Positions 1 to 64,000 of a stretch of 64,000 nucleotides of DNA are shown here, one piece after another (the first letter of the stretch is position 1; every line of letters starts with the position of its first letter). The stretch is from Bradyrhizobium sp. B097 (GTDB lineage Bacteria; Pseudomonadota; Alphaproteobacteria; Rhizobiales; Xanthobacteraceae): the NCBI RefSeq assembly GCF_038957035.1, contig NZ_CP152412.1, positions 2,538,501 through 2,602,500 on the forward strand, written 5' to 3'. Position numbers and translations under genes: made by a program. The notes below the pieces were generated by a model. The model did no database searches, had not been told where the DNA came from, and saw nothing but the letters and a program-made list of their open reading frames with translations.

Positions 1-614
1 TGGCGACCGAGCGCGCAAAATTGGCGCAAGCCATGCTGTGCGATGTTCTCGGAAACCTGCAGGGTACGCGCTCGCTGGCCGGCATCGCCGTGGTGAGCGC
101 CGATCCGGAAGCGTTTGCGATCGCCAAGCGCTTTGGCGCGGCCATGATCTTCGACGAGGTCGAGACCGGCGTTAATGCCGCGGTACAGCGTGGCCTCGAT
201 GCGTTCCAACCGTACGGGCGGCGGGTTCTTGTCGTGCCCGCCGATATTCCGTTCGCTCGGCCGGAGGACTTCGAACACGTCATTCGGTTGCTGGACCACA
301 CGCCGATCGTGCTCGTACCCGCACTTTACGACGGTGGCACAAATGCCCTGGCGATGCGGTCGCCCGACATGCTTGAGCCTCGATTTGGCGAAGAGAGCTT
401 CCGCGCGCATCGCGCCCTGGCGCGGCAGCGGCAACTGAGCTGCAGCGTGTTCAAGTCGCACGGCATCGGCAAGGACATCGACTGTCCGATCGATTTTGGT
501 CCGTATCTGATCTCGTCGCAAAACCTCGGAACGACAGGTTCGTTTCTTGATGAGCTCAAAATTGCCGAGCGCTTCGGCAGCGACGACCATCCCGTTCCCG
601 TGAGGCTGTTCTGA
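1..614 (+). CDS. cofC: 2-phospho-L-lactate guanylyltransferase (CofC), 5' end missing
   Basis: The reading frame is open through the left edge (in-frame codons from base 3), so the N-terminus is outside the window. The visible ~204 residues resemble the CofC/FbiD nucleotidyltransferase family: a KLAQAML-type helix, an AVVSADPE-like strand, and a LVVPADIPFARPEDF segment matching the acidic metal-binding PADxP region. CofC activates 2-phospholactate (or phosphoenolpyruvate in bacteria) with GTP for coenzyme F420 assembly in the cytosol. Its stop overlaps the start of the FbiC-like gene by one base, so the two are translationally coupled. That pairing is the strongest support for the call. Confidence 0.88.
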   Translation, partial: ATERAKLAQAMLCDVLGNLQGTRSLAGIAVVSADPEAFAIAKRFGAAMIFDEVETGVNAAVQRGLDAFQPYGRRVLVVPADIPFARPEDFEHVIRLLDHTPIVLVPALYDGGTNALAMRSPDMLEPRFGEESFRAHRALARQRQLSCSVFKSHGIGKDIDCPIDFGPYLISSQNLGTTGSFLDELKIAERFGSDDHPVPVRLF

Positions 615-3019
615 TGACGTCCGTCTTGAATCTCCCGTTCGACCGTCGCCTGTCGCGAAGCGAAGCCTACGAGCTAATCGATCTTGCCGACATTGGCGAG
701 CTCCTGACGGCCGCAGCCAGCCGAAGGGATGCCGCGCACGGCGATGTTATCACCTATTCGCCCAAGGTGTTCATCCCGCTTACCCAGCTTTGCCGCGATG
801 TCTGTCACTACTGCACGTTCGCTCACGCGCCGCGTTCGAACGTGAAGCCGTATCTCTCGATCGAGGAAGCGGTCGCCATCGCCAAGGCCGGCAAGGAGGC
901 CGGCTGTCATGAAGCGCTATTTACGCTCGGCGACAAGCCGGAGCTTCGCTACCGCGTCGCGCGTGAGGAGCTGACAAGGCTCGGCCACGAATCCACGCTG
1001 TCGTATCTCGCCGAAGTCGCCAGGGCTGTGTTCGAGCAAACCGGCCTGCTCCCTCACGTCAATCCCGGGATCATGAGCGAGCTCGATCTTGCCATGCTGC
1101 GCAAGGTATCGGTCTCGCAGGGGATCATGCTGGAGTCCGCGTCCGATCGGCTTTGCGCGAAGGGCGGCCCTCACTTCGGATCGCCGGACAAGGTGCCTGC
1201 CGTCAGGCTTCAGACGATCAAGACTGCCGGTGAGCAGGCCATTCCCTTTACATCCGGAATCCTGATCGGCATCGGGGAGACCAGGGCCGAACGGATCGAC
1301 GCATTGCTCGCCCTGCGGGACCTGAACGATGCGCATGGCCATCTCCAGGAGATCATCGTCCAGAACTTCCGGCCAAAGGTCGGGACGCGCATGGCCGATG
1401 CGCCGGCGCCTTCCGTGGACGATCATCTCTGGACCATTGCTGTCGCCCGCCTGATCTTCGAGCCGGAGATGAACATTCAGGCGCCGCCGAACCTCAGCCC
1501 GGCAGCGCTGGGGCGCGTCGTTGCGGCGGGAATCAACGATTGGGGCGGCGTGTCGCCCGTCACGCCGGACCACGTCAATCCCGAAGCACCATGGCCGCAT
1601 CTGCGACTGCTGGAGGCGGCAACGCGGTCAACCGGCAAGCGGCTCGAGAAGCGGTTGCCGATCTATCCGAGTTTCGCGCGCTATCCCTCGCGCTGGCTCG
1701 ACAACAAGCTGCTGAAGTCGGTCCTCGACCGCATCGACGGGGATGGATTTCCGCGCACCGACGACTGGCATCCCGGCCACGTCGGCGGGCTCCCATCGCG
1801 CGAGGTCGGATGGTTGAAATCCGCGCCGCGCACCGCGCACGGCGGCGAGGTCACGTCGGTCGTTGCCAAGGCCCAGCGCGGCGATGAGCTTTCGGAGGGC
1901 GAGATCGTCAGGCTGTTCCGCGCTCACGAGCGCGACTTTACCAGCATTTGCCGGGCGGCCGACGAATTGCGGAGCAGCGTCAACGGCGACGTGGTGTCCT
2001 ACGTCGTATGCCGCAATATCAACTACACCAACATCTGTTCCTTCAAATGCCAGTTCTGCGCCTTCTCGAAGGGCAAGATGAGCGAGAATCTGCGCGGGCG
2101 TCCCTACGACCTCGAAATGTCGGAAGTCGCGCAGCGGGTCACCGAGGCCTGGGACCGCGGCGCCTCCGAGGTGTGCATGCAGGGTGGCATCCACCCGTCC
2201 TATACGGGGCAGAAATATCTGGATGTTTGTCGGGCCGTGAAGGGCGCCGTCCCGGCCATGCATCTCCATGCGTTCTCGCCGCTCGAGATCCATCAAGGGG
2301 CGCACACGCTGGGCATTTCGGTTGCCGAATTCCTGCAGGAGCTGAAGGCGGCCGGCCTGGGCACCCTGCCTGGAACGGCCGCCGAGATCCTCGACGACGA
2401 GGTGCGCGAGAAGCTCTGCGCGGACAAGATCAGGACCCAGCAGTGGCTCGACGTCATGCGCACGGCGCATTCGATCGGGCTCCGATCGACGGCCACCATC
2501 ATGTTCGGCCATATCGAGCGTTACGACCATTGGGCGCGGCATCTGCTCCGGCTACGGCGCTTGCAGGCGGAGACCGGCGGATTTACCGAGCTCGTGCCGT
2601 TGCCGTTCGTTCATATGGAAGCGCCGGTCTATCTCAAGGGCCGGGCGCGACCGGGGCCGACATTCCGCGAGGCGGTCTTGATGCACGCGGTGTCGCGCCT
2701 CGTCCTCAACCCGTACATCACCAATATCCAGGCATCCTGGGTCAAGATGGGACCGGAGGGGCTGCGGCACTGTCTTGCGGCCGGCGTCAACGACCTCGGC
2801 GGCACGCTGATGGATGAGAGCATCTCGCGGTCGGCCGGCGCCTCGCACGGCCAGGAAATGACGCCGCAGGCGCTCGAATCGATCATCATTTCGGCGGGCC
2901 GTGTGCCGCGTCAGCGCACGACGACGTATGGCGTCGCGGATGACGTTCGGAGGCAGCGTTCATTTGACGCGGTCCATGAGCGGCAGACCAGCACGGGCAT
3001 GCGATCCGCGGGGTGCTAA
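614..3019 (+). CDS. fbiC: FO synthase, fused CofG-CofH (FbiC-type) radical SAM protein
   Basis: An 801-residue protein with two radical-SAM halves. The CofG-like half carries CRDVCHYC (Cys60, Cys64, Cys67). The CofH-like half carries CSFKCQFC (Cys475, Cys479, Cys482). Together they join 5-amino-6-ribitylaminouracil and tyrosine to form 7,8-didemethyl-8-hydroxy-5-deazariboflavin, the F420 chromophore. The length matches the fused form known from actinobacteria; archaea have separate CofG and CofH. Its ATG overlaps the cofC stop. CofD and CofE are not in the window and may lie to the left. Both cysteine triads are intact, so it should be active. Confidence 0.93.
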   Translation: MTSVLNLPFDRRLSRSEAYELIDLADIGELLTAAASRRDAAHGDVITYSPKVFIPLTQLCRDVCHYCTFAHAPRSNVKPYLSIEEAVAIAKAGKEAGCHEALFTLGDKPELRYRVAREELTRLGHESTLSYLAEVARAVFEQTGLLPHVNPGIMSELDLAMLRKVSVSQGIMLESASDRLCAKGGPHFGSPDKVPAVRLQTIKTAGEQAIPFTSGILIGIGETRAERIDALLALRDLNDAHGHLQEIIVQNFRPKVGTRMADAPAPSVDDHLWTIAVARLIFEPEMNIQAPPNLSPAALGRVVAAGINDWGGVSPVTPDHVNPEAPWPHLRLLEAATRSTGKRLEKRLPIYPSFARYPSRWLDNKLLKSVLDRIDGDGFPRTDDWHPGHVGGLPSREVGWLKSAPRTAHGGEVTSVVAKAQRGDELSEGEIVRLFRAHERDFTSICRAADELRSSVNGDVVSYVVCRNINYTNICSFKCQFCAFSKGKMSENLRGRPYDLEMSEVAQRVTEAWDRGASEVCMQGGIHPSYTGQKYLDVCRAVKGAVPAMHLHAFSPLEIHQGAHTLGISVAEFLQELKAAGLGTLPGTAAEILDDEVREKLCADKIRTQQWLDVMRTAHSIGLRSTATIMFGHIERYDHWARHLLRLRRLQAETGGFTELVPLPFVHMEAPVYLKGRARPGPTFREAVLMHAVSRLVLNPYITNIQASWVKMGPEGLRHCLAAGVNDLGGTLMDESISRSAGASHGQEMTPQALESIIISAGRVPRQRTTTYGVADDVRRQRSFDAVHERQTSTGMRSAGC

Positions 3020-3062
3020 AGGACCCGGGCGAGGCCGTGAGATTCAACAGGGATGATTGGAA

Positions 3063-4553
3063 ATGGCGTTTGTAATCGAGCCGAATGTTGTCGACAGGAA
3101 AGGCTGGCGGCAAGCCGCGGCGCAAGCGCGCAAACTTAACCTGACGCTGCCGACCTTCTCGCAACTCGCGCACCCGCCGCTTCCGTCGGCCAAGGTGTGG
3201 GAGGACATTGCGGCGGTCGGGCCGGATGAGCCGAGCGCCGCGAACCTCTGGCGCATGCACTGGTACAATGCGGAAAACCGCAGGGGCAGGGACCTGGTAC
3301 CCGGCCATATCGTGCTGCCAAAGGAGATCACCGGCGTCGATGCCAAGATCATCGTGCTGCTCGGCGATCGCTTTCCGATGATCGGCGCGCACAAGGTCCT
3401 GCCGGCCTATGCCGCCTTGATCGAGCAGCTCGTGACCGGGCGCTTCGACCCGTCCAAACAGAAGGCGGTCTGGCCTTCCACCGGCAATTACTGTCGCGGC
3501 GGCGTCGCCGTTTCGCGGATCCTCGGCTGTCGCGGCGTTGCCGTCTTGCCCGAAGGGATGAGCCGTGAGCGCTTCGAATGGCTCGAGAAGTGGGTGACGG
3601 ATCCGGCCGACATCATCCGGACGCCCGGCACCGAAAGCAACGTCAAGGAGATCTACGACAAGTGCGCGGAGCTCAGGCAGGACGACAGCAACGTCATCCT
3701 CAACCAGTTCTCGTCGTTCTCGAACTATCTCATCCACTATGAATGCACGGGGCGCGCGGCGGAAGATGCCTTCAAGGCGTTCAACCAGGACGATAACCAC
3801 GAACTGGCGGCCTTCGTCTCGGCAACAGGATCGTCGGGGACGATCGCCGCGGGTGATTTTCTCAAGAGGCGCTGGGGCTCGAAAGTTGTTGCCGTCGAGG
3901 CGCTCGAGTGTCCGACGATGCTCAACAATGGCTATGGCGAGCACAACATTCAGGGGATCGGCGACAAGCACATTCCGCTCATTCACAATGCCATGAACCT
4001 CGACTTCGTCGTCGGGGTCTCGGATCGAACCACCGACCAGCTCAATCTGCTGTTCGGCTCGAAGGCGGGCCGGGATTATCTCGGGACGCGCCGCGGTCTC
4101 GACCCCGCGCTGGTGCGCGCCTTTGACCATATCGGCATCTCCGGGCTCGCCAACATCATCGCCTCGATCAAACTGGCAAAGCAGATGAATTATGGGCCCG
4201 AGAAGGCCATCGTCACCGTAGCGACGGACAGTGCTGCCATGTACGGCAGCGAGCGCAGGCAATTCGAAGAGAAGCACTATGCGCGTGGCCTTGATCAGGT
4301 GAACGCCGCCGAAATCTTCGGCGCCTGCCTGCTCGGCGCCGCCTCCGACAATGTCGTCGAGCTGACGGAGCTGTCGCGCCGTGCCGTCTTCAACCTCGGC
4401 TACTACACCTGGGTCGAGCAGCAGGGGGTTTCAGTCGCCGATTTTGAGCGACGCCGCTCGCAGTCCTTCTGGAGCAAAATTCAGGACAGCCTGGGCGAAT
4501 GGGATCAACTCACCATCGAGTTCAACAAGGAAGCGAATTTGGCGAACGCTTGA
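3063..4553 (+). CDS. Fold-type II PLP-dependent enzyme (cysteine synthase-like), substrate unknown
   Basis: About 496 residues, clearly longer than the ~310-330 of ordinary CysK. Visible features are GAHKVLPAYA (probable Schiff-base lysine), STGNYCRGG (substrate-binding loop) and ATGSSGTIAAGDF (phosphate-cradling glycine loop), all typical of the tryptophan-synthase-beta fold. The start is taken as ATG at 3063; a TTG two codons upstream is also possible. A purine-rich stretch (AGGGATGA) lies just before. It sits 43 bp after fbiC in the same direction, so co-transcription with the F420 genes is possible. I do not recognise a defined reaction. A lyase or synthase acting on an amino acid is the reasonable limit. 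Confidence 0.75.
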   Translation: MAFVIEPNVVDRKGWRQAAAQARKLNLTLPTFSQLAHPPLPSAKVWEDIAAVGPDEPSAANLWRMHWYNAENRRGRDLVPGHIVLPKEITGVDAKIIVLLGDRFPMIGAHKVLPAYAALIEQLVTGRFDPSKQKAVWPSTGNYCRGGVAVSRILGCRGVAVLPEGMSRERFEWLEKWVTDPADIIRTPGTESNVKEIYDKCAELRQDDSNVILNQFSSFSNYLIHYECTGRAAEDAFKAFNQDDNHELAAFVSATGSSGTIAAGDFLKRRWGSKVVAVEALECPTMLNNGYGEHNIQGIGDKHIPLIHNAMNLDFVVGVSDRTTDQLNLLFGSKAGRDYLGTRRGLDPALVRAFDHIGISGLANIIASIKLAKQMNYGPEKAIVTVATDSAAMYGSERRQFEEKHYARGLDQVNAAEIFGACLLGAASDNVVELTELSRRAVFNLGYYTWVEQQGVSVADFERRRSQSFWSKIQDSLGEWDQLTIEFNKEANLANA

Positions 4554-4698
4554 TCGGCACGCGCGGCATCGTGTCCGTCGAAGGAGTTTCGAAATTGGTC
4601 TAGGCGAAAGCAATCGCGCAAATGATGAGCGGCTGCGTCAAATGAGGGCACTGCGAAAACAAAAATAGAGCAGGGCGCCTGCTTGACGGCGGATTAGA

Positions 4699-4715
4699 AG
4701 TATCTTTAAGATACT
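4699..4715. promoter_or_regulatory. 17-nt perfect palindrome, probable operator
   Basis: AGTATCTT-T-AAGATACT is a perfect inverted repeat around one base, lying in an AT-rich patch 116 bp before the binding-protein start at 4831. Such symmetric sites usually bind a dimeric repressor (GntR-, TetR- or MarR-type). No regulator gene is adjacent in the window, so the binding protein is unknown. Confidence 0.6.
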
Positions 4716-4830
4716 AAGAATAGGATGATAGGATCATCCCGGCGGTGACGAATGGCCAGCACCCATAAGCTGGCGCGCTGCACTGGTGTTTCGTTCCCTA
4801 GGCATGGCTCAAGCGAGCACAGGAGGAAAG

Positions 4831-5994
4831 ATGAAGCGAGCACACGGATTGATTACGGGCGCGGCCCTCGCCGCGGCGATGTCGACCGCACTGGCGACGG
4901 GCGCCGCGGCGCAGACCATCAAGATCGGTGTAAATGAGCCGCTCACCGGTCCGTTCGCCGCTTCCGGAACCTATGTCGTGAACGGCGCAAAGATTGCCGC
5001 CGACGAGATCAACGCCAAGGGCGGCTTGCTCGGTCGCAAGATCGAGCTGGTCATCGAGGACAACAAGAGCAATCCGACGGAGGCCGCCGCCGTCGCCGAG
5101 AAGCTGATCACCGGCGACAAGGTGCCCGTGATCATGGGCGCCTGGGGCTCGAGCCTGACCCTCGCGGTGATGCCGAAGCTCATGGAATACAAGGTTCCGA
5201 TGGTGGTGGAGACCTCGTCCTCGAGCAAGATCACGACGTCGGGCAATTCCTACATCTTCCGCATCTCGCCGCCGTCCTCGGTCGAGGCGACCGAGTTCAA
5301 GTCCATCATGCCGTCACTCGGCATCAAGAAGGCCGACTTCCTCGTCATCAACAACGACTGGGGTCGTGGCTCGGCCGAGGACTTCGGCAAGATCATGAAG
5401 GCCCAGAACATTCAGGTCGGCCTCGTGGAGATCATGGATCAGGCCGCCCAGGACATGAGCGCGCAGCTTGCCAAGATCAAGGCAACCGACTCGGACACGA
5501 TCATGGTCACGACCGCGGTCGAGCAGCTCACCCTGGTGTTGAAGCAAGCCGCAGCGCTCGGCATCACCAAGCGGATCGTCACCACCGGCGGCTCGCAGAA
5601 TCCGGATCAGCTGATCGAGCAGGCCGGCGCCGCAGCGAACGGCTCCATGCATCTGACGACCTTCGCGCCCTGGTATCCGGACAAGACCCCGGACCCGGCA
5701 GCGACGAAGTACTTCCTCGGCGAGTGGAAAAAGCGCGGCTATGCGGTCGCCGGCGCGACTGAAAGCTTCCGCGGCTACGACGGAATTCGCACCATCGCCA
5801 ATGCGATCCAGCGGGCCGGCAAGGCAGAGCCGGCGGCGATCACCGATGCGCTTTGGACGACCGACTTTCCCGGCCTGAATGGTCAGATCAAGTTCCAGAA
5901 GCAAGGGCCGACCGGCAAGGAAAGCGGCCAGAGCATGCCCAACCTCTATCTGATCAAGATCGAGAACGAAAAGATCATCCTGTCGGGCTCCTGA
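4831..5994 (+). CDS. ABC transporter substrate-binding protein, LivK/branched-chain amino-acid type
   Basis: A 387-residue periplasmic binding protein. The start is ATG 4831 because an AGGAGG ribosome site (4821-4826) precedes it and the first ~28 residues form a signal peptide ending GAAAQ. Mature sequence begins TIKIGVNEPLTGPFAASG, typical of the Peripla_BP_6 family. It heads a complete five-gene HAAT-type transporter (binding protein, two permeases, two ATPases), with a stable hairpin after the gene that probably raises its mRNA level over the membrane subunits. The ligand cannot be read from sequence; rhizobial members bind amino acids, amides or aromatic acids. Confidence 0.9.
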   Translation: MKRAHGLITGAALAAAMSTALATGAAAQTIKIGVNEPLTGPFAASGTYVVNGAKIAADEINAKGGLLGRKIELVIEDNKSNPTEAAAVAEKLITGDKVPVIMGAWGSSLTLAVMPKLMEYKVPMVVETSSSSKITTSGNSYIFRISPPSSVEATEFKSIMPSLGIKKADFLVINNDWGRGSAEDFGKIMKAQNIQVGLVEIMDQAAQDMSAQLAKIKATDSDTIMVTTAVEQLTLVLKQAAALGITKRIVTTGGSQNPDQLIEQAGAAANGSMHLTTFAPWYPDKTPDPAATKYFLGEWKKRGYAVAGATESFRGYDGIRTIANAIQRAGKAEPAAITDALWTTDFPGLNGQIKFQKQGPTGKESGQSMPNLYLIKIENEKIILSGS

Positions 5995-6009
5995 GCTCGA
6001 CGATCGCGG

Positions 6010-6038
6010 AAGGCGCCACCAATAATTGGTGGCGCCTT
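6010..6038 (+). terminator. Intercistronic hairpin between binding protein and permease
   Basis: A 14-bp perfect stem (6010-6023 pairing with 6025-6038, one central base, arms ending in the GGCGCC block) lies 16 bp after the binding-protein stop. It has no long T run, so it is more likely a 3'-end stabiliser or attenuator than a full terminator. This is common where the binding protein is needed in excess. Confidence 0.6.
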
Positions 6039-6105
6039 GGCATTGCCTCGCCCATAAACATGCTCTGAAGAGAGGATCAGCGGTCTTTCGGCCGAAAAAA
6101 TCAGC

Positions 6106-6978
6106 ATGACCGAGCTTCTGCAACACATCGTCAACACGCTCATCCTGGGCAGCACCTACGCGCTGCTGGGCATTGGGCTCACGCTCATCTTTGGCATCAT
6201 GCGCGTGGTCAATTTCGCGCACGGTGAGCTCTACTCCTTCGGGGCCTATGCGCTGTATTTCGTCGGCGTGATGCTCGGCCTGAACTTCTTCCTTGCGTTG
6301 ATCGTGGCGGTCGTCCTGGGCTGCTTCGCTGGTGCGCTGATCGAGGTCGTCTTGCTGCGCCCGATGCGTGGTGCGGACATCGATACGACCATGCTGGTCA
6401 TGATCGGCGCCATGATCGTGATGCAGAATGGCGAGCAGTTCGTCTGGGGTGGCGTCGCGAAGTCGGTTTCGACGCCGTTCCCGGAACTTCCGCTCGTCAT
6501 TGGTTCGATTTCGGTGTCCTGGTTGCGCCTGTTCGTCTTCTGCGCTGCCCTTGCCCTGATCGGCGTGTCCTATCTCCTGATCAACCGCACAAAACTCGGC
6601 AAGGCGATGCGTGCCACCTTCCAGGATCGTGACGCTGCTTCGCTCATGGGCGTCAACATCCAGTTCATCTACATGGCGACGTTCGCGATCGGCTCGAGCC
6701 TCGCGGCAGCAGCGGGGGCATTGCTCGGACCGGTCTACGTCATCTCCCCGCAAATGGGCAATCTCGCTTCGCTGAAGGCTTTTGCCATCGTCATCCTGGG
6801 CGGTCTCGGCAGCATCGGCGGGGCCACCATCGGCGGCTTCCTGCTGGCGTTGGCCGAGGAGCTCGGTGCCGGATACGTTTCGTCGGGCTACCGCGATGCC
6901 ATGGGTTTTCTCATCATCATCGTCGTTCTCCTCTTCAAGCCGACCGGCCTGTTTGCACGCGCGGAGCGGATCGGATGA
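6106..6978 (+). CDS. livH: Branched-chain amino-acid-type ABC permease (LivH family)
   Basis: 290 residues, strongly hydrophobic, with about eight membrane segments. It starts MTELLQHIVNTLILGSTYALLGIG and contains MRVVNFAHGELYSFGAYA, a signature of LivH permeases, plus the C-terminal ILGGLGSIGGATIGGF loop that contacts the ATPases. Its stop overlaps the LivM start (ATGA). It forms the inner-membrane pore with LivM. The family assignment is firm; the transported substrate is not. Confidence 0.92.
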   Translation: MTELLQHIVNTLILGSTYALLGIGLTLIFGIMRVVNFAHGELYSFGAYALYFVGVMLGLNFFLALIVAVVLGCFAGALIEVVLLRPMRGADIDTTMLVMIGAMIVMQNGEQFVWGGVAKSVSTPFPELPLVIGSISVSWLRLFVFCAALALIGVSYLLINRTKLGKAMRATFQDRDAASLMGVNIQFIYMATFAIGSSLAAAAGALLGPVYVISPQMGNLASLKAFAIVILGGLGSIGGATIGGFLLALAEELGAGYVSSGYRDAMGFLIIIVVLLFKPTGLFARAERIG

Positions 6979-8009
6979 AGCGCCTGATCCCCTATATCGC
7001 GCTCGCCGCATTCGCATCCGTCCCGCTTTGGCTGCACGATCCGTATTTGCTGAACGCCTTCATCACGACGGGTATCCTCATTGTCGCGGCGATGAGCCTC
7101 AATCTCCTGCTCGGGTACACCGGACAGCTGAGCCTTGGTCACGTCGCATTCTTTGGCATTGGAGCCTACACCAGCGCGCTGGTGTCGCTGGGCTTCGATG
7201 TCGAGTTGATCGGCGGCATCCGCGTGGTTCACGAACCCTGGCCGGTCTGGACCGGGTTTGTGATCGGCACCCTGGTTGCAGCGCTCTGCGGCTATGCCGT
7301 CGGTAAGCTGTCCTTCAAGGTGCGGGGCGCCTACTTCGTCATCGTGACCATCAGCTTTGCGGAAGTGGTCCGGCTGGTCGCGCTGAACTGGGTTGAGTTG
7401 ACCCAAGGCCCGCTCGCCTTGACCTCGATCCCGCCGATGACGCTGGGGCTGCCCGGAGTTGGCTATCTCGATTTCTACAGCAAGCAATCCAACTACTATC
7501 TCGTGCTTGCCGTCCTTGTGGTGTCCTACATCGTCATCCAGCGTCTGGTTTACTCTCGAGTCGGGCGCGCAATGATTGCGCTCAAGGAGAACGAGTCGCT
7601 GGCAGTCTCGGTCGGCATCGACGTGACCCGCTATTTGGTGCTGGCCGCGATCTTTTCGGCCGGCATCGCGGGGGCCGCCGGCAGCCTCTACGCCCATTAC
7701 CTCAAGATCATCGATCCCGACGTGTTTGCGTTTCTTTACACGGTCACGATGGTGATCATGGTGATCTCGGGCGGCAAGGGCACCCTTGCGGGCCCCATCG
7801 TTGGTGGCCTCATCTTCGGCTTCATTCCCGTCGCCGCCCGGTCTTTCGCTACTCCAGAGATTCAGTGGATCCTCTATGGCCTGCTGATGATCATCATCGT
7901 CTTCGTGTTGCCGAAGGGCATTGTCCCCGCCATCGAGAAGTGGTTCGCAGTGCCCAGCACCCGCGTTGATCCGGAGCCTCTCCAAGCCAAGATGCACGAC
8001 ACGCCATGA
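6975..8009 (+). CDS. livM: Branched-chain amino-acid-type ABC permease (LivM family)
   Basis: 344 residues with many membrane helices. NLLLGYTGQLSLGHVAFFGIGAYT near residue 45 is the LivM signature, and VISGGKGTLAGPIVGG near residue 260 is the ATPase-coupling loop. Start and stop each overlap the neighbouring genes by four bases (ATGA), so translation is coupled along the operon. It pairs with LivH in the inner membrane. Confidence 0.92.
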   Translation: MKRLIPYIALAAFASVPLWLHDPYLLNAFITTGILIVAAMSLNLLLGYTGQLSLGHVAFFGIGAYTSALVSLGFDVELIGGIRVVHEPWPVWTGFVIGTLVAALCGYAVGKLSFKVRGAYFVIVTISFAEVVRLVALNWVELTQGPLALTSIPPMTLGLPGVGYLDFYSKQSNYYLVLAVLVVSYIVIQRLVYSRVGRAMIALKENESLAVSVGIDVTRYLVLAAIFSAGIAGAAGSLYAHYLKIIDPDVFAFLYTVTMVIMVISGGKGTLAGPIVGGLIFGFIPVAARSFATPEIQWILYGLLMIIIVFVLPKGIVPAIEKWFAVPSTRVDPEPLQAKMHDTP

Positions 8010-8812
8010 GCACCATGCCCTCCACCGCTCCGCAGCCGGTTCTGTCCGTTGAACATATCGCCGTGCATTTCGGCGGACTGATTGCGATCACCGACATGAG
8101 CTTCGTCGTCAACCAGGGTGAGATTGTCAGCCTGATTGGACCAAATGGCGCCGGCAAGACGACGGCCTTCAACGTCATCACCGGCTTTCTGCGGCCGACC
8201 AAGGGCGAGGTGCGCTATAAGAATACCTCGCTCAGCAACCTCAAGCCGCATGAAGTCACCTCGCTCGGCCTGGCGCGGACCTTCCAGCGCACCAGCGTGT
8301 TCCAGAGCGTGACTGTCTTCGAGAACGTGATGATCGGCTTGCACCGGCGAAGCCGGTCGACGCTGCTGGATACGCTGCTGGCGCTGCCGCGCGAAGGGCG
8401 GGCGGAGGCGGAGTTGAGGAATCTGGCGCACGAACTGCTCGAGATCGTCGGGATTGCGCGCCGTGCCGACGAACTCGCCGGGTCTCTGTCCTACGGCGAT
8501 CAGCGTCTGCTCGGCGTTGCCCTTGCCCTTGCAACAGACCCGTCGATGCTTTTGCTGGATGAGCCGGTGTCGGGCATGAATGCGACGGAAACCGCCCGGT
8601 TCATGGAGCTGCTCAACAAGCTGCACGGTCGCGGCATGTCGATCCTGCTGGTGGAACACGACGTGCCCATGGTCATGGGCGTCTCCGATCGCATCGTCGT
8701 GCTCAACTACGGCCGCATCATCGCCGAAGGGCCGCCCGCGGCGATCCGCGGCAATCCCGAGGTCATTCGTGCCTATCTCGGTGAAGGAGCCAGCCGGCAT
8801 GCTGCACATTAA
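8006..8812 (+). CDS. livG: ABC transporter ATP-binding protein (LivG family)
   Basis: 268 residues. Walker A is GPNGAGKT, the signature region is SLSYGDQRLLGVALAL (a variant of the usual LSGGQ; LivG proteins often have LxYG) and Walker B is MLLLDEPVSGM. The switch histidine is in VEHD. LARTFQRTSVF is typical of LivG. It energises the LivHM pore on the cytosolic side with LivF, whose start overlaps its end. Confidence 0.92.
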   Translation: MSTMPSTAPQPVLSVEHIAVHFGGLIAITDMSFVVNQGEIVSLIGPNGAGKTTAFNVITGFLRPTKGEVRYKNTSLSNLKPHEVTSLGLARTFQRTSVFQSVTVFENVMIGLHRRSRSTLLDTLLALPREGRAEAELRNLAHELLEIVGIARRADELAGSLSYGDQRLLGVALALATDPSMLLLDEPVSGMNATETARFMELLNKLHGRGMSILLVEHDVPMVMGVSDRIVVLNYGRIIAEGPPAAIRGNPEVIRAYLGEGASRHAAH

Positions 8813-9503
8813 TGGTCTTGTTTGCCGATATGGCAAGGTCGAGGCGCTGAAGGGCGTCACCTTGTCGATCGGGCAGGGGCAGCTGGTCGCTCTGATCGGA
8901 GCGAACGGTGCGGGCAAAAGCACGACGTTGCGGGCGATCTCGGGAATCCTGCCTTCGGCGGCCGGACGGATTACGTTCGATGGGCACGACATTACGAAGT
9001 GCTCGGCGCGGGAGATCCTGGGCAAGGGAATCGCACATTGCCCCGAAGGGCGGCGGGTGTTCCCTGACATGACCGTCGACGAAAATCTCGACATGGGCGC
9101 GTATCTGCGGTCCGACCGTCGCGAGATTGCGGCCGATCGGGAGCGGATCTTCGGGATGTTTCCGCGACTGGCGGAGCGCCGGCATCAGGTGGCGGGGACA
9201 CTATCCGGCGGTGAGCAGCAGATGCTGGCGATCGGCCGCGCGATCATGTCCAAGCCCAGGCTCATGATGTTTGACGAGCCATCGCTTGGCCTCGCGCCCA
9301 ACATCGTCGAACAGGTGTTCTCGATCATCGATAGCATCAGGAAATCCGGGACGACGGTCTTGATGGTCGAGCAGAACGCCTACTCGGCGCTCGAGATGTG
9401 CGACTACGCCTACCTTCTGGAGACCGGTTCCATCGTTCTTTCCGGGAGCGGCAAGGATCTCATCGACGATGAACACGTGCGATCTGCCTACTTGGGCGGA
9501 TGA
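8799..9503 (+). CDS. livF: ABC transporter ATP-binding protein (LivF family)
   Basis: 234 residues when started at ATG 8799 (MLHINGLVCRYGKVEAL), overlapping livG by 14 bp with GAAGGAGC upstream. An upstream in-frame extension is only a shadow of livG. Walker A GANGAGKST, signature LSGGEQQMLAIGRA, Walker B MMFDEPSLGLAP and VEQN are all present. It ends the transporter operon. Confidence 0.92.
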   Translation: MLHINGLVCRYGKVEALKGVTLSIGQGQLVALIGANGAGKSTTLRAISGILPSAAGRITFDGHDITKCSAREILGKGIAHCPEGRRVFPDMTVDENLDMGAYLRSDRREIAADRERIFGMFPRLAERRHQVAGTLSGGEQQMLAIGRAIMSKPRLMMFDEPSLGLAPNIVEQVFSIIDSIRKSGTTVLMVEQNAYSALEMCDYAYLLETGSIVLSGSGKDLIDDEHVRSAYLGG

Positions 9504-9820
9504 CGGCAGGTGAGCAGGAATGACGAGCCTCTCATGGGCGGTGCGGCGCGAGCGAGGGACGAGGTGGGCTCCGACGAATGCCTGGTGCTTCTCGCGTCGT
9601 TCATGAGGGTGCGGGATCGAAAGGCTCGCGCTGAGATCGTCAAGTTTGCGCAACGATGCGCCGACTTCGAGCCTGGCGGAATTGTCTCCTTTGGGCTCGA
9701 GACGCCGCGCGATTGATGCGTCGGCGTTGCCAAGCCGGAAAATCCTGCGACGCAGGCGGCCCCCCTGGGATCGAGGACGATCCTCTGGGAAATGCCGCGC
9801 TTGCGTCGCTGATTTGGTGA
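9504..9820. other. Intergenic region before pntAA, no supported gene
   Basis: About 317 bp between livF and the transhydrogenase genes. A 68-codon frame begins with GTG but has no family resemblance or convincing ribosome site. The segment presumably holds the pnt promoter; I could not identify clear -35/-10 boxes. Confidence 0.5.
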
Positions 9821-10981
9821 ATGACCTCGTTGGTTCTCAAGAGTGGTGCTGTGAGCGTGAAGATCGCCGTTGCCAAGGAAATCGATGCGTCCGAGCCGCG
9901 GGTTGCGGTTTCGCCCGATACCATCAAGAAGTTCAAGGCGCTCGGCGCCGAGGTCGCGGTTGAGCCGGGCGCGGGCGTCAAGTCGGGGCTGCCCGATTCG
10001 GAGCTTGTCGCGGCGGGCGCCACCGTCAGCGCCGATGCGCTTAGGGATGCCGACATCATCATCAAGGTGAAGCGGCCCGAGGCCTCCGAGCTGTCGAAGT
10101 ACAAGCGCGGCGCGCTGGTCATCGCGATCATGGACCCCTACGGCAACGAGCCCGCGCTGAAGACGATGGCCGATGCCGGCGTGTCGGCGTTTGCGATGGA
10201 GCTGATGCCGCGCATCACCCGCGCCCAGGTGATGGACGTGTTGTCCTCGCAGGCCAATCTGGCCGGCTACCGGGCGGTGATCGAGGGCGCCGAAGCCTTT
10301 GGCCGCGCCTTCCCGATGATGATGACCGCCGCCGGCACCATTCCGGCCGCCAAAGTGTTCGTGATGGGCGTCGGCGTCGCCGGCCTGCAGGCGATCGCGA
10401 CCGCGCGCCGTCTCGGGGCCGTGGTCACCGCGACCGACGTACGCCCCGCCACCAAGGAGCAGGTGGAGAGCTTGGGCGCCAAATTCCTCGCGGTCGAGGA
10501 CGAGGAGTTCAAGAACGCGCAGACCGCCGGCGGCTACGCCAAGGAGATGTCGAAAGAGTATCAGGCCAAGCAGGCCGCGCTGACCGCCGAGCACATCAAG
10601 AAGCAGGACATCGTGATCACGACTGCGCTGATCCCGGGCCGTCCGGCGCCGAAGCTCGTCAGCGGCGAGATGGTGAAGTCGATGAAGCCCGGTTCCGTGC
10701 TGGTCGATCTCGCGGTCGAGCGCGGCGGCAATGTCGAGGGCGCGAGGCCCGGCGAGGTGGTCGAGACCGACGGCATCAAGATCGTCGGCTACACCAACGT
10801 CGCCGGCCGCGTCGCCGCCTCGGCCTCGAGCCTCTATGCGCGCAACCTGTTCTCGTTCATCGAGACGATGGTCGACAAGGCCAGCAAGGCGCTCGCGGTC
10901 AATTGGGATGACGAGCTGGTGAAGGCCACCGCGCTGACCAAAGACGGCGCCGTCATCCATCCCAACTTCCAGCCGAAGTAA
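9821..10981 (+). CDS. pntAA: NAD(P) transhydrogenase alpha subunit part 1 (PntAA)
   Basis: 386 residues if started at ATG 9821; GTG 9851 or 9857 would give the shorter N-terminus [10 protein letters not shown] that matches the usual family start, so the true start is uncertain. Contains the NAD(H)-binding domain with [20 protein letters not shown] (Rossmann motif) and the [20 protein letters not shown] region. It transfers hydride between NADH and NADP+ with the membrane subunits, using the proton gradient to make NADPH. The gene starts a three-gene operon of the split alpha type usual in alphaproteobacteria. Confidence 0.95.
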
Positions 10982-10992
10982 GGAGAGAAGCC

Positions 10993-11310
10993 ATGGAGCA
11001 TCTCGCGCAGGCCGTCGATCCGTTCGTGTTCCGGCTGTCGATCTTCGTTCTTGCCGTGTTCGTCGGCTATTTCGTGGTGTGGTCGGTGACCCCCGCGCTG
11101 CATACCCCGTTGATGAGCGTGACCAACGCGATCTCGTCGGTGATCGTGGTCGGCGCGCTGCTCGCGGTCGGCGTCGGCATGGTGTCGAGCGGTTCGGGCT
11201 GGGCCCGCGGCTTCGGCTTCGTGGCGCTGATCTTCGCCTGCGTGAACATCTTCGGCGGCTTCCTGGTCACCCAGCGCATGCTGGCGATGTACAAGAAGAA
11301 AGCCAAGTGA
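10993..11310 (+). CDS. pntAB: NAD(P) transhydrogenase alpha subunit part 2 (PntAB, membrane)
   Basis: 105 residues with three membrane helices and a short basic tail (MYKKKAK). [27 protein letters not shown] is the conserved segment of the small transhydrogenase membrane subunit. AAGGAGAG precedes its ATG, and it lies 11 bp after pntAA. With PntB it forms the proton channel. Confidence 0.95.
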
Positions 11311-11353
11311 GCGGCGTGCACCTCGGGGTGACGAAGACAAAGGGGGACCTGAG

Positions 11354-12751
11354 ATGAACGCCAATCTGGCTGCTGTTCTGTATCTCGTGGCGGGGGTGCT
11401 GTTCATCCTGTCGCTGCGCGGCCTGTCGAGCCCGGCATCGTCGCGCCAGGGCAACATGTTCGGCATGATCGGCATGGCAATCGCGGTCGCCACCACGCTG
11501 GCGAGCCATCCGCCGGCCGACGGCCTCGCCTGGCTCCTGGTCATCGTCGCGATCGCGATCGGCGGCAGCATCGGTGCTGTGATCGCGCGCCGGGTGCCGA
11601 TGACCTCGATGCCCGAGTTGGTCGCCGCGTTCCACTCGCTGGTCGGCATGGCCGCGGTGCTGGTCGCCGCCGGCGCGTTCTATGCGCCTGAAGCGTTCGA
11701 CATCGGCACACCCGGCAACATCCATCCGCAGAGCCTGGTCGAGATGTCGCTCGGCGTTGCGATCGGCGCCTTGACCTTCACCGGCTCGGTGATCGCGTTC
11801 CTGAAGCTGTCGGCCCGGATGAGCGGCGCGCCGATCATCCTGCCGTTCCGCCACGTCATCAACATCGCGCTGGCGCTGGCGCTGGTGTTCTTCATCGTCG
11901 GCCTCGTGATGAGTGGCAGCGCGCTCGACTTCTGGCTGATCACGATCATCGCGCTGGCGCTCGGCGTCCTGATGATCATCCCGATCGGCGGCGCCGACAT
12001 GCCGGTCGTGATCTCGATGCTGAACTCGTATTCCGGCTGGGCCGCGGCCGGCATCGGCTTCACGCTCGGCAACTCGGCGCTGATCATCACCGGGGCACTG
12101 GTCGGCTCGTCGGGCGCGATCCTGTCCTACATCATGTGCCACGCGATGAACCGCTCGTTCATCTCGGTGATCCTCGGCGGCTTCGGCGGCGAGACCGCGG
12201 CGGCCGGCGGCGGCTCGGGCGAGCAGAAGCCCGCCAAGCTCGGCTCGGCGGACGATGCCGCCTTCATCATGAAGAACGCCTCCAAGGTCATCATCGTGCC
12301 CGGCTACGGCATGGCGGTGGCGCAAGCCCAGCACGCGCTGCGCGAGATGGGCGACATCCTGAAGAAGGAAGGCGTCGAGGTGAAGTACGCCATTCACCCG
12401 GTGGCGGGCCGCATGCCCGGCCACATGAACGTGCTGCTCGCCGAAGCCAACGTGCCCTATGACGAGGTGTTCGAGCTCGAGGACATCAACTCGGAGTTCG
12501 CCCAGGCCGACATCGCGTTTGTGATCGGCGCCAACGACGTCACCAATCCGGCCGCGGAAGAGGACAAGACCTCGCCGATCTACGGCATGCCGGTGCTGCA
12601 GGTCTGGAAGGCCGGCACGGTGATGTTCATCAAGCGCTCGCTGGCCTCGGGCTATGCGGGCATCGACAACCCGCTGTTCTACCGCGACAACACCATGATG
12701 CTGCTCGGCGACGCCAAGAAGGTCACCGAGAACATCGTCAAGGCGATGTAG
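11354..12751 (+). CDS. pntB: NAD(P) transhydrogenase beta subunit (PntB)
   Basis: 465 residues: about nine membrane helices (residues ~5-260), then the NADP(H)-binding domain III with VIIVPGYGMAVAQAQHALREM and YAIHPVAGRMPGHMNVLLAEA, and the GANDVTNPAAEED loop. All family landmarks are intact. It completes the transhydrogenase operon and supplies NADPH, which the oxygenases and reductases elsewhere in the window would consume. Confidence 0.96.
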   Translation: MNANLAAVLYLVAGVLFILSLRGLSSPASSRQGNMFGMIGMAIAVATTLASHPPADGLAWLLVIVAIAIGGSIGAVIARRVPMTSMPELVAAFHSLVGMAAVLVAAGAFYAPEAFDIGTPGNIHPQSLVEMSLGVAIGALTFTGSVIAFLKLSARMSGAPIILPFRHVINIALALALVFFIVGLVMSGSALDFWLITIIALALGVLMIIPIGGADMPVVISMLNSYSGWAAAGIGFTLGNSALIITGALVGSSGAILSYIMCHAMNRSFISVILGGFGGETAAAGGGSGEQKPAKLGSADDAAFIMKNASKVIIVPGYGMAVAQAQHALREMGDILKKEGVEVKYAIHPVAGRMPGHMNVLLAEANVPYDEVFELEDINSEFAQADIAFVIGANDVTNPAAEEDKTSPIYGMPVLQVWKAGTVMFIKRSLASGYAGIDNPLFYRDNTMMLLGDAKKVTENIVKAM

Positions 12752-12817
12752 GGCACGCGGCGAATGGCGCTCGCCTGTGCCAGGGCCTTGCGATTGGCTA
12801 AGCCGGAAGCAGACGGC

Positions 12818-13159
12818 CTATGAAGCGCCGGATCCGATCGGGTCCTGCGGCGACAGCGTGCGGCCCAGGATGAGCTCGAGGGAAGGCCAGGCCTCACCGG
12901 ATGACGAGCAAATCCACATCAGCAAGGCCTGGAGCACCGGCATTCGACGCTCGCCGTGTTGCGGCTGACCCGCAGCTGCTGTCTCACCAAACCTATTCGT
13001 CTGGACCGGGGAGCCGCCGTCATTGAAGTGAATAACGGGCATGCCGACGGAAATCGACGCGGCCACGTCGATCCGCAAGGCGTCCTGGTTGCTGTGCATC
13101 GTTGTCGTCGTCCTCATCAAGAGCGAGCGAACCGGCGAATAGTCCATCGTCCCATACAT
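12818..13159 (-). CDS. Hypothetical protein, weak support
   Basis: A 113-codon frame convergent to pntB, with several possible starts (an internal ATG gives MHSNQDALRIDVAASISVG). I recognise no domain. Composition looks like coding sequence rather than an obvious shadow, because no gene lies opposite it. It could equally be chance. If it is not real, 12752-13257 is non-coding with nothing else noted. Confidence 0.3.
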   Translation of the reverse strand: MYGTMDYSPVRSLLMRTTTTMHSNQDALRIDVAASISVGMPVIHFNDGGSPVQTNRFGETAAAGQPQHGERRMPVLQALLMWICSSSGEAWPSLELILGRTLSPQDPIGSGAS

Positions 13160-13257
13160 CGTACTAAGTGATGGACGACCGACAAGTTCAAAGTTTCGAC
13201 GTCCTCTGCCTAAGATCGCAGCGTCGTCCGACAGCCTGGCGGTATGTCGGAGCGCTT

Positions 13258-13293
13258 AAAAAAAGGCGGCCCGCTTCGGCAACGAAGCGGACC
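13258..13293 (-). terminator. Rho-independent terminator of the ThDP-enzyme genes
   Basis: Read on the minus strand: an 11-bp stem with one mismatch (13293-13283 pairing with 13278-13268), a GC-rich 4-nt loop, then seven T residues (13264-13258). It sits 34 bp after the beta-subunit stop. Confidence 0.85.
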
Positions 13294-13326
13294 ACCATGA
13301 ATTTGCGCAAGGCAAATGCCGGCTGG

Positions 13327-13956
13327 CTAGGGCCCCTCGAGCATCCCGCCGCCGAACATTGTCGGGACGTAACGTGGTGCCTCAATCGCAGCCATGAAGC
13401 GGTGTTTTGTCGCGACCGGATCGAGCGAGATCGGCGGTCGGACGACTTCGACGTCGGGCTCCGTCGCCAGAACCAGGACTCCGACGCCATCGCGCTTTTC
13501 GGCCGCGGCGATGCCGGCGGCAAGTGCGCTCGGCGCATTCAGGTTTTCGGCGTGCTTGATTCCCGAAGCGCGCGCCAGCTGAGCCAGATCGAGCGTCGCA
13601 TTGGTCAAGGCTTGGCCACCCGAAGCTGCGTGAACGCCGTTCTGGATCAGGAGGATGGTGAGATTTGACGGGTTCATCGCGCCAATCGTGACGAGCGCGC
13701 CCATATGCATAAGCAGGGCGCCATCGCCTTCGACCGCAATGACGGGACGATCCGGTTGGGCGAGCGCCAGGCCCAGCGCCAGCGGGAGTGTCAGTCCCAT
13801 GGCGTCTTCGAAGTAGAAGTTTTCCGGTGCGTGATGCAGCGATGCCCACAAATACGAAGCATTGCCGAGCGACGTCACGACGAGCGCGCGAGCAGGCAGG
13901 CTGCCGGCAAGCGCCCTGTAGTAATCCGCCCGGGTCGGTCGTGCGTTGGTTACCAC
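13327..13956 (-). CDS. Sulfopyruvate/phosphonopyruvate decarboxylase-like, beta (ThDP-binding) subunit
   Basis: About 209 residues. VEGDGALLMHMGALVTIGAMNPSNLT carries the GDG...N thiamine-diphosphate/Mg motif of the PP domain. The start is set at GTG 13956: it overlaps the alpha-subunit stop (GTGGTAA) and has GGGAGGAT upstream. A start at 13995 would overlap the alpha gene more and lacks a site. Family members decarboxylate sulfopyruvate (ComE, coenzyme M pathway) or phosphonopyruvate. The split two-gene form favours the ComDE type, but the substrate here is inferred only. Confidence 0.8.
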   Translation of the reverse strand: MVTNARPTRADYYRALAGSLPARALVVTSLGNASYLWASLHHAPENFYFEDAMGLTLPLALGLALAQPDRPVIAVEGDGALLMHMGALVTIGAMNPSNLTILLIQNGVHAASGGQALTNATLDLAQLARASGIKHAENLNAPSALAAGIAAAEKRDGVGVLVLATEPDVEVVRPPISLDPVATKHRFMAAIEAPRYVPTMFGGGMLEGP

Positions 13957-14474
13957 TGGATATCCTCCCGACCCATCAGCAGGGCAAACGGACATGAGGC
14001 TTCTTCCGCATAGGTTGCGGCATGTTCGACCTGGGGACCGATCGGGCGGTATCGATCGGTGCAGGCATGGGCGAGGCCGATGCCGCGGAAGACCGGCTCC
14101 GTCGCTCGGCCCTTCGGCACATGATAGAACACCGGATCATCTGGCGTGCCCCGATAGGACACCAGCATCAGAAGCGGAAATTGGTAACGCTGCGCGAGCG
14201 ACACCATACCCGCACCCATGCTGAGTACGCCGGCATTCTGCACGAGCAGGGCGGTGCGAACGCCACCGAGCCGGCTTCCACAAGCGATCGCAAGCGCCTC
14301 CTCTTCATGGGTTGCGCGCACCAGCGTCATGCCCGGCTCCTGGTCGATGCGAATAAGGATTTCGCCCAGCCAGCTGTCGGGGACAGAGACGACGGTGCCG
14401 AAACCAAGACGCTTGAGCGTATCGAGAACGGCAGACGGCCGATGGGCCTCTAAAGCTTCCGTCGATGTCGTCAT
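13950..14474 (-). CDS. Sulfopyruvate decarboxylase-like, alpha (PYR-domain) subunit
   Basis: 174 residues. VRATHEEEALAIACG holds the PYR-domain glutamate that activates thiamine diphosphate; NAGVLSMGAGMVSLAQRY follows in the manner of ComD and phosphonopyruvate decarboxylase N-terminal halves. It is translationally coupled to the beta subunit and divergent from a polyamine-type ABC operon, with 200 bp of AT-richer DNA between. No other coenzyme M genes are visible, so a catabolic role for a 3-substituted pyruvate is as likely as cofactor synthesis. Confidence 0.8.
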   Translation of the reverse strand: MTTSTEALEAHRPSAVLDTLKRLGFGTVVSVPDSWLGEILIRIDQEPGMTLVRATHEEEALAIACGSRLGGVRTALLVQNAGVLSMGAGMVSLAQRYQFPLLMLVSYRGTPDDPVFYHVPKGRATEPVFRGIGLAHACTDRYRPIGPQVEHAATYAEEASCPFALLMGREDIQW

Positions 14475-14521
14475 CGACTGCCCTCCGTGATTTCAACCAA
14501 CGTGGCGCGCAGGCTAATCGC

Positions 14522-14589
14522 AAAAGGTACTATTGTCGATAAGACAAACCTATTGCGGGTCGATGAGGCGCCTGATAAAAGGTACTATT
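14522..14589. promoter_or_regulatory. Divergent control region with direct and inverted repeats
   Basis: Two copies of AAAAGGTACTATT (14522-14534 and 14577-14589) lie in the same direction, 55 bp apart. The first overlaps an inverted repeat TTGTC-GATAA-GACAA (14533-14547). The segment lies between the divergent ThDP-enzyme and ABC-transporter genes, so it is a likely shared operator/promoter. Confidence 0.55.
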
Positions 14590-14674
14590 AAGCAGATGAT
14601 AAGTTTAATTTCATGACCGAGGATTGCAGCTGGAGCCGGGCGCTGCATTCCCTCGCTGGAGGGAGACTGCAGCT

Positions 14675-15688
14675 ATGCTTCGCCTTTGGTCCGTGTTGAT
14701 CGCTGTTCTGATTGCATTGCCGGCTCACGCACAAGACAAGCTCGTTGTCAGTATCTGGGGCGGCAGTTGGCGTGACCTAGTGGCCGAGACGGTTGCCAGG
14801 AAATTCACCGCCGAAACCGGCGTCCCGGTCGAATTCATCACCGGCGGCACCATCGATCGACTGAACAAGGAAAAACTCGCCAAGGGAAATCCCGAAAGCG
14901 ACGTGACGTTCACGACGTCGCATGTCGGGTGGCTCTATGCCAATGACGGGTTGTTCGAGACGATCGATACATCGAAGATCCCCAATGCGAAGAACCTCGC
15001 GGACGAGGCGCGGATCAGTCCCTACCATCTCGGCGCCTGGGCCTATGTCTACACGATCGGCTACCGCCCCGATCTGATCAAGGACACCAAGTTCGAGAGC
15101 TGGAATGATCTCTGGAGGCCGGAGCTGAAGGACAAGCTCGCCGCTCCGGATTTCGACCCCGGCCACATCATTGCGGTCGCTGCCATTCTTGCCGGCGCCG
15201 ACCCGGCGCATTGGGAAAAGGGCGAGGAGAAGCTCAAGGCGCTCAAGCCGAACTTCAAGGCGTTCTACACCAACGATGCCAACAGCCAGCAACTGCTCGC
15301 GAGCGGCGAGACGCCGGTGCAGATCGTGCTTTCGATGAACGCCTACTACATGATCGGGCAGGGCATTCCGATCACGCTCGCGATGCCGAAAGAGGGTGCG
15401 GTGCTGGGAATCGACACCGTCGCCATCATGAAGGGGTCGAAGAAGGTCGATCTCGCATACAAGTTCATCAACGCGCTCTACGACCCGGAAATTCAGGCCG
15501 AGATCTCGAAGCAGAAGAAGGGAAGCCCGGCGGTCCTCAACGCGAAGATCGATCCTGAAATCGCCAAGCTTCCGGGCGTCTTCACGTCTGCGGAGCAATG
15601 GAAGCAGCAGATCAATATCGACGCCAAGCTGCGCGCCAACAAGACGGCGGAATGGCGCAAATGGTTCGCCGAAAACATCATGAACTGA
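14675..15688 (+). CDS. ABC transporter substrate-binding protein, spermidine/putrescine (PotD) type
   Basis: 337 residues from ATG 14675, preceded by GGAGGGAG (14658-14665). The N-terminus MLRLWSVLIAVLIALPAHAQ is a signal peptide. Mature protein starts DKLVVSIWGGSWRDLVAETV, the usual opening of group-1/PotD-like extracellular binding proteins. It is followed by two permeases and an ATPase, forming a full importer. Substrate may be a polyamine or another small charged compound; the divergent decarboxylase genes hint at a sulfonated or phosphonated acid, but this is speculative. Confidence 0.88.
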   Translation: MLRLWSVLIAVLIALPAHAQDKLVVSIWGGSWRDLVAETVARKFTAETGVPVEFITGGTIDRLNKEKLAKGNPESDVTFTTSHVGWLYANDGLFETIDTSKIPNAKNLADEARISPYHLGAWAYVYTIGYRPDLIKDTKFESWNDLWRPELKDKLAAPDFDPGHIIAVAAILAGADPAHWEKGEEKLKALKPNFKAFYTNDANSQQLLASGETPVQIVLSMNAYYMIGQGIPITLAMPKEGAVLGIDTVAIMKGSKKVDLAYKFINALYDPEIQAEISKQKKGSPAVLNAKIDPEIAKLPGVFTSAEQWKQQINIDAKLRANKTAEWRKWFAENIMN

Positions 15689-15713
15689 TCCGTTGCCAGA
15701 TCGGTCCCGTATC

Positions 15714-16565
15714 ATGAATCAGCAGCCATTTCTGCGCATCTTCACGGCGCCGGCAACGCTCTGTGCGATCGGGTTCCTCGCGGCGATGGTTGCGGTTCTG
15801 CAATACAGCCTCAGGGCCTACGTGCCGGGATCGCTCGACCCCGGCGGATTTACGCTGGGGAATTTCGCCGACCTTCTGAAACCGCTCTACGCGCGCGTGT
15901 TTCTCGATACCGTCGTCGTGTGCGCGATGACCGCGTTCGTGACATTGATCGTCGGATATCCGCTGGCCTATGCGCTTGTGCGCGTCGAACAGCCGGTCCT
16001 GCGCTCCATCCTTCTCGTGATTGTCGTGACGCCGCTGTTTCTGGGCGAGGTCGTTCGCACTTATGCGTGGATCATCGTCCTTGGCAACAACGGCTTCATC
16101 AATTCCTTGCTGATGTCGCTCGGCCTCATTGGCAAGCCGCTCCAACTGATGTTCACGCCATTCGGCGTTGTGGTTGCTCTCGTGCACGTCACGCTGCCGG
16201 TCATGGTCATCATGCTGGCTGCTGGATTGTCCCATATCGACCGCGACTATTCCCGAGCGGCTGAAAGCCTGGGAGCCGGTCCTATCCGCGTGTTCCTGAC
16301 CGTGACATTGCCGCTGTCCTTGCCCGGCGTGGTCGCCGGCACGACGACGGCATTCGCCTGGACGTTCTCGGCTTTCGCCACGCCGCAGCTGATCGGCGGC
16401 GGCCGCGTCAATATGATCTCCAATCTGGTCTACCAGCTTGGATTTTCGAGCTTCAACTTTCCTTTCGCCGCGACATTGTGCGTGGCTGGGCTGGCTTTGA
16501 CGGCACTCGTGCTTGGACTGCTTCAGCTTGCCTCCCGACCGCTTCAGAACATCGAGGTGCATTGA
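15714..16565 (+). CDS. ABC transporter permease (PotB/PotH type)
   Basis: 283 residues from ATG 15714 (MNQQPFLRIF). About six membrane helices. The EAA loop reads AAESLGAGPIRVFLTVTLPL near residue 183. Its stop shares bases with the next start (TGATG). It forms the transporter pore with the following permease. Confidence 0.9.
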   Translation: MNQQPFLRIFTAPATLCAIGFLAAMVAVLQYSLRAYVPGSLDPGGFTLGNFADLLKPLYARVFLDTVVVCAMTAFVTLIVGYPLAYALVRVEQPVLRSILLVIVVTPLFLGEVVRTYAWIIVLGNNGFINSLLMSLGLIGKPLQLMFTPFGVVVALVHVTLPVMVIMLAAGLSHIDRDYSRAAESLGAGPIRVFLTVTLPLSLPGVVAGTTTAFAWTFSAFATPQLIGGGRVNMISNLVYQLGFSSFNFPFAATLCVAGLALTALVLGLLQLASRPLQNIEVH

Positions 16566-17386
16566 TGATTCCGCGCTCGATCTATCAGAGAGTGCTCGGC
16601 TGGGTCGGATTGCTGACGGTGCTCGTCATCATCGCTTTTCTTGTGCTGCCGGCGGTAGTCGTGACGATCGCCGCGTTCAACGACAAGCCTATCCTGTCAT
16701 TCCCGCCGCAGACCTGGTCGTGGCGATGGTTTGGTCGGGCCCTCGCCTATGAAGACTTCCGGCAAGGGTTCTTCAACGGCCTGATCGTCACGGCCTGGAG
16801 CTCGACGATCGCGCTGTGCGTTGGCGGCATGTTCGCGTTTGTCATCGACCGCTACAAATTTCCGCTCAAGTCCGCCATCGAGGGAATCCTGATTTCGCCC
16901 CTGGTGATACCGCACTTCACGGTCGGGCTCGGGTTTCTCATCCTTGCGGCTCAAGTCGGCCTGAGCCGCGGCTTTGCGGTCGTCGTGATCTGCCACGTTA
17001 TCCTGGTGCTGCCGTTTGTGTTGCGCAGCGTATATGTCTCGCTGAGAAATCTCGACCAGAGTTACGAACACGCTGCTTCGAGCCTCGGCGCCGGACCGCT
17101 TCGCGTCCTGACCACCGTCACCCTGCCGCTGCTGCTGCCCGGGCTCGTCAGCGGCTGGCTGTTCGCAGCGATCCTCTCGTTCAACGAGTTCACAGCCTCG
17201 CTGTTTGTGACCTCGCAGCGGACCCAAACGCTTCCTGTCGCGATGTACAATTACGTGCGCGAGTTCGCCGATCCGTCGATGGCGGCATTGTCGGTCATGT
17301 ATATCGTCGGTACCGCTGCCTTGATCGCTTTTGCCAATGCGTTCCTGGGCCTCGGCAAGGTGCTCAATATCGAGCAGTCTCACTAG
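16565..17386 (+). CDS. ABC transporter permease (PotC/PotI type)
   Basis: 273 residues from ATG 16565, overlapping the previous stop by one base. Six predicted helices. EAA loop AASSLGAGPLRVLTTVTLPL near residue 176, closely like its partner's. The second membrane subunit of the same importer. Confidence 0.9.
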   Translation: MIPRSIYQRVLGWVGLLTVLVIIAFLVLPAVVVTIAAFNDKPILSFPPQTWSWRWFGRALAYEDFRQGFFNGLIVTAWSSTIALCVGGMFAFVIDRYKFPLKSAIEGILISPLVIPHFTVGLGFLILAAQVGLSRGFAVVVICHVILVLPFVLRSVYVSLRNLDQSYEHAASSLGAGPLRVLTTVTLPLLLPGLVSGWLFAAILSFNEFTASLFVTSQRTQTLPVAMYNYVREFADPSMAALSVMYIVGTAALIAFANAFLGLGKVLNIEQSH

Positions 17387-17398
17387 GGAGCACGGATC

Positions 17399-18499
17399 TT
17401 GAAGCCGTCTGCGAATGTTGAAGGGGAACAAACGGCGGTCCATTTCGACGCCGTGACCAAGCGATTTGACGATGTCGTGGCCCTGAACGCCGTTACGCTC
17501 GGCGTCGGTCGCAGCGAGTTCGTGACGCTGCTCGGTCCATCAGGATGCGGCAAGACCACGCTGCTCAAGCTGGCCGCGGGCTTTCTGGGGCCGGACGGCG
17601 GTTCGATCTCGATCGAAGGCAAGCGCGTGAACGACATTCCGACCTACCAGCGCGGCATCGGCATGATGTTTCAGAACTACGCGCTGTTTCCGCATATGAG
17701 TGTGGCAGAAAACGTCGCCTATGGTCTGAAGACGCGGCGGGTCCCCAGGGTCGAGCGGGACAAGCGCGTCGCCGATGCGCTGGCGCTGGTCAAGCTGAAG
17801 GGCATGGAGAACCGCAAGCCCCGGCAATTGTCCGGCGGCCAGCAGCAACGCGTTGCGCTCGCGCGTGCTCTCGTCATCAATCCGACCGTCCTGCTGCTCG
17901 ACGAGCCGTTCTCGGCGCTGGACAAGAGCCTGCGGACCTCGATGCAGGTGGAGCTGCGGGAAATTCAGCGCAAGCTGGGTCTGACCACGATCTTCGTGAC
18001 GCACGATCAAGGCGAGGCCTTGAGCATGTCCGATCGCGTGGCGGTCATGTCCGAAGGCCGTATCAGGCAACTCGGCAGCCCTGTCGACGTCTATCGCAGT
18101 CCGGCGGATCCGTTCGTGGCCGGCTTTGTCGGCGACAACAACAGGCTGCGTGGCCAGCTTGTGAGTATGCAAGCCAAGCAAGCGACCGTCGCGCTTGGCG
18201 ATGCCCTGGTGAATGTGTCGGGCGAGAGCCTGTCCGGGCTCGAGAAGTCCGCGGCGGTTGATCTGTTCGTCCGCCCGGAGCAGTTCAGTGTTGTGGCGCC
18301 CGAGGAGCCGTGCGCCATCAAGGGCAGCGTTGTTGCTCAGATCTACCAGGGTGGCCACGTCGATCTTCAGATCGAATGCGCCGGGGAGCGGCTGCTGGTG
18401 CGATCCCCGGGCGAGCAGGCCGTTCTGCGCTGGCCAATGGGGGCGCCTGTCGGCATTGCCATTCAGACAGATCGGTGCTCGGCATTTCCGGCAGCCTGA
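17399..18499 (+). CDS. ABC transporter ATP-binding protein (PotA type)
   Basis: 366 residues, started at TTG 17399 with GGGAG (17386-17390) eight bases upstream; no other plausible start lies near. Walker A GPSGCGKT, signature LSGGQQQRVALARA, Walker B VLLLDEPFSALD, and VTHDQGEAL with the switch histidine. A C-terminal TOBE domain (residues ~270-360, VRPEQFSVVAPEE) is usual for PotA/FbpC proteins. Confidence 0.92.
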   Translation: MKPSANVEGEQTAVHFDAVTKRFDDVVALNAVTLGVGRSEFVTLLGPSGCGKTTLLKLAAGFLGPDGGSISIEGKRVNDIPTYQRGIGMMFQNYALFPHMSVAENVAYGLKTRRVPRVERDKRVADALALVKLKGMENRKPRQLSGGQQQRVALARALVINPTVLLLDEPFSALDKSLRTSMQVELREIQRKLGLTTIFVTHDQGEALSMSDRVAVMSEGRIRQLGSPVDVYRSPADPFVAGFVGDNNRLRGQLVSMQAKQATVALGDALVNVSGESLSGLEKSAAVDLFVRPEQFSVVAPEEPCAIKGSVVAQIYQGGHVDLQIECAGERLLVRSPGEQAVLRWPMGAPVGIAIQTDRCSAFPAA

Positions 18500-18651
18500 T
18501 CGCAGTCGTCTTTGCAGCAGCGTGCGGGTGAAGAAATCAAGCTTGCGATGTATTGTGAGGCTGGTTTAGCGGCGCCTACCTCGTTGTTTCCCGCGGCGTC
18601 ATTGGCGCCGCTGTCACCCGGCATCTGGTCGCGCAACTCTGGAGAGAATAC

Positions 18652-19212
18652 TTGATTCAGCCCCAATCGATCACGGCAGCCGAGGCGATCAGCACGTATA
18701 TCGAGGCAAAGGACCGAAACCTGCCCCAGCTCATGAAGCGTGCATTCGTGCAGGATTGTGAGCTCCAGATGCAGCTCCTGACCGACGCAATCTCTTTTCC
18801 AAGTTCCGCTCACGGCTTGGAGAGCGTGACCGACGTTCTCGTACGAAACTTTGGATTGCAGTATGAAAATGTGCGCACCTTCTGCCTCTCGCGCCCTGAG
18901 CCCGATCGCCTTCCACAGTTTCAATGCGACTGGCTGGTGGGGATGTCAAACAAGTCCGACGGCGACGTTCGCGTCGGTTGCGGTGAGTACATCTGGGATT
19001 TTGATGCCGCCGGAGACGGTCGCGTCAAGCGGCTGCTCATCAAGATTGAGTTCATGTGTGTGCTGCCGGCCAGCTATCAGACGTCTGTCCTGCAATGGCT
19101 TTCGGCTATCCCCTATCCCTGGTCGTCATACAGTGAGGCGCGCGCAGGTATGCCCTCAATCGACGCCTTGATGCCGATTGCTCGATTTCTGCGGCGCGAC
19201 GCGCGCAACTGA
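18652..19212 (+). CDS. NTF2-like (SnoaL-fold) protein, function unknown
   Basis: 186 residues, start TTG 18652 preceded by GGAGAGA. The pattern of an N-terminal helix (AEAISTYIEAKDRNLPQLMKRAF) followed by alternating strands (RVGCGEYIWDF, RLLIKIEFMCVL) resembles the nuclear-transport-factor-2 cone fold used by small isomerases, lyases and ring-hydroxylase beta subunits. It follows the PotA-like gene by 150 bp and may belong to the same locus. No catalytic residues can be assigned. Confidence 0.6.
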   Translation: MIQPQSITAAEAISTYIEAKDRNLPQLMKRAFVQDCELQMQLLTDAISFPSSAHGLESVTDVLVRNFGLQYENVRTFCLSRPEPDRLPQFQCDWLVGMSNKSDGDVRVGCGEYIWDFDAAGDGRVKRLLIKIEFMCVLPASYQTSVLQWLSAIPYPWSSYSEARAGMPSIDALMPIARFLRRDARN

Positions 19213-19700
19213 CTTCGGCTGTTGGACGCCGGATGCCAGTCTATCGAATTGGGGCTTCGATGGCGAACGCACGCCTGACGTAGCCGAGGCTCGCTACCAA
19301 GTTGACGGCACCGAGCGCGAACCTACCCATGAGCGATTGAACTGATCTGGTCGGACATGCGCAAGGCGTTCTCTTCGCAACGAGGAGCCTTGGTTGATTT
19401 GATCTTGGCTCATTCAGAAACAGCCGTCTGCGAGCGAGCGTCATCGTCTCCCGCGAGTCGTGCACTGCGCTTTTGCCGGCGACGCTTACCGATACGCGTG
19501 GCCAGGTCCTGCGGCCGCAGCGCCGCAGAGTTCGGCACACGTAAGCCTATATAATCAGTATAGCGCCTTATATACATGGCGCATGCTGGTGGCGTGCTAT
19601 ATCAAAAGATCGGATTTTGTTGGCGGTAATTCAATCAGGTACGGCCGCTCTTGACCCGCCTAGACGGGATAGATTGTTTTGCCTTGCGCGCCATTTAAAG
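19213..19700. other. AT-rich intergenic region upstream of the oxygenase, no supported gene
   Basis: About 490 bp. The right part (19545-19620) is clearly richer in A/T than the genes. It contains ATCAGTATA (19554-19562) and TATATACAT (19569-19577), resembling halves of the operator motif found at 19701. This looks like promoter DNA. Frames of 60-100 codons here have no family resemblance. Confidence 0.5.
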
Positions 19701-19721
19701 AGATGTATACTGATTAAAATT
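19701..19721 (+). promoter_or_regulatory. Putative MarR (PicR-like) operator, site 1
   Basis: AGATGTATACTGATTAAAAT(T) lies 24 bp before the oxygenase start. The core TGTATACTGA recurs at four other intergenic sites in this cluster (27619, 28274, 34191, 34321). The position between promoter and start suits repression. Confidence 0.6.
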
Positions 19722-19744
19722 CAGGGCGGTTTCCGAGGTGTGGG

Positions 19745-22597
19745 ATGGCGTGGCGAAAAGCAATTGCCGTGGACGAGCTGAAGCCCAACGGCGTGACGAG
19801 TGTCGAGATCGACGGCAGGCTCGTGGCGCTCTATCTCCTTGATGGTGAGGTCTTCGCTACGCATGGCATATGCACCCACGCGCTAGCCTTTCTTGCTGAT
19901 GGATTCGTTGACGGCAGCACAATCGAGTGTCCGCTGCACCAGGGCATGTTCGATATCAGATCGGGAAAAGCGCTCTGCTCTCCGGTCACGCAAGACCTTG
20001 AGACCTACTCGGCCAAGGTCGAGGAGGGCGAGGTGTTTGTCGATCTCGATGGAGATAAGAAGGCTGTGCCCAAGCATCAGGCGGAGGTCTGCGCCCAGAG
20101 GGGATCGCCTTCCCGTCGGGCAGTCGTCGTTGTGGGCGCCGGTCAGGCGGCTGCAGCGGCAATTCGCAGCATGCGAGCTAGTGGCTTCGCCGGCACGGTA
20201 GATCTCGTCGGAAGGGAGGAGCACCTGCCGTACGAGCGTCCACCGCTTTCAAAGGATATTCTCCTTGGAAAGGCGTCGATCGAATCCTGTGGGCGGCTGG
20301 CTGAAGCCGATGTGGCGGCCCTCGACGTCAAGACCCATCTCGGGTGCTCCGTTACCCGGATCGATTCAGCTGCCAGGATCGCGTTTCTCAGTAACGGGAC
20401 TAAGCTTCGATATGATGCGCTTCTGCTGGCGACCGGCGGAGTTCCGCGGCGACTCTCCATTGCCGGCGCCGATCTGCCTGGAGTGCACTACCTGCGCACG
20501 ATCGAGGATTCTAGCTCCATCAGGCAGTCGCTCGCAACTGCAAGGCGTCTCGTCATCGTCGGCGGTGGCTTTATTGGTCTTGAACTTGCTTCGGTCGCCG
20601 CGACGCTTGGGGTCGCCACCGTCCTCCTCGAACGCGAAGCCGAACTGATGGCCCGCGTGCTGCCTCCATCATTGGGGCGCAGCTTTCGCTCTCTTGCCGA
20701 GCGCCACGGCGTCACCGTTTTGCGGGGCGTGCAGGTCCAGGATATCCGCCGCGACGGTGAAGGTCTGGTGGTCAATACCTCCGCCGGCGCTTTCGCTGCA
20801 GATACCATCTGCGTCGGTGTCGGGTTGGCCCCCGAGACGGAACTGGCAGCCGCGGCCGGCTGCGCGGTGGATGGCGGGATCGTTGTCGACGCAGAGCAAA
20901 AGACCAACATCGCGGGAATCTGGGCTGCGGGCGACTGCGCGTTGCATTGCCGTCCGGTCAGGGGGCGCTCCCGCCGTTTTGAGAGTTGGCACAATGCGGA
21001 GCAGCAAGGTGCAGCCGCAGGACAATCGATTGCCGGGGGGCCGCCGAGCACGGATGCGCAGGCTCCCTGGTTCTGGACCGACCAGTTTGGCCTGAACATC
21101 CAGATACTCGGGGTCTCGTCACCGGGCGACAAGGTCGCGCTCACAGGTCGCGATGGCGAACCTGGGGCCGTCTACCGCACGATTGATCCGGACACCGGAC
21201 GGCTTACCAGCGTGGTCGCGTTTTCCGATCCTGCGGCGATACGGCAGGCGCGCAAGGAGCTCGAAAACCCTGACATGTTCGATATCGCCAAGGTTTCCGC
21301 TGCTCTGCTCACGAGAGACGGCAATGAGGAGAATACCCAGGTGGTGAATGAGAGGTTGGTGACGACGACGTCGAAGCAATACGTCTGGCCAGCCGAGGGG
21401 CTCACCAGGGTGCCTGATTGGGTCTACACGGACGACGACATCTACCGGCGCGAAGTCGAAAAGATCTTTCACGGACGGACCTGGAATTACGTGGCGCTGG
21501 AGAGCGAGATTCCCGGCGTTGGCGATTTCATCCGTTCCAATGTGGGACCGACGCCTGTCGTGGTATCGCGCGCCGAAGACGGTTCGATCAACGTCTTCGA
21601 GAACCGCTGTGCTCATCGCGCGGCCGAGTTCTGTCGCGAGCTGAGCGGCAACGCCAAGGAATTCGTCTGTCCCTATCATCAGTGGTCCTACGACCTGAAG
21701 GGCAATCTGGCGGGGGTGCCGTTCCGCCGAGGGGTCGACGGCAAGGGCGGAATGCCGCGCGATTTCAAGAATGCAGACCATGGGCTGAGGCAGCTGAAGG
21801 TCACGACCCATCGTGGTGTCGTGTTTGCTTCGTATTGTGCCGACATGGAGCCGTTGGCCGAATATCTTGGACCGGAGATTCTCCGCGAGTTCGAGGCGAC
21901 CTTCGATGGGCGCAAGCCTAAGGTGCTCGGTCACTATCGCCACAGCCTTCCGGGAAATTGGAAGCTCTATCACGAGAATCTCAAGGACCCGTATCACGCA
22001 ACGTTGCTGCACACGTTTCTGGTGACGTTCGGCCTGCTGGTGGCCGGCAACAAGTCGTCGATGATCGCCGACCCCTCCGGCCGGCACGGCGTGATGGCAT
22101 CGGCAAAGTCGGACGTCAGCAAGCTCGACAACGACACCAAGAAGGAGATGCGCGCCTACAAGGAAGGCATGCAGCTCGAGGAGCCGCGCTTCATGGATTT
22201 CGTCAATGAGTTCGACAGTCCCTGGTCGGTGACCATGACGACGATCTGGCCCAATCTCATCGTGCAGCGGGAGATGAACACCCTGGGCGTTCGGCAGATC
22301 GTTCCGACGGGACCGAACGAGTTCATCATGAAGTGGACCATGTTCGGCTTCGAGGGTGACGATGAGGAGATGACCCGCCATCGGTTGCGGCAAGGCAATC
22401 TGATGGGACCGGCAGGCTTCCTTGGCCTCGAAGACAACGAAGCCATCAAGTTCGTGCAGGACGGCATGCTCGCGGTCCCCGACGGCCAACATGTGGTCGA
22501 ATTGGATCCCGGGGTCATCGGCACCGCAGACACCTTGATCTCCGAGGCGTCGATACGCGCGATGTATCAGCATTGGCGCAGCGCGATGGAACTCTAA
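19745..22597 (+). CDS. Three-in-one Rieske oxygenase: ferredoxin + ferredoxin reductase + alpha subunit (candidate 6-hydroxypicolinate hydroxylase)
   Basis: A single 950-residue frame. Residues 1-105 are a Rieske ferredoxin (Cys43-x-His45 and Cys62-x2-His65). Residues ~124-525 are a FAD/NADH ferredoxin reductase (VVVGAGQAAAAAI at 127; second nucleotide motif VIVGGGFIGLELA; AAGDCAL). Residues ~533-950 are a ring-hydroxylating oxygenase alpha subunit with its own Rieske centre (Cys622-x-His624, then CPYH) and mononuclear iron ligands in DPYHATLLH (Asp748, His751, His756). These three parts are normally separate proteins. No stop or frameshift separates them. The beta subunit follows directly. 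Context suggests hydroxylation of a hydroxypyridine carboxylate; this substrate is inferred. Confidence 0.85.
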   Translation: MAWRKAIAVDELKPNGVTSVEIDGRLVALYLLDGEVFATHGICTHALAFLADGFVDGSTIECPLHQGMFDIRSGKALCSPVTQDLETYSAKVEEGEVFVDLDGDKKAVPKHQAEVCAQRGSPSRRAVVVVGAGQAAAAAIRSMRASGFAGTVDLVGREEHLPYERPPLSKDILLGKASIESCGRLAEADVAALDVKTHLGCSVTRIDSAARIAFLSNGTKLRYDALLLATGGVPRRLSIAGADLPGVHYLRTIEDSSSIRQSLATARRLVIVGGGFIGLELASVAATLGVATVLLEREAELMARVLPPSLGRSFRSLAERHGVTVLRGVQVQDIRRDGEGLVVNTSAGAFAADTICVGVGLAPETELAAAAGCAVDGGIVVDAEQKTNIAGIWAAGDCALHCRPVRGRSRRFESWHNAEQQGAAAGQSIAGGPPSTDAQAPWFWTDQFGLNIQILGVSSPGDKVALTGRDGEPGAVYRTIDPDTGRLTSVVAFSDPAAIRQARKELENPDMFDIAKVSAALLTRDGNEENTQVVNERLVTTTSKQYVWPAEGLTRVPDWVYTDDDIYRREVEKIFHGRTWNYVALESEIPGVGDFIRSNVGPTPVVVSRAEDGSINVFENRCAHRAAEFCRELSGNAKEFVCPYHQWSYDLKGNLAGVPFRRGVDGKGGMPRDFKNADHGLRQLKVTTHRGVVFASYCADMEPLAEYLGPEILREFEATFDGRKPKVLGHYRHSLPGNWKLYHENLKDPYHATLLHTFLVTFGLLVAGNKSSMIADPSGRHGVMASAKSDVSKLDNDTKKEMRAYKEGMQLEEPRFMDFVNEFDSPWSVTMTTIWPNLIVQREMNTLGVRQIVPTGPNEFIMKWTMFGFEGDDEEMTRHRLRQGNLMGPAGFLGLEDNEAIKFVQDGMLAVPDGQHVVELDPGVIGTADTLISEASIRAMYQHWRSAMEL

Positions 22598-22603
22598 CGA
22601 GAG

Positions 22604-23131
22604 ATGCGGGCTATTCAGATGTTGGCCACCGATCCCACCTACACGGCACAAATTCACCAGCTGCTGCTGCGGAATGCAATCGAGCAGTTCAACTGCCAGT
22701 ACGCGGCCGCCCTTGACGAACAGCGGCTCTCGGACTGGAGCGAGATGTTCACGCCGGACGCAAGCTATGTCGTTTTGTCGCGCGAGAATGAAGATCGCGG
22801 CCACCCGGTCGGTCTCATCTATTGCGAGAATAGGGGCATGATTCGCGATCGGGCGTTCGCGCTGGAGAAAACCGCCATGTTTGCGCCGCGGTACCTTCGT
22901 CACTTGATCAGCAATTTGCAGTTGCTCGGCGAAGATGAGCACGGAAACATCAAGGCTCGGGCGAACTATATCGTCCTGCAGGTCTTGTTCGATCGCCCTG
23001 ACGCGACCATTCACCAGATCGGAACCTATCACGACGTGTTCCGGCGTTCCGACGAGGGCCTCAAGCTCAAGCAGCGCCGCTGCGTTTACGACAATCTGCT
23101 CGTTCCCAACGCGCTTTGCATTCCGGTGTAG
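22604..23131 (+). CDS. Ring-hydroxylating oxygenase beta subunit
   Basis: 175 residues, NTF2-like fold. LLRNAIEQFNCQYAAALDEQRLSDWSEMF matches the family's opening helix; PRYLRHLISN and RRCVYDN are typical later segments. ATG 22604 and ATG 22619 are both possible starts; the gene begins six bases after the fusion gene. It is a structural partner of the alpha domain in an alpha3beta3 oxygenase. Confidence 0.9.
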   Translation: MRAIQMLATDPTYTAQIHQLLLRNAIEQFNCQYAAALDEQRLSDWSEMFTPDASYVVLSRENEDRGHPVGLIYCENRGMIRDRAFALEKTAMFAPRYLRHLISNLQLLGEDEHGNIKARANYIVLQVLFDRPDATIHQIGTYHDVFRRSDEGLKLKQRRCVYDNLLVPNALCIPV

Positions 23132-23211
23132 AGCCGCTTGCGATCGGGGGACAATCACTGTGACCTTCATGACGTCGGGAGCGCTTTGGCAGATCGCATG
23201 AGAGGATCATC

Positions 23212-25590
23212 ATGAACACGGACGGGGCGGTCGGTGAAGGTATCGGGGCGCGAGCGCGGCGCAAGGAGGATGCGCGGCACTTGCGCGGCCGCGGCCGGTT
23301 CGTCGGTGACATCCACATGCCTGGGCTACGGGAAGTGGCATTCCTGCGCAGTCCAGTCGCGCATGCGAGGATCCTGTCGAAGACAAAATCGCCGGATTAC
23401 GCCGACGATACCTTCTTCTCCGAAGATCTGGTCGGGGTCGCGCCGATCGTTACGAGATCTTCCATTCCCGGGTACAAGGTCTCGCAATATCCGATCCTGG
23501 CCACCGACAAGGTGCGCTTTGTCGGCGAACCCGTTGCCATGTGCGTGGCGAAAAGTCGCGCGATCGCGGAAGACCTGATCGAGCAAGTCGAGATTGGCTA
23601 CGACGAACTGCCGGCGATCGCTTCTTGCGCGGGCGGTCGCCGTGACAACGCCGAACTTCTGCATCCGGAGTGGGGCGATAACCTGTTCCTGGAGACCTTC
23701 TTCGACAGCGGCGTCGACGAGGTTATTGCCAGGGCGCCGATCTCGGTCGAGCTCGAGATGTCATGCGCGCGACAGACGATGCATCCCATGGAAGGCAAGG
23801 GCGTGCTGGCCTGGTGGGATGATCGCGCCGATCAGCTCGTGGTGCACACCTCCACCCAGGTGCCGCACCTGATAAGGGCCGGGCTCGCCGAGTGTCTCGG
23901 GATTGCGCAAGCGCAAATCAGGGTCGCCCCGCCGGACGTCGGAGGCGGCTTCGGCTACAAGTGCCTGTTGCAGCCCGAGGAGGTTGCCGTCGCCTGGCTT
24001 GCTGCGACCTTCAAGAAGCCATTCCGCTGGACCGAGGATCGCAGGGAGCATCTCGTCGCCGGCGCCAACGCGCGGCAGCACGAATACCATATCAAGGCCT
24101 ATGCCGACACGCAGGGGCGGCTTCTCGCGCTGGACGCGGAAGTGTCCGTCGACACCGGCGCTTACTCCGTGTGGCCGTTCACCGCCTGCCTGGAGGCCGC
24201 GCAGGCCGGAGGAAACCTGCCCGGACCGTATCATCTGGCTGCGTACCGGTGCCGTACCTATTCGGTTGCGACCAACAAGCCGCCTTTCGCGCCCTATCGC
24301 GGTGTTGCGCGGCCGGGTGTTTGCTTTGCGATGGAGCAGGTCATTGACGCGATCGCGCAGAAGGTCGGTCGCGAAGCATGGGAAGTTCGCCGGGACAATC
24401 TGGTTCCGGCTTCGGCGATGCCGTACACCAACATCACGAACAAGCATTACGACTCCGGTGACTACCCGGAGGCGCTCGTTGCCGCCAAGAACATGATCGG
24501 TCTCGAGGCATTCCGCGCAGGGCCCAAACGCGACGACAGGGGACGTTACCTCGGCATCGGGTTTGCAAGTTTCACGGAGCAGTCCGCGCACGGCACCAAG
24601 GTGTTTGCGTCCTGGGGATTGCCGCTGGTGCCGGGGTTCGATCAGGCGCACGTGAAGCTGACGCCGGACGGCGCGCTGGAGGTCGCGGCGGGCATCCATA
24701 CCATCGGGCAGGGCCTGGAAACGACGCTGGCGCAGATTGCTCACGAACAGACGCGTGTTCCGCTCAAGCACATCAGGGTCAGGCTCGGCGATACGGCGAT
24801 GACGCCGTTCTCGACCGGTGCCTACGCATCGCGCGGGATCGTCATGTCGGGCGGTGCGGTCTCGCGGGCCGCCGAGGTCGTTGCAGGCCGGATCAAGTCG
24901 ATTGCCGCCCATCTGCTGCAAGTCGAGCCGGCCGCCGTCGAATTTGCCGAGGGGCGGATCTTTGCGGCGAATGCCAGTGTCTCCTACGAGGATGTCGGAC
25001 GCGCCTGGTATCTCCGGCCGGACCAGCTTCCCGAGACGGTGAACACGGCAGGCCTTGAGGCGACCGAAGGATACAAGCCGGACGTCGATACGGGCGTGTT
25101 TTCTTACGCCACGCACGCCGTTCGGCTCGCAGTTGACGCCGAGACCGGTCTCGTTGAGATCCTCGACTATGCGATCGTCGAGGATTGTGGACGCATGGTC
25201 AATCCGATGATTGTCGAGGGGCAGACCTATGGAGGGGCGGCGCAGGGTATCGGCACTGCGCTGTTTGAAGAGAGCCCGTACGACGACAACGCTCAACCGC
25301 TCGCCTCGACGCTGCTCGATTATATTCTGCCTGGTCCGACCGAGCTGCCCAGCTTTCGCATCGACCATCGCGAGACGCTATCGCCTTACTCGGCTCACGG
25401 AATCAAGGGCGTCGGGGAGGGCGGCGCGATTGCGCCGCCTGCTGCGATCGTCAACGCGATCAACGATGCCTTGTCGCCGCTCAACGCCGCGATACGGCAG
25501 GTGCCCGCGAGCCCACGGCGGATCCGCGAGGCAATTCGGCGCGCGCGCCCGCCGCAGGCGACAGGCCCTGAAGCGGGCGTCACGCGATGA
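23212..25590 (+). CDS. Molybdenum hydroxylase large subunit (xanthine dehydrogenase/CoxL family; PicA-like)
   Basis: 792 residues from ATG 23212 with GAGAGGATC upstream. Shows VGGGFGYKC (Mo-pterin contact), APYRGVARP in the substrate-side loop, and GIKGVGEGGAI near the C-terminus with the catalytic glutamate of the family. Lacks the CoxL AYRCSFR active-site loop, so it is a hydroxylase rather than CO dehydrogenase. It inserts a water-derived hydroxyl into an N-heterocycle; with the downstream pathway genes, picolinate to 6-hydroxypicolinate is the best guess. Overlaps the FAD subunit by four bases. Confidence 0.88.
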   Translation: MNTDGAVGEGIGARARRKEDARHLRGRGRFVGDIHMPGLREVAFLRSPVAHARILSKTKSPDYADDTFFSEDLVGVAPIVTRSSIPGYKVSQYPILATDKVRFVGEPVAMCVAKSRAIAEDLIEQVEIGYDELPAIASCAGGRRDNAELLHPEWGDNLFLETFFDSGVDEVIARAPISVELEMSCARQTMHPMEGKGVLAWWDDRADQLVVHTSTQVPHLIRAGLAECLGIAQAQIRVAPPDVGGGFGYKCLLQPEEVAVAWLAATFKKPFRWTEDRREHLVAGANARQHEYHIKAYADTQGRLLALDAEVSVDTGAYSVWPFTACLEAAQAGGNLPGPYHLAAYRCRTYSVATNKPPFAPYRGVARPGVCFAMEQVIDAIAQKVGREAWEVRRDNLVPASAMPYTNITNKHYDSGDYPEALVAAKNMIGLEAFRAGPKRDDRGRYLGIGFASFTEQSAHGTKVFASWGLPLVPGFDQAHVKLTPDGALEVAAGIHTIGQGLETTLAQIAHEQTRVPLKHIRVRLGDTAMTPFSTGAYASRGIVMSGGAVSRAAEVVAGRIKSIAAHLLQVEPAAVEFAEGRIFAANASVSYEDVGRAWYLRPDQLPETVNTAGLEATEGYKPDVDTGVFSYATHAVRLAVDAETGLVEILDYAIVEDCGRMVNPMIVEGQTYGGAAQGIGTALFEESPYDDNAQPLASTLLDYILPGPTELPSFRIDHRETLSPYSAHGIKGVGEGGAIAPPAAIVNAINDALSPLNAAIRQVPASPRRIREAIRRARPPQATGPEAGVTR

Positions 25591-26426
25591 AGTCGTCGGC
25601 TTTCGAGCTCAAGCATGCACGGACCCTCGGTGAGGCAACCGAACTCCTCGCCGCTGCCGATGGCAACGCCAAGCTGTTGGCTGGCGGCCAGTCGCTGGTC
25701 CCGATGTTGAACCTGAGACTGGCCCGGCCCAAGCTGCTGGTCGACATCAAGCGCGCGTCCGGCTTTCGCGAGCTCGCGGCAGACGACCGGGTGTTCTCGA
25801 TCGGTGCCGGATGGACCCATGCCGAGATCGAGGATGGTGTGCTGGAGGATCCGACGCGCGGGCTGCTGCGATCAGTCGCACACGGAATTGCTTACCGAGC
25901 GGTGCGCAATCGCGGCACCATGGGCGGAAGCCTGGCGCATGCCGATCCGGCCGCAGACTGGGTCTCGACGCTGGCGGCACTGGGGGCCACGATCGTCGTC
26001 CAGGGCGGCGACGAACGGCCGAAGCGCCATGCCGCCGAGAGCTTCGTCGACGGAGCGTTTGCGACCAAGCTCGGCGAGAGCGAAGTGATTTCCGCGATCG
26101 AGGTGCCGCGGTTGTCGGCAGATGCATCCTGGGCCTATCACAAGATTTGCCGCAAGACCGGTGAATTCGCCAATGCGATCGGCGTTGTCGTTCTCGATCC
26201 GAAGACGGGCCTGCAGCGCGTGCTTGCCGGTGCGACCAGCGGTTCACCGGCGCTGCTGCCCAATACCGCCGTACGTCTCGTCGAGGCTGGGCCGCGTGCG
26301 GCATGCGAGATCGTTGCAGAGGAAATCCGCGCCGTTCTGCCGGATCTTGATCTCGACACGCAGGAATTACACGCGGTCGCGGTTCGCCGGGCTCTGGCGA
26401 CCTTGGGTGAAGGACAGCGCCGATGA
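25587..26426 (+). CDS. Molybdenum hydroxylase FAD-binding subunit (CoxM family)
   Basis: 279 residues. AGGQSLVPMLNLRLARPKLLVDI and VRNRGTMGGSLAHADPAADW are the two FAD-binding signatures of the CoxM/XDH medium subunit. It passes electrons from the iron-sulfur subunit to an acceptor. Four-base overlaps on both sides show tight co-translation with the large and small subunits. Confidence 0.92.
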   Translation: MKSSAFELKHARTLGEATELLAAADGNAKLLAGGQSLVPMLNLRLARPKLLVDIKRASGFRELAADDRVFSIGAGWTHAEIEDGVLEDPTRGLLRSVAHGIAYRAVRNRGTMGGSLAHADPAADWVSTLAALGATIVVQGGDERPKRHAAESFVDGAFATKLGESEVISAIEVPRLSADASWAYHKICRKTGEFANAIGVVVLDPKTGLQRVLAGATSGSPALLPNTAVRLVEAGPRAACEIVAEEIRAVLPDLDLDTQELHAVAVRRALATLGEGQRR

Positions 26427-27562
26427 CGCAGGTGTCGATGACGGTCAACGGCGGCGCCGTCGTGGCGGATGTTGAGCCGCGCACGCTCTTGGCGGACTTC
26501 TTGCGCGGCGATCTGCAACTCACCGGAACGCATCTCGGATGCGAGCAGGGTGTCTGTGGCGCCTGTACCGTTGTGCTCGACGGCAGGATCCAGCGGTCGT
26601 GCATCACATTTGCCGCCGATTGCAATGGCGCCAGCGTCACCACGATCGAGGGCTTTGACGATGATCCAACCATGCAGGAACTGCGTGAGGCGTTTTCCGA
26701 GCACCACGCCCTGCAATGCGGCTTTTGCACACCGGGAATGCTGACGACTGCACGAGATATCGTGCTTCGGCTCGGCGATATCGATGAGCGCGCTCTGCGC
26801 GAGGAGCTCTCCGGCAATCTCTGCCGATGCACCGGTTATGTCGGGATCGTCGCAGCGGTCAAGAAAGTCGCCGCAGGGAAGAAGCCCGACGTCGCGGCGG
26901 CTGTGGCTCCGGTCGTTGGCAGGTTTGAGGGCTCAAGGTTGCCGCCGGCGCCGTCGTCTCCCCAGACAAATGGCCCGGTAACGCGCACGTCTGTTCCAGC
27001 CATGGCGCCATCGGTCGGTGGATCCGCAGGCAGCACGTCAATTGAGGAACGGGTGCGAGTGGCTGCGCCGGCCGAAAAGGTTTGGAGCCTGCTTTCGGAC
27101 CTCCAACGGGTGGTCCCGTGTGTGCCCGGAGCCGAGATCACATCACTCGACGGAGAAGATCTTGTCGGAAAGGTCAGGATTTCTCTGGGCCCGATCAAGG
27201 TCGCTTTCAACGGCCAGGCGAAGGTCGGGATGGATCCCGCCAAGCGGGAGGGGTGGCTGACCGGCCGCGGGCGCGATGCCGGGCAAGGCTCGTCCGCCGA
27301 GGGCAGCGCGCGCTGGACCGTCATCGCTGATGGGGCAAGCGCGTCCCTGATTGCGGTCGTCCTGACCTGGAAGCTGAGTGGACCGCTCGCTCAGTTCAAC
27401 CGAGCCGGACTGGTGCACGACGTCGTGCGCCGGTTGGCGGCGACATTCGCCGAGAATCTCGAAGCCGCCATTACCGGGGCGGCTCCGCCTCGCCGAAAGG
27501 CGCTCGGTGGCCTCGGATTGGTCTGGTCCGTCATCAAGGCGCGCTTGTTCTCACGGCGATAG
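26423..27562 (+). CDS. Molybdenum hydroxylase 2Fe-2S subunit fused to a CoxG-like domain
   Basis: 379 residues. Residues 1-155 are the usual small subunit with two 2Fe-2S clusters (CEQGVCGACTVVLDG, CGFCTPGM, CRCTGY). A Pro/Ala-rich linker follows (~155-195). Residues ~200-379 are a CoxG/SRPBCC domain (RVRVAAPAEKVWSLLSDLQRVVPCVPGAE). CoxG proteins are normally separate accessory proteins implicated in maturing or membrane-anchoring Mo hydroxylases; a C-terminal basic/hydrophobic stretch here would suit membrane contact. The fusion is unusual compared with 150-170-residue small subunits. Confidence 0.88.
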   Translation: MTQVSMTVNGGAVVADVEPRTLLADFLRGDLQLTGTHLGCEQGVCGACTVVLDGRIQRSCITFAADCNGASVTTIEGFDDDPTMQELREAFSEHHALQCGFCTPGMLTTARDIVLRLGDIDERALREELSGNLCRCTGYVGIVAAVKKVAAGKKPDVAAAVAPVVGRFEGSRLPPAPSSPQTNGPVTRTSVPAMAPSVGGSAGSTSIEERVRVAAPAEKVWSLLSDLQRVVPCVPGAEITSLDGEDLVGKVRISLGPIKVAFNGQAKVGMDPAKREGWLTGRGRDAGQGSSAEGSARWTVIADGASASLIAVVLTWKLSGPLAQFNRAGLVHDVVRRLAATFAENLEAAITGAAPPRRKALGGLGLVWSVIKARLFSRR

Positions 27563-27618
27563 GGCCGCCGAGGCGGCCTCATCTCCCGTACAATTGCCAG
27601 GTTCACTCCTGTAATAAT

Positions 27619-27638
27619 GATGTATACTGATTAAAATT
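27619..27638 (+). promoter_or_regulatory. Putative MarR operator, site 2 (in a convergent gap)
   Basis: GATGTATACTGATTAAAATT is identical over 20 bases to site 1. It lies between the ends of two convergent genes rather than before a start, so its role is unclear; it may be a relic of rearrangement or a distal binding site. Confidence 0.45.
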
Positions 27639-27651
27639 GAGTCGCTTCCAG

Positions 27652-28197
27652 CTATTCGTCCCGGCCGGCCGTCGACTTCCGCCGTCCGGATGCCGAATTG
27701 GTGTCGGGCAGGCTGTATTTGCTGTTGCCCTCGATCAATTCGGTCACCATCGCGAGAAATGCTGCCCTGAACTCGGGCCGCAGGGGCGCGAGGAAGCGAT
27801 CCTGCGCACGGCGCATGCTGTCGTACATCTTGTCGGCGACCGCCTCGCCCTCCTTGGTCAGGAAGGCCACCATCGAGCGCCGGTCGGTTTGGCTGCGTTC
27901 GCGCCGCACCAGGCCGCGTTCCGACAGGCGGTTCAGAACATCTGCTACATTTGTGCGATCGATGCCCACCTCACCACCAAGCGTGACCTGATCGATGCCA
28001 GGGTTGTTGAGTAGCGTCGTGATCAGGCCGTACTGCACCGGCGTGATGCCGAACTCCTGGCACTCCTCAAGAAAGATCGCGGAGTGGATCTGATGCAGGC
28101 GGCGGACCAGGTAGCCCGGGCGCGACGCCAGGGGCATCCGCGCCATTTCCACCTTGACCTCGGACCTTGTGGAATTGGTGGATGATTGCTTCTTCAA
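27652..28197 (-). CDS. picR: MarR-family transcriptional regulator (PicR-like)
   Basis: 181 residues, start TTG 28197 preceded by AAGGA on the minus strand. The winged-helix core is GITPVQYGLITTLLNNPGIDQVTLGGEVGIDRTNVADVLNRL, with the wing RRERSQTDRRSMVAFLT. Both ends carry charged tails. It is divergent from the binding-protein/lower-pathway operon and is the only regulator in the cluster, so it is the natural candidate to bind the shared TGTATACTGA motif. A MarR repressor is known for picolinate clusters, relieved by a hydroxylated intermediate; the same control here is inferred. Confidence 0.82.
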   Translation of the reverse strand: MKKQSSTNSTRSEVKVEMARMPLASRPGYLVRRLHQIHSAIFLEECQEFGITPVQYGLITTLLNNPGIDQVTLGGEVGIDRTNVADVLNRLSERGLVRRERSQTDRRSMVAFLTKEGEAVADKMYDSMRRAQDRFLAPLRPEFRAAFLAMVTELIEGNSKYSLPDTNSASGRRKSTAGRDE

Positions 28198-28273
28198 CGT
28201 GCATTCCTTCCATTCTTTGAGCGGTCCTCGGTCAGCAAATGAGCCGAAGGCCCCTTGACGGGCTGCCTAATTA

Positions 28274-28292
28274 CTCAGTATACATCTCTTTA
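28274..28292 (-). promoter_or_regulatory. Putative MarR operator, site 3 (divergent promoter)
   Basis: CTCAGTATACATCTCTTTA lies between marR and the binding-protein operon, 77 bp from the regulator's start. The first 15 bases are identical to site 5. This position allows autoregulation and control of the operon from one site. Confidence 0.6.
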
Positions 28293-28377
28293 TCGCGAGC
28301 GGTACCGCTGATTCCAGGATTGACCTGAGAATAACAACAATAAGATGGCGGCGCGCGAGGCAAACGGAGGATGGCTC

Positions 28378-29577
28378 ATGAACAGGCTCGCATCATCAAT
28401 TCTCGCGCTGACCCTGATGTCGGGTTTGGGTCCGGCTAAGGCTGGCCCCGACGCCGTGACGATCGGTGTCCTCAACGACCTCAGCGGCGTGTACTCGGAT
28501 CTCGGTGGGCCCGGGTCCGTTGCGGCGGCGGAAATCGCGGTGGAGGAGTTCGGGCCAACCGTGATCGGCAAGCCGATCAAGGTGATGTCGGGAGACCACC
28601 AGAACAAGGCCGATGTCGGTTCGCAGCTGGCGCGTCGATGGTTCGATGTTGACCACGTCGATATGGTGATCGACTTCCCCAACTCGGGCGTGGCACTGGC
28701 CGTGCAGGAGATCGCAAGAGCGAAAAAGAAGATCGCGATCTATTCCACGGCGGCAACCATGGACCTGACCGGCAAAGCCTGTTCGTCGACCGGCTTTCAA
28801 TGGACCTACGACAATTATTCGAATGCTGCGGGCGTCGCCTCTGCCCTCGTCAAGAAGGGGTTTGACACCTGGTACTTCCTGACGGTCGACTATGCGTTCG
28901 GTCTTTCACTCGAGACGGAAGCCTCGAAAGCCGTCAAGGCCGCAGGCGGCAAGGTGGTGGGCGCTGCGCGCCATCCGCTGAACACGCCGGATTTCTCCTC
29001 CTTCCTGCTCCAGGCTCAATCCTCCAAGGCAAAAGTCATCGCATTCGCCAACGCCGGTGGCGACACGGTCAATGCCGTGAAGCAGGCCAATGAATTCCAG
29101 ATCGTGCAGGGCGGGCAGACGATCGTCACGCCGGTCACATTCATCACCGACGTGCACAGTCTCGGTCTTCAGGTCGCTCAGGGGCTCACCTTCGTGACCG
29201 GCTACTACTGGGATCTGAACGACCAGACCCGTGCGTTCGCGGAGAAATTCTACAAGAAGCGTAAAGCGATGCCGACGATGGCGCAGGCTGGCGTCTATTC
29301 CGGCGTGCTTCACTACCTGAAGGCGGTGAAGGAGGCCGGCACCGACGACGGAATTGCGGTCGCCGAGAAGATGCGCGAGCTGCCTGTGCGGGATGCCTTT
29401 ACGCAGTCCGGTTCGGTGCGAGCCGATGGGCGGATGGTCCACGACATGTATCTCGTCGAGGTGAAGAAACCGTCGGAGTCGAAGGCGCCGTGGGACTACT
29501 ACAAGGTTCTGGCGACCATTCCCGCGGCCGAGGCGTTCAAGCCTTTGGCTGAAAGCGAATGCCCCCTGGTGAAGTGA
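28378..29577 (+). CDS. Orphan ABC-type substrate-binding protein (Peripla_BP_6)
   Basis: 399 residues, start ATG 28378 after GGAGGATGGCTC. Residues 1-~22 are a signal peptide ending near PAKAG. Mature part begins VTIGVLNDLSGVYSDLGGPG and carries the DHQNKADVGSQLARRWFD segment seen in a subfamily common near aromatic-acid genes. No permease or ATPase accompanies it; it may feed a transporter encoded elsewhere. It resembles the protein encoded at 38639-39850. First gene of the operon leading to the lower pathway. Confidence 0.85.
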   Translation: MNRLASSILALTLMSGLGPAKAGPDAVTIGVLNDLSGVYSDLGGPGSVAAAEIAVEEFGPTVIGKPIKVMSGDHQNKADVGSQLARRWFDVDHVDMVIDFPNSGVALAVQEIARAKKKIAIYSTAATMDLTGKACSSTGFQWTYDNYSNAAGVASALVKKGFDTWYFLTVDYAFGLSLETEASKAVKAAGGKVVGAARHPLNTPDFSSFLLQAQSSKAKVIAFANAGGDTVNAVKQANEFQIVQGGQTIVTPVTFITDVHSLGLQVAQGLTFVTGYYWDLNDQTRAFAEKFYKKRKAMPTMAQAGVYSGVLHYLKAVKEAGTDDGIAVAEKMRELPVRDAFTQSGSVRADGRMVHDMYLVEVKKPSESKAPWDYYKVLATIPAAEAFKPLAESECPLVK

Positions 29578-29655
29578 CTGTCAGGGCCGTCCCGGTCGGG
29601 TTTGTCCCAGCCGTGACCGGGATCCGCGTACGTCGAGATCCGCAAGGAGCAATTC

Positions 29656-30624
29656 ATGTCGTCCAGAATTCGCAAGATCGCGCTCGAAGAGCACTTCACG
29701 GCGCCCGGCTTCGAGGAATATTCGAAGGTCTTCACGAAGCACATGGACTCCGCTGCGCAATCCAGGCTGTCGTCCCAACTCAGGGACTTCGATGAATTGC
29801 GGCTCGGTGAGATGGACCGGGCCGGGATCGACAAGGTCGTTCTGTCGCAGACCGGACCAAGCGTTCAGGCCGAAACCAACATAGACGTCGCCATCCGGCG
29901 CGCCGCCGAAGGCAATGACTACTTGGTGCAGCAGATTCAGCGGCATCCGGCCCGCTATGCTGGCTTCGCATCGCTGCCGATGCACTCCCCGAAGGCAGCC
30001 GCAAGCGAGCTGACCCGTGCCGTCGAAGTTCTTGGCTTCAAGGGCGCCCTGGTCAACGGTCATACGGGCGGGACCTACTATGACGATCCGGCCTACGACG
30101 CGTTTTGGGAGCGGATGCAGCATTTGGACGTGCCGCTCTACTTGCATCCGACGGACCCAAGTCCGGTTCCGAAAGCCTATGACGGCCATCCAGAACTCAC
30201 CGGCGCGGTGTGGGGGTGGGGCGTCGAGACCGCGACCCATGCGCTCAGACTGCTGTTCGGCGGAGTCTTCGATCGCTTTCCGCGGTTGAAGATCATCCTC
30301 GGCCACATGGGTGAGGGGCTGCCGATGCTGCTCTGGCGGTTCGACAGCCGCTTCGCCGTGTACCCGCATGGCGTTCGGCTTGCGCACAAGCCGTCCGAAT
30401 ACTTCGGACGCAACATCTTCATCACGACGTCAGGCGTCTGTTCGTCTGCAGCGCTTGCCTGCGCGCTTGCCGAGATGGGCAACGCCGCCGTCATGTTTTC
30501 GGTCGACTATCCCTACGAGTCGACGGCAATCGCCGCGGATTTCATCGAGCGCGCGCCAATATCCGAGGATGTCCGCGCGCAGGTCTGCTCGCGCAACGCC
30601 GAACGCATTCTGAAGCTGGCCTGA
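29656..30624 (+). CDS. picC: Amidohydrolase-2 family decarboxylase (PicC-like, 3,6-dihydroxypicolinate decarboxylase)
   Basis: 322 residues. IALEEHF at the N-terminus, YLHPTDPSP, ILGHMGEGLP and FSVDYPYE are the metal-ligand and active-site blocks of gamma-resorcylate/2,3-dihydroxybenzoate decarboxylases. These enzymes remove a carboxyl group next to a ring hydroxyl without oxygen. Placed directly before 2,5-dihydroxypyridine catabolic genes, conversion of 3,6-dihydroxypicolinate to 2,5-dihydroxypyridine is the simplest assignment. An ACMSD-like reaction on an opened ring is less likely because the dioxygenase step comes later. Confidence 0.8.
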   Translation: MSSRIRKIALEEHFTAPGFEEYSKVFTKHMDSAAQSRLSSQLRDFDELRLGEMDRAGIDKVVLSQTGPSVQAETNIDVAIRRAAEGNDYLVQQIQRHPARYAGFASLPMHSPKAAASELTRAVEVLGFKGALVNGHTGGTYYDDPAYDAFWERMQHLDVPLYLHPTDPSPVPKAYDGHPELTGAVWGWGVETATHALRLLFGGVFDRFPRLKIILGHMGEGLPMLLWRFDSRFAVYPHGVRLAHKPSEYFGRNIFITTSGVCSSAALACALAEMGNAAVMFSVDYPYESTAIAADFIERAPISEDVRAQVCSRNAERILKLA

Positions 30625-30643
30625 TCGGCCGAGGAGACACCAC

Positions 30644-31444
30644 GTGCAGAAGGTCTATCGCATCGGCCAGATCGTTCCGAGCTCGAATACGACCATGGAG
30701 ACTGAAATTCCTGCGATGCTCAATGCGCATTCGCTCGCGCACGGCACGCGCTTCACCTTTCATTCGAGCCGGATGCGGATGAAGACGGTCAAGAAGGAAG
30801 AGCTCGCGGCGATGGACGGCGAGTCCGATCGCTGCGCGCTCGAGCTCTCGGATGCGCGCGTCGACGTCCTCGGCTACGCCTGCCTGGTCGCGATCATGAG
30901 CATGGGGAAGTCGTACCACCGCGTCTCGCAGGAGCGGCTCCATGGTCGCACGGTCGAGAACGGCGCGCCGGCTCCCGTTGTAACCAGCGCCGGTGCCCTG
31001 GTTGATGCGCTGCACGTCATCGGCGCCAAGCGCATTGCCGTCGTCGCGCCGTACATGAAACCGCTGACGCAGCTCGTCATCGACTACATCGAGCATGAGG
31101 GGATCAAGGTCTCCGATTCCCGCGCGCTCGAGATTCCGGACAACATCTTGGTCGGTCGACACGATCCGGCGAACCTGCCGAAGATCGTGGCGGGGATGGA
31201 CCTGAAGGACGCCGACGCGGTCGTCTTGTCAGCGTGTGTGCAGATGCCGTCGTTGCCTTCAATCGCCGAGGTCGAGGCAAGAACCGGCAAGCCCGTGATC
31301 ACCGCCGCGGTCGCGACCACTTACGCCATGCTGACGGCGCTCGACCTGAACACGCGGGTACCGGGCGCGGGCGCATTGCTCTCGGGCGCTTTCGGCAAGA
31401 ATGCAGCGGCCGCTCCTAACGCAAAACTGCAGGCCGCCGGATGA
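30644..31444 (+). CDS. picG: Maleate cis-trans isomerase (PicG/NicE-like)
   Basis: 266 residues, start GTG 30644 after GAGGAG. Asp/Glu racemase superfamily: IVPSSNTTMETEIPAM near the N-terminus, YACLVAIM with the first cysteine and SACVQMPSLPS with the second, as in maleate isomerases. It turns maleate into fumarate, the last step to the TCA cycle. The stop overlaps the next start by four bases. Confidence 0.86.
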   Translation: MQKVYRIGQIVPSSNTTMETEIPAMLNAHSLAHGTRFTFHSSRMRMKTVKKEELAAMDGESDRCALELSDARVDVLGYACLVAIMSMGKSYHRVSQERLHGRTVENGAPAPVVTSAGALVDALHVIGAKRIAVVAPYMKPLTQLVIDYIEHEGIKVSDSRALEIPDNILVGRHDPANLPKIVAGMDLKDADAVVLSACVQMPSLPSIAEVEARTGKPVITAAVATTYAMLTALDLNTRVPGAGALLSGAFGKNAAAAPNAKLQAAG

Positions 31445-32292
31445 GTACATTCCGATACGGCGCAAACATCCAGGCCAACGGCGTGCGGCTGCACTATCTG
31501 CTCTACGGGCAGGCGCAAGCGGGGCGTGATCCGGTCATCATCCTGCCGGGCATCACCAGTCCGGCGATCACTTGGGGGTTTGTAGCCGAGCGGTTTGGAC
31601 GCCAGTTCGAGACCTACGTGCTCGATATCCGAGGCCGGGGACTGTCGCAATCTGGTCCCACACTCGACTACAGCCTGGACGCGCAGGCCGCCGATCTGGC
31701 CGAGCTGGCTGCGGCGTTGAAACTGCCGCGATATACCGTGGTTGGCCACTCGATGGGGGCCCGTATTGCGGTTCGTGCGGCACGGCGCGGATTGCCCGGA
31801 CTGGCCAGACTGGTCCTGGTGGATCCGCCGGTCTCGGGACCGGGTCGGCGCGCCTATCCGGCGAAGCTCGATTGGTACGTCGATTCCATTCGGCTCTCGG
31901 TTGCCGGTTGCAACGCCGAAAAGATGCGGGTGTTCTGCCCGACATGGACCGAGGATCAACTGAATCTGCGTGCGGAGTGGCTGCACACCTGCGACGAGCG
32001 CGCGGTGCGCGAGAGCTTTGACGGATTCCACAATGACGACATTCACAGCGATCTCGGACGGGTCACCGTTCCAGTCCGTCTGATCGCTGCAGGACGTGGC
32101 GACGTCATCCGCGACGAGGACATCGCCGAAATCCAGCGGCTGTTGCCGAGTGCTTCGATCACGCGCGTCGTCGACGCGGGGCATATGATTCCATGGGATG
32201 ACGAGGCGGGGTTCTACGCCGCCTTCGAGGAGTTTCTTGGCGCTCGTCTGAACGCCGCAATCAGCAAGGAGAAGCAACATGTCGGTCAGTGA
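31441..32292 (+). CDS. picE: N-formylmaleamate deformylase (PicE/NicD-like alpha/beta hydrolase)
   Basis: 283 residues. Nucleophile elbow GHSMGA (serine near residue 103), oxyanion strand PVIILPGITSP, acid GRGDVIRDEDI, and C-terminal histidine in VVDAGHMIPWDD. Family fit plus position between the maleate isomerase and 2,5-dihydroxypyridine dioxygenase genes point to removal of the formyl group from N-formylmaleamate. Confidence 0.83.
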   Translation: MSTFRYGANIQANGVRLHYLLYGQAQAGRDPVIILPGITSPAITWGFVAERFGRQFETYVLDIRGRGLSQSGPTLDYSLDAQAADLAELAAALKLPRYTVVGHSMGARIAVRAARRGLPGLARLVLVDPPVSGPGRRAYPAKLDWYVDSIRLSVAGCNAEKMRVFCPTWTEDQLNLRAEWLHTCDERAVRESFDGFHNDDIHSDLGRVTVPVRLIAAGRGDVIRDEDIAEIQRLLPSASITRVVDAGHMIPWDDEAGFYAAFEEFLGARLNAAISKEKQHVGQ

Positions 32293-33337
32293 TCACGATC
32301 TGATACAGGCCTGGAAGCAGGTTCTCTCGCTTTCCAAGCTGGAGCGAGGCCAGCTCGTCACCGTGCTCACCAGCTCGTCGACGCATCCGCAGACCCTGTC
32401 GACCGCGATTCTCGCGGCTGCGTCGATGGGCGCAATCGTCAACCGGCTCGATCTGCTTCCGGTCAATGGCGAGAAGGCTTTGAGCCGCGACTCGCTGGCC
32501 TATCTCGGGACAACGCCGCTGACGGGGAATCGCGCAGCGATCGCGGCACTGAAGGAGAGTGACCTCGTCCTCGACCTGATGACCCTGCTGTTCTCCCCCG
32601 AACAGCACGAGATCCTGAAGGCGGGCACGAAGATCCTGCTGGCTGTCGAGCCGCCGGAAGTCCTGGTTCGCATGGTGCCGACAATGGCCGATCGTGCGCG
32701 CGTCGCCGCTGCGAGCGCGAAGCTTGGCAAGGCGAAGGAGATGCATGTGACGTCGCCGGCCGGCACGGACGTCCGCTTCAAGCTCGGACAGTTCCCGGCC
32801 ATCAGCGAATATGGCTTCGTCGACGAGCCCGGGCGGTGGGATCATTGGCCGAGCGGCTTCGCCTTGACCTGGGCAAATGAAGGCGAGGCCGATGGAACGA
32901 TCGTGATGGAGCGGGGCGATATCCTGCTCCCGATGAAGTCCTACATTCAGGATCGTATCCACTTTGGGATCGAGAAGGGCTTTGTGACCTCGATCGAGGG
33001 CGGCGTCGATGCCGAGATCCTGAGCGAGTACATGGCCTCGTACAACGATCGAGACGCATATGCGATGTCGCACATCGGTTGGGGGCTGCAGCCGCGAGCC
33101 AAGTGGTCGACGCTCGGTCTCTATGACCGGGAGGCCACGATCGGCATGGACGCGCGGGCGTTCGAGGGCAATTTCCTGTTCTCGTTCGGCCCGAACAACG
33201 AGGCCGGCGGGAGCCGCACAACGGCCTGCCATATCGATATTCCGATGCGGAATTGCACGATTGCGCTCGACGGGGAGGAGGTCGTCCGAAACGGAAAGGT
33301 GCTCGATGGAGGACCGGTTCGTGAGGCCGCCGAATGA
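32279..33337 (+). CDS. picD: 2,5-dihydroxypyridine 5,6-dioxygenase (PicD/NicX family)
   Basis: 352 residues, start ATG 32279 after AAGGAG. It belongs to the aminopeptidase-M29-like fold that includes NicX. His265 (MSHIGWG), His318 and Asp320 (CHIDIP) fall at the residue numbers I recall for the iron ligands of Pseudomonas NicX. It opens 2,5-dihydroxypyridine with O2 to give N-formylmaleamate. An M29 peptidase is the alternative annotation, but the neighbours argue against it. It overlaps the preceding gene by 14 bp and the next by 4. Confidence 0.88.
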   Translation: MSVSDHDLIQAWKQVLSLSKLERGQLVTVLTSSSTHPQTLSTAILAAASMGAIVNRLDLLPVNGEKALSRDSLAYLGTTPLTGNRAAIAALKESDLVLDLMTLLFSPEQHEILKAGTKILLAVEPPEVLVRMVPTMADRARVAAASAKLGKAKEMHVTSPAGTDVRFKLGQFPAISEYGFVDEPGRWDHWPSGFALTWANEGEADGTIVMERGDILLPMKSYIQDRIHFGIEKGFVTSIEGGVDAEILSEYMASYNDRDAYAMSHIGWGLQPRAKWSTLGLYDREATIGMDARAFEGNFLFSFGPNNEAGGSRTTACHIDIPMRNCTIALDGEEVVRNGKVLDGGPVREAAE

Positions 33338-34011
33338 CCGACGACAAGGCAACATATCGCCGGCAAGGCTTCGGTCAGGAGCTGGATCTCGACGCTCCAT
33401 TCGGGCTGCTGATCATCGATTTCGTCAACGGATTTCTCGATCCCGCCGTTTTCGGCGGCGGCAACATCGCTGCCGCGATGGAGAGGACGGTCGGATTGCT
33501 GGGCGAAGCGCGCCGGAGAAGGTGGCCGGTTGCGCATTCGAGAATCGTATTCGCCGACGACGATGCCGACCGCAACGTATTCGCGATGAAGGTGCCGGGG
33601 CTGCTCACGCTGAAGGAGTCTTCTTCCAACAGTGCGATCGTTCCGCAGCTTGCGCCGAAGCCGGGCGAGCTGGTCGTTCGAAAGACCGTGCCGTCGGCAT
33701 TCTTCGCGACAGGGCTGGGGCCATGGCTGACGCAGCGCGGCGTCCGCACGCTTGTGGTCGCTGGTTGCGTGACGAGCGGTTGTGTCCGGTCGAGCGTCGT
33801 TGACGCGATGTCGCTGGGCTTCCTTCCGCTCGTGGTCAGGGATTGCGTCGGGGACCGTGCGATCGGTCCGCACGAGGCGAATTTGTTCGACATGTCGGAG
33901 AAGTACGCGGTCGTCATGGACCTCGCCGATACCATGAAGCTCGTGGAAGCCAGGACTGCTGGTTCTGCCGTTGTGAGTGGCAGCGCAGGTACTCGCCATC
34001 GGATCCAATAG
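33334..34011 (+). CDS. picF: Maleamate amidohydrolase (PicF/NicF-like, isochorismatase fold)
   Basis: 225 residues. The cysteine-hydrolase triad is visible: Asp in LLIIDFVNGF, Lys in VVRKTVPSAFF, Cys in GCVTSGCVRSS. It splits maleamate into maleate and ammonia. Last gene of the operon, followed by a strong terminator. A carbamoylsarcosine-hydrolase-like role is the generic alternative. Confidence 0.86.
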   Translation: MTDDKATYRRQGFGQELDLDAPFGLLIIDFVNGFLDPAVFGGGNIAAAMERTVGLLGEARRRRWPVAHSRIVFADDDADRNVFAMKVPGLLTLKESSSNSAIVPQLAPKPGELVVRKTVPSAFFATGLGPWLTQRGVRTLVVAGCVTSGCVRSSVVDAMSLGFLPLVVRDCVGDRAIGPHEANLFDMSEKYAVVMDLADTMKLVEARTAGSAVVSGSAGTRHRIQ

Positions 34012-34097
34012 CGATATCGACGCCGGGTCGGCGGCAGAACCTGCTGCGCCAAGGTCGGCGATCATGCCTGCAGGTTTCGACAACAGGCTCCCTGCCT

Positions 34098-34124
34098 ATC
34101 CCGCGTCGCCGCGGGATTTTTTTT
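34098..34124 (+). terminator. Rho-independent terminator of the lower-pathway operon
   Basis: Stem ATCCCGCG/CGCGGGAT with a TCGC loop, followed by a run of T residues to 34124, 87 bp after the amidohydrolase stop. Confidence 0.88.
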
Positions 34125-34190
34125 GCCCGCGCGCTGGTCGAGGTTTGATGCAGAGGTCAGTCGTCAGGCGGCGATCAGGATCTAAAGTTC

Positions 34191-34209
34191 GTTTGTATAC
34201 TGATGAATT
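34191..34209 (+). promoter_or_regulatory. Putative MarR operator, site 4
   Basis: GTTTGTATACTGATGAATT shares the TGTATACTGA core with the other sites. It lies 166 bp before the MFS start, in AT-rich DNA between terminator and transporter. With site 5 it could allow looping or cover the promoter from both sides. Confidence 0.5.
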
Positions 34210-34320
34210 CCTCCAATCAAACCTGTTCGGGATCGGGTTATGTTGCGGAATATCTGTAGGATATTAGCTGAATAGGACCTGCGTCGATTCCGTATTGTCT
34301 GTCGTCGCAAAAGTGATATG

Positions 34321-34342
34321 CTCAGTATACATCTCAATTATA
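34321..34342 (-). promoter_or_regulatory. Putative MarR operator, site 5
   Basis: CTCAGTATACATCTC (34321-34335) is identical to site 3 over 15 bases and continues into an AT-rich stretch, ending 33 bp before the MFS start codon. The location is ideal for repression of the transporter. Confidence 0.6.
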
Positions 34343-34374
34343 CAACACAACATAAGATGAGAGGTGAGGGGACG

Positions 34375-35976
34375 ATGACGGACACGCTGCATTCTGCGAA
34401 CGCCATTCGCGCGACTTCCGCAATGACCGCCGAGGAGAAGAAGGTCGTATTGGCATCGTCCTTTGGCGCGCTGCTCGAGTGGTACGACTTCTACATCTAC
34501 GCGGCGCTTGCCGTTCAGCTCGGACACCTCTTCTTTCCGAAGGGCAATGAGACGGCGGCATTCCTCGCAAGCCTCGCAACGTTTGGTGCCGGTTTCCTCA
34601 TTCGCCCGATCGGAGCGCTGTTCTTCGGCCGCCTGGGAGACATGGTCGGGCGCAAGAAGACGTTTCTCGTGACGATCATCCTCATGGGCGTCGCCACGGT
34701 CGGCGTCGGACTGCTCCCGACCTACGATCAAATCGGCATAGCTGCGACGTACGGGCTCGTGCTTTGCCGCTTGCTGCAAGGTCTGGCGCTTGGCGGCGAG
34801 GTTGGCGGAGCCGTGACCTATGTCGCGGAACACTCGCCGGTGAACCGGCGTGGAGCATACACCAGCTCACTTCAGACAACAGCGACGCTTGGGCTTCTGA
34901 GCTCCATCATTGTCGTCTTCGGATTGAAGCTCGTTCTTTCCGATGCGCAGTTCCACAATTGGGGCTGGCGCCTGCCATTCGTGCTGTCGCTGCTGTTGCT
35001 GGTTGTATCGGTCTACTTCCGGGCGAGGCTGCACGAATCGCCCACGTTCCAGCGAATGAAGGCTGCCGGCGCAACGTCCAAGGCGCCGCTCACGGAGAGC
35101 TTTACGCGAGCCTCGAACCTCAAATACGTCGTTCTGTTGTTCGTCGTTGCTGCAGGCCTTGGCGCGATCTTCGGCACTGGACACTTCTATTCGATGTTCT
35201 TCCTCAACAAGACTCTGAAAGTGCCGATGGACGAGGTGCAATTGCTGATCGGGCCAGCCCTGGTGGTGGTCACGCCGCTATATGTCTTCTTCGGCTGGTT
35301 GTCCGATCGCATTGGCCGCAAGCCCATCATGGCGATGGCCTGCCTGCTCGCGGCTGTCACCATCCAGCCGATCTTCAAAGGCCTGACCCACTATGCAAAC
35401 CCGGCCCTGGAGCGCTTCCTCGAGAGCACCGATATCGTCGTCACGGCGCGCGGCTGCAATTTCCGTCTGTTTGCCGAGGCCACCACGGAATGCGACAAGA
35501 TCACCGGTTTTCTGACCGATCTTGGTGTCCAATATCGATCGGAGCAGGCAGCCCCGGGCGCACCGACCACGGTTAAGATCGCGGGACAGGTCGTCGAAGG
35601 CTTCAACCCCGATAGCCTTAGGCAGGCGTTGGTCTCGGCAGGATGGTCGTCGTCCGCCGATCTTTCGAAGATCAATCGTCCCGCGGTATTTGGGCTTCTG
35701 TTCGTCCTCGTGCTCTATCTGGCGATGGTGTACGGCCCGATGGCGGCTTTCATGGTCGAACTGTTTCCGGCGCGCATTCGATATACCTCTCTCTCGTTTC
35801 CGTTCCATGTGGGTGCCGGCTGGGTCGGAGGTATGCTGTCATTCGTCGTCACGGCAATGAATGTGTATTCCGGCAATCCGTACTTCGGATTGTGGTATCC
35901 GGTGATCGTGTCCGGCTTCGCATTTGTTGTCGCTATTTGCCTCGTGCCGGAGACGCGTGGTCGTCCGTTGGATTGA
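34375..35976 (+). CDS. MFS transporter, metabolite:H+ symporter type (candidate picolinate importer)
   Basis: 533 residues from ATG 34375 after GGTGAGGGG; an upstream in-frame ATG would place the operator inside the gene and is rejected. Twelve helices expected; GALLEWYDFYIYAA and GRLGDMVGRKKTF are signatures of the MHS family, and SDRIGRKPIMA is the second-half repeat. A hydrophilic insert of ~90 residues (about 350-440) separates two helices. It probably imports the pyridine carboxylate by proton symport. The paired operators tie it to the regulon. Confidence 0.85.
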   Translation: MTDTLHSANAIRATSAMTAEEKKVVLASSFGALLEWYDFYIYAALAVQLGHLFFPKGNETAAFLASLATFGAGFLIRPIGALFFGRLGDMVGRKKTFLVTIILMGVATVGVGLLPTYDQIGIAATYGLVLCRLLQGLALGGEVGGAVTYVAEHSPVNRRGAYTSSLQTTATLGLLSSIIVVFGLKLVLSDAQFHNWGWRLPFVLSLLLLVVSVYFRARLHESPTFQRMKAAGATSKAPLTESFTRASNLKYVVLLFVVAAGLGAIFGTGHFYSMFFLNKTLKVPMDEVQLLIGPALVVVTPLYVFFGWLSDRIGRKPIMAMACLLAAVTIQPIFKGLTHYANPALERFLESTDIVVTARGCNFRLFAEATTECDKITGFLTDLGVQYRSEQAAPGAPTTVKIAGQVVEGFNPDSLRQALVSAGWSSSADLSKINRPAVFGLLFVLVLYLAMVYGPMAAFMVELFPARIRYTSLSFPFHVGAGWVGGMLSFVVTAMNVYSGNPYFGLWYPVIVSGFAFVVAICLVPETRGRPLD

Positions 35977-36154
35977 ACCTCGCAGGTGGTAATTCAACCT
36001 GCGGAAAATTGCAGCTGGATATCGTCACCCAAGCTTTCGGTCTAATCTCGTTCACGAATACCGAGCACCCGCGCACGAACGAAAACAGCACGTATCTGGT
36101 GCGGGGGTCCAGATCAGGTCAAGTAAGGCCGAATAAGCGATTGATTGATTTCTG

Positions 36155-36230
36155 TGGTGGGCCCGGCAGGACTCGAACCTGCAACCAGACCGTTATGAGC
36201 GGCCGGCTCTAACCATTGAGCTACAGGCCC
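36155..36230 (-). tRNA. tRNA-Ile (CAU anticodon)
   Basis: A 76-nt cloverleaf including the encoded CCA: acceptor GGGCCTG pairing with CGGGCCC, anticodon stem GGCCG/CGGTC around loop CTCATAA, T-loop GGTTCGAGTCC. The CAU anticodon reads as Met, but the body resembles bacterial tRNA-Ile2, whose C34 becomes lysidine. The 3' end points toward the catabolic cluster. Confidence 0.88.
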
Positions 36231-36434
36231 CGCCGCCTTGCGGGCCGCGGGGCGCGGCCGGCAACGGTGCCGGCTCCGTTTACAGGGTGCGTGGGGTTTC
36301 GGCAATGCCACCCCCGGCCCCTGCGCCATCGCGGTCGTGCCGCCGCGCCTCACGGACGGCATCGCTGGAACACCGGTCCGGCAGCCATCTTCCGTTGCGA
36401 TCGTGACCATCCGGCGCGCACCACAATCGGCGCC

Positions 36435-37403
36435 TTAGTCCACCGAGACGCCGGCGAACTCCACCACCTTGCGCCATTTCTCGGTCTCGTCGGCGACCAG
36501 CTTTCCGAATTCGGCCGGGGTCATCGGCTTCGGGATGCCGCCGACCTCGGCGAGACGCGCCACCAGCTTGGGGTCCTTCAGGGCCTCGCCGACCGCCTTG
36601 TTGAGGGTATCGATGACGTCCGGCGGCGTACCCTTCGGCGCTGAAATGCCGTAGAAGCCGACCGCCTCGAAGCCCGGCACGGTCTCGGCGATCGCCGGCA
36701 CGTCGGGCACGCCCGGCCAGCGCTGCGGCGAGGTCACGCCGAGCGCGCGGACGCTGCCGCCGCGCGACTGCTCCAGCGCCGACGGCAGATTGTCGAAGAT
36801 CAGCTGCACCTTGTTGGAGATGATGTCGGGGAAGGCGATCGCGGATCCCCGATACGGCACGTGCTGCATGTCGCACTTGGTCATCGCCTTGAACAGCTCG
36901 GCCGACATATGCACCGAGGTGCCGTTGCCGGATGAGGCGTAGGCGATCTTGCCCGGATTGGCCTTGCAGTAGTCGATGAACTCCTGAACCGTCTTCACCG
37001 GCATCGCGTTCGAGACCACCAGCATGTTGGTGAGCTGCATGATGCTGGCGACCGGGGTGGTGTCGCGCAGGAAATCGTAGGGTAGCTTCTTGTAGAGCGA
37101 GGTCGAGATCGCGTTGTTCGGCGCGACGAACAGCAGCGTATAGCCGTCCGCCGGCGAGTTGATCGCAGCGGCGGCTGCGATGTTGCCGCCGGAGCCGGCA
37201 CGGTTCTCGACCACGAATTGCTGGCCGAGATGATCCGACAGCCACTGACTCATGATGCGCGCCACGATGTCGACCGGGCCGCCGGCCGCAAATCCGATCA
37301 GCCAGCGCACCGGGCGGTTCGGATAGTCGGATGCGAAGGAGGGGGCAACCGAGGCAATGCAACAAATCAAACCAAGCAACGCAATACGTGCGAACCGGAA
37401 CAT
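36435..37403 (-). CDS. Tripartite tricarboxylate transporter binding protein (TctC/Bug family)
   Basis: 322 residues from ATG 37403, with GGGAGAG before it. The signal peptide runs to about PSFAS. YPNRPVRWLIGFAAGGPVDIVAR is the Bug opening, and VENRAGSGGNIAAAAAINSPADGYTLL is the family hallmark. No TctA/TctB membrane genes are adjacent, as is common for this large family. Binds an organic acid or similar ligand; identity unknown. Confidence 0.9.
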   Translation of the reverse strand: MFRFARIALLGLICCIASVAPSFASDYPNRPVRWLIGFAAGGPVDIVARIMSQWLSDHLGQQFVVENRAGSGGNIAAAAAINSPADGYTLLFVAPNNAISTSLYKKLPYDFLRDTTPVASIMQLTNMLVVSNAMPVKTVQEFIDYCKANPGKIAYASSGNGTSVHMSAELFKAMTKCDMQHVPYRGSAIAFPDIISNKVQLIFDNLPSALEQSRGGSVRALGVTSPQRWPGVPDVPAIAETVPGFEAVGFYGISAPKGTPPDVIDTLNKAVGEALKDPKLVARLAEVGGIPKPMTPAEFGKLVADETEKWRKVVEFAGVSVD

Positions 37404-37522
37404 CGTCTCTCCCGTCATTTTCTTGTGACTGTTGCCGTCATGGTTTCACAAAACGCTGGCTTTGCCTACGACCCTGCCCGTGCGACGATAGTCGCGCTCA
37501 TTTGCAGTGCTTGAGGCTCGGG

Positions 37523-38491
37523 ATGAAATTCGCTGTTATGATTTGCGCCGGCGCGCTGCTGCTCGCGGGCGGCGCGGCGGCGCAAGAGGGGAGCAAGACC
37601 ATTTCCAAAACCACGATCAGTTTCGCCACGGCGACGCCGGGTGGCGGCTTTCCGCTCTATGGCAATGCCTTCGCCGAGGTGATGAACGCGGCCGACGTGA
37701 CGTTGTCGATCGAGCCGCGCAATACCAAGGGCTCCAACGAGAACATCCCGCTGCTCGAGGCCGATAGCGTCGATATCGCAACCGTTGCCGGTGAGCCGTC
37801 CTACGAGGCCTTCATGGGCATCGGCCGGCCGAAGGCGACCAGGCTGAAGATCCTCACCGCGATGTATTCGAGCCCGGGCATGTTCGTGGTGCGTGCCGAC
37901 AGTCCCTACAAGACGATCCAGGACCTGGTCGGCCAGCCCGTCGCGTTCGGCGCCAAGGGCTCCGGCCTGCCGATCCTGTCGCGCTATATCCTCGACGGCA
38001 TCGGGCTCAAGCAGGACGAGGACTTCAAGTCGATCTATCTCGATCGCGCCGGCGATGGCCCTGCGATGGTCGAGGACGGCCGCGCCGCGGCGCTGTGGGG
38101 CGCCGGCATTGGCTGGCCCGGTTTCAGCAAGATGGCCGAGAGCGCGACCGGCGCGCGTTTCATCGCGCCGACTGCGGACGAGATCGCCCGCATCCGCGCC
38201 AAGCACACCTTCCTGAAGCCGCTGACGATCCCGGCCGGCAGCTACCCGAAGCAGACCGCGGCAGTCGCCTCGGTCGGCTCCTGGAGCTACATCCTGGTGC
38301 GCGAGACGTTGCCCGACGATGTCGCCTACCGGCTGGCGAAGACGCTGCATGGTGTCGAGGCGACCTTCTGCAAGAAGCTCGCCCAGGCTTGCGAGACCAC
38401 GGCAGCGAACACCGTCGCCGCCGCGCCCGATATCAATCTGATCCATCCCGGCGTGCTGAAGTATTTCAGGGAGATCGGGGTGGCGAAATGA
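37523..38491 (+). CDS. TAXI-family TRAP transporter solute-binding protein
   Basis: 322 residues from ATG 37523. Signal peptide ends near GGAAAQ. ISFATATPGGGFPLYGNAFAEVMN and GSNENIPLLEADSVDIATVAGEPSYEAF are TAXI-type blocks, and VAFGAKGSGLPILSRYIL is the usual hinge region. No DctQM-like membrane gene follows. Divergent from the TctC-type gene with ~120 bp between. Ligand unknown. Confidence 0.83.
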   Translation: MKFAVMICAGALLLAGGAAAQEGSKTISKTTISFATATPGGGFPLYGNAFAEVMNAADVTLSIEPRNTKGSNENIPLLEADSVDIATVAGEPSYEAFMGIGRPKATRLKILTAMYSSPGMFVVRADSPYKTIQDLVGQPVAFGAKGSGLPILSRYILDGIGLKQDEDFKSIYLDRAGDGPAMVEDGRAAALWGAGIGWPGFSKMAESATGARFIAPTADEIARIRAKHTFLKPLTIPAGSYPKQTAAVASVGSWSYILVRETLPDDVAYRLAKTLHGVEATFCKKLAQACETTAANTVAAAPDINLIHPGVLKYFREIGVAK

Positions 38492-38526
38492 CCTCTGCAT
38501 GGACGCGTCATCGCGTCTATGCGGGG

Positions 38527-38627
38527 GTCATTCCGGGGCGCGCGAAGCGCGAACCCGGAATCTCGAGATTCCCCGATGCGCGGCGCGCATCTGAGGTCTG
38601 GTGCTTGCGCACCATCCCGGAATGACG
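38527..38627. repeat. REP-like palindromic element, ~101 bp
   Basis: Bounded by inverted ends GTCATTCCGGG and CCCGGAATGAC, with several inner hairpins (CGCGCGAAGCGCG; GGAATCTCGAGATTCC; GATGCGCGGCGCGCATC). It lies between convergent genes and can form a stable RNA hairpin, so it probably ends both transcripts. Elements of this type are scattered in Bradyrhizobium-like genomes. Confidence 0.75.
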
Positions 38628-38638
38628 ACCTTCGGTCG

Positions 38639-39850
38639 TCACTTCTTCACCATCGCACACGCCGGGTCCGGCGGGCCGAACGCGTCCTCGCCGGAGATCT
38701 TGGCCAGGATCTTGTAGTAGTCCCACGGATACTTTGACTCGGCCGGGGTCTTGACCTGCACCAGCCAGAGATCGTGCACCATCAGATTGTCCTCGCGCAG
38801 TCTGCCGTTGCGGGCGAAGAAATCCTCGACCGGCTTCTCGCGCATCTTGGCCGCGACCTTGAGCGGATCGTCGGTGCCGCTGTCCTTGATCGCGTTCAGA
38901 TAGGCGGTCACCGAGGAATAGACGCCGGCCTGCCACATCGTCGGCATCCGGTTCATCTTGGCGAAATAGCGCTTCGACCATACGCGGGTCTTGTCGTCCA
39001 TGTCCCAGTAGAACGAGGTGGTCAGCAACAGGCCCTGCGCGGCCGACAGGCCGATCGAGTGGATGTCGGTGATCAGTGCCAGCAGCGCCGCCATCTGCTG
39101 TCCGCCGGCGAAGACACCGAACTCGGCGGCGGTCTTGATCTCGTTGGTGTTGTTGGGCGGTCCGCCGGCAATGCCGATGATCTTGGCCTTCGAGGCCTGG
39201 GCCTGCAGAATGAAGGACGACAGATCGGGCGTCGCAAACGGCGGCCGCACCGCGCCGAGCACCTTGCCGCCGGTCTTGGTCACGATCGCGGAGGCGTCCT
39301 TCTCCAGCGAATGGCCGAACGCATAGTCGTCGGTAATGAAGAACCAGCTGTCACCGCCGCGCTTCACCACCTCTTGCGCGGTGCCGACCGCGAGCGCGCG
39401 GGTGTCGAACACCCACTGCATCGCATAGGGCGAGCAGAACTTGCCATGGAAGTCGGTCGCGCCGGTCGAATGCGTGATGAACAGCTTCTTCTTCTCGTTG
39501 GCGATGTTCTGCACCGCGAGCCCGACCGCCGACACCGGCACGTCGACGATCAGGTCGACCTGATCGACGTCATACCAGCGCCGCGCGATGGTCGCGCCGA
39601 TGTCCGGCTTGAGCTGGTGATCGCCGACGATCACCGAGATCGGCTTGCCGAGCACCTTGCCGCCGAAATCGTCGACCGCCATCTGCGCGGCGGTGACCGA
39701 GCCCTGTCCGGTTGGCGTCGAGGCCGGGCCGTTCATGTCGGTCAGCACGCCGATCTTGACGATGTCGTCGGATACCTGTGCCGATACGGCCGAGGAGGCC
39801 AGCAGCGCGGCTGCGAGCGTCCCGAACATGGCTAGTCTGGTGGCGATCAT
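38639..39850 (-). CDS. Orphan ABC-type substrate-binding protein (Peripla_BP_6)
   Basis: 403 residues from the ATG at 39850, after AGGAGGGAGA. Signal peptide ends near SAVSAQ; mature part begins DDIVKIGVLTDMNGPASTPTG. Shares GDHQ-x-KPDIGATIARRWYDVDQVDLIVD-like segments with the protein encoded at 28378-29577, so the two are paralogs. No transporter membrane genes adjoin it. The open frame continues far upstream (to 43360) through antisense DNA of the MoeA genes, which is not coding. Confidence 0.87.
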   Translation of the reverse strand: MIATRLAMFGTLAAALLASSAVSAQVSDDIVKIGVLTDMNGPASTPTGQGSVTAAQMAVDDFGGKVLGKPISVIVGDHQLKPDIGATIARRWYDVDQVDLIVDVPVSAVGLAVQNIANEKKKLFITHSTGATDFHGKFCSPYAMQWVFDTRALAVGTAQEVVKRGGDSWFFITDDYAFGHSLEKDASAIVTKTGGKVLGAVRPPFATPDLSSFILQAQASKAKIIGIAGGPPNNTNEIKTAAEFGVFAGGQQMAALLALITDIHSIGLSAAQGLLLTTSFYWDMDDKTRVWSKRYFAKMNRMPTMWQAGVYSSVTAYLNAIKDSGTDDPLKVAAKMREKPVEDFFARNGRLREDNLMVHDLWLVQVKTPAESKYPWDYYKILAKISGEDAFGPPDPACAMVKK

Positions 39851-40033
39851 TCTGTCTCCCTCCTGAATTGGCGCATTGGCCATTATGGTTGTGCCGGGCC
39901 TCCGGGACCCGGTCATATTGGTTTCTTTTGCAACTAGTTCGGGGTCCGCGTCAACGCGCCATCGGTCTAATGGCGGTGCTCTGGCACGGCGCAAGCCGGT
40001 TTCTTTCGGGGCCGATTCAGTCCATAGCGGGCC

Positions 40034-41143
40034 ATGATCACCGCCCAGCGCCTTCCGGCTTCGCTCACCCCGCTCGATGCGGCGCTGGCTGCCGTGCTGC
40101 GCGACCTCGCGCCGGTCCAGCCGATCGAGTTGCCGCCGGCCGACGCCTTGCGCTGCATTGCAGCCGAGATGCCGGCCTTGCGCGCCTATCCGCCGCACGA
40201 TGTCGCCGTCAGCGATGGCTGGGCGATGCGCGCCAATGATCTGGTCGGCGCGTCGTCCTATGCGCCGCTGCCGCTGGCCGGAATTCCGGTCTGGGTCGCG
40301 GCCGGCGCAGCGATGCCCGACGGCACCGACTGCGTGGTCGATGCCGATGCCGTCGACACCTCCGGTCCGCTTCCGCAGTTGCTCGCCGAAGCCATCCCGG
40401 GGCAGGGTGTCCGGCGTGCCGGCAGCGACATTGCCATCGAGCGTGCCGTGATCGCGGCGGGCGAGCCGCTGCTGCCGCGCGGTCTGCTGCTCGCGCGCGC
40501 CGCCGGACTGGAGCTGTTGCGCGTACGGCGGCCTCGGCTTCGCATCGTCAACATTTGCAACGGTCAGCTGACCGCGCGACTGGTCGCTGACACCGCACGC
40601 CTCGCGGGCGCTGAGATCGTCTATGCTGAGGCGGCGCCCGATGTGGGGGCGATTGCAAACGCGCTCGAGGCAGATGGTTGCGATCTCATCATCACGATCG
40701 GCGGCACCGGCGTTGGTCACACCGATGCGGCGGTGAATGCGCTGGGGACGCGTGGAGCGTTGATTGCGCACGGCATTGCCCTGCTGCCCGGGCGCACCAC
40801 GGCGGTCGGCCGGATCGATGCAACGCCGGTCGTCGCCTTGCCGGGCGCGCCGGATCAGGCTTTCGCCGCCTGGTGGGCGATTGCGCTTCCTGTGCTCGAT
40901 CGCCTGTCGGGCCGGCGCCCGCGTAAGACATTGGCGCTGCCGCTGGAACGCAAGATCGCCTCCGGCGTCGGCATTGCCGAGGTCGTGCTGCTGACGCGTC
41001 AACAGGGTTTCTGGGCAGTGCTTGCGATCGGCGACCTGTCGCTCGAGGCCATCGCGCGCGCCGAAGGTCTGCTGATCGTGCCCGGCACCGCGGAGGGTTT
41101 CGCTGCGGGCACGGTTGTCGATGCCTATATGTTGCGGGAGTGA
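40034..41143 (+). CDS. MoeA-like molybdopterin molybdotransferase homolog
   Basis: 369 residues. AVSDGWAMRANDL resembles the MoeA DGxA segment, RPRLRIVNICNGQL starts the MoCF-binding domain, ITIGGTGVGHTDAAVNAL is the GGT loop, and VVALPGAPDQAF matches the LPGNP region loosely. Several consensus positions deviate from true MoeA. It precedes a second MoeA-type gene by 9 bp, so the two are co-transcribed. Role in inserting molybdate into the pterin is likely but could be regulatory or specialised. Confidence 0.78.
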   Translation: MITAQRLPASLTPLDAALAAVLRDLAPVQPIELPPADALRCIAAEMPALRAYPPHDVAVSDGWAMRANDLVGASSYAPLPLAGIPVWVAAGAAMPDGTDCVVDADAVDTSGPLPQLLAEAIPGQGVRRAGSDIAIERAVIAAGEPLLPRGLLLARAAGLELLRVRRPRLRIVNICNGQLTARLVADTARLAGAEIVYAEAAPDVGAIANALEADGCDLIITIGGTGVGHTDAAVNALGTRGALIAHGIALLPGRTTAVGRIDATPVVALPGAPDQAFAAWWAIALPVLDRLSGRRPRKTLALPLERKIASGVGIAEVVLLTRQQGFWAVLAIGDLSLEAIARAEGLLIVPGTAEGFAAGTVVDAYMLRE

Positions 41144-41152
41144 GTTCCCGAG

Positions 41153-43102
41153 ATGACCAACACGTTCGCGCCGAAACCCAACCCATCCGTCGAGCAGGAT
41201 CAGTTCCTGACCATCCTCTCGCGCGAGGAGGCGATCGCGCGCTTCGAGGCGGCGCTGTTCCCGCGCCAATTGCCGTCCGAGACGCGGCTGCTCGCTGATG
41301 CGCTCGGCCGTGCGCTGGCGGAGGACGTGTTGGCGCCGATCGACGTGCCGCCGTTCGATCGCTCCAATGTCGACGGCTTTGCGGTGCGCTCGGCCGATCT
41401 CGCAAGCGCAGGCGAGGGCGCGCCGGTGCAACTCGCGCTGAACGACGAGATCATTTCGTGCGGCACCGCGCCGACCCGGCCGGTGCTGCCGGGCACCGCG
41501 ACCGCGATTGCGACCGGCGGTCCGGTGCCGCGTGGCGCCGATGCGATCGTGATGGTCGAGCACACCCAACCCGCCGGCAATGGCGCCATCGAGGTCCGGC
41601 GCGCGGCGTCGCCCGGGCAGTTCGTGTCCTATGCCGGCTCCGACATCGCGCGCGGCGAAGCGCTGTTGCGCGCGGGAACGATGATCGGGTCGCGCGAGAT
41701 CGGCATGCTCGCGGCCTGCGGCATCGCCGACGTTCTGGTGGTGCGCCGACCGCGCGTCGCGATCCTCTCGACCGGCGACGAATTGGTGCAGCCGGGTGAG
41801 ACGCTGCGGCCGGCCGCGATCTACGACACCAACGGTGCGATCGTCACCGCGGCGATTGCCGAGAATGGCGGTGACGCGTCGTTCCTCGGCGCGATCGCGG
41901 ACGACGAGGCGATGCTCGAAGCCGCGATGCGCAAGGCGCTGGCGGAGAGCGACATGCTGGTGCTGTCGGGCGGCACCTCCAAGGGCGCAGGCGACGTCTC
42001 GCACCGGATCATCACAAGGCTCGGCAAGCCCGGCATCGTCGCGCATGGCGTGGCGCTGAAGCCGGGCAAGCCGCTGTGCCTTGCGGTCTGCGACGGCAAG
42101 CCGGTGGTCATCCTGCCGGGCTTTCCGACCTCGGCGATGTTCACCTTCCACGACATGATCGTGCCGGTGCTGCGGCGGATGGCCGGCCTGCCGCCGCGGT
42201 CGGATGCCAGGGTCGCGGCGAAGGTGCCGGTGCGGATCGCCTCCGAACTCGGACGTACCGAGTTCGTAATGGTCTCGCTGGTCGAAGGCGCCGACGGCCT
42301 GATCGCCTATCCCGGCGGCAAGGGCTCGGGCGCGATCACCTCGTTCGCCCAGGCCGACGGCTTCCTGAAGATCGAGGCGCTGGCCGACCAGCTGCCGGCC
42401 GGCAGTGAGGCCGAGGTCACGCTGTTCACGCCGCATGTGCGGGTGCCCGATCTCGTCATCGTCGGCAGCCATTGCACCGGGCTCGATCTCGTCACCGCGC
42501 CGCTGGCACAGGCTGGCCTTGTGGTGCGTTCGATCGCGGTCGGCAGTCTCGGCGGGCTCGCGGCCGCCAGGCGCGGCGAATGTGATCTCGCTCCGATCCA
42601 CCTGTTCGACGACAAGACCGAGACCTACAACACGGCGTATCTGGCCGACGGCCTCGAGCTGGTGCCGGGCTGGCGGCGCATGCAGGGCATCGTGTTCCGC
42701 AAGGACGACACGCGCTTTGCCGGCTTGAGCGCAGAAGAGGCGGTGCGCGCCGCGCTCGCCGATCCCTCGTGCATCATGGTCAACCGCAACCAGGGCGCCG
42801 GCACCCGTATCCTGATCGATCGCTTGCTTGCTGGCAGCCGGCCCGACGGTTACTGGAACCAGCCGCGCTCGCACAATGCGGTTGCGGCCGCGGTGGCGCA
42901 GCATCGCGCCGACTGGGGCATGACCATCGCGCCGGTCGCGGCAGCCTCCGGGCTCGGTTTCATCCCGCTTGCCGAAGAGCATTACGATTTCGCGCTGGTG
43001 ACGGTGCGCAAGCAGCGGCCAGCGGTACAGGCCTTTCTCGACGCGCTGGCATCGGACGAGGGCCGCGCCGCGCTGACGGCGGCGGGGTTCAGGCCGGCGT
43101 AG
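41153..43102 (+). CDS. MoeA fused to a periplasmic-binding-like (PBP) domain
   Basis: 649 residues. Residues ~20-415 are MoeA: FDRSNVDGFAVRSADL, IATGGPVPRGADAIVMVEHT, VLSGGTSKGAGDVSHRI and VVILPGFPTSAM. Residues ~425-649 are a type-2 PBP-like domain (DLVIVGSHCTGLDLVTAPLAQAG; IMVNRNQGAGTRILIDRLL), related to ligand-binding modules of molybdate regulators. The two-domain form is known in a set of bacteria and archaea. It probably inserts Mo (or W) into molybdopterin, perhaps with metal or pterin sensing by the extra domain. It is cytosolic; no signal peptide is present. Confidence 0.87.
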   Translation: MTNTFAPKPNPSVEQDQFLTILSREEAIARFEAALFPRQLPSETRLLADALGRALAEDVLAPIDVPPFDRSNVDGFAVRSADLASAGEGAPVQLALNDEIISCGTAPTRPVLPGTATAIATGGPVPRGADAIVMVEHTQPAGNGAIEVRRAASPGQFVSYAGSDIARGEALLRAGTMIGSREIGMLAACGIADVLVVRRPRVAILSTGDELVQPGETLRPAAIYDTNGAIVTAAIAENGGDASFLGAIADDEAMLEAAMRKALAESDMLVLSGGTSKGAGDVSHRIITRLGKPGIVAHGVALKPGKPLCLAVCDGKPVVILPGFPTSAMFTFHDMIVPVLRRMAGLPPRSDARVAAKVPVRIASELGRTEFVMVSLVEGADGLIAYPGGKGSGAITSFAQADGFLKIEALADQLPAGSEAEVTLFTPHVRVPDLVIVGSHCTGLDLVTAPLAQAGLVVRSIAVGSLGGLAAARRGECDLAPIHLFDDKTETYNTAYLADGLELVPGWRRMQGIVFRKDDTRFAGLSAEEAVRAALADPSCIMVNRNQGAGTRILIDRLLAGSRPDGYWNQPRSHNAVAAAVAQHRADWGMTIAPVAAASGLGFIPLAEEHYDFALVTVRKQRPAVQAFLDALASDEGRAALTAAGFRPA

Positions 43103-43128
43103 CGGCGATCCGCGCCACCTCCACCGCT

Positions 43129-43575
43129 GTCGTCCCTGCGAAAGCAGGGACCCATAACCACAGGGTCGTGTTGTTGAAGAGAGCTGCGGCCCCAGCGTCG
43201 CGCAACAATTGAGATTTGGGGCAATGGGTCCTGGCCTTCGCCAGGACGACAGTGAATGTGTGGCATTGCCCACCTCAATCGTCGTCCCTGCGAAAGCAGG
43301 GACCCATAACCACAGGGTTGTGTTGTTGAAGAGGGCTGTGGCCCCAGCGTCGCGCAACAATTGAGATTTGGGGCAATGGGTCCTGGCCTTCGCCAGGACG
43401 ACAGTGAATGTGTGGCATTGCCTATATCCTCAATCGTCGTCCCTGCGAAAGCAGGGACCCATAACCACGGGGTCGTGTTGTTGGAGAGGGCTGTGGCCCC
43501 AGCGTCGCGCACCAATTGCCATTTGTGGTTATGGGTCCCGGCCTGCGCCGGGACGACACCGAATGTGTGGCGCGA
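43129..43575. repeat. Three tandem copies of a ~124-nt palindromic repeat
   Basis: Copies at 43129-43252, 43281-43404 and 43436-43560, period 152-155 bp. Each begins GTCGTCCCTGCGAAAGCAGG and ends with CCAGGACGAC-like sequence, so the ends are inverted. Copies 1 and 2 are almost identical; copy 3 has diverged in its right half (GCCTGCGCCGGGACGAC). Tandem amplification of a dispersed Bradyrhizobium-type element is likely. No open frame of quality covers it. Confidence 0.85.
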
Positions 43576-43587
43576 TATCGAGCGAGT

Positions 43588-43757
43588 TCGGTGTCATCAC
43601 CCGCGCAGGCGGGTGATCCAGTATTCCAGAGACGGGAGTGCTTGAGCCGAGAGGCCGCGGCGTACTGGATCGCCCGGTCCCGTCTCCGCCAAGGCTTCGA
43701 CGAGGCCATGCATTCCTGGCACGCCGAAGCTTTAGCGAAGGCGGCGAGCCGGGCGAT
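43588..43757. repeat. Second intergenic palindromic repeat type
   Basis: Starts TCATCACCCGCGCAGGCGGG and ends GGGCGATGACAG, with an inner GATCCAGTATTCCAGAGAC / GTACTGGATCGCC pair. Looks like another dispersed inverted-repeat element, different from the tandem unit to its left. Confidence 0.6.
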
Positions 43758-43844
43758 GACAGTTGAAGATGAGGACACGGTTGCGCATTCTCGCGACATG
43801 AATCGCCCGAGCTTTGGTCTTCGTTCCGCCCTCTCTTGCAGAGG

Positions 43845-43952
43845 GCGCAGGGAAAGCCGGGTGCCGATCGCACCCATGGGCCCCGAGCAAAAGGTAGAAA
43901 GCTCGGGGGTAGGACCACAGGTGTAACCGGAGCAATCCGGCTTTCCCTGCGC
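43845..43952. repeat. Structured inverted-repeat element, possible RNA
   Basis: A perfect 16-bp inverted repeat (GCGCAGGGAAAGCCGG at 43845-43860 and its complement at 43937-43952) encloses a second stem CCCCGAGC...GCTCGGGG. The nested pairing suggests a folded RNA or a dispersed mobile repeat rather than coding DNA. Confidence 0.6.
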
Positions 43953-44308
43953 GATGGGTTACGGCTTACTTCGTGCTCTCCCCGGCGAGACTGGGCTTGC
44001 TTGTCACCGTCTTCACAACGCGCATCGCGCAATGCGAAAAGACACCTGCCGCTAGGGCGTCGGGACCACACGACTTCACCGTCCGCATCACATGCTTTCG
44101 TCTCCGGCATGATCAGCGTCCACCGCATCTCACCGCAACACCCGTGACGATGCGCAGCGCCCCTCGATCGGGTGAGACGGGCGGATTCATACACTGAGTT
44201 TGTTTTCTGATAAAGCGAAATATTTTTGCGCGCGAGGATTGACAGGTTTTTACTGAGTTGCCCGTCGGGTTGTTTTGCCGTAGGTCTCGGTGCGACTGCG
44301 GATCCGGC
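43953..44308. other. Intergenic region without a supported gene
   Basis: About 356 bp between the structured repeat and the next gene. Frames across it are arginine-rich or otherwise unlike proteins, and similar-looking sequence is, in my recollection, repeated in Bradyrhizobium genomes. The right end (44190-44260) is AT-rich. Confidence 0.45.
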
Positions 44309-44620
44309 TCAGTGCCGCATCGCCGTCTCGACGAACTCCAGCACGGAGCGCGGGACCTCATCGTATTCGACGAAACGGCGCCGAAGCTCGTCGGCAATAT
44401 CGGTCGTGACGTCCCGCGACCATCCTTCGCTGGTATTGAAGGCCACGATGCGGACCGGACGGCTGTACTGGTCATCCAGCAGGCGGCGGATCAGCGTTTT
44501 CCGGTCGGTGCCTTCTTCATCAGTTTCGCACCAGGCGCGGCCAAGCCGGCCGAAATCGTTCAGCACCAGATAGGTGTCGTGGTCGATTTGGTGCGGCACG
44601 ATCGAAGGCGAGCGAGGCAT
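44309..44620 (-). CDS. Conserved small hypothetical protein
   Basis: 103 residues from the ATG at 44620 (MPRSPSIVPHQIDHDTYLVL), with GGAG eight bases before. A longer frame to 44737 is open but lacks a site and overlaps the next gene. The acidic, soluble sequence (FGRLGRAWCETDEEGTDRKTLIRRLLDDQY...VRIVAFNTSEGWSRDVT) looks like a real protein with no domain I recognise. It lies just after the MFS/spermidine-synthase-like gene on the same strand. Confidence 0.7.
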   Translation of the reverse strand: MPRSPSIVPHQIDHDTYLVLNDFGRLGRAWCETDEEGTDRKTLIRRLLDDQYSRPVRIVAFNTSEGWSRDVTTDIADELRRRFVEYDEVPRSVLEFVETAMRH

Positions 44621-44733
44621 AGCTGGTGCTCCGGTACGCCACAATATCGTGTTCCGGTCGCCCGGTGCATTGGAAACTTCGAGGTATATCCGCTGGATAG
44701 TCTCCGAACGCGCTCCGCTAGCAGGTTGCCCGA

Positions 44734-47295
44734 TCACTCGCGTAGCTTGCGGTCCAGGAAGCCGACATAGGAATTATCCGGATCCAGTTTGACGGCCAGG
44801 CGAAGCGCGGCACGGGCGGCGGATTTGTCGCCCTCAGCGGTGGCCTGGTGCTCATCCAGAATCGCATTGGCCACCGTGCGCGCGGTGTCGAGACGGGCCT
44901 CCTCAATGGAGCGATCGGCAAGATAGGCTTCCACCGGCTCGCGGAGGCGCTTCAATTCGTCCACGCTGATCGAGCTCAGCGGATACCAGTTGAAATATTC
45001 GAGGCGCGGCCGATCGTCCGTGAGGCTTGGCACATTTCCGACAAAGGCCGCGAGCTTTTCATCGGCGGCAATGAATGTCGCCAGGAAATCCTCGGGCGAG
45101 CGCAGGCCGTTTGCTGTCAGGTCTTCAGCCACCCCCGGCTTGGACATGCGCGTGGCGAGCACGCGAGGATCGATTGTCAGCGGTTCATCGGAGGCGATGG
45201 CCACGCCTTCCATTCTGGACGGCAACCACAGGGAGACGTGCTTGAACTGGCCCATCATAGCCTTGAGGATCATCTTCGGAAGAATGCCGCGGTTGAAATC
45301 CAGCGGCACCCATTGCGCGAGAACGCCGCCGGGGCGCATCTTCTGCTTTGCCAGCGCATAGAATTCCTCTGTGTAGAGGTTGATGACGCCGGCGTCATGG
45401 GGCGGCGGGGGCTCGAGGGTGATGACGTCGAATGTCTCGTTTGTCCCCAGCAGGAAGTGGCGCCCGTCCGCGACGATCTGATGGACCTTGGGGTTTTGAT
45501 AGAACTGCTTGTTGATCGGCACGAAACGGGGCGCAACCTCGAAAACCGTCGAGGCCAGATCGACCGCGTCGATGGATTGTAGTTCCTGATGGGTGCTGAC
45601 CGCACCCACCGTGGTGCCGGTCCCGATGCAAATCACGACCGCCGTTTCAACCGGGCCCGGATGCAGCAGAATGGGATAGTGCCCCATCGCGGCCATATAG
45701 CGCCGGCCCTCAGGACGGTTGTTGGCATAGCTCTTCGAATTCACCACCAATTGTTGATAGGTGCCCGCCGCCTTCTCGCGATACTCGACCACCGCAAATG
45801 TTGCTTGCTTGGTTTCGCGCAACTCGAGGACATTGCCGCCTTCGATCGAGGTCAGGACCCGTTCCAGATAGTGCGGGGTGAAGAGCAGGAGCGCTACGGC
45901 GATGATGCTTGCGGCGACTGCCCCTTGCCGCCACAGGCTCCTCTCCCTCAGAAGATCCGATTGCGATACGGTCGTCGCGACAAAGAGCAGGACGTTCAGA
46001 ACAATCAGTGCGGTGAGCGCGCCCTGGCTGCCCAGATAGGGGATCAGAAGAAACCCAGCCGCCAGGGAGCCCAGCACGCCGCCAATCGTGTTCAAGGCGT
46101 AGAGCGTGCCGATTCGACGGCCCAGCGCGCTCATCTGCATCACCGTCAGTTCGCTGGCCAGCGGAAAGCTGACGCCGATCAGCGTGGTCGGCAGCAACAG
46201 GGCAACGGCACAGATCAGGAAGAATGAAACATCACCTCCCAAGAGCTCCTGCGCCGGGACTGGAACCAGGCCCGATACGATGGGAGACAGCACGGCTTCC
46301 ACGGTGCGCGCCTTGCCGAGAATTCCGACGGTCAGGGTGGCCGCAACCGCGATGAGCAGCTGTGTTACGGCGAAGTATCGCAGCAGTTGATCCTTGCGGG
46401 GTGCGAGCAGCCTCGCGCAGATCAGGGCGCCGATCACCAGGCCCAACAGGTAAACACCGAGCATCCCGGAGAAGGCGTAGACGCTCGAGGTGCTGACATT
46501 GGTCAGGAAGCGGAACCAGACGACTTCATAGGCGATGGACACGAAGCCGGAGCACGCGAAGATCGCGATGAGGATGGACGTCCGGCGATGTCCCGGCCCG
46601 GCGGTTTGCGCCGGCGCTTCCGCCGTGACCGGCGACAGCGGGCTTGCGCCGCGCGCGAGGAGCAGGGCGACACCGCCGACGCAGACATACAGGCCTGCTG
46701 CGACCAGGCTCGATCCGGTGATCCCCCAGAGGCCCATCAGGGCAAAGCCGACAACCAGGGTGCCGATCGCGGCGCCCAGGGTGTTGAACCCGTAGAGCAG
46801 GCCGATGCGATTGGCGAGGTCGGCTTGCGCGCGGGTCAGGAACTTCACGAGGAAGGGCAGGGTTGCGCCCATCAGCATCGTCGGCAGCGACAGGATGGCG
46901 AGCGACAGCGCGACCATGAGCGGCAACCGGAATGGGGACTCCAGGTCCAACATGGGCGACAGCCAGCCCACCCATGTGGACCAGTGCGACAGGAACGCGG
47001 TTACCGCCAGGGAAACGACCGCGAGCGCGAGTTCGAGAAAGCCGTAGATTTTCAGGGGGCGGCTGACGGTGTCGGCGATCCGGCCCCCGAAAGCGCTGCC
47101 TAGGGAGAGACCGAAGAAGAAGCTCGCCACCGTAACGCTGACGGAGACGGTCGCGCTTCCCAGCACGAATTGCAGTTGCTTGAACCACAGGACCTGGAGG
47201 ATCAGGGATGCCGCGCCCGATGCCAGGAAGATCGCCGTGACCAGAACCCTGTTCTTCAGGCTTATGGCGTCTCGAACACCATCACGATTGGGCAC
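44734..47295 (-). CDS. Large membrane protein: MFS-like helices plus spermidine-synthase-like domain
   Basis: 853 residues from GTG 47295, with GGGAGG eight bases before. The first ~520 residues hold around 14 membrane helices (ASGAASLILQVLWFKQLQFVLGS; LPTMLMGATLPFLVKF; GRRIGTLYALNTIGGVLGSL). Residues ~560-780 are an aminopropyltransferase/methyltransferase Rossmann domain (VICIGTGTTVGAVSTH, VADGRHFLLGTNETFDVITLEPPPPHDAG). A C-terminal helical part may hold a TPR-like repeat. Such fused proteins are widespread but poorly characterised; polyamine synthesis is not proven. Confidence 0.82.
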   Translation of the reverse strand: MPNRDGVRDAISLKNRVLVTAIFLASGAASLILQVLWFKQLQFVLGSATVSVSVTVASFFFGLSLGSAFGGRIADTVSRPLKIYGFLELALAVVSLAVTAFLSHWSTWVGWLSPMLDLESPFRLPLMVALSLAILSLPTMLMGATLPFLVKFLTRAQADLANRIGLLYGFNTLGAAIGTLVVGFALMGLWGITGSSLVAAGLYVCVGGVALLLARGASPLSPVTAEAPAQTAGPGHRRTSILIAIFACSGFVSIAYEVVWFRFLTNVSTSSVYAFSGMLGVYLLGLVIGALICARLLAPRKDQLLRYFAVTQLLIAVAATLTVGILGKARTVEAVLSPIVSGLVPVPAQELLGGDVSFFLICAVALLLPTTLIGVSFPLASELTVMQMSALGRRIGTLYALNTIGGVLGSLAAGFLLIPYLGSQGALTALIVLNVLLFVATTVSQSDLLRERSLWRQGAVAASIIAVALLLFTPHYLERVLTSIEGGNVLELRETKQATFAVVEYREKAAGTYQQLVVNSKSYANNRPEGRRYMAAMGHYPILLHPGPVETAVVICIGTGTTVGAVSTHQELQSIDAVDLASTVFEVAPRFVPINKQFYQNPKVHQIVADGRHFLLGTNETFDVITLEPPPPHDAGVINLYTEEFYALAKQKMRPGGVLAQWVPLDFNRGILPKMILKAMMGQFKHVSLWLPSRMEGVAIASDEPLTIDPRVLATRMSKPGVAEDLTANGLRSPEDFLATFIAADEKLAAFVGNVPSLTDDRPRLEYFNWYPLSSISVDELKRLREPVEAYLADRSIEEARLDTARTVANAILDEHQATAEGDKSAARAALRLAVKLDPDNSYVGFLDRKLRE

Positions 47296-47527
47296 TGGAC
47301 AGGCCTCCCATTGATCGGGAGAACTGGTACGGCAAATGCCGTTAATATTGCCCTTATGGGGTCCCCTGGCCGCGTTCGCGCTGCCGTGGGCGCAGCTGCT
47401 CCAGGGGTTTCCGAAGGCGATCCCCTTGGGGCCCTGATCGATCGCCATCCGCCGGCGGGGCTGGCATGACATTGCGTCAAGGCTGATATAAGCAGCACTG
47501 GACGTTATATGTCTGCGGAGATTGCGT

Positions 47528-48055
47528 ATGAAAGTGATAGGCCTCGCGGGCTGGAGCGGAGCCGGCAAGACCACCCTGCTGTCGCGGGTGATCCCCTATC
47601 TGCTTGGCCGGGCCTTGCGCGTCTCCGTGATCAAGCACGCCCATCATGAATTCGATGTCGACATTCCCGGCAAGGACTCCTGGGTGCACCGGCAGGCCGG
47701 CGCGACCGAGGTGCTGGTGTCCTCGACCCGGCGCTGGGCGCTGATGCACGAGCTGCGCGGCGCCAGTGAGCCGCGACTGCCGGAACTGCTCGCCAAGATG
47801 GCGCGGGTCGATCTGGTGGTCGTCGAGGGCTTCAAGCGCGAGCCGGTCAACAAGATCGAGGTGTATCGCGCCGCCAACGGCAAGCCGCTGCTGTTCCCCG
47901 ACGACCCCCGCGTGGTCGGGATCGCCAGCGACGTCGCGGTCGAAACCGGGCTGCCGGTCGCGCATCTCGACGACATCGAGGACGTCGCCGAATTGATGCT
48001 GCGCTCCGCCATTCCGGTCGACGACGTGCTCGCTTCGGCCGCGGCGGAAAGCTGA
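47528..48055 (+). CDS. mobB: Molybdopterin-guanine dinucleotide biosynthesis protein B (MobB)
   Basis: 175 residues from ATG 47528, GGAG seven bases upstream. Begins MKVIGLAGWSGAGKTTLLSR (P-loop), then VIKHAHHEFDVDIPGKDSWVHRQAGA, the MobB signature. A GTP-binding adapter that supports MobA in adding GMP to molybdopterin. It would serve bis-MGD enzymes such as formate dehydrogenase. Divergent from the membrane protein gene. Confidence 0.92.
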   Translation: MKVIGLAGWSGAGKTTLLSRVIPYLLGRALRVSVIKHAHHEFDVDIPGKDSWVHRQAGATEVLVSSTRRWALMHELRGASEPRLPELLAKMARVDLVVVEGFKREPVNKIEVYRAANGKPLLFPDDPRVVGIASDVAVETGLPVAHLDDIEDVAELMLRSAIPVDDVLASAAAES

Positions 48056-48111
48056 CAGGGTGAGAAGGTGCCGCCGTTGACGATGCATGACGGCTTCGCC
48101 ATGGTCGAACC

Positions 48112-48381
48112 ATGACCACGATAAAGCTCGACCTCACCGGCCTGAAATGCCCGCTGCCCGCGCTGAAGACGCGCAAGGCCCTGAAGAGCGTGACGGCGGG
48201 AGACTGCCTCGAAGTGCACTGCACCGACCCGCTTTCGGTGATCGATATCCCGGCCCTCATCCAGGAGACCGGCGACAGGGTCGAGATCACCGAACGAAGC
48301 GACGTCCGGATCGTTTTCCTGATCGAGAAGGCGAATGGAACGATAGATAATTCAAATGCTGCAGCGCCGCGTACGCGCTAG
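48112..48381 (+). CDS. TusA-family sulfurtransferase-like protein
   Basis: 89 residues. LDLTGLKCPLPALKTRKAL carries the CPxP cysteine (CPLP) of the SirA/TusA/YedF family. Members carry persulfide sulfur for tRNA modification or Mo-cofactor and formate-dehydrogenase maturation; the mobB neighbour favours the latter. The start is ATG 48112, 56 bp after mobB. Confidence 0.87.
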   Translation: MTTIKLDLTGLKCPLPALKTRKALKSVTAGDCLEVHCTDPLSVIDIPALIQETGDRVEITERSDVRIVFLIEKANGTIDNSNAAAPRTR

Positions 48382-48716
48382 ATCCGGCTTGATATCTACC
48401 TTTTGCCAATCGACACCTATTTTCCATTCTGCGCGAATTGATAATCTCCTCCCGGGTTGCGGAGATGGAGCTGTGCCCGGATCTGGGCACAGCGACAGAC
48501 AACGGCCGGCCTGCGTCCGGATCAGGGACGGCAGGGCCGGGCATATCGGGTCGTATTGGGGGTTAGCATTTGCGGAATGCGCGTGGTTGGTCCCGGCGCA
48601 TCGAGGAAATGTGCGGAGCAGCCGCCTGACGGTGGCCGCAAAGGGCTGAGACCGGGGCTGAGACGGGATCGAAGACGCAGACGCGCCTGACAACGGCGGC
48701 TGCAGGGGAGGAGTCA
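48382..48716. other. Promoter region of the OFA transporter, no gene
   Basis: 335 bp. The left half is AT-richer (TTGATATCTACCTTTTGCC; GAATTGATAATCTCC) than neighbouring genes and likely holds the promoter. I identified no clear operator, terminator or coding frame. Confidence 0.45.
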
Positions 48717-50372
48717 ATGACCACAGTGAGCAGCGCCGCGCGCGTATCCGCGGCAGGCGCAGGTTTCCTCGACAAGGACCACACGATCGCGACCGCCGGC
48801 TTCAACCGCTGGCTGGTGCCGCCGGCCGCGCTGTGCATCCATCTGTGCATCGGCATGGCCTACGGCTTCTCGGTGTTCTGGTTGCCGCTGTCGCGCGCGA
48901 TCGGGCTGACCGCGCCGAAGGCATGCCCGGACATTTCGCTGGCGCAGGAATTGTTCACGACGAGTTGCGACTGGAAGGTCGCGAGCCTCGGGTGGATGTA
49001 TACGCTGTTCTTCGTGCTGCTCGGCGTCTCGGCCGCGATCTGGGGCGGCTGGCTTGAGAAGGTCGGTCCGCGCAAGGCCGGCTTCGTCGCGGCGCTGTGC
49101 TGGGCCGGCGGCCTCGTGATCGGCGCGCTGGGTGTCTACACGCATCAGCTCTGGCTGATGTGGCTTGGCTCCGGCGTGATCGGCGGTGTCGGCCTCGGTC
49201 TCGGCTACATCTCGCCGGTGTCGACGCTGGTGAAATGGTTCCCCGATCGCCGCGGCATGGCGACCGGCATGGCGATCATGGGCTTCGGCGGCGGCGCGAT
49301 GATCGGCGCCCCGCTGGCCGACAAGCTGATGAGCTATTTCAAGACCCCGACCTCGGTCGGCGTCTGGGAAACCTTCCTCGCCATGGGCGCGATCTATTTC
49401 GTGTTCATGATGATTGGTGCCTTCCGCTATCGCATTCCGCCGGCCGGCTGGCAGCCCGAGGGCTGGACACCGCCGGCCAAGGCCAACGCGATGATCTCGA
49501 CCAAGAACGTCCATCTGAAGGATGCGCACAAAACGCCGCAGTTCTGGCTGATCTGGGGGGTACTCTGCCTCAACGTGTCGGCCGGCATTGGCGTGATCGG
49601 CATGGCCTCGCCGATGTTGCAAGAGATCTTTGCGGGCAAGCTGATCGGCCTGCCCAATGTCGGCTTCAACGCGCTCGATGCTGGACAGAAGGCGCAGATC
49701 GCGGCGATCGCCGCCGGCTTTGCCGGATTGCTGTCGCTATTCAACATCGGCGGCCGTTTCTTCTGGGCGTCGCTGTCGGACAAGATCGGCCGCAAGAACA
49801 CCTACTACACGTTCTTCATCCTCGGCATCGCGCTCTACGCGCTGGCGCCGACCTTTGCCGCGATGGGCTCGAAGCTCCTGTTTGTGCTCGGCTTCGGCAT
49901 CATCCTGTCGATGTATGGTGGCGGCTTCGCCACGGTGCCGGCCTATCTCGCCGACATGTTCGGCACCCAGTTCGTCGGCGCGATCCATGGCCGCCTGCTG
50001 ACGGCGTGGTCGACCGCCGGCATCATCGGCCCGGTCGTGGTGAACTACATCCGTGAATTCCAGCTTGCCGCCGGCGTGCCGCGCGACCAGCTCTACAACA
50101 CGACGATGTACATCCTGTGCGCCATGCTGATCGCGGGACTGATCTGCAACTACCTGATCAAGCCGGTCGATTCGAAGTGGCACATGAGCGACGCCGAGGT
50201 CGCCAAGCTGCAGGATGCGAGCGTCAGCGCGGCTGCGGCCGGACCGCACGGTTCCTACGGGATCGGGTTTGGCGGGCTCGACGCCAAGGCGGCCCTGTTC
50301 TGGCTGTTCGTCGGTATTCCGCTGGCCTGGGGCATCTACATGACGCTGCTCAGCGCGGTCAAAATCCTCTGA
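48717..50372 (+). CDS. OFA-family MFS transporter (oxalate/formate antiporter-like)
   Basis: 551 residues with 12 helices. FNRWLVPPAALCIHLCIGMAYGFSVFWLPL and GWLEKVGPRKAGFVAALCWAGG are typical of the OFA family; FWASLSDKIGRKNTYYTFF is the later signature. Members exchange oxalate for formate or carry other small carboxylates. Proximity to Mo-cofactor genes (formate dehydrogenase support) makes a formate/oxalate role plausible, but no oxalate genes are in the window. Confidence 0.87.
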   Translation: MTTVSSAARVSAAGAGFLDKDHTIATAGFNRWLVPPAALCIHLCIGMAYGFSVFWLPLSRAIGLTAPKACPDISLAQELFTTSCDWKVASLGWMYTLFFVLLGVSAAIWGGWLEKVGPRKAGFVAALCWAGGLVIGALGVYTHQLWLMWLGSGVIGGVGLGLGYISPVSTLVKWFPDRRGMATGMAIMGFGGGAMIGAPLADKLMSYFKTPTSVGVWETFLAMGAIYFVFMMIGAFRYRIPPAGWQPEGWTPPAKANAMISTKNVHLKDAHKTPQFWLIWGVLCLNVSAGIGVIGMASPMLQEIFAGKLIGLPNVGFNALDAGQKAQIAAIAAGFAGLLSLFNIGGRFFWASLSDKIGRKNTYYTFFILGIALYALAPTFAAMGSKLLFVLGFGIILSMYGGGFATVPAYLADMFGTQFVGAIHGRLLTAWSTAGIIGPVVVNYIREFQLAAGVPRDQLYNTTMYILCAMLIAGLICNYLIKPVDSKWHMSDAEVAKLQDASVSAAAAGPHGSYGIGFGGLDAKAALFWLFVGIPLAWGIYMTLLSAVKIL

Positions 50373-50461
50373 TCGCGACCATCATCGCCGCGGGCCGCCG
50401 ATTCCCGGTGCCCGCGGCATTCGCTCTATTTCATGAACAGAAATCGGATTGGGGGATTTCA

Positions 50462-50740
50462 ATGTTTCGCACCCGGATTTGCCTTGCCGCCGCGCTGCTC
50501 GCCCTGGGACTGCATGCCGCGTCGGCCCAGACCGCGGCGCCGGCAGCACCAGCACCGGCCGCCACCACCACGGCCAAGCCGTCGAAGATCAAGCTGACGA
50601 TGGAGAAATTGAAGGCGATGAAGGAGCAGTGGCGGGCCAACAAGCCCAAGCTCAAGGCCTGCCGCAAAGAGGTGAAGCAGAAGGGACTGACCGGCGATGA
50701 CCGCTGGTTCTATATCTCGGACTGCATGGCCAAGAGCTAA
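50462..50740 (+). CDS. Small exported protein, PsiF-like
   Basis: 92 residues from ATG 50462. Signal peptide MFRTRICLAAALLALGLHAASAQ, Ala/Pro-rich linker, then a basic helical part with two cysteines (LKACRKEVKQKGLTGDDRWFYISDCMAKS) that recalls the PsiF repeat. Probably periplasmic. Function unknown. Confidence 0.72.
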   Translation: MFRTRICLAAALLALGLHAASAQTAAPAAPAPAATTTAKPSKIKLTMEKLKAMKEQWRANKPKLKACRKEVKQKGLTGDDRWFYISDCMAKS

Positions 50741-50795
50741 GGCCCGCACCGACGTGAATGCGTCGAGCATGAAGTTGAGAGAGCGCGCCGCGCGG

Positions 50796-51020
50796 TACCC
50801 CTCTCCCTAACCCTCCCCCGCAAGGGGGGAGGGAACCCCTCCGCCGGTGATTCCCTTACGTTCGGCTCGATGTTGGGCGTTAGCGCTGCGAGATGGTGGC
50901 CGCGCGAACAAACCAATCATTGTCGTCCATCCATTGATCCAATGAGGCCATCTGCGTGTGAGGTAAGCACGCTGATCGGGCTCCCTCCCCCCTTGCGGGG
51001 GAGGGTTGGGGAGAGGGGTA
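50796..51020. repeat. 225-bp element with 38-bp terminal inverted repeats
   Basis: The arms 50796-50833 and 50983-51020 match in 37 of 38 positions as inverted copies (TACCCCTCTCCCTA... / ...GGGAGAGGGGTA type). Each arm is itself a hairpin. There is no open frame inside. Looks like a MITE-like or palindromic repeat that also ends transcription of the flanking convergent genes. Confidence 0.8.
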
Positions 51021-51051
51021 AGCCCAGGGCGCGATGCTCGATGCGAAGCAA

Positions 51052-53427
<2,376 letters not shown>

Positions 53428-53438
53428 GTCGAAATCCC

Positions 53439-53846
53439 TCAGCTCGATTTTCCGAGCCGCAGGCCGACGCAGCCATGCGCGGCAAAACGGCTGATGGTGT
53501 AGCGGCCGGTCGGCAGCGTGATGCGGCGCTCGAAGCGGCCCTGCGGCAGCTCGAGGCGCAGGATGCGGGCGCTGCGGAGTTCAGCGGGCAGGATGCGGCG
53601 GCCGGAGATCACCAGCGTGCCGCCGTCGAGCGCGGCCTCGACCTCGTCGGGATCGACCCCCGGCAGCGCGACCAGGATCAGGATCTCCTCCTCGGTCTCG
53701 ATCACGTCCATCGGTGGTTCCCAGCTCGGCTCGCTGCCGCCCGCGCTGGGCTGCAAATTGAGGAAGCTCTGGTGCAACCGCTCGGCGCGGGCGAGCGCCT
53801 CGATCGCATCCGTCAGCATCCAGTTGATCTGATCCTTGGGCCGCAT
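53439..53846 (-). CDS. Hsp20/alpha-crystallin family chaperone
   Basis: 135 residues from the ATG at 53846, GGAGAG before it. The alpha-crystallin domain covers ~residues 45-125 (MDVIETEEEILILVALPGVDPDEVEAALDGGTLVISGRR...ELPQGRFERRITLP). The C-terminal I-x-I tail is not evident, which may weaken oligomer assembly. It lies 11 bp upstream of lon on the same strand, so the pair forms one operon for handling damaged proteins. Confidence 0.9.
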   Translation of the reverse strand: MRPKDQINWMLTDAIEALARAERLHQSFLNLQPSAGGSEPSWEPPMDVIETEEEILILVALPGVDPDEVEAALDGGTLVISGRRILPAELRSARILRLELPQGRFERRITLPTGRYTISRFAAHGCVGLRLGKSS

Positions 53847-54025
53847 GGGCACTCTCCACGTCGCATTGGGAGGCGACGTTACCGGTCTTGCAGCCGACCG
53901 TAAACCGGCTCCTCGCGCCGCCGGTCGAGGGTAAAATTGTCCGAAATCCCGCGATTTGCGGCAGGGCGCGCGATGCGCCGCCGCACTCTGCCGGGACCGG
54001 AATGGCTCGATGTTCGGAACGCCGC

Positions 54026-55042
54026 CTACAGCCAACCGGAACGCCTGAATCGCCAGAACAGCCCGGCGCATGCAGCCAGCATCAGGCCCATCACGACGAA
54101 ATAGCTGTACTCCCATTGTAGCTCCGGTATGTACTTGAAATTCATACCGTAGATACCGGCGACGGCGGTCGGCACCGCAACAATCGCCAGCCACGAGGCG
54201 AGCTTCTTGGAGATCGCCGTTTCCTGCGCCTGACCGACCAGCAGGCTTGCTTCAAACGCAAAGGCGAGCACCTCGCGCAGCGAGTCGATCCGTTCCTGAA
54301 TGGTGCGGACGTGATCCGTGACGTCGCGGAACAACGGCCGCATCGTGACGCGCACCATCGGCAGATCGTCGCGCTCCAGCCTGCGGCAGACCTCCACCAA
54401 CGGTCCGATCGCATTGCGCAGCCGGAGCAGGTCCCGCCTCAGCAGATAGAGCCGCTCGATCTGCGCCCGCGTCATCGCGCTCGCCAGCACCTCCGCCTCC
54501 ATCGCCTCGACCTCGTCCTGGATCGTCTCGAGCACCGGCGAGTAGTTGTCGACGATGAAATCGAGAATGGCGTAGAGGATGTAGTCCTCGCCCCGGGCAA
54601 GCGCGCGCGGGCAACTCTCGCAGCGCTCCCTGACCGGCGTGTAGGACGTCGAGGCGCCGTGTCGGACCGAGACGATGTATCCCTCGCCGACGAACAGATG
54701 CGTCTCGCCGAACGCGATGCTTTCACCGTCGAGCTGCGCGGTGCGGGCCACGATGAACAGCGCGTCGCCGTATTGCTCGATCTTCGGCCGCTGATGCGCG
54801 TGATCCGCATCCTCGATCGCGAGGTCGTGCAGCTGGAATTGCCGCTGCAGGCTGCTGAGTATTGCCATATCGGGTTCGTGCAGGCCGATCCACACCACGT
54901 GATCCGGCTTGTTGCGCCAGCTCGCGGCCTCATCGATCGCGATATTGGCGACCCGTCGTCCCTCGACGTAGACGCCTGCCGCGATGACGCCATCGGAGTG
55001 GACGGGCCCGGCGGTTGCGACAGTTGGCGATGCGAGGTTCAT
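54026..55042 (-). CDS. corA: CorA-family Mg2+/Co2+ transporter
   Basis: 338 residues from the ATG at 55042, with GAGGGTGGAG before it. Large cytosolic domain, then two C-terminal helices separated by the GMN filter motif (VAGIYGMNFKYIPELQW). MRPLFRDVTDHV and FAFEASLLVGQ... are the usual coiled-coil part. Carries divalent cations as a pentamer. Confidence 0.93.
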   Translation of the reverse strand: MNLASPTVATAGPVHSDGVIAAGVYVEGRRVANIAIDEAASWRNKPDHVVWIGLHEPDMAILSSLQRQFQLHDLAIEDADHAHQRPKIEQYGDALFIVARTAQLDGESIAFGETHLFVGEGYIVSVRHGASTSYTPVRERCESCPRALARGEDYILYAILDFIVDNYSPVLETIQDEVEAMEAEVLASAMTRAQIERLYLLRRDLLRLRNAIGPLVEVCRRLERDDLPMVRVTMRPLFRDVTDHVRTIQERIDSLREVLAFAFEASLLVGQAQETAISKKLASWLAIVAVPTAVAGIYGMNFKYIPELQWEYSYFVVMGLMLAACAGLFWRFRRSGWL

Positions 55043-55307
55043 GATCTCCACCCTCGACGCGGTTATCGAAATCCGCTTGACGACAATTCACGATCAAAAG
55101 GCTAGCACCGAATGGCCGCTGGTCAACACGCGCGGGTCCGTCCTGTTCCGACGGTCCGGGGGCGCCCCGTCACAGCAGGCGGCGCGGCCGGTCTTTATAC
55201 GGCGCCTATGCCGCACCGCGGCGGGTCCTCTCGAATTCCTACGGCCTTCCCAGCATCTTCTGGCGTGAGGCGGTGCGTTCGCGCGCCGCCTACCAGGAAG
55301 GCGGAAC

Positions 55308-55583
55308 ATGACCTTGCTCCATGTACACGATGTCCGGCCGCACGGTTCGGCCGGTGCCATGCCGGCGACGCTGCGGCGGACCATCCGGCGGATCGGTCTT
55401 GCGTTCAGGACCATCCACCGCGCCATTGCCGCCGCCAAGATCCATCGGCTGCGCAATGAGCTGCTGCTGCATCGCGGCCATGAAGACTGGGCGCGCGCCC
55501 ATCTCCATGTCGGCATGCTCGGCGGCGATGCCGAGAAATATCCGCGCCCACCGGTCGTGCTCGGCGAGAAGTGGGACTATTGA
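55308..55583 (+). CDS. Small hypothetical protein
   Basis: 91 residues, ATG 55308 after AAGGCGGAAC. Basic middle helix (LRRTIRRIGLAFRTIHRAIAAAKIHRLRNELLLHRG) and acidic end. No recognised domain. It is followed one base later by another small gene, so the two are probably co-expressed. Confidence 0.6.
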   Translation: MTLLHVHDVRPHGSAGAMPATLRRTIRRIGLAFRTIHRAIAAAKIHRLRNELLLHRGHEDWARAHLHVGMLGGDAEKYPRPPVVLGEKWDY

Positions 55584-55584
55584 G

Positions 55585-55776
55585 ATGCGCGCAGCTTCAT
55601 TCATCGCGGCCCTGCTGCGCCGCGTCGCGGAAGGGATGCTCAAATTCCTCGCCTGGATCGGCGAGGAGCCGATCAGCGGCTACCGGCCCGAGGCGCATTA
55701 CATGCGTGGTCCGGGTCCGGCGTGGCGGGCCAAGCATCAGCCGGGTCAGGTGGCTTCGCTTCGCCGCGTCAGGTGA
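55585..55776 (+). CDS. Small hypothetical protein, possible membrane association
   Basis: 63 residues starting [33 protein letters not shown]; the first 26 residues could form an amphipathic or membrane helix. One base separates it from the previous stop. Its 3' end overlaps the slipin gene's end on the other strand by 31 bp. Real-gene evidence is position and ribosome-site context only. Confidence 0.5.
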
Positions 55777-56507
55777 TCGAGCAGGTTCATCGGGAGCGGG
55801 AAGACCACGGTCGAGGAGCGTTCGCCGGCGATGTCATGCAGCGCCGCGAAATAGCGGAGCTGCATCGCCTGCGGCTCCTGGGCAAGGATCCGGCCGGCCT
55901 CGACCAGCTTCTCGGCGGCCTGCTGCTCGCCCATCGCGTTGATCACCTTGGCGCGCCGCAGCCGTTCCGCCTCGGCCTGCTTGGCGATCGCCCGCACCAT
56001 GGTTTCGTTGAGATCGATATCCTTGATCTCGACCGCGGTGACCTTGATGCCCCAGACGTCGGTCTGCTTGTCGAGGGTCTCCTGGATATCGGCGTTCAAT
56101 TTGTCGCGTTCCGCCAGCATCTCGTCGAGCTCGTGCTTGCCGAGGACCGAGCGCAGCGTGGTCTGGGCAAGCTGGCTGGTCGCAGCCATGTAGTCGCCGA
56201 CCTTGATGATGGCGCGCTCGGGGTCGACGATGCGGAAGTAGAGGACGGCGTTGACCTTGACCGAGACGTTGTCGCGGGAAATCACATCCTGCGGCGGCAC
56301 CACCTGCACCATCACCCTGAGGTCGACCTTCACGATCTGCTGCACCACCGGAATCAGGATGATGAGTCCCGGGCCCTTCACCCCGGTAAAGCGGCCGAGC
56401 GTGAAGATGACGCCGCGCTCGTATTCGCGCAGGACGCGCACGGCCTGGGTCAGGAAGATGATGACAAGCAGGACGACCGCCGCATAGGTGAAATAATCAA
56501 GCATCAT
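55746..56507 (-). CDS. Slipin/stomatin-like SPFH protein
   Basis: 253 residues from the ATG at 56507, with AAGGAGG before it. One N-terminal membrane helix ([19 protein letters not shown]), SPFH domain ([31 protein letters not shown]), then a coiled region ([24 protein letters not shown]). Its start overlaps the NfeD-protease stop (ATGATG), so the two are translated together. They form a membrane quality-control pair. Confidence 0.93.
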
Positions 56508-57901
56508 GCTGTACCTCCTTCGCCGGCGGAAGCCGGCGCACGCCGTACCACCAGCGTCAAATCGACGATGTTGGCCACCTCGACCGTCTCTCCGGTCTTG
56601 AACGCCTCGGTGCTGCGCGCCTGCCAGCGTTCGCCATTGGTAAAGACGTGACCTGATGTCTCGGACCAGTCGAGCACCTCGGCCGGTAGCCCGCGCATGG
56701 CTTGCGCACCTGTCCGGAGCGGACCGCTGCGCGCGCGGCGCAGCGCCCCGAGTACGACCAGAATGAGGCCTGCGAACATCGCTGCGACGATGCCGATGAG
56801 CGACCATGACAGGTGGTATCCGGGCGCCTCGATCCGGAACAGCATGGCGGCTCCCAGCACAAAGGCGACGATGCCTCCGAGGCCGATCACGACGGTCGGG
56901 TTGAAGGCTTCGATCGCGAGCAGCGCCATCCCGACCAGCATCAAGGCGAAGCCGGCGTAGTTGATCGGCAGCATGTTGAGCGCGTAGAGGCCGAGCAGCA
57001 GGCAGATCGTGCCGACAACTCCGGGCGCCACGGCACCGGGGGACATGAATTCGAAGATCAGGCCGTAGATGCCGACCATCAGGAGAACGAATGCGATGTT
57101 GGGGTCGGTAATGACCGCGAGCACGCGCGAGAGCCACGTGGGATCGATGGCTTCGATCATGGCATCGTTGGTCGCCAGCCGTTGTGTCTTGCCGCCGGCA
57201 AGCTCCACCGTCCGGCCGTCGACCTGCTTGAGCAGGTCGGCCGGATCATGCGCGGTGAACTCGATGACATGGGCCTGCAACGCGGCGTTGGCGGAGAGGG
57301 TGGCGGCGTCACGGACCGCCTTCTCGGCCCAGTCGGCATTGCGGCCGCGCAGCTCGGCGAGGCTGCGGATGAAGGCAACGGCATCGTTCGTCACCTTCGC
57401 CGTCATGGTATCCTTGGTCGTGGACGGGTTGCCGCCGTCCTTCTGGTCCTTGCCGTCCTTGTCCGGGGTGCTGCCCGGCAGACCCGGCATCGGGCCGCCG
57501 ATCTGCACCGGCGTCGCGGCGCCGATATTGGTGCCGGGCGCCATGGCTGCGAGATGGGTCGCATAGAGAATGTAGGTCCCGGCGCTCGCGGCATGTGCGC
57601 CGGAGGGCGCAACATAGCCGACGACAGGAACGGGCGAGGCCAGCACGTCGGTGATGATCTCGCGCATGCTGGTGTTGAGACCGCCCGGCGTATTCAGGCG
57701 CAGAATGACGATCTCGGCGTGCCGCTCGGCCGCCTTCGCCAGGCCGTCCTTGACGTAGCTGGCCGATGCCGGCCCGATCGCTCCGTCGATTGAAATGGTC
57801 AGGGCAAGACGGTTGTTGTCCGCGGCCGTACCGGGACCAATGGAAACAACCAGAGCGATCGCCACAACGAGAGCCGCCTTGAAGGTCTGCACGGCAAGCA
57901 C
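56504..57901 (-). CDS. nfeD: NfeD-like membrane serine protease (ClpP-class)
   Basis: 465 residues. Signal peptide, then a ClpP-like domain with [20 protein letters not shown] and the catalytic serine in [15 protein letters not shown]; four or so membrane helices (residues ~245-360) and a C-terminal OB-fold ([15 protein letters not shown]). Long NfeD form, paired with slipin downstream as is usual. Degrades the C-terminal parts of partner membrane proteins in known examples. Confidence 0.92.
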
Positions 57902-58010
57902 TCCCTTGCCGTGGATATGGGATGCCGTTCCGGAACCTCAATATGGCGCGGTGTCACGGACGTGTGGGCTGATTCCATTGTGCGTTGCGATGGCCTGCGT
58001 TGTGGCGCGC

Positions 58011-58952
58011 TCAGTGCGCGACGGCCAGATATTGGTCGGCGATTTCGGTCATCGCCTGCGCGATCTCGGCCTTTGCCGGTCCGTTGAGCTGAACGATCGG
58101 CAGCCGCGTCGCCAGCTGCATGAACCCCAGCAGCGCCAGTGCGAATTTCAGGGCGGCGGGGTGCTCGCGCTCCAGCAGCGTCGCGAGCGGCACCAGCCGC
58201 TGATGCAGCTCGCGCGCCTGATACAACCGGCCTTCACGCAGATGCCGAGCCACTGCCACGCACAGATCGGGTGCGACGTTCGAGATCGACGAGATGCAGC
58301 CATCGCCGCCGGCGGCCATATAGGCGAGCGACATGGTGTCGTCGCCGGTCAGCATCCGGAATGTCGCCGGCAGACGTGGACGCAGGCGCCTGAGGCGGGC
58401 GACATCGCTGCTGCCGTCCCGCAGTCCGATGAAACGCGGCGATGCTGCGAGCTCAACCAGCGTCTCGTCCGCCAGCCCTTTCACCGTCCGCGCGGGAATA
58501 TCGTGCAGGATCACGGGCAGTGTCGTGGCCGCGGCGACGGCGCGGAAATGCGCGGCCATGCCCTGCGGCATCGGCTTGTTGTAATACGGCACGACCGACA
58601 TGATGGCATCGGCGCCGGCCGCTTCCGCCGCGCGCGTGAACGTGACGGCACGATCGGTCGCGTTCGATCCGGCGCCTGCGATGATGCGGACCCGCTTGCG
58701 CGCGACACGGGCCGCGATGCGAACCAGCTGCGCGCGCTCCGCAGGCTCCAGCGTCGAGCTTTCACCCGCGGTCTCGCCGACCACGAGCGCCAAGGCGCCG
58801 GCCGCGATCTGGCGCTCGCACAGCCGGCCGAACGCATCAGTGTCGAGTTCGTCCCGGTGGTTGAAGGGGGTCGGAAGGTCGGGGATGAAGCCCGACAGCC
58901 ATGTCGCTGAATCCGCTTTCGCAACCGTCTTCGCAATGACCTTCGCAGTCAT
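58011..58952 (-). CDS. DapA-family protein lacking the Schiff-base lysine
   Basis: 313 residues with the TIM-barrel pattern of dihydrodipicolinate synthase/N-acetylneuraminate lyase: GETAGESSTLEPAERAQL (for GTTGE) and VPYYNKPMPQG with Tyr124. At the place of the lysine that forms the imine (GLKD/GIKE in active members), this protein reads GLRDGSSD, with Arg178. The usual Asn after the Leu-Tyr strand is also changed (ILHDIPART). It is therefore unlikely to be a normal DHDPS and may use another mechanism or bind a ligand only. Orphan by context. Confidence 0.83.
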   Translation of the reverse strand: MTAKVIAKTVAKADSATWLSGFIPDLPTPFNHRDELDTDAFGRLCERQIAAGALALVVGETAGESSTLEPAERAQLVRIAARVARKRVRIIAGAGSNATDRAVTFTRAAEAAGADAIMSVVPYYNKPMPQGMAAHFRAVAAATTLPVILHDIPARTVKGLADETLVELAASPRFIGLRDGSSDVARLRRLRPRLPATFRMLTGDDTMSLAYMAAGGDGCISSISNVAPDLCVAVARHLREGRLYQARELHQRLVPLATLLEREHPAALKFALALLGFMQLATRLPIVQLNGPAKAEIAQAMTEIADQYLAVAH

Positions 58953-58961
58953 GGGGGTGGC

Positions 58962-59216
58962 TCAGGCCACGCGGCTGGCGGGGAGGGGCACGGTCTCGCC
59001 GCGCATATCGAGCTCGAGCTCGCGCGACAGCTCGACGATCATTTCGGGGTGCTGGCCGTTCTCGAACAGCGCGTATTTGACAGCCTGGGCGCGGTTGACG
59101 AACAGGCCGCCATAGAGGCCGTTCTGCTGCTGGGCGACCCACTGGCCGCGGTGGTTGCGGCCGATGAAGACAATGGTGGACACAGCGCTACACGAGGGAG
59201 GTTCGACGAGTTTCAC
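58962..59216 (-). CDS. Small conserved hypothetical protein
   Basis: 84 residues (GTG at 59216; GTG near 59180 gives VSTIVFIGRNHRGQWVAQQQ and may be the real start). NGLYGGLFVNRAQAVKYALFENGQHPEMIVELSRELELD looks like a compact DUF-type domain. Lies 9 bp upstream of the DapA-like gene on the same strand. No function assigned. Confidence 0.65.
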   Translation of the reverse strand: MKLVEPPSCSAVSTIVFIGRNHRGQWVAQQQNGLYGGLFVNRAQAVKYALFENGQHPEMIVELSRELELDMRGETVPLPASRVA

Positions 59217-59327
59217 GATTGTAGTCCTTCAGATGGAAGTCACGCGTTCAATGTCTGTTTTGCGGGATATGAAATCGAGCGCGGAGGACGGCCGACTTCA
59301 TAGGAGCGGCATAGGATTTGAGGGGGC

Positions 59328-59603
59328 TTAGATGTGCTGGACGATGCCGGTGCCGAGCGCGCACAGCGCGACATAGGCGGTCATCTCGTCCCAGTGATTG
59401 AGATTTGCGGCGAACGGCATCTCGCGCTTGACGAGGCCGGCGAGCGCGCAGATCAGCGCCGACATCCACAATAGCGTGACGAGGCCCCTGCCGAAGCCCG
59501 CGCCGGCGAACACGGCAAAGCCGATCATGATGGCAAGCCGGAAGCCGAACCGGACCATCACCTGGACCGACTGCAGCTGCCGCGGCAGTTGTTTTGCGTT
59601 CAC
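59328..59603 (-). CDS. Small membrane protein, function unknown
   Basis: 91 residues from GTG 59603 or ~75 from an internal ATG. Two to three hydrophobic helices (FRLAIMIGFAVFAGAGFG; LVTLLWMSALICALAGLV; MTAYVALCALGTGIV). Directly downstream of another small gene. A longer frame to 59900 is a shadow of that neighbour. Confidence 0.6.
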   Translation of the reverse strand: MNAKQLPRQLQSVQVMVRFGFRLAIMIGFAVFAGAGFGRGLVTLLWMSALICALAGLVKREMPFAANLNHWDEMTAYVALCALGTGIVQHI

Positions 59604-59616
59604 GATGGCGCTGCCA

Positions 59617-60081
59617 TCAGCCGATATTGTCGACGAACAAAGGCTCGTAGAGCGAGCTGATGCCGCGACGGACGGTGGGCACGCTGGTGCGGTTCTCGGG
59701 CGCCACGATCCGCTGCGCCTCGACGAAGGCGCTGAGGATCGCGAGCGCGAGATCCGCATGGTGGGACTCGATCGACTGGTCGAGCCAGTCGGGCAGCTCG
59801 CGTTCGCGCGACAATGCGCAGTGCCACTCGCCCTCGTCATAGACCAGGCGGCGGATCTGCCATTGCGGCAGCTCGAGATCGAGCAGCGCGATCGCAGCAT
59901 CAGTCCAGGCGCCGGACTGGATCAGGCGCTCGACACGGGAGGTCTTGCCGCTCTGTCCGGCCGACGGAAAGCGCCGGCAGGTCTGGCTGATGATGTCGGC
60001 CATGAACTCGGCGGTGACTGTATAGGCATCGCGCAGCCGGTCGCCGAGATCGGTGGAGGTGTTTTGGGATAGCACGGACAT
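59617..60081 (-). CDS. Conserved hypothetical protein
   Basis: 154 residues from the ATG at 60081 (MSVLSQNTSTDLGDRLRDAY). Helical, soluble; LIQSGAWTDAAIALLDLELPQWQIRRLVYDEGEWHCALSRE is a distinctive middle part that looks like a real protein family in Bradyrhizobium. No recognised domain. Probably co-transcribed with the membrane protein below it. Confidence 0.72.
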   Translation of the reverse strand: MSVLSQNTSTDLGDRLRDAYTVTAEFMADIISQTCRRFPSAGQSGKTSRVERLIQSGAWTDAAIALLDLELPQWQIRRLVYDEGEWHCALSRERELPDWLDQSIESHHADLALAILSAFVEAQRIVAPENRTSVPTVRRGISSLYEPLFVDNIG

Positions 60082-60208
60082 GGCGTCATCTCGTCTTGCG
60101 CGCGGCTCAAGGTATTGACCGCAGGCCCAAAATGGCCGGATAGCCATTTGAAAACGAGATGAGGCGAGGGGTGGAGATATAGGGATTCCATAAAGATGGA
60201 ACGGACCC

Positions 60209-60379
60209 CTTCACCCTCCCCTGGAGGGGGAGGGTCGCTTTACATCGCGTCAGCGATGCGAAGCGGGGTGGGGTGACGGTCCCTCCGCGTCTGACAGCGC
60301 CCGTGCTGAGAGGTCACCCCGTTTCGCATTCCGCTTCGCTCCATGCGAACCGATCCTCCCCCTCCAGCGGAGGGTGAAG
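60209..60379. repeat. 171-bp element with 26-bp inverted ends
   Basis: Left arm 60209-60234 and right arm 60354-60379 are inverted copies with two mismatches (CTTCACCCTCC... / ...GGAGGGTGAAG). An inner pair (GTGACGGT.../...GGTCACCCC; GCGAAGCGGGGT/...CCGCTTCGC) gives more pairing. No frame inside. Dispersed palindromic element. Confidence 0.75.
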
Positions 60380-60566
60380 CAGTACGCATCTTCGGGGCGA
60401 TGTGGTGCAGGACGACGACGGAAAGCGGATCGGCGCTTATAGGATTCCTATAACGTCCTTATGCATCACATCTCGAAAACCTATGCCCCGGATGGCACCT
60501 CACGGTCATCCGGCGCGGAGCGCTTATACGGTCGTTCCGCGCCCCTCGGATGCATAGGAGTCTCTC

Positions 60567-60650
60567 ATGATGGACATTCTCATGGCGGCGCTCGCGATCG
60601 GCTTCTTCGCGGCCGGTATCGGCTACGCCTACGCCTGCGAACGGCTTTAA
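60567..60650 (+). CDS. 27-residue membrane microprotein upstream of kdpF
   Basis: MMDILMAALAIGFFAAGIGYAYACERL: one hydrophobic helix and a short charged end. ATG 60567 follows TAGGAGTCTCTC, a good ribosome site. It is 11 bp before kdpF, so it would be made with the Kdp pump. I recall similar small frames before kdpF in related genomes. A second KdpF-like stabiliser is the simplest guess. Confidence 0.6.
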   Translation: MMDILMAALAIGFFAAGIGYAYACERL

Positions 60651-60661
60651 GGGAGGCGGCG

Positions 60662-60751
60662 ATGATCTTCGATTACTCGCTCGCCGGCCTCGTCTCGCTC
60701 GGCCTGCTGTTCTACCTCACCTACGCATTGCTGCGGCCCGAACGCTTCTAG
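60662..60751 (+). CDS. kdpF: Potassium-transporting ATPase small subunit KdpF
   Basis: 29 residues, MIFDYSLAGLVSLGLLFYLTYALLRPERF, the typical KdpF with one helix and the LLRPERF end. GGGAGGCGGCG precedes the ATG. Stabilises the KdpABC complex in the inner membrane. Confidence 0.9.
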   Translation: MIFDYSLAGLVSLGLLFYLTYALLRPERF

Positions 60752-60761
60752 GCGGCCCGCG

Positions 60762-60866
60762 ATGTCAGCGCTTTGCACAATACTGTTGGCCGACGCGGTG
60801 CTGACCGGGCTGTTGCTCGGCATGTTCGCGTCGCTGCTGCGCTTCGCACCCATTCGAAAGGTTTGA
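60762..60866 (+). CDS. 34-residue hydrophobic frame between kdpF and kdpA
   Basis: Starts [20 protein letters not shown], then a basic tail ending PIRKV. One membrane helix fits. It fills the space between kdpF and kdpA almost exactly (10 bp after kdpF, 4 bp before kdpA), but its ribosome site is weak. It may be a real microprotein or a leader that couples translation. Confidence 0.45.
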
Positions 60867-60870
60867 CGCA

Positions 60871-62574
60871 ATGACCGTCATCGGCTGGATTCAAATTATT
60901 CTGTTCTGCGCCATCGTGGTCGCGCTGGTCAAACCGCTCGGCTGGTACATGACCCGCGTGTTCAACGGCGAGCACACCTTCCTCTCACCCGTACTGCGCT
61001 CGGTCGAGCGCGGCATCTACTGGGTCGGTGGCGTCGACGAGCGGCGCGAGCAGCACTGGCTGACCTACACCGTCGCCATGCTGCTGTTCCATGTCGGCGG
61101 CTTCGCCATCATCTACGGCCTGATGCGGCTGCAAGCGGTGCTGCCGTTCAACCCGGCCGGCCAGACGGCGGTTGCCGAGGATCTCTCCTTCAACACCGCG
61201 ATCTCCTTCATCACCAACACCAACTGGCAGAACTACGGCGGCGAGAGCACGCTGTCCTATCTGGTCCAGATGCTGGGCCTGACCCACCAGAACTTCCTGT
61301 CGGCCGCGACCGGCATCGCGCTGGCGCTGGCGCTGATCCGCGGCTTCACCCGCTCGTCGATGCGCACGGTCGGCAATTTCTGGGTCGATGTCACGCGCTG
61401 CACGCTTTACGTGCTGCTGCCGATTTGCATCGTCTATGCGCTGTTCCTGGTCTGGCAGGGCATGCCGCAGACGCTCGGCGCCTATGTCGACGCCACCACG
61501 CTGGAGGGCGGCAAGCAGACCATCGCGCTCGGTCCCGTGGCTTCGCAGGTGGCGATCAAGATGCTCGGCACCAATGGCGGCGGCTTCTTCAACGCCAACG
61601 CCGCGCATCCGTTCGAGAACCCGACCGCGCTGTCGAACCTGGTGCAGATGATCTCGATCTTCGCGCTCGGCGCTGCGCTGACCAACGTGTTCGGCCGCAT
61701 GGTCGGCAATGAGCGCCAGGGCTGGGCGATCCTGGCCGTGATGGGCATTCTGTTCGTCGCCGGCGTCACCGTCACCTACTGGGCGGAAGCCAACGGCACC
61801 TCGGCGTTGCAGGCATTGGGTCTCACCGGCGGCAACATGGAGGGCAAGGAGGTCCGCTTCGGCATCGTCGCCTCCTCGCTGTTTGCCGTGATCACCACAG
61901 CCGCGTCCTGCGGCGCGGTCAACGCCATGCATGACAGCTTCACCGCGCTCGGCGGCATGATCCCGCTGATCAACATGCAACTCGGCGAAATCATCGTCGG
62001 CGGCGTCGGCGCCGGCTTCTACGGCATGCTGCTGTTCGTCGTGCTGGCGATCTTCGTCGCCGGCCTGATGGTCGGCCGCACCCCGGAATATGTCGGCAAG
62101 AAGATCGAGGCGCGCGAGGTCAAGATGGCGATGCTCGCGATCCTGGTGCTGCCGCTGATGTATCTCGGCTGGACCGCGGTCGGCGTCGTGCTGCCGTCGG
62201 CGGTGGCCTCGATGGCCAATGCCGGCCCGCACGGCTTCACCGAGGTGCTTTATGCCTACACGTCCTCGACCGGCAACAACGGTTCGGCCTTCGCGGGTCT
62301 GTCCGGCAACACCCTGTTTTACAATCTGACGCTCGCGTCTGCGATGTTCGTCGGCCGCTTCTTCATGATCGTGCCGGCGATGGCGATCGCGGGATCGCTG
62401 GTCGAGAAGAAGTCGATCCCGGCCTCGGCGGGCACCTTCCCCACCACGGGCGGCCTGTTCGTCGGCCTCGTCATCGGCGTGATCCTGATCATCGGCGGCC
62501 TCACGTTCTTCCCGGCGCTCGCGCTCGGGCCGATCGTCGAGCACCTCGCCATGACCGCCAACACCCTGTTCTGA
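60871..62574 (+). CDS. kdpA: Potassium-transporting ATPase subunit A (KdpA)
   Basis: 567 residues with about ten helices and the repeated K+ filter segments ([57 protein letters not shown]). It forms the potassium channel-like part of the pump. ATG 60871 lies five bases after the small frame before it. Confidence 0.97.
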
Positions 62575-62598
62575 TCGAATACGTCCGGAGTGACATCC

Positions 62599-64000
<1,402 letters not shown>

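Follow-up and report, generated by a model that had tools for sequence, protein, structure and literature searches.

A conserved Rieske oxygenase gene that joins ferredoxin, reductase and oxygenase alpha in one frame and carries a predicted internal start for a free alpha subunit

Can the ferredoxin, the reductase and the catalytic alpha subunit of a Rieske oxygenase be encoded as one protein, and would that protein be the only product of its gene? The question is raised by a gene of Bradyrhizobium sp. B097 that lies in the window, the stretch of 64,000 nucleotides analysed here, which belongs to a 9.25-Mb genome in one contig. The frame opens with ATG at 19745 and runs through 950 uninterrupted codons to a stop at 22595-22597; the two other forward frames over 19745-22597 contain 22 and 24 stops. 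An earlier note had read three components in this frame from the sequence, and the order of Pfam domains (Rieske at 3-88, with two Rieske stretches in all, Pyr_redox_2 at 126-422, Reductase_C at 442-513 and Ring_hydroxyl_A at 731-949) agrees with it. The gene and its parts are:

19745..22597, + strand: fused gene for ferredoxin, reductase and oxygenase alpha (950 aa, 103.2 kDa)
19745..20050, + strand: Rieske [2Fe-2S] ferredoxin domain, residues 1-102 (C43/H45/C62/H65), Pfam Rieske, ligands invariant
20051..20113, + strand: linker 1, residues 103-123, disordered
20114..21292, + strand: GR-type FAD/NADH ferredoxin reductase domain, residues 124-516
21293..21379, + strand: linker 2, residues 517-545, disordered
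21380..22594, + strand: Rieske oxygenase alpha domain, residues 546-950 (C622/H624/C642/H645; D748/H751/H756/D897; R850)

All parts were said to retain their cofactor ligands, and they do so well beyond this one gene: across 32 aligned fused homologues, C43/H45/C62/H65, G131/G133 and G273/G275/G278 are invariant, as are C622/H624/C642/H645, D748/H751/H756 and D897 in the alpha part. The C-terminal part has the N-terminal CxH...CxxH cluster and the Ring_hydroxyl_A domain of a Rieske oxygenase alpha subunit, and D748, H751, H756 and D897 provide the two histidines and one carboxylate of the mononuclear iron triad together with the bridging Asp, roles that we assume to carry over from naphthalene dioxygenase. 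The ferredoxin of that enzyme (2qpz_A) matches residues 2-101 (E 1.4e-28). An AlphaFold2 model built from 60 rows has a mean pLDDT of 87.6, and its only values under 50 are in the two linkers, at 110-118 and 525-544; it replaced one from 32 rows (mean pLDDT 66.9) whose alpha part was poor. Matches to the alpha and reductase folds of the model fill both structure-search lists, and no ferredoxin fold appears among the 50 matches listed by VIA and the 50 listed by Foldseek, so the ferredoxin domain rests on sequence and Pfam.

How does this arrangement compare with known systems? Two-domain fusions of a Rieske ferredoxin and a reductase, which we take to be of the AIFM3 type, join the first two domains in the same order, without the oxygenase domain; a 506-aa one-frame ferredoxin/reductase fusion of about 36% identity occurs in this genome. 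CYP116B-like P450s carry catalyst and electron supply in one chain, with heme, other redox domains and no beta subunit. Self-sufficient P450s such as CYP116B are named in reference titles of a 2025 review, the accessible passages of which state that no self-sufficient Rieske oxygenase system has been identified yet (PMC12445004). Our searches of open-licence papers found no self-sufficient or fused Rieske oxygenase either; the earlier note, too, knew of none described with this domain order. The gene's probable subfamily is that of the salicylate 5-hydroxylase, anthranilate and terephthalate enzymes; in the salicylate 5-hydroxylase NagGH (7c8z), unlike the fused gene, alpha is a separate protein with separate redox partners. 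The combination of a Rieske ferredoxin with a GR-type reductase lacking its own [2Fe-2S] cluster is that of type IV, whose three-component members likewise pair a [2Fe-2S] ferredoxin and GR-type reductase with an alpha/beta oxygenase, but in the types set out in the available text of Kweon et al. 2008 (PMC2358900) the components are separate proteins, whereas here they share one frame. Components are also separate in the accessible part of a riboflavin paper (PMC12746152). The flavodiiron-rubredoxin-reductase of Trichomonas, as described in an extract of PMC9364112, is another natural three-component redox fusion, with an unrelated catalytic domain.

The three-component fusion holds up: it is conserved among homologues and maintained by selection. 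We collected 117 loci, including the best 80 of 179 loci from a contig scan, and classed them as fused, split or other. A single frame with the same three-domain order, for which the earlier note had proposed a search, occurs in 57 of them, and these reduce to 45 distinct genes (54-100% identical) after removal of 12 whose last 2700 nt are the same as those of another locus. The same three parts lie in the same order as separate genes in 28 loci (by title, 27 betaproteobacterial and one alphaproteobacterial MAG), with the beta gene directly after alpha in 27 and after a gap in L115; the remainder comprises six ferredoxin-alpha fusions without reductase and 26 others. Caballeronia sp. SBC2, which had aligned in one piece, has stops between the parts and is counted as split. 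Fused genes among the best 80 of the 179 loci include those of Bradyrhizobium, Rhodopseudomonas, Xanthobacter, Azospirillum, Rhodovarius, Roseomonas, Oceanibaculum, Alloalcanivorax and Saccharospirillum. A full-length match free of inner stops occurs in 18 of the 265 genomes of the genus, and all 18 are fused; this listing shows no split orthologue, the alpha match next in rank being 51% identical. Among 385 sampled genomes of the class, six (this one included) have a full-length match, and another six match in alpha alone (59-70%), one of them being the ordinary split operon L125.

Could the fusion nevertheless be an artefact of assembly or sequencing? DNA of high G+C content often holds long chance open frames, and L125 shows how far this can go, with an open frame of 1489 aa around its split operon. 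Independent assemblies from many genera agree on the fusion, however, and each short linker lies between stretches of homologous coding sequence, which also led us to reject a chance open frame in G+C-rich DNA. We therefore regard an artefact as practically out of the question. Of the two findings that the earlier note said would count against it, neither is seen: there is no frame artefact, and all 18 full-length matches within the genus are fused. The linkers make the same point. Among the 45 genes, linker 1 occurs in 13 lengths (17-34 residues) and linker 2 in 15 (23-58 residues), all in phase. Mean pairwise identity is 0.59 in the ferredoxin, 0.15 in linker 1, 0.52 in the reductase, 0.18 in linker 2 and 0.81 in alpha, and pN/pS among seven close genes is 0.19, 0.97, 0.20, 0.46 and 0.034, respectively. 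The linkers drift, yet neither stop nor frameshift parts the domains.

A branch with support of 100 in the alpha tree separates the 45 fused genes from the 28 split ones, and ferredoxin-alpha and alpha-only loci are nested among the fused genes (L006-L008 were omitted from a first alpha tree; L006-L008, L026-L034 and L037 from the tree with support of 100). Trees that unite the six ferredoxin-alpha fusions in one clade are rejected (p-AU 0.000135), and so are trees in which the three-part fusions alone form a clade (p-AU 6e-5). One ancient fusion, followed by repeated loss of the reductase, would be the simplest reading. In the reductase tree, two fused genes (L060 and L062) fall with 25 split genes (support 95), on a long branch and with odd composition, which would fit either an exchange of the reductase or a second origin of the fusion. 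The two-part ferredoxin-alpha fusions without reductase (L086-L090 and L092) occur in metagenome-assembled genomes. L065, from a record titled Mesoflavibacter (Bacteroidota), has a fused gene that groups with Rhodospirillaceae, and the record is probably mislabelled or a mixed metagenome bin.

What, then, would the enzyme act on? The genes that follow the fused gene suggest an answer:

22604..23131, + strand: oxygenase beta subunit (175 aa), Pfam Ring_hydroxyl_B, E 6e-20, starting 7 nt after the fused-gene stop
23212..25590, + strand: molybdopterin large subunit, PicA-like
25587..26426, + strand: FAD subunit, PicA-like
26423..27562, + strand: [2Fe-2S] subunit joined to a CoxG domain, PicA-like
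27652..28197, - strand: MarR-family regulator
29656..30624, + strand: Amidohydrolase_2 decarboxylase, PicC-like
30644..31444, + strand: maleate cis-trans isomerase, PicG-like (4fq7, E 2e-112)
31441..32292, + strand: alpha/beta hydrolase, N-formylmaleamate deformylase, PicE-like (4l0c 'Deformylase', E 2e-95)
32279..33337, + strand: 2,5-dihydroxypyridine 5,6-dioxygenase, PicD-like (7cn3, E 5e-121)
33334..34011, + strand: isochorismatase-family amidase, PicF-like (3ot4, E 6e-89)

Given the beta-subunit gene, a second chain is presumably required for activity. A beta gene lies downstream of the fused gene in all 39 loci checked (the fused loci numbered L038 and above, of the 57); within the flanks, of up to 4 kb, 23 of the 39 show one or more pic-type neighbours and 16 show none. 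The accessible text of PMC10142695 lists, for picolinate degradation, PicA (molybdenum hydroxylase), PicC (decarboxylase), PicD (2,5-dihydroxypyridine dioxygenase), PicE (deformylase), PicF (amidase) and PicG (maleate isomerase), and assigns the step from 6-hydroxypicolinate to 3,6-dihydroxypicolinate to PicB, a product of four genes. PicA and PicC to PicG all have homologues beside the fused gene, and PicB is the only pic step otherwise without a homologue in the window, so the fused gene corresponds to PicB. Compared by description, the 6-hydroxypicolinate monooxygenase of Alcaligenes faecalis JQ135 (picB1B2B3B4; extracts of PMC10142695) has pathway neighbours and kinds of components in common with the Bradyrhizobium locus, and its first three genes are one gene in Bradyrhizobium. 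Membership of a picolinate cluster, which had gone unnoticed in the earlier note, predicts the substrate, and the likely reaction is the 3-hydroxylation of 6-hydroxypicolinate. In the part of PMC9060491 available, R309 of terephthalate dioxygenase binds carboxylate and is said to be conserved throughout a cluster that includes a picolinate enzyme; R850 of the fused chain aligns with it and is invariant in the 32 fused rows.

It is unlikely, in our judgement, that the substrate is an aryl carboxylate other than 6-hydroxypicolinate, even though alpha is distant from characterised enzymes (45-50% to NagG) and the closest NCBIfam model, AndAc, scores only 402.9 bits for a cut-off of 750; the adjoining pic homologues speak against it, and the split relatives, too, sit among pic-type genes. 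Anthranilate 1,2-dioxygenase was itself considered and rejected, the scores lying below all four curated cut-offs (AndAa 268.9/650, AndAb 103.5/150 and AndAd 139.8/230 bits, in addition to AndAc).

Other features of the neighbourhood are recorded here. The joined [2Fe-2S]-CoxG subunit of the molybdenum hydroxylase (26423-27562) is a second fusion in the pic-type cluster. Upstream of the fused gene, 14624-18499 (+) encodes a polyamine-type ABC importer (binding protein, two permeases and ATPase) that could take up the pathway substrate, and 18652-19212 (+) is a 186-aa frame without a Pfam or NCBIfam match that adjoins the fused gene in L039 as well (tblastn, 91%). Farther away, 21-3019 (+) holds genes for F420 synthesis: a CofC-like gene, which scores 114 bits against a cut-off of 105, and after it a fused CofG-CofH FO synthase with 1141 bits against 1018. 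Two adjacent genes at 13327-14474 (-) resemble sulfopyruvate decarboxylase (beta and alpha subunits), with scores under the curated cut-offs. L095 has two adjacent alpha-beta pairs at 4001-8048, 79% and 37% identical to the alpha of the window.

The second part of the question concerns the junction between reductase and alpha, where two further features lie:

21326..21331, + strand: GAGGAG, Shine-Dalgarno-like site before the internal start
21341..21346, + strand: two in-frame GTG codons (residues 533-534) at which a free alpha (417-418 aa, 47 kDa) is predicted to start

The earlier note had let the oxygenase part begin near residue 533, which is the internal GTG at 21341. Linker 2 holds an in-frame ATG, GTG or TTG in all 45 genes, and what is new here is that this conserved start is accompanied by a strong ribosome-binding site (Shine-Dalgarno match of -6 kcal/mol or lower) in 43 of the 45 distinct genes, which are related and so do not represent 43 independent events; L065 is a fused gene without such a site. 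The median is -8.6 at the junction and -6.4 at the N-terminal start, where 26 of 45 genes reach -6 or lower; for 952 other in-frame ATG codons it is -2.6, and 9.8% of them reach that level. Linker 1 has a site of this strength in four of the 45 genes, and 21 control windows of the same width have one in 0-30 of 45. The best-placed internal start codon is ATG in 33 genes and GTG in 12. The site falls in all three codon phases (20, 17 and 7 genes; one gene has none) and is thus spelled by different amino acids. When codons were drawn at random with the protein kept, the mean was -6.0, as against -8.3 observed (six of 45 genes individually at p<0.05; combined p 0.008), and part of the site therefore follows from the glutamate-rich linkers.

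We read the junction site as a maintained start of a free alpha of about 47 kDa, and on these sequence signals the gene probably yields both this protein and the 103-kDa fused chain. Somewhat doubtful, though worth weighing, is the alternative that the gene yields the fused chain alone, its internal start being a relic of a three-gene operon or a Shine-Dalgarno-like pause site that aids sequential folding of the domains. In three-gene relatives, alpha starts 11-36 nt past the reductase stop, from which the signal could have been inherited, and the recoding effect is modest. However, in 27 split operons the alpha start lies 23-27 codons before the WP motif with a Shine-Dalgarno median of -6.6, whereas in the fused genes (L077, with no motif match, omitted) the internal start lies a median of 14 codons (8-33) before it with a median of -8.7: the signal is stronger in the fused genes and its position has moved, which is not what a frozen relic would show.

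The opposite alternative, that free alpha does the work and the fused chain arises as a minor read-through of little effect, seems to us improbable. It would account for an internal site that is usually stronger than the N-terminal one, and for a plasmid of Paracoccus seriniphilus (L118, 9001-11814) on which the frame is open over 937 codons from the ferredoxin on, while the NCBI annotation starts alpha at an internal codon and the gene table lists only that 415-aa protein. Yet no separate ferredoxin or reductase gene is listed in the cluster, purifying selection acts on the ferredoxin and reductase domains (pN/pS 0.19-0.20), and the phase has survived many changes in linker length. The Paracoccus case also shows that automatic annotation can hide fused genes of this kind.

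Taken together, the evidence makes it rather probable that the gene encodes the fused redox components of a type-IV-like, PicB-type Rieske oxygenase, with the second start also giving free alpha. NADH would reduce the FAD of the middle, reductase domain, and the ferredoxin domain, on its flexible linker of about 20 residues, would accept the electrons singly. The second linker, of about 29 residues, would give this arm enough reach for the Rieske cluster of its own alpha or of one next to it in an alpha3beta3 hexamer; from that cluster, electrons would pass to the mononuclear iron, which activates O2. Within the trimer, the ferredoxin arm may hand its electrons to an adjacent alpha rather than pass them on inside its own polypeptide, the route given in the earlier note. 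If the reductase-alpha junction, with its own ribosome-binding site and start codon, also gives rise to free alpha, hexamers would mix armed and bare alpha subunits, which would set the number of reductase arms per enzyme, and built-in electron arms may be present on only some subunits. The earlier interpretation of a single, self-contained chain is thereby amended: the fusion stands as real, conserved and selected, but the beta gene leads us to expect a second chain, and a free alpha is predicted beside the fused one.

According to passages of PMC12445004, multi-component electron supply is a major obstacle to the use of Rieske oxygenases, and artificial fusions are called for. Natural, evolution-tested fusions offer linker lengths, a domain order and possibly a rule for subunit mixing to copy, and they allow a direct test of whether tethering improves the coupling of electrons to product. 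The fused genes also fill an annotation gap in picolinate degradation. We give about even chances to the broader view that they represent a widespread natural class of self-wired Rieske oxygenases, in which one gene would supply armed and bare alpha subunits and set the number of arms per hexamer, and from which some lineages may since have lost the reductase.
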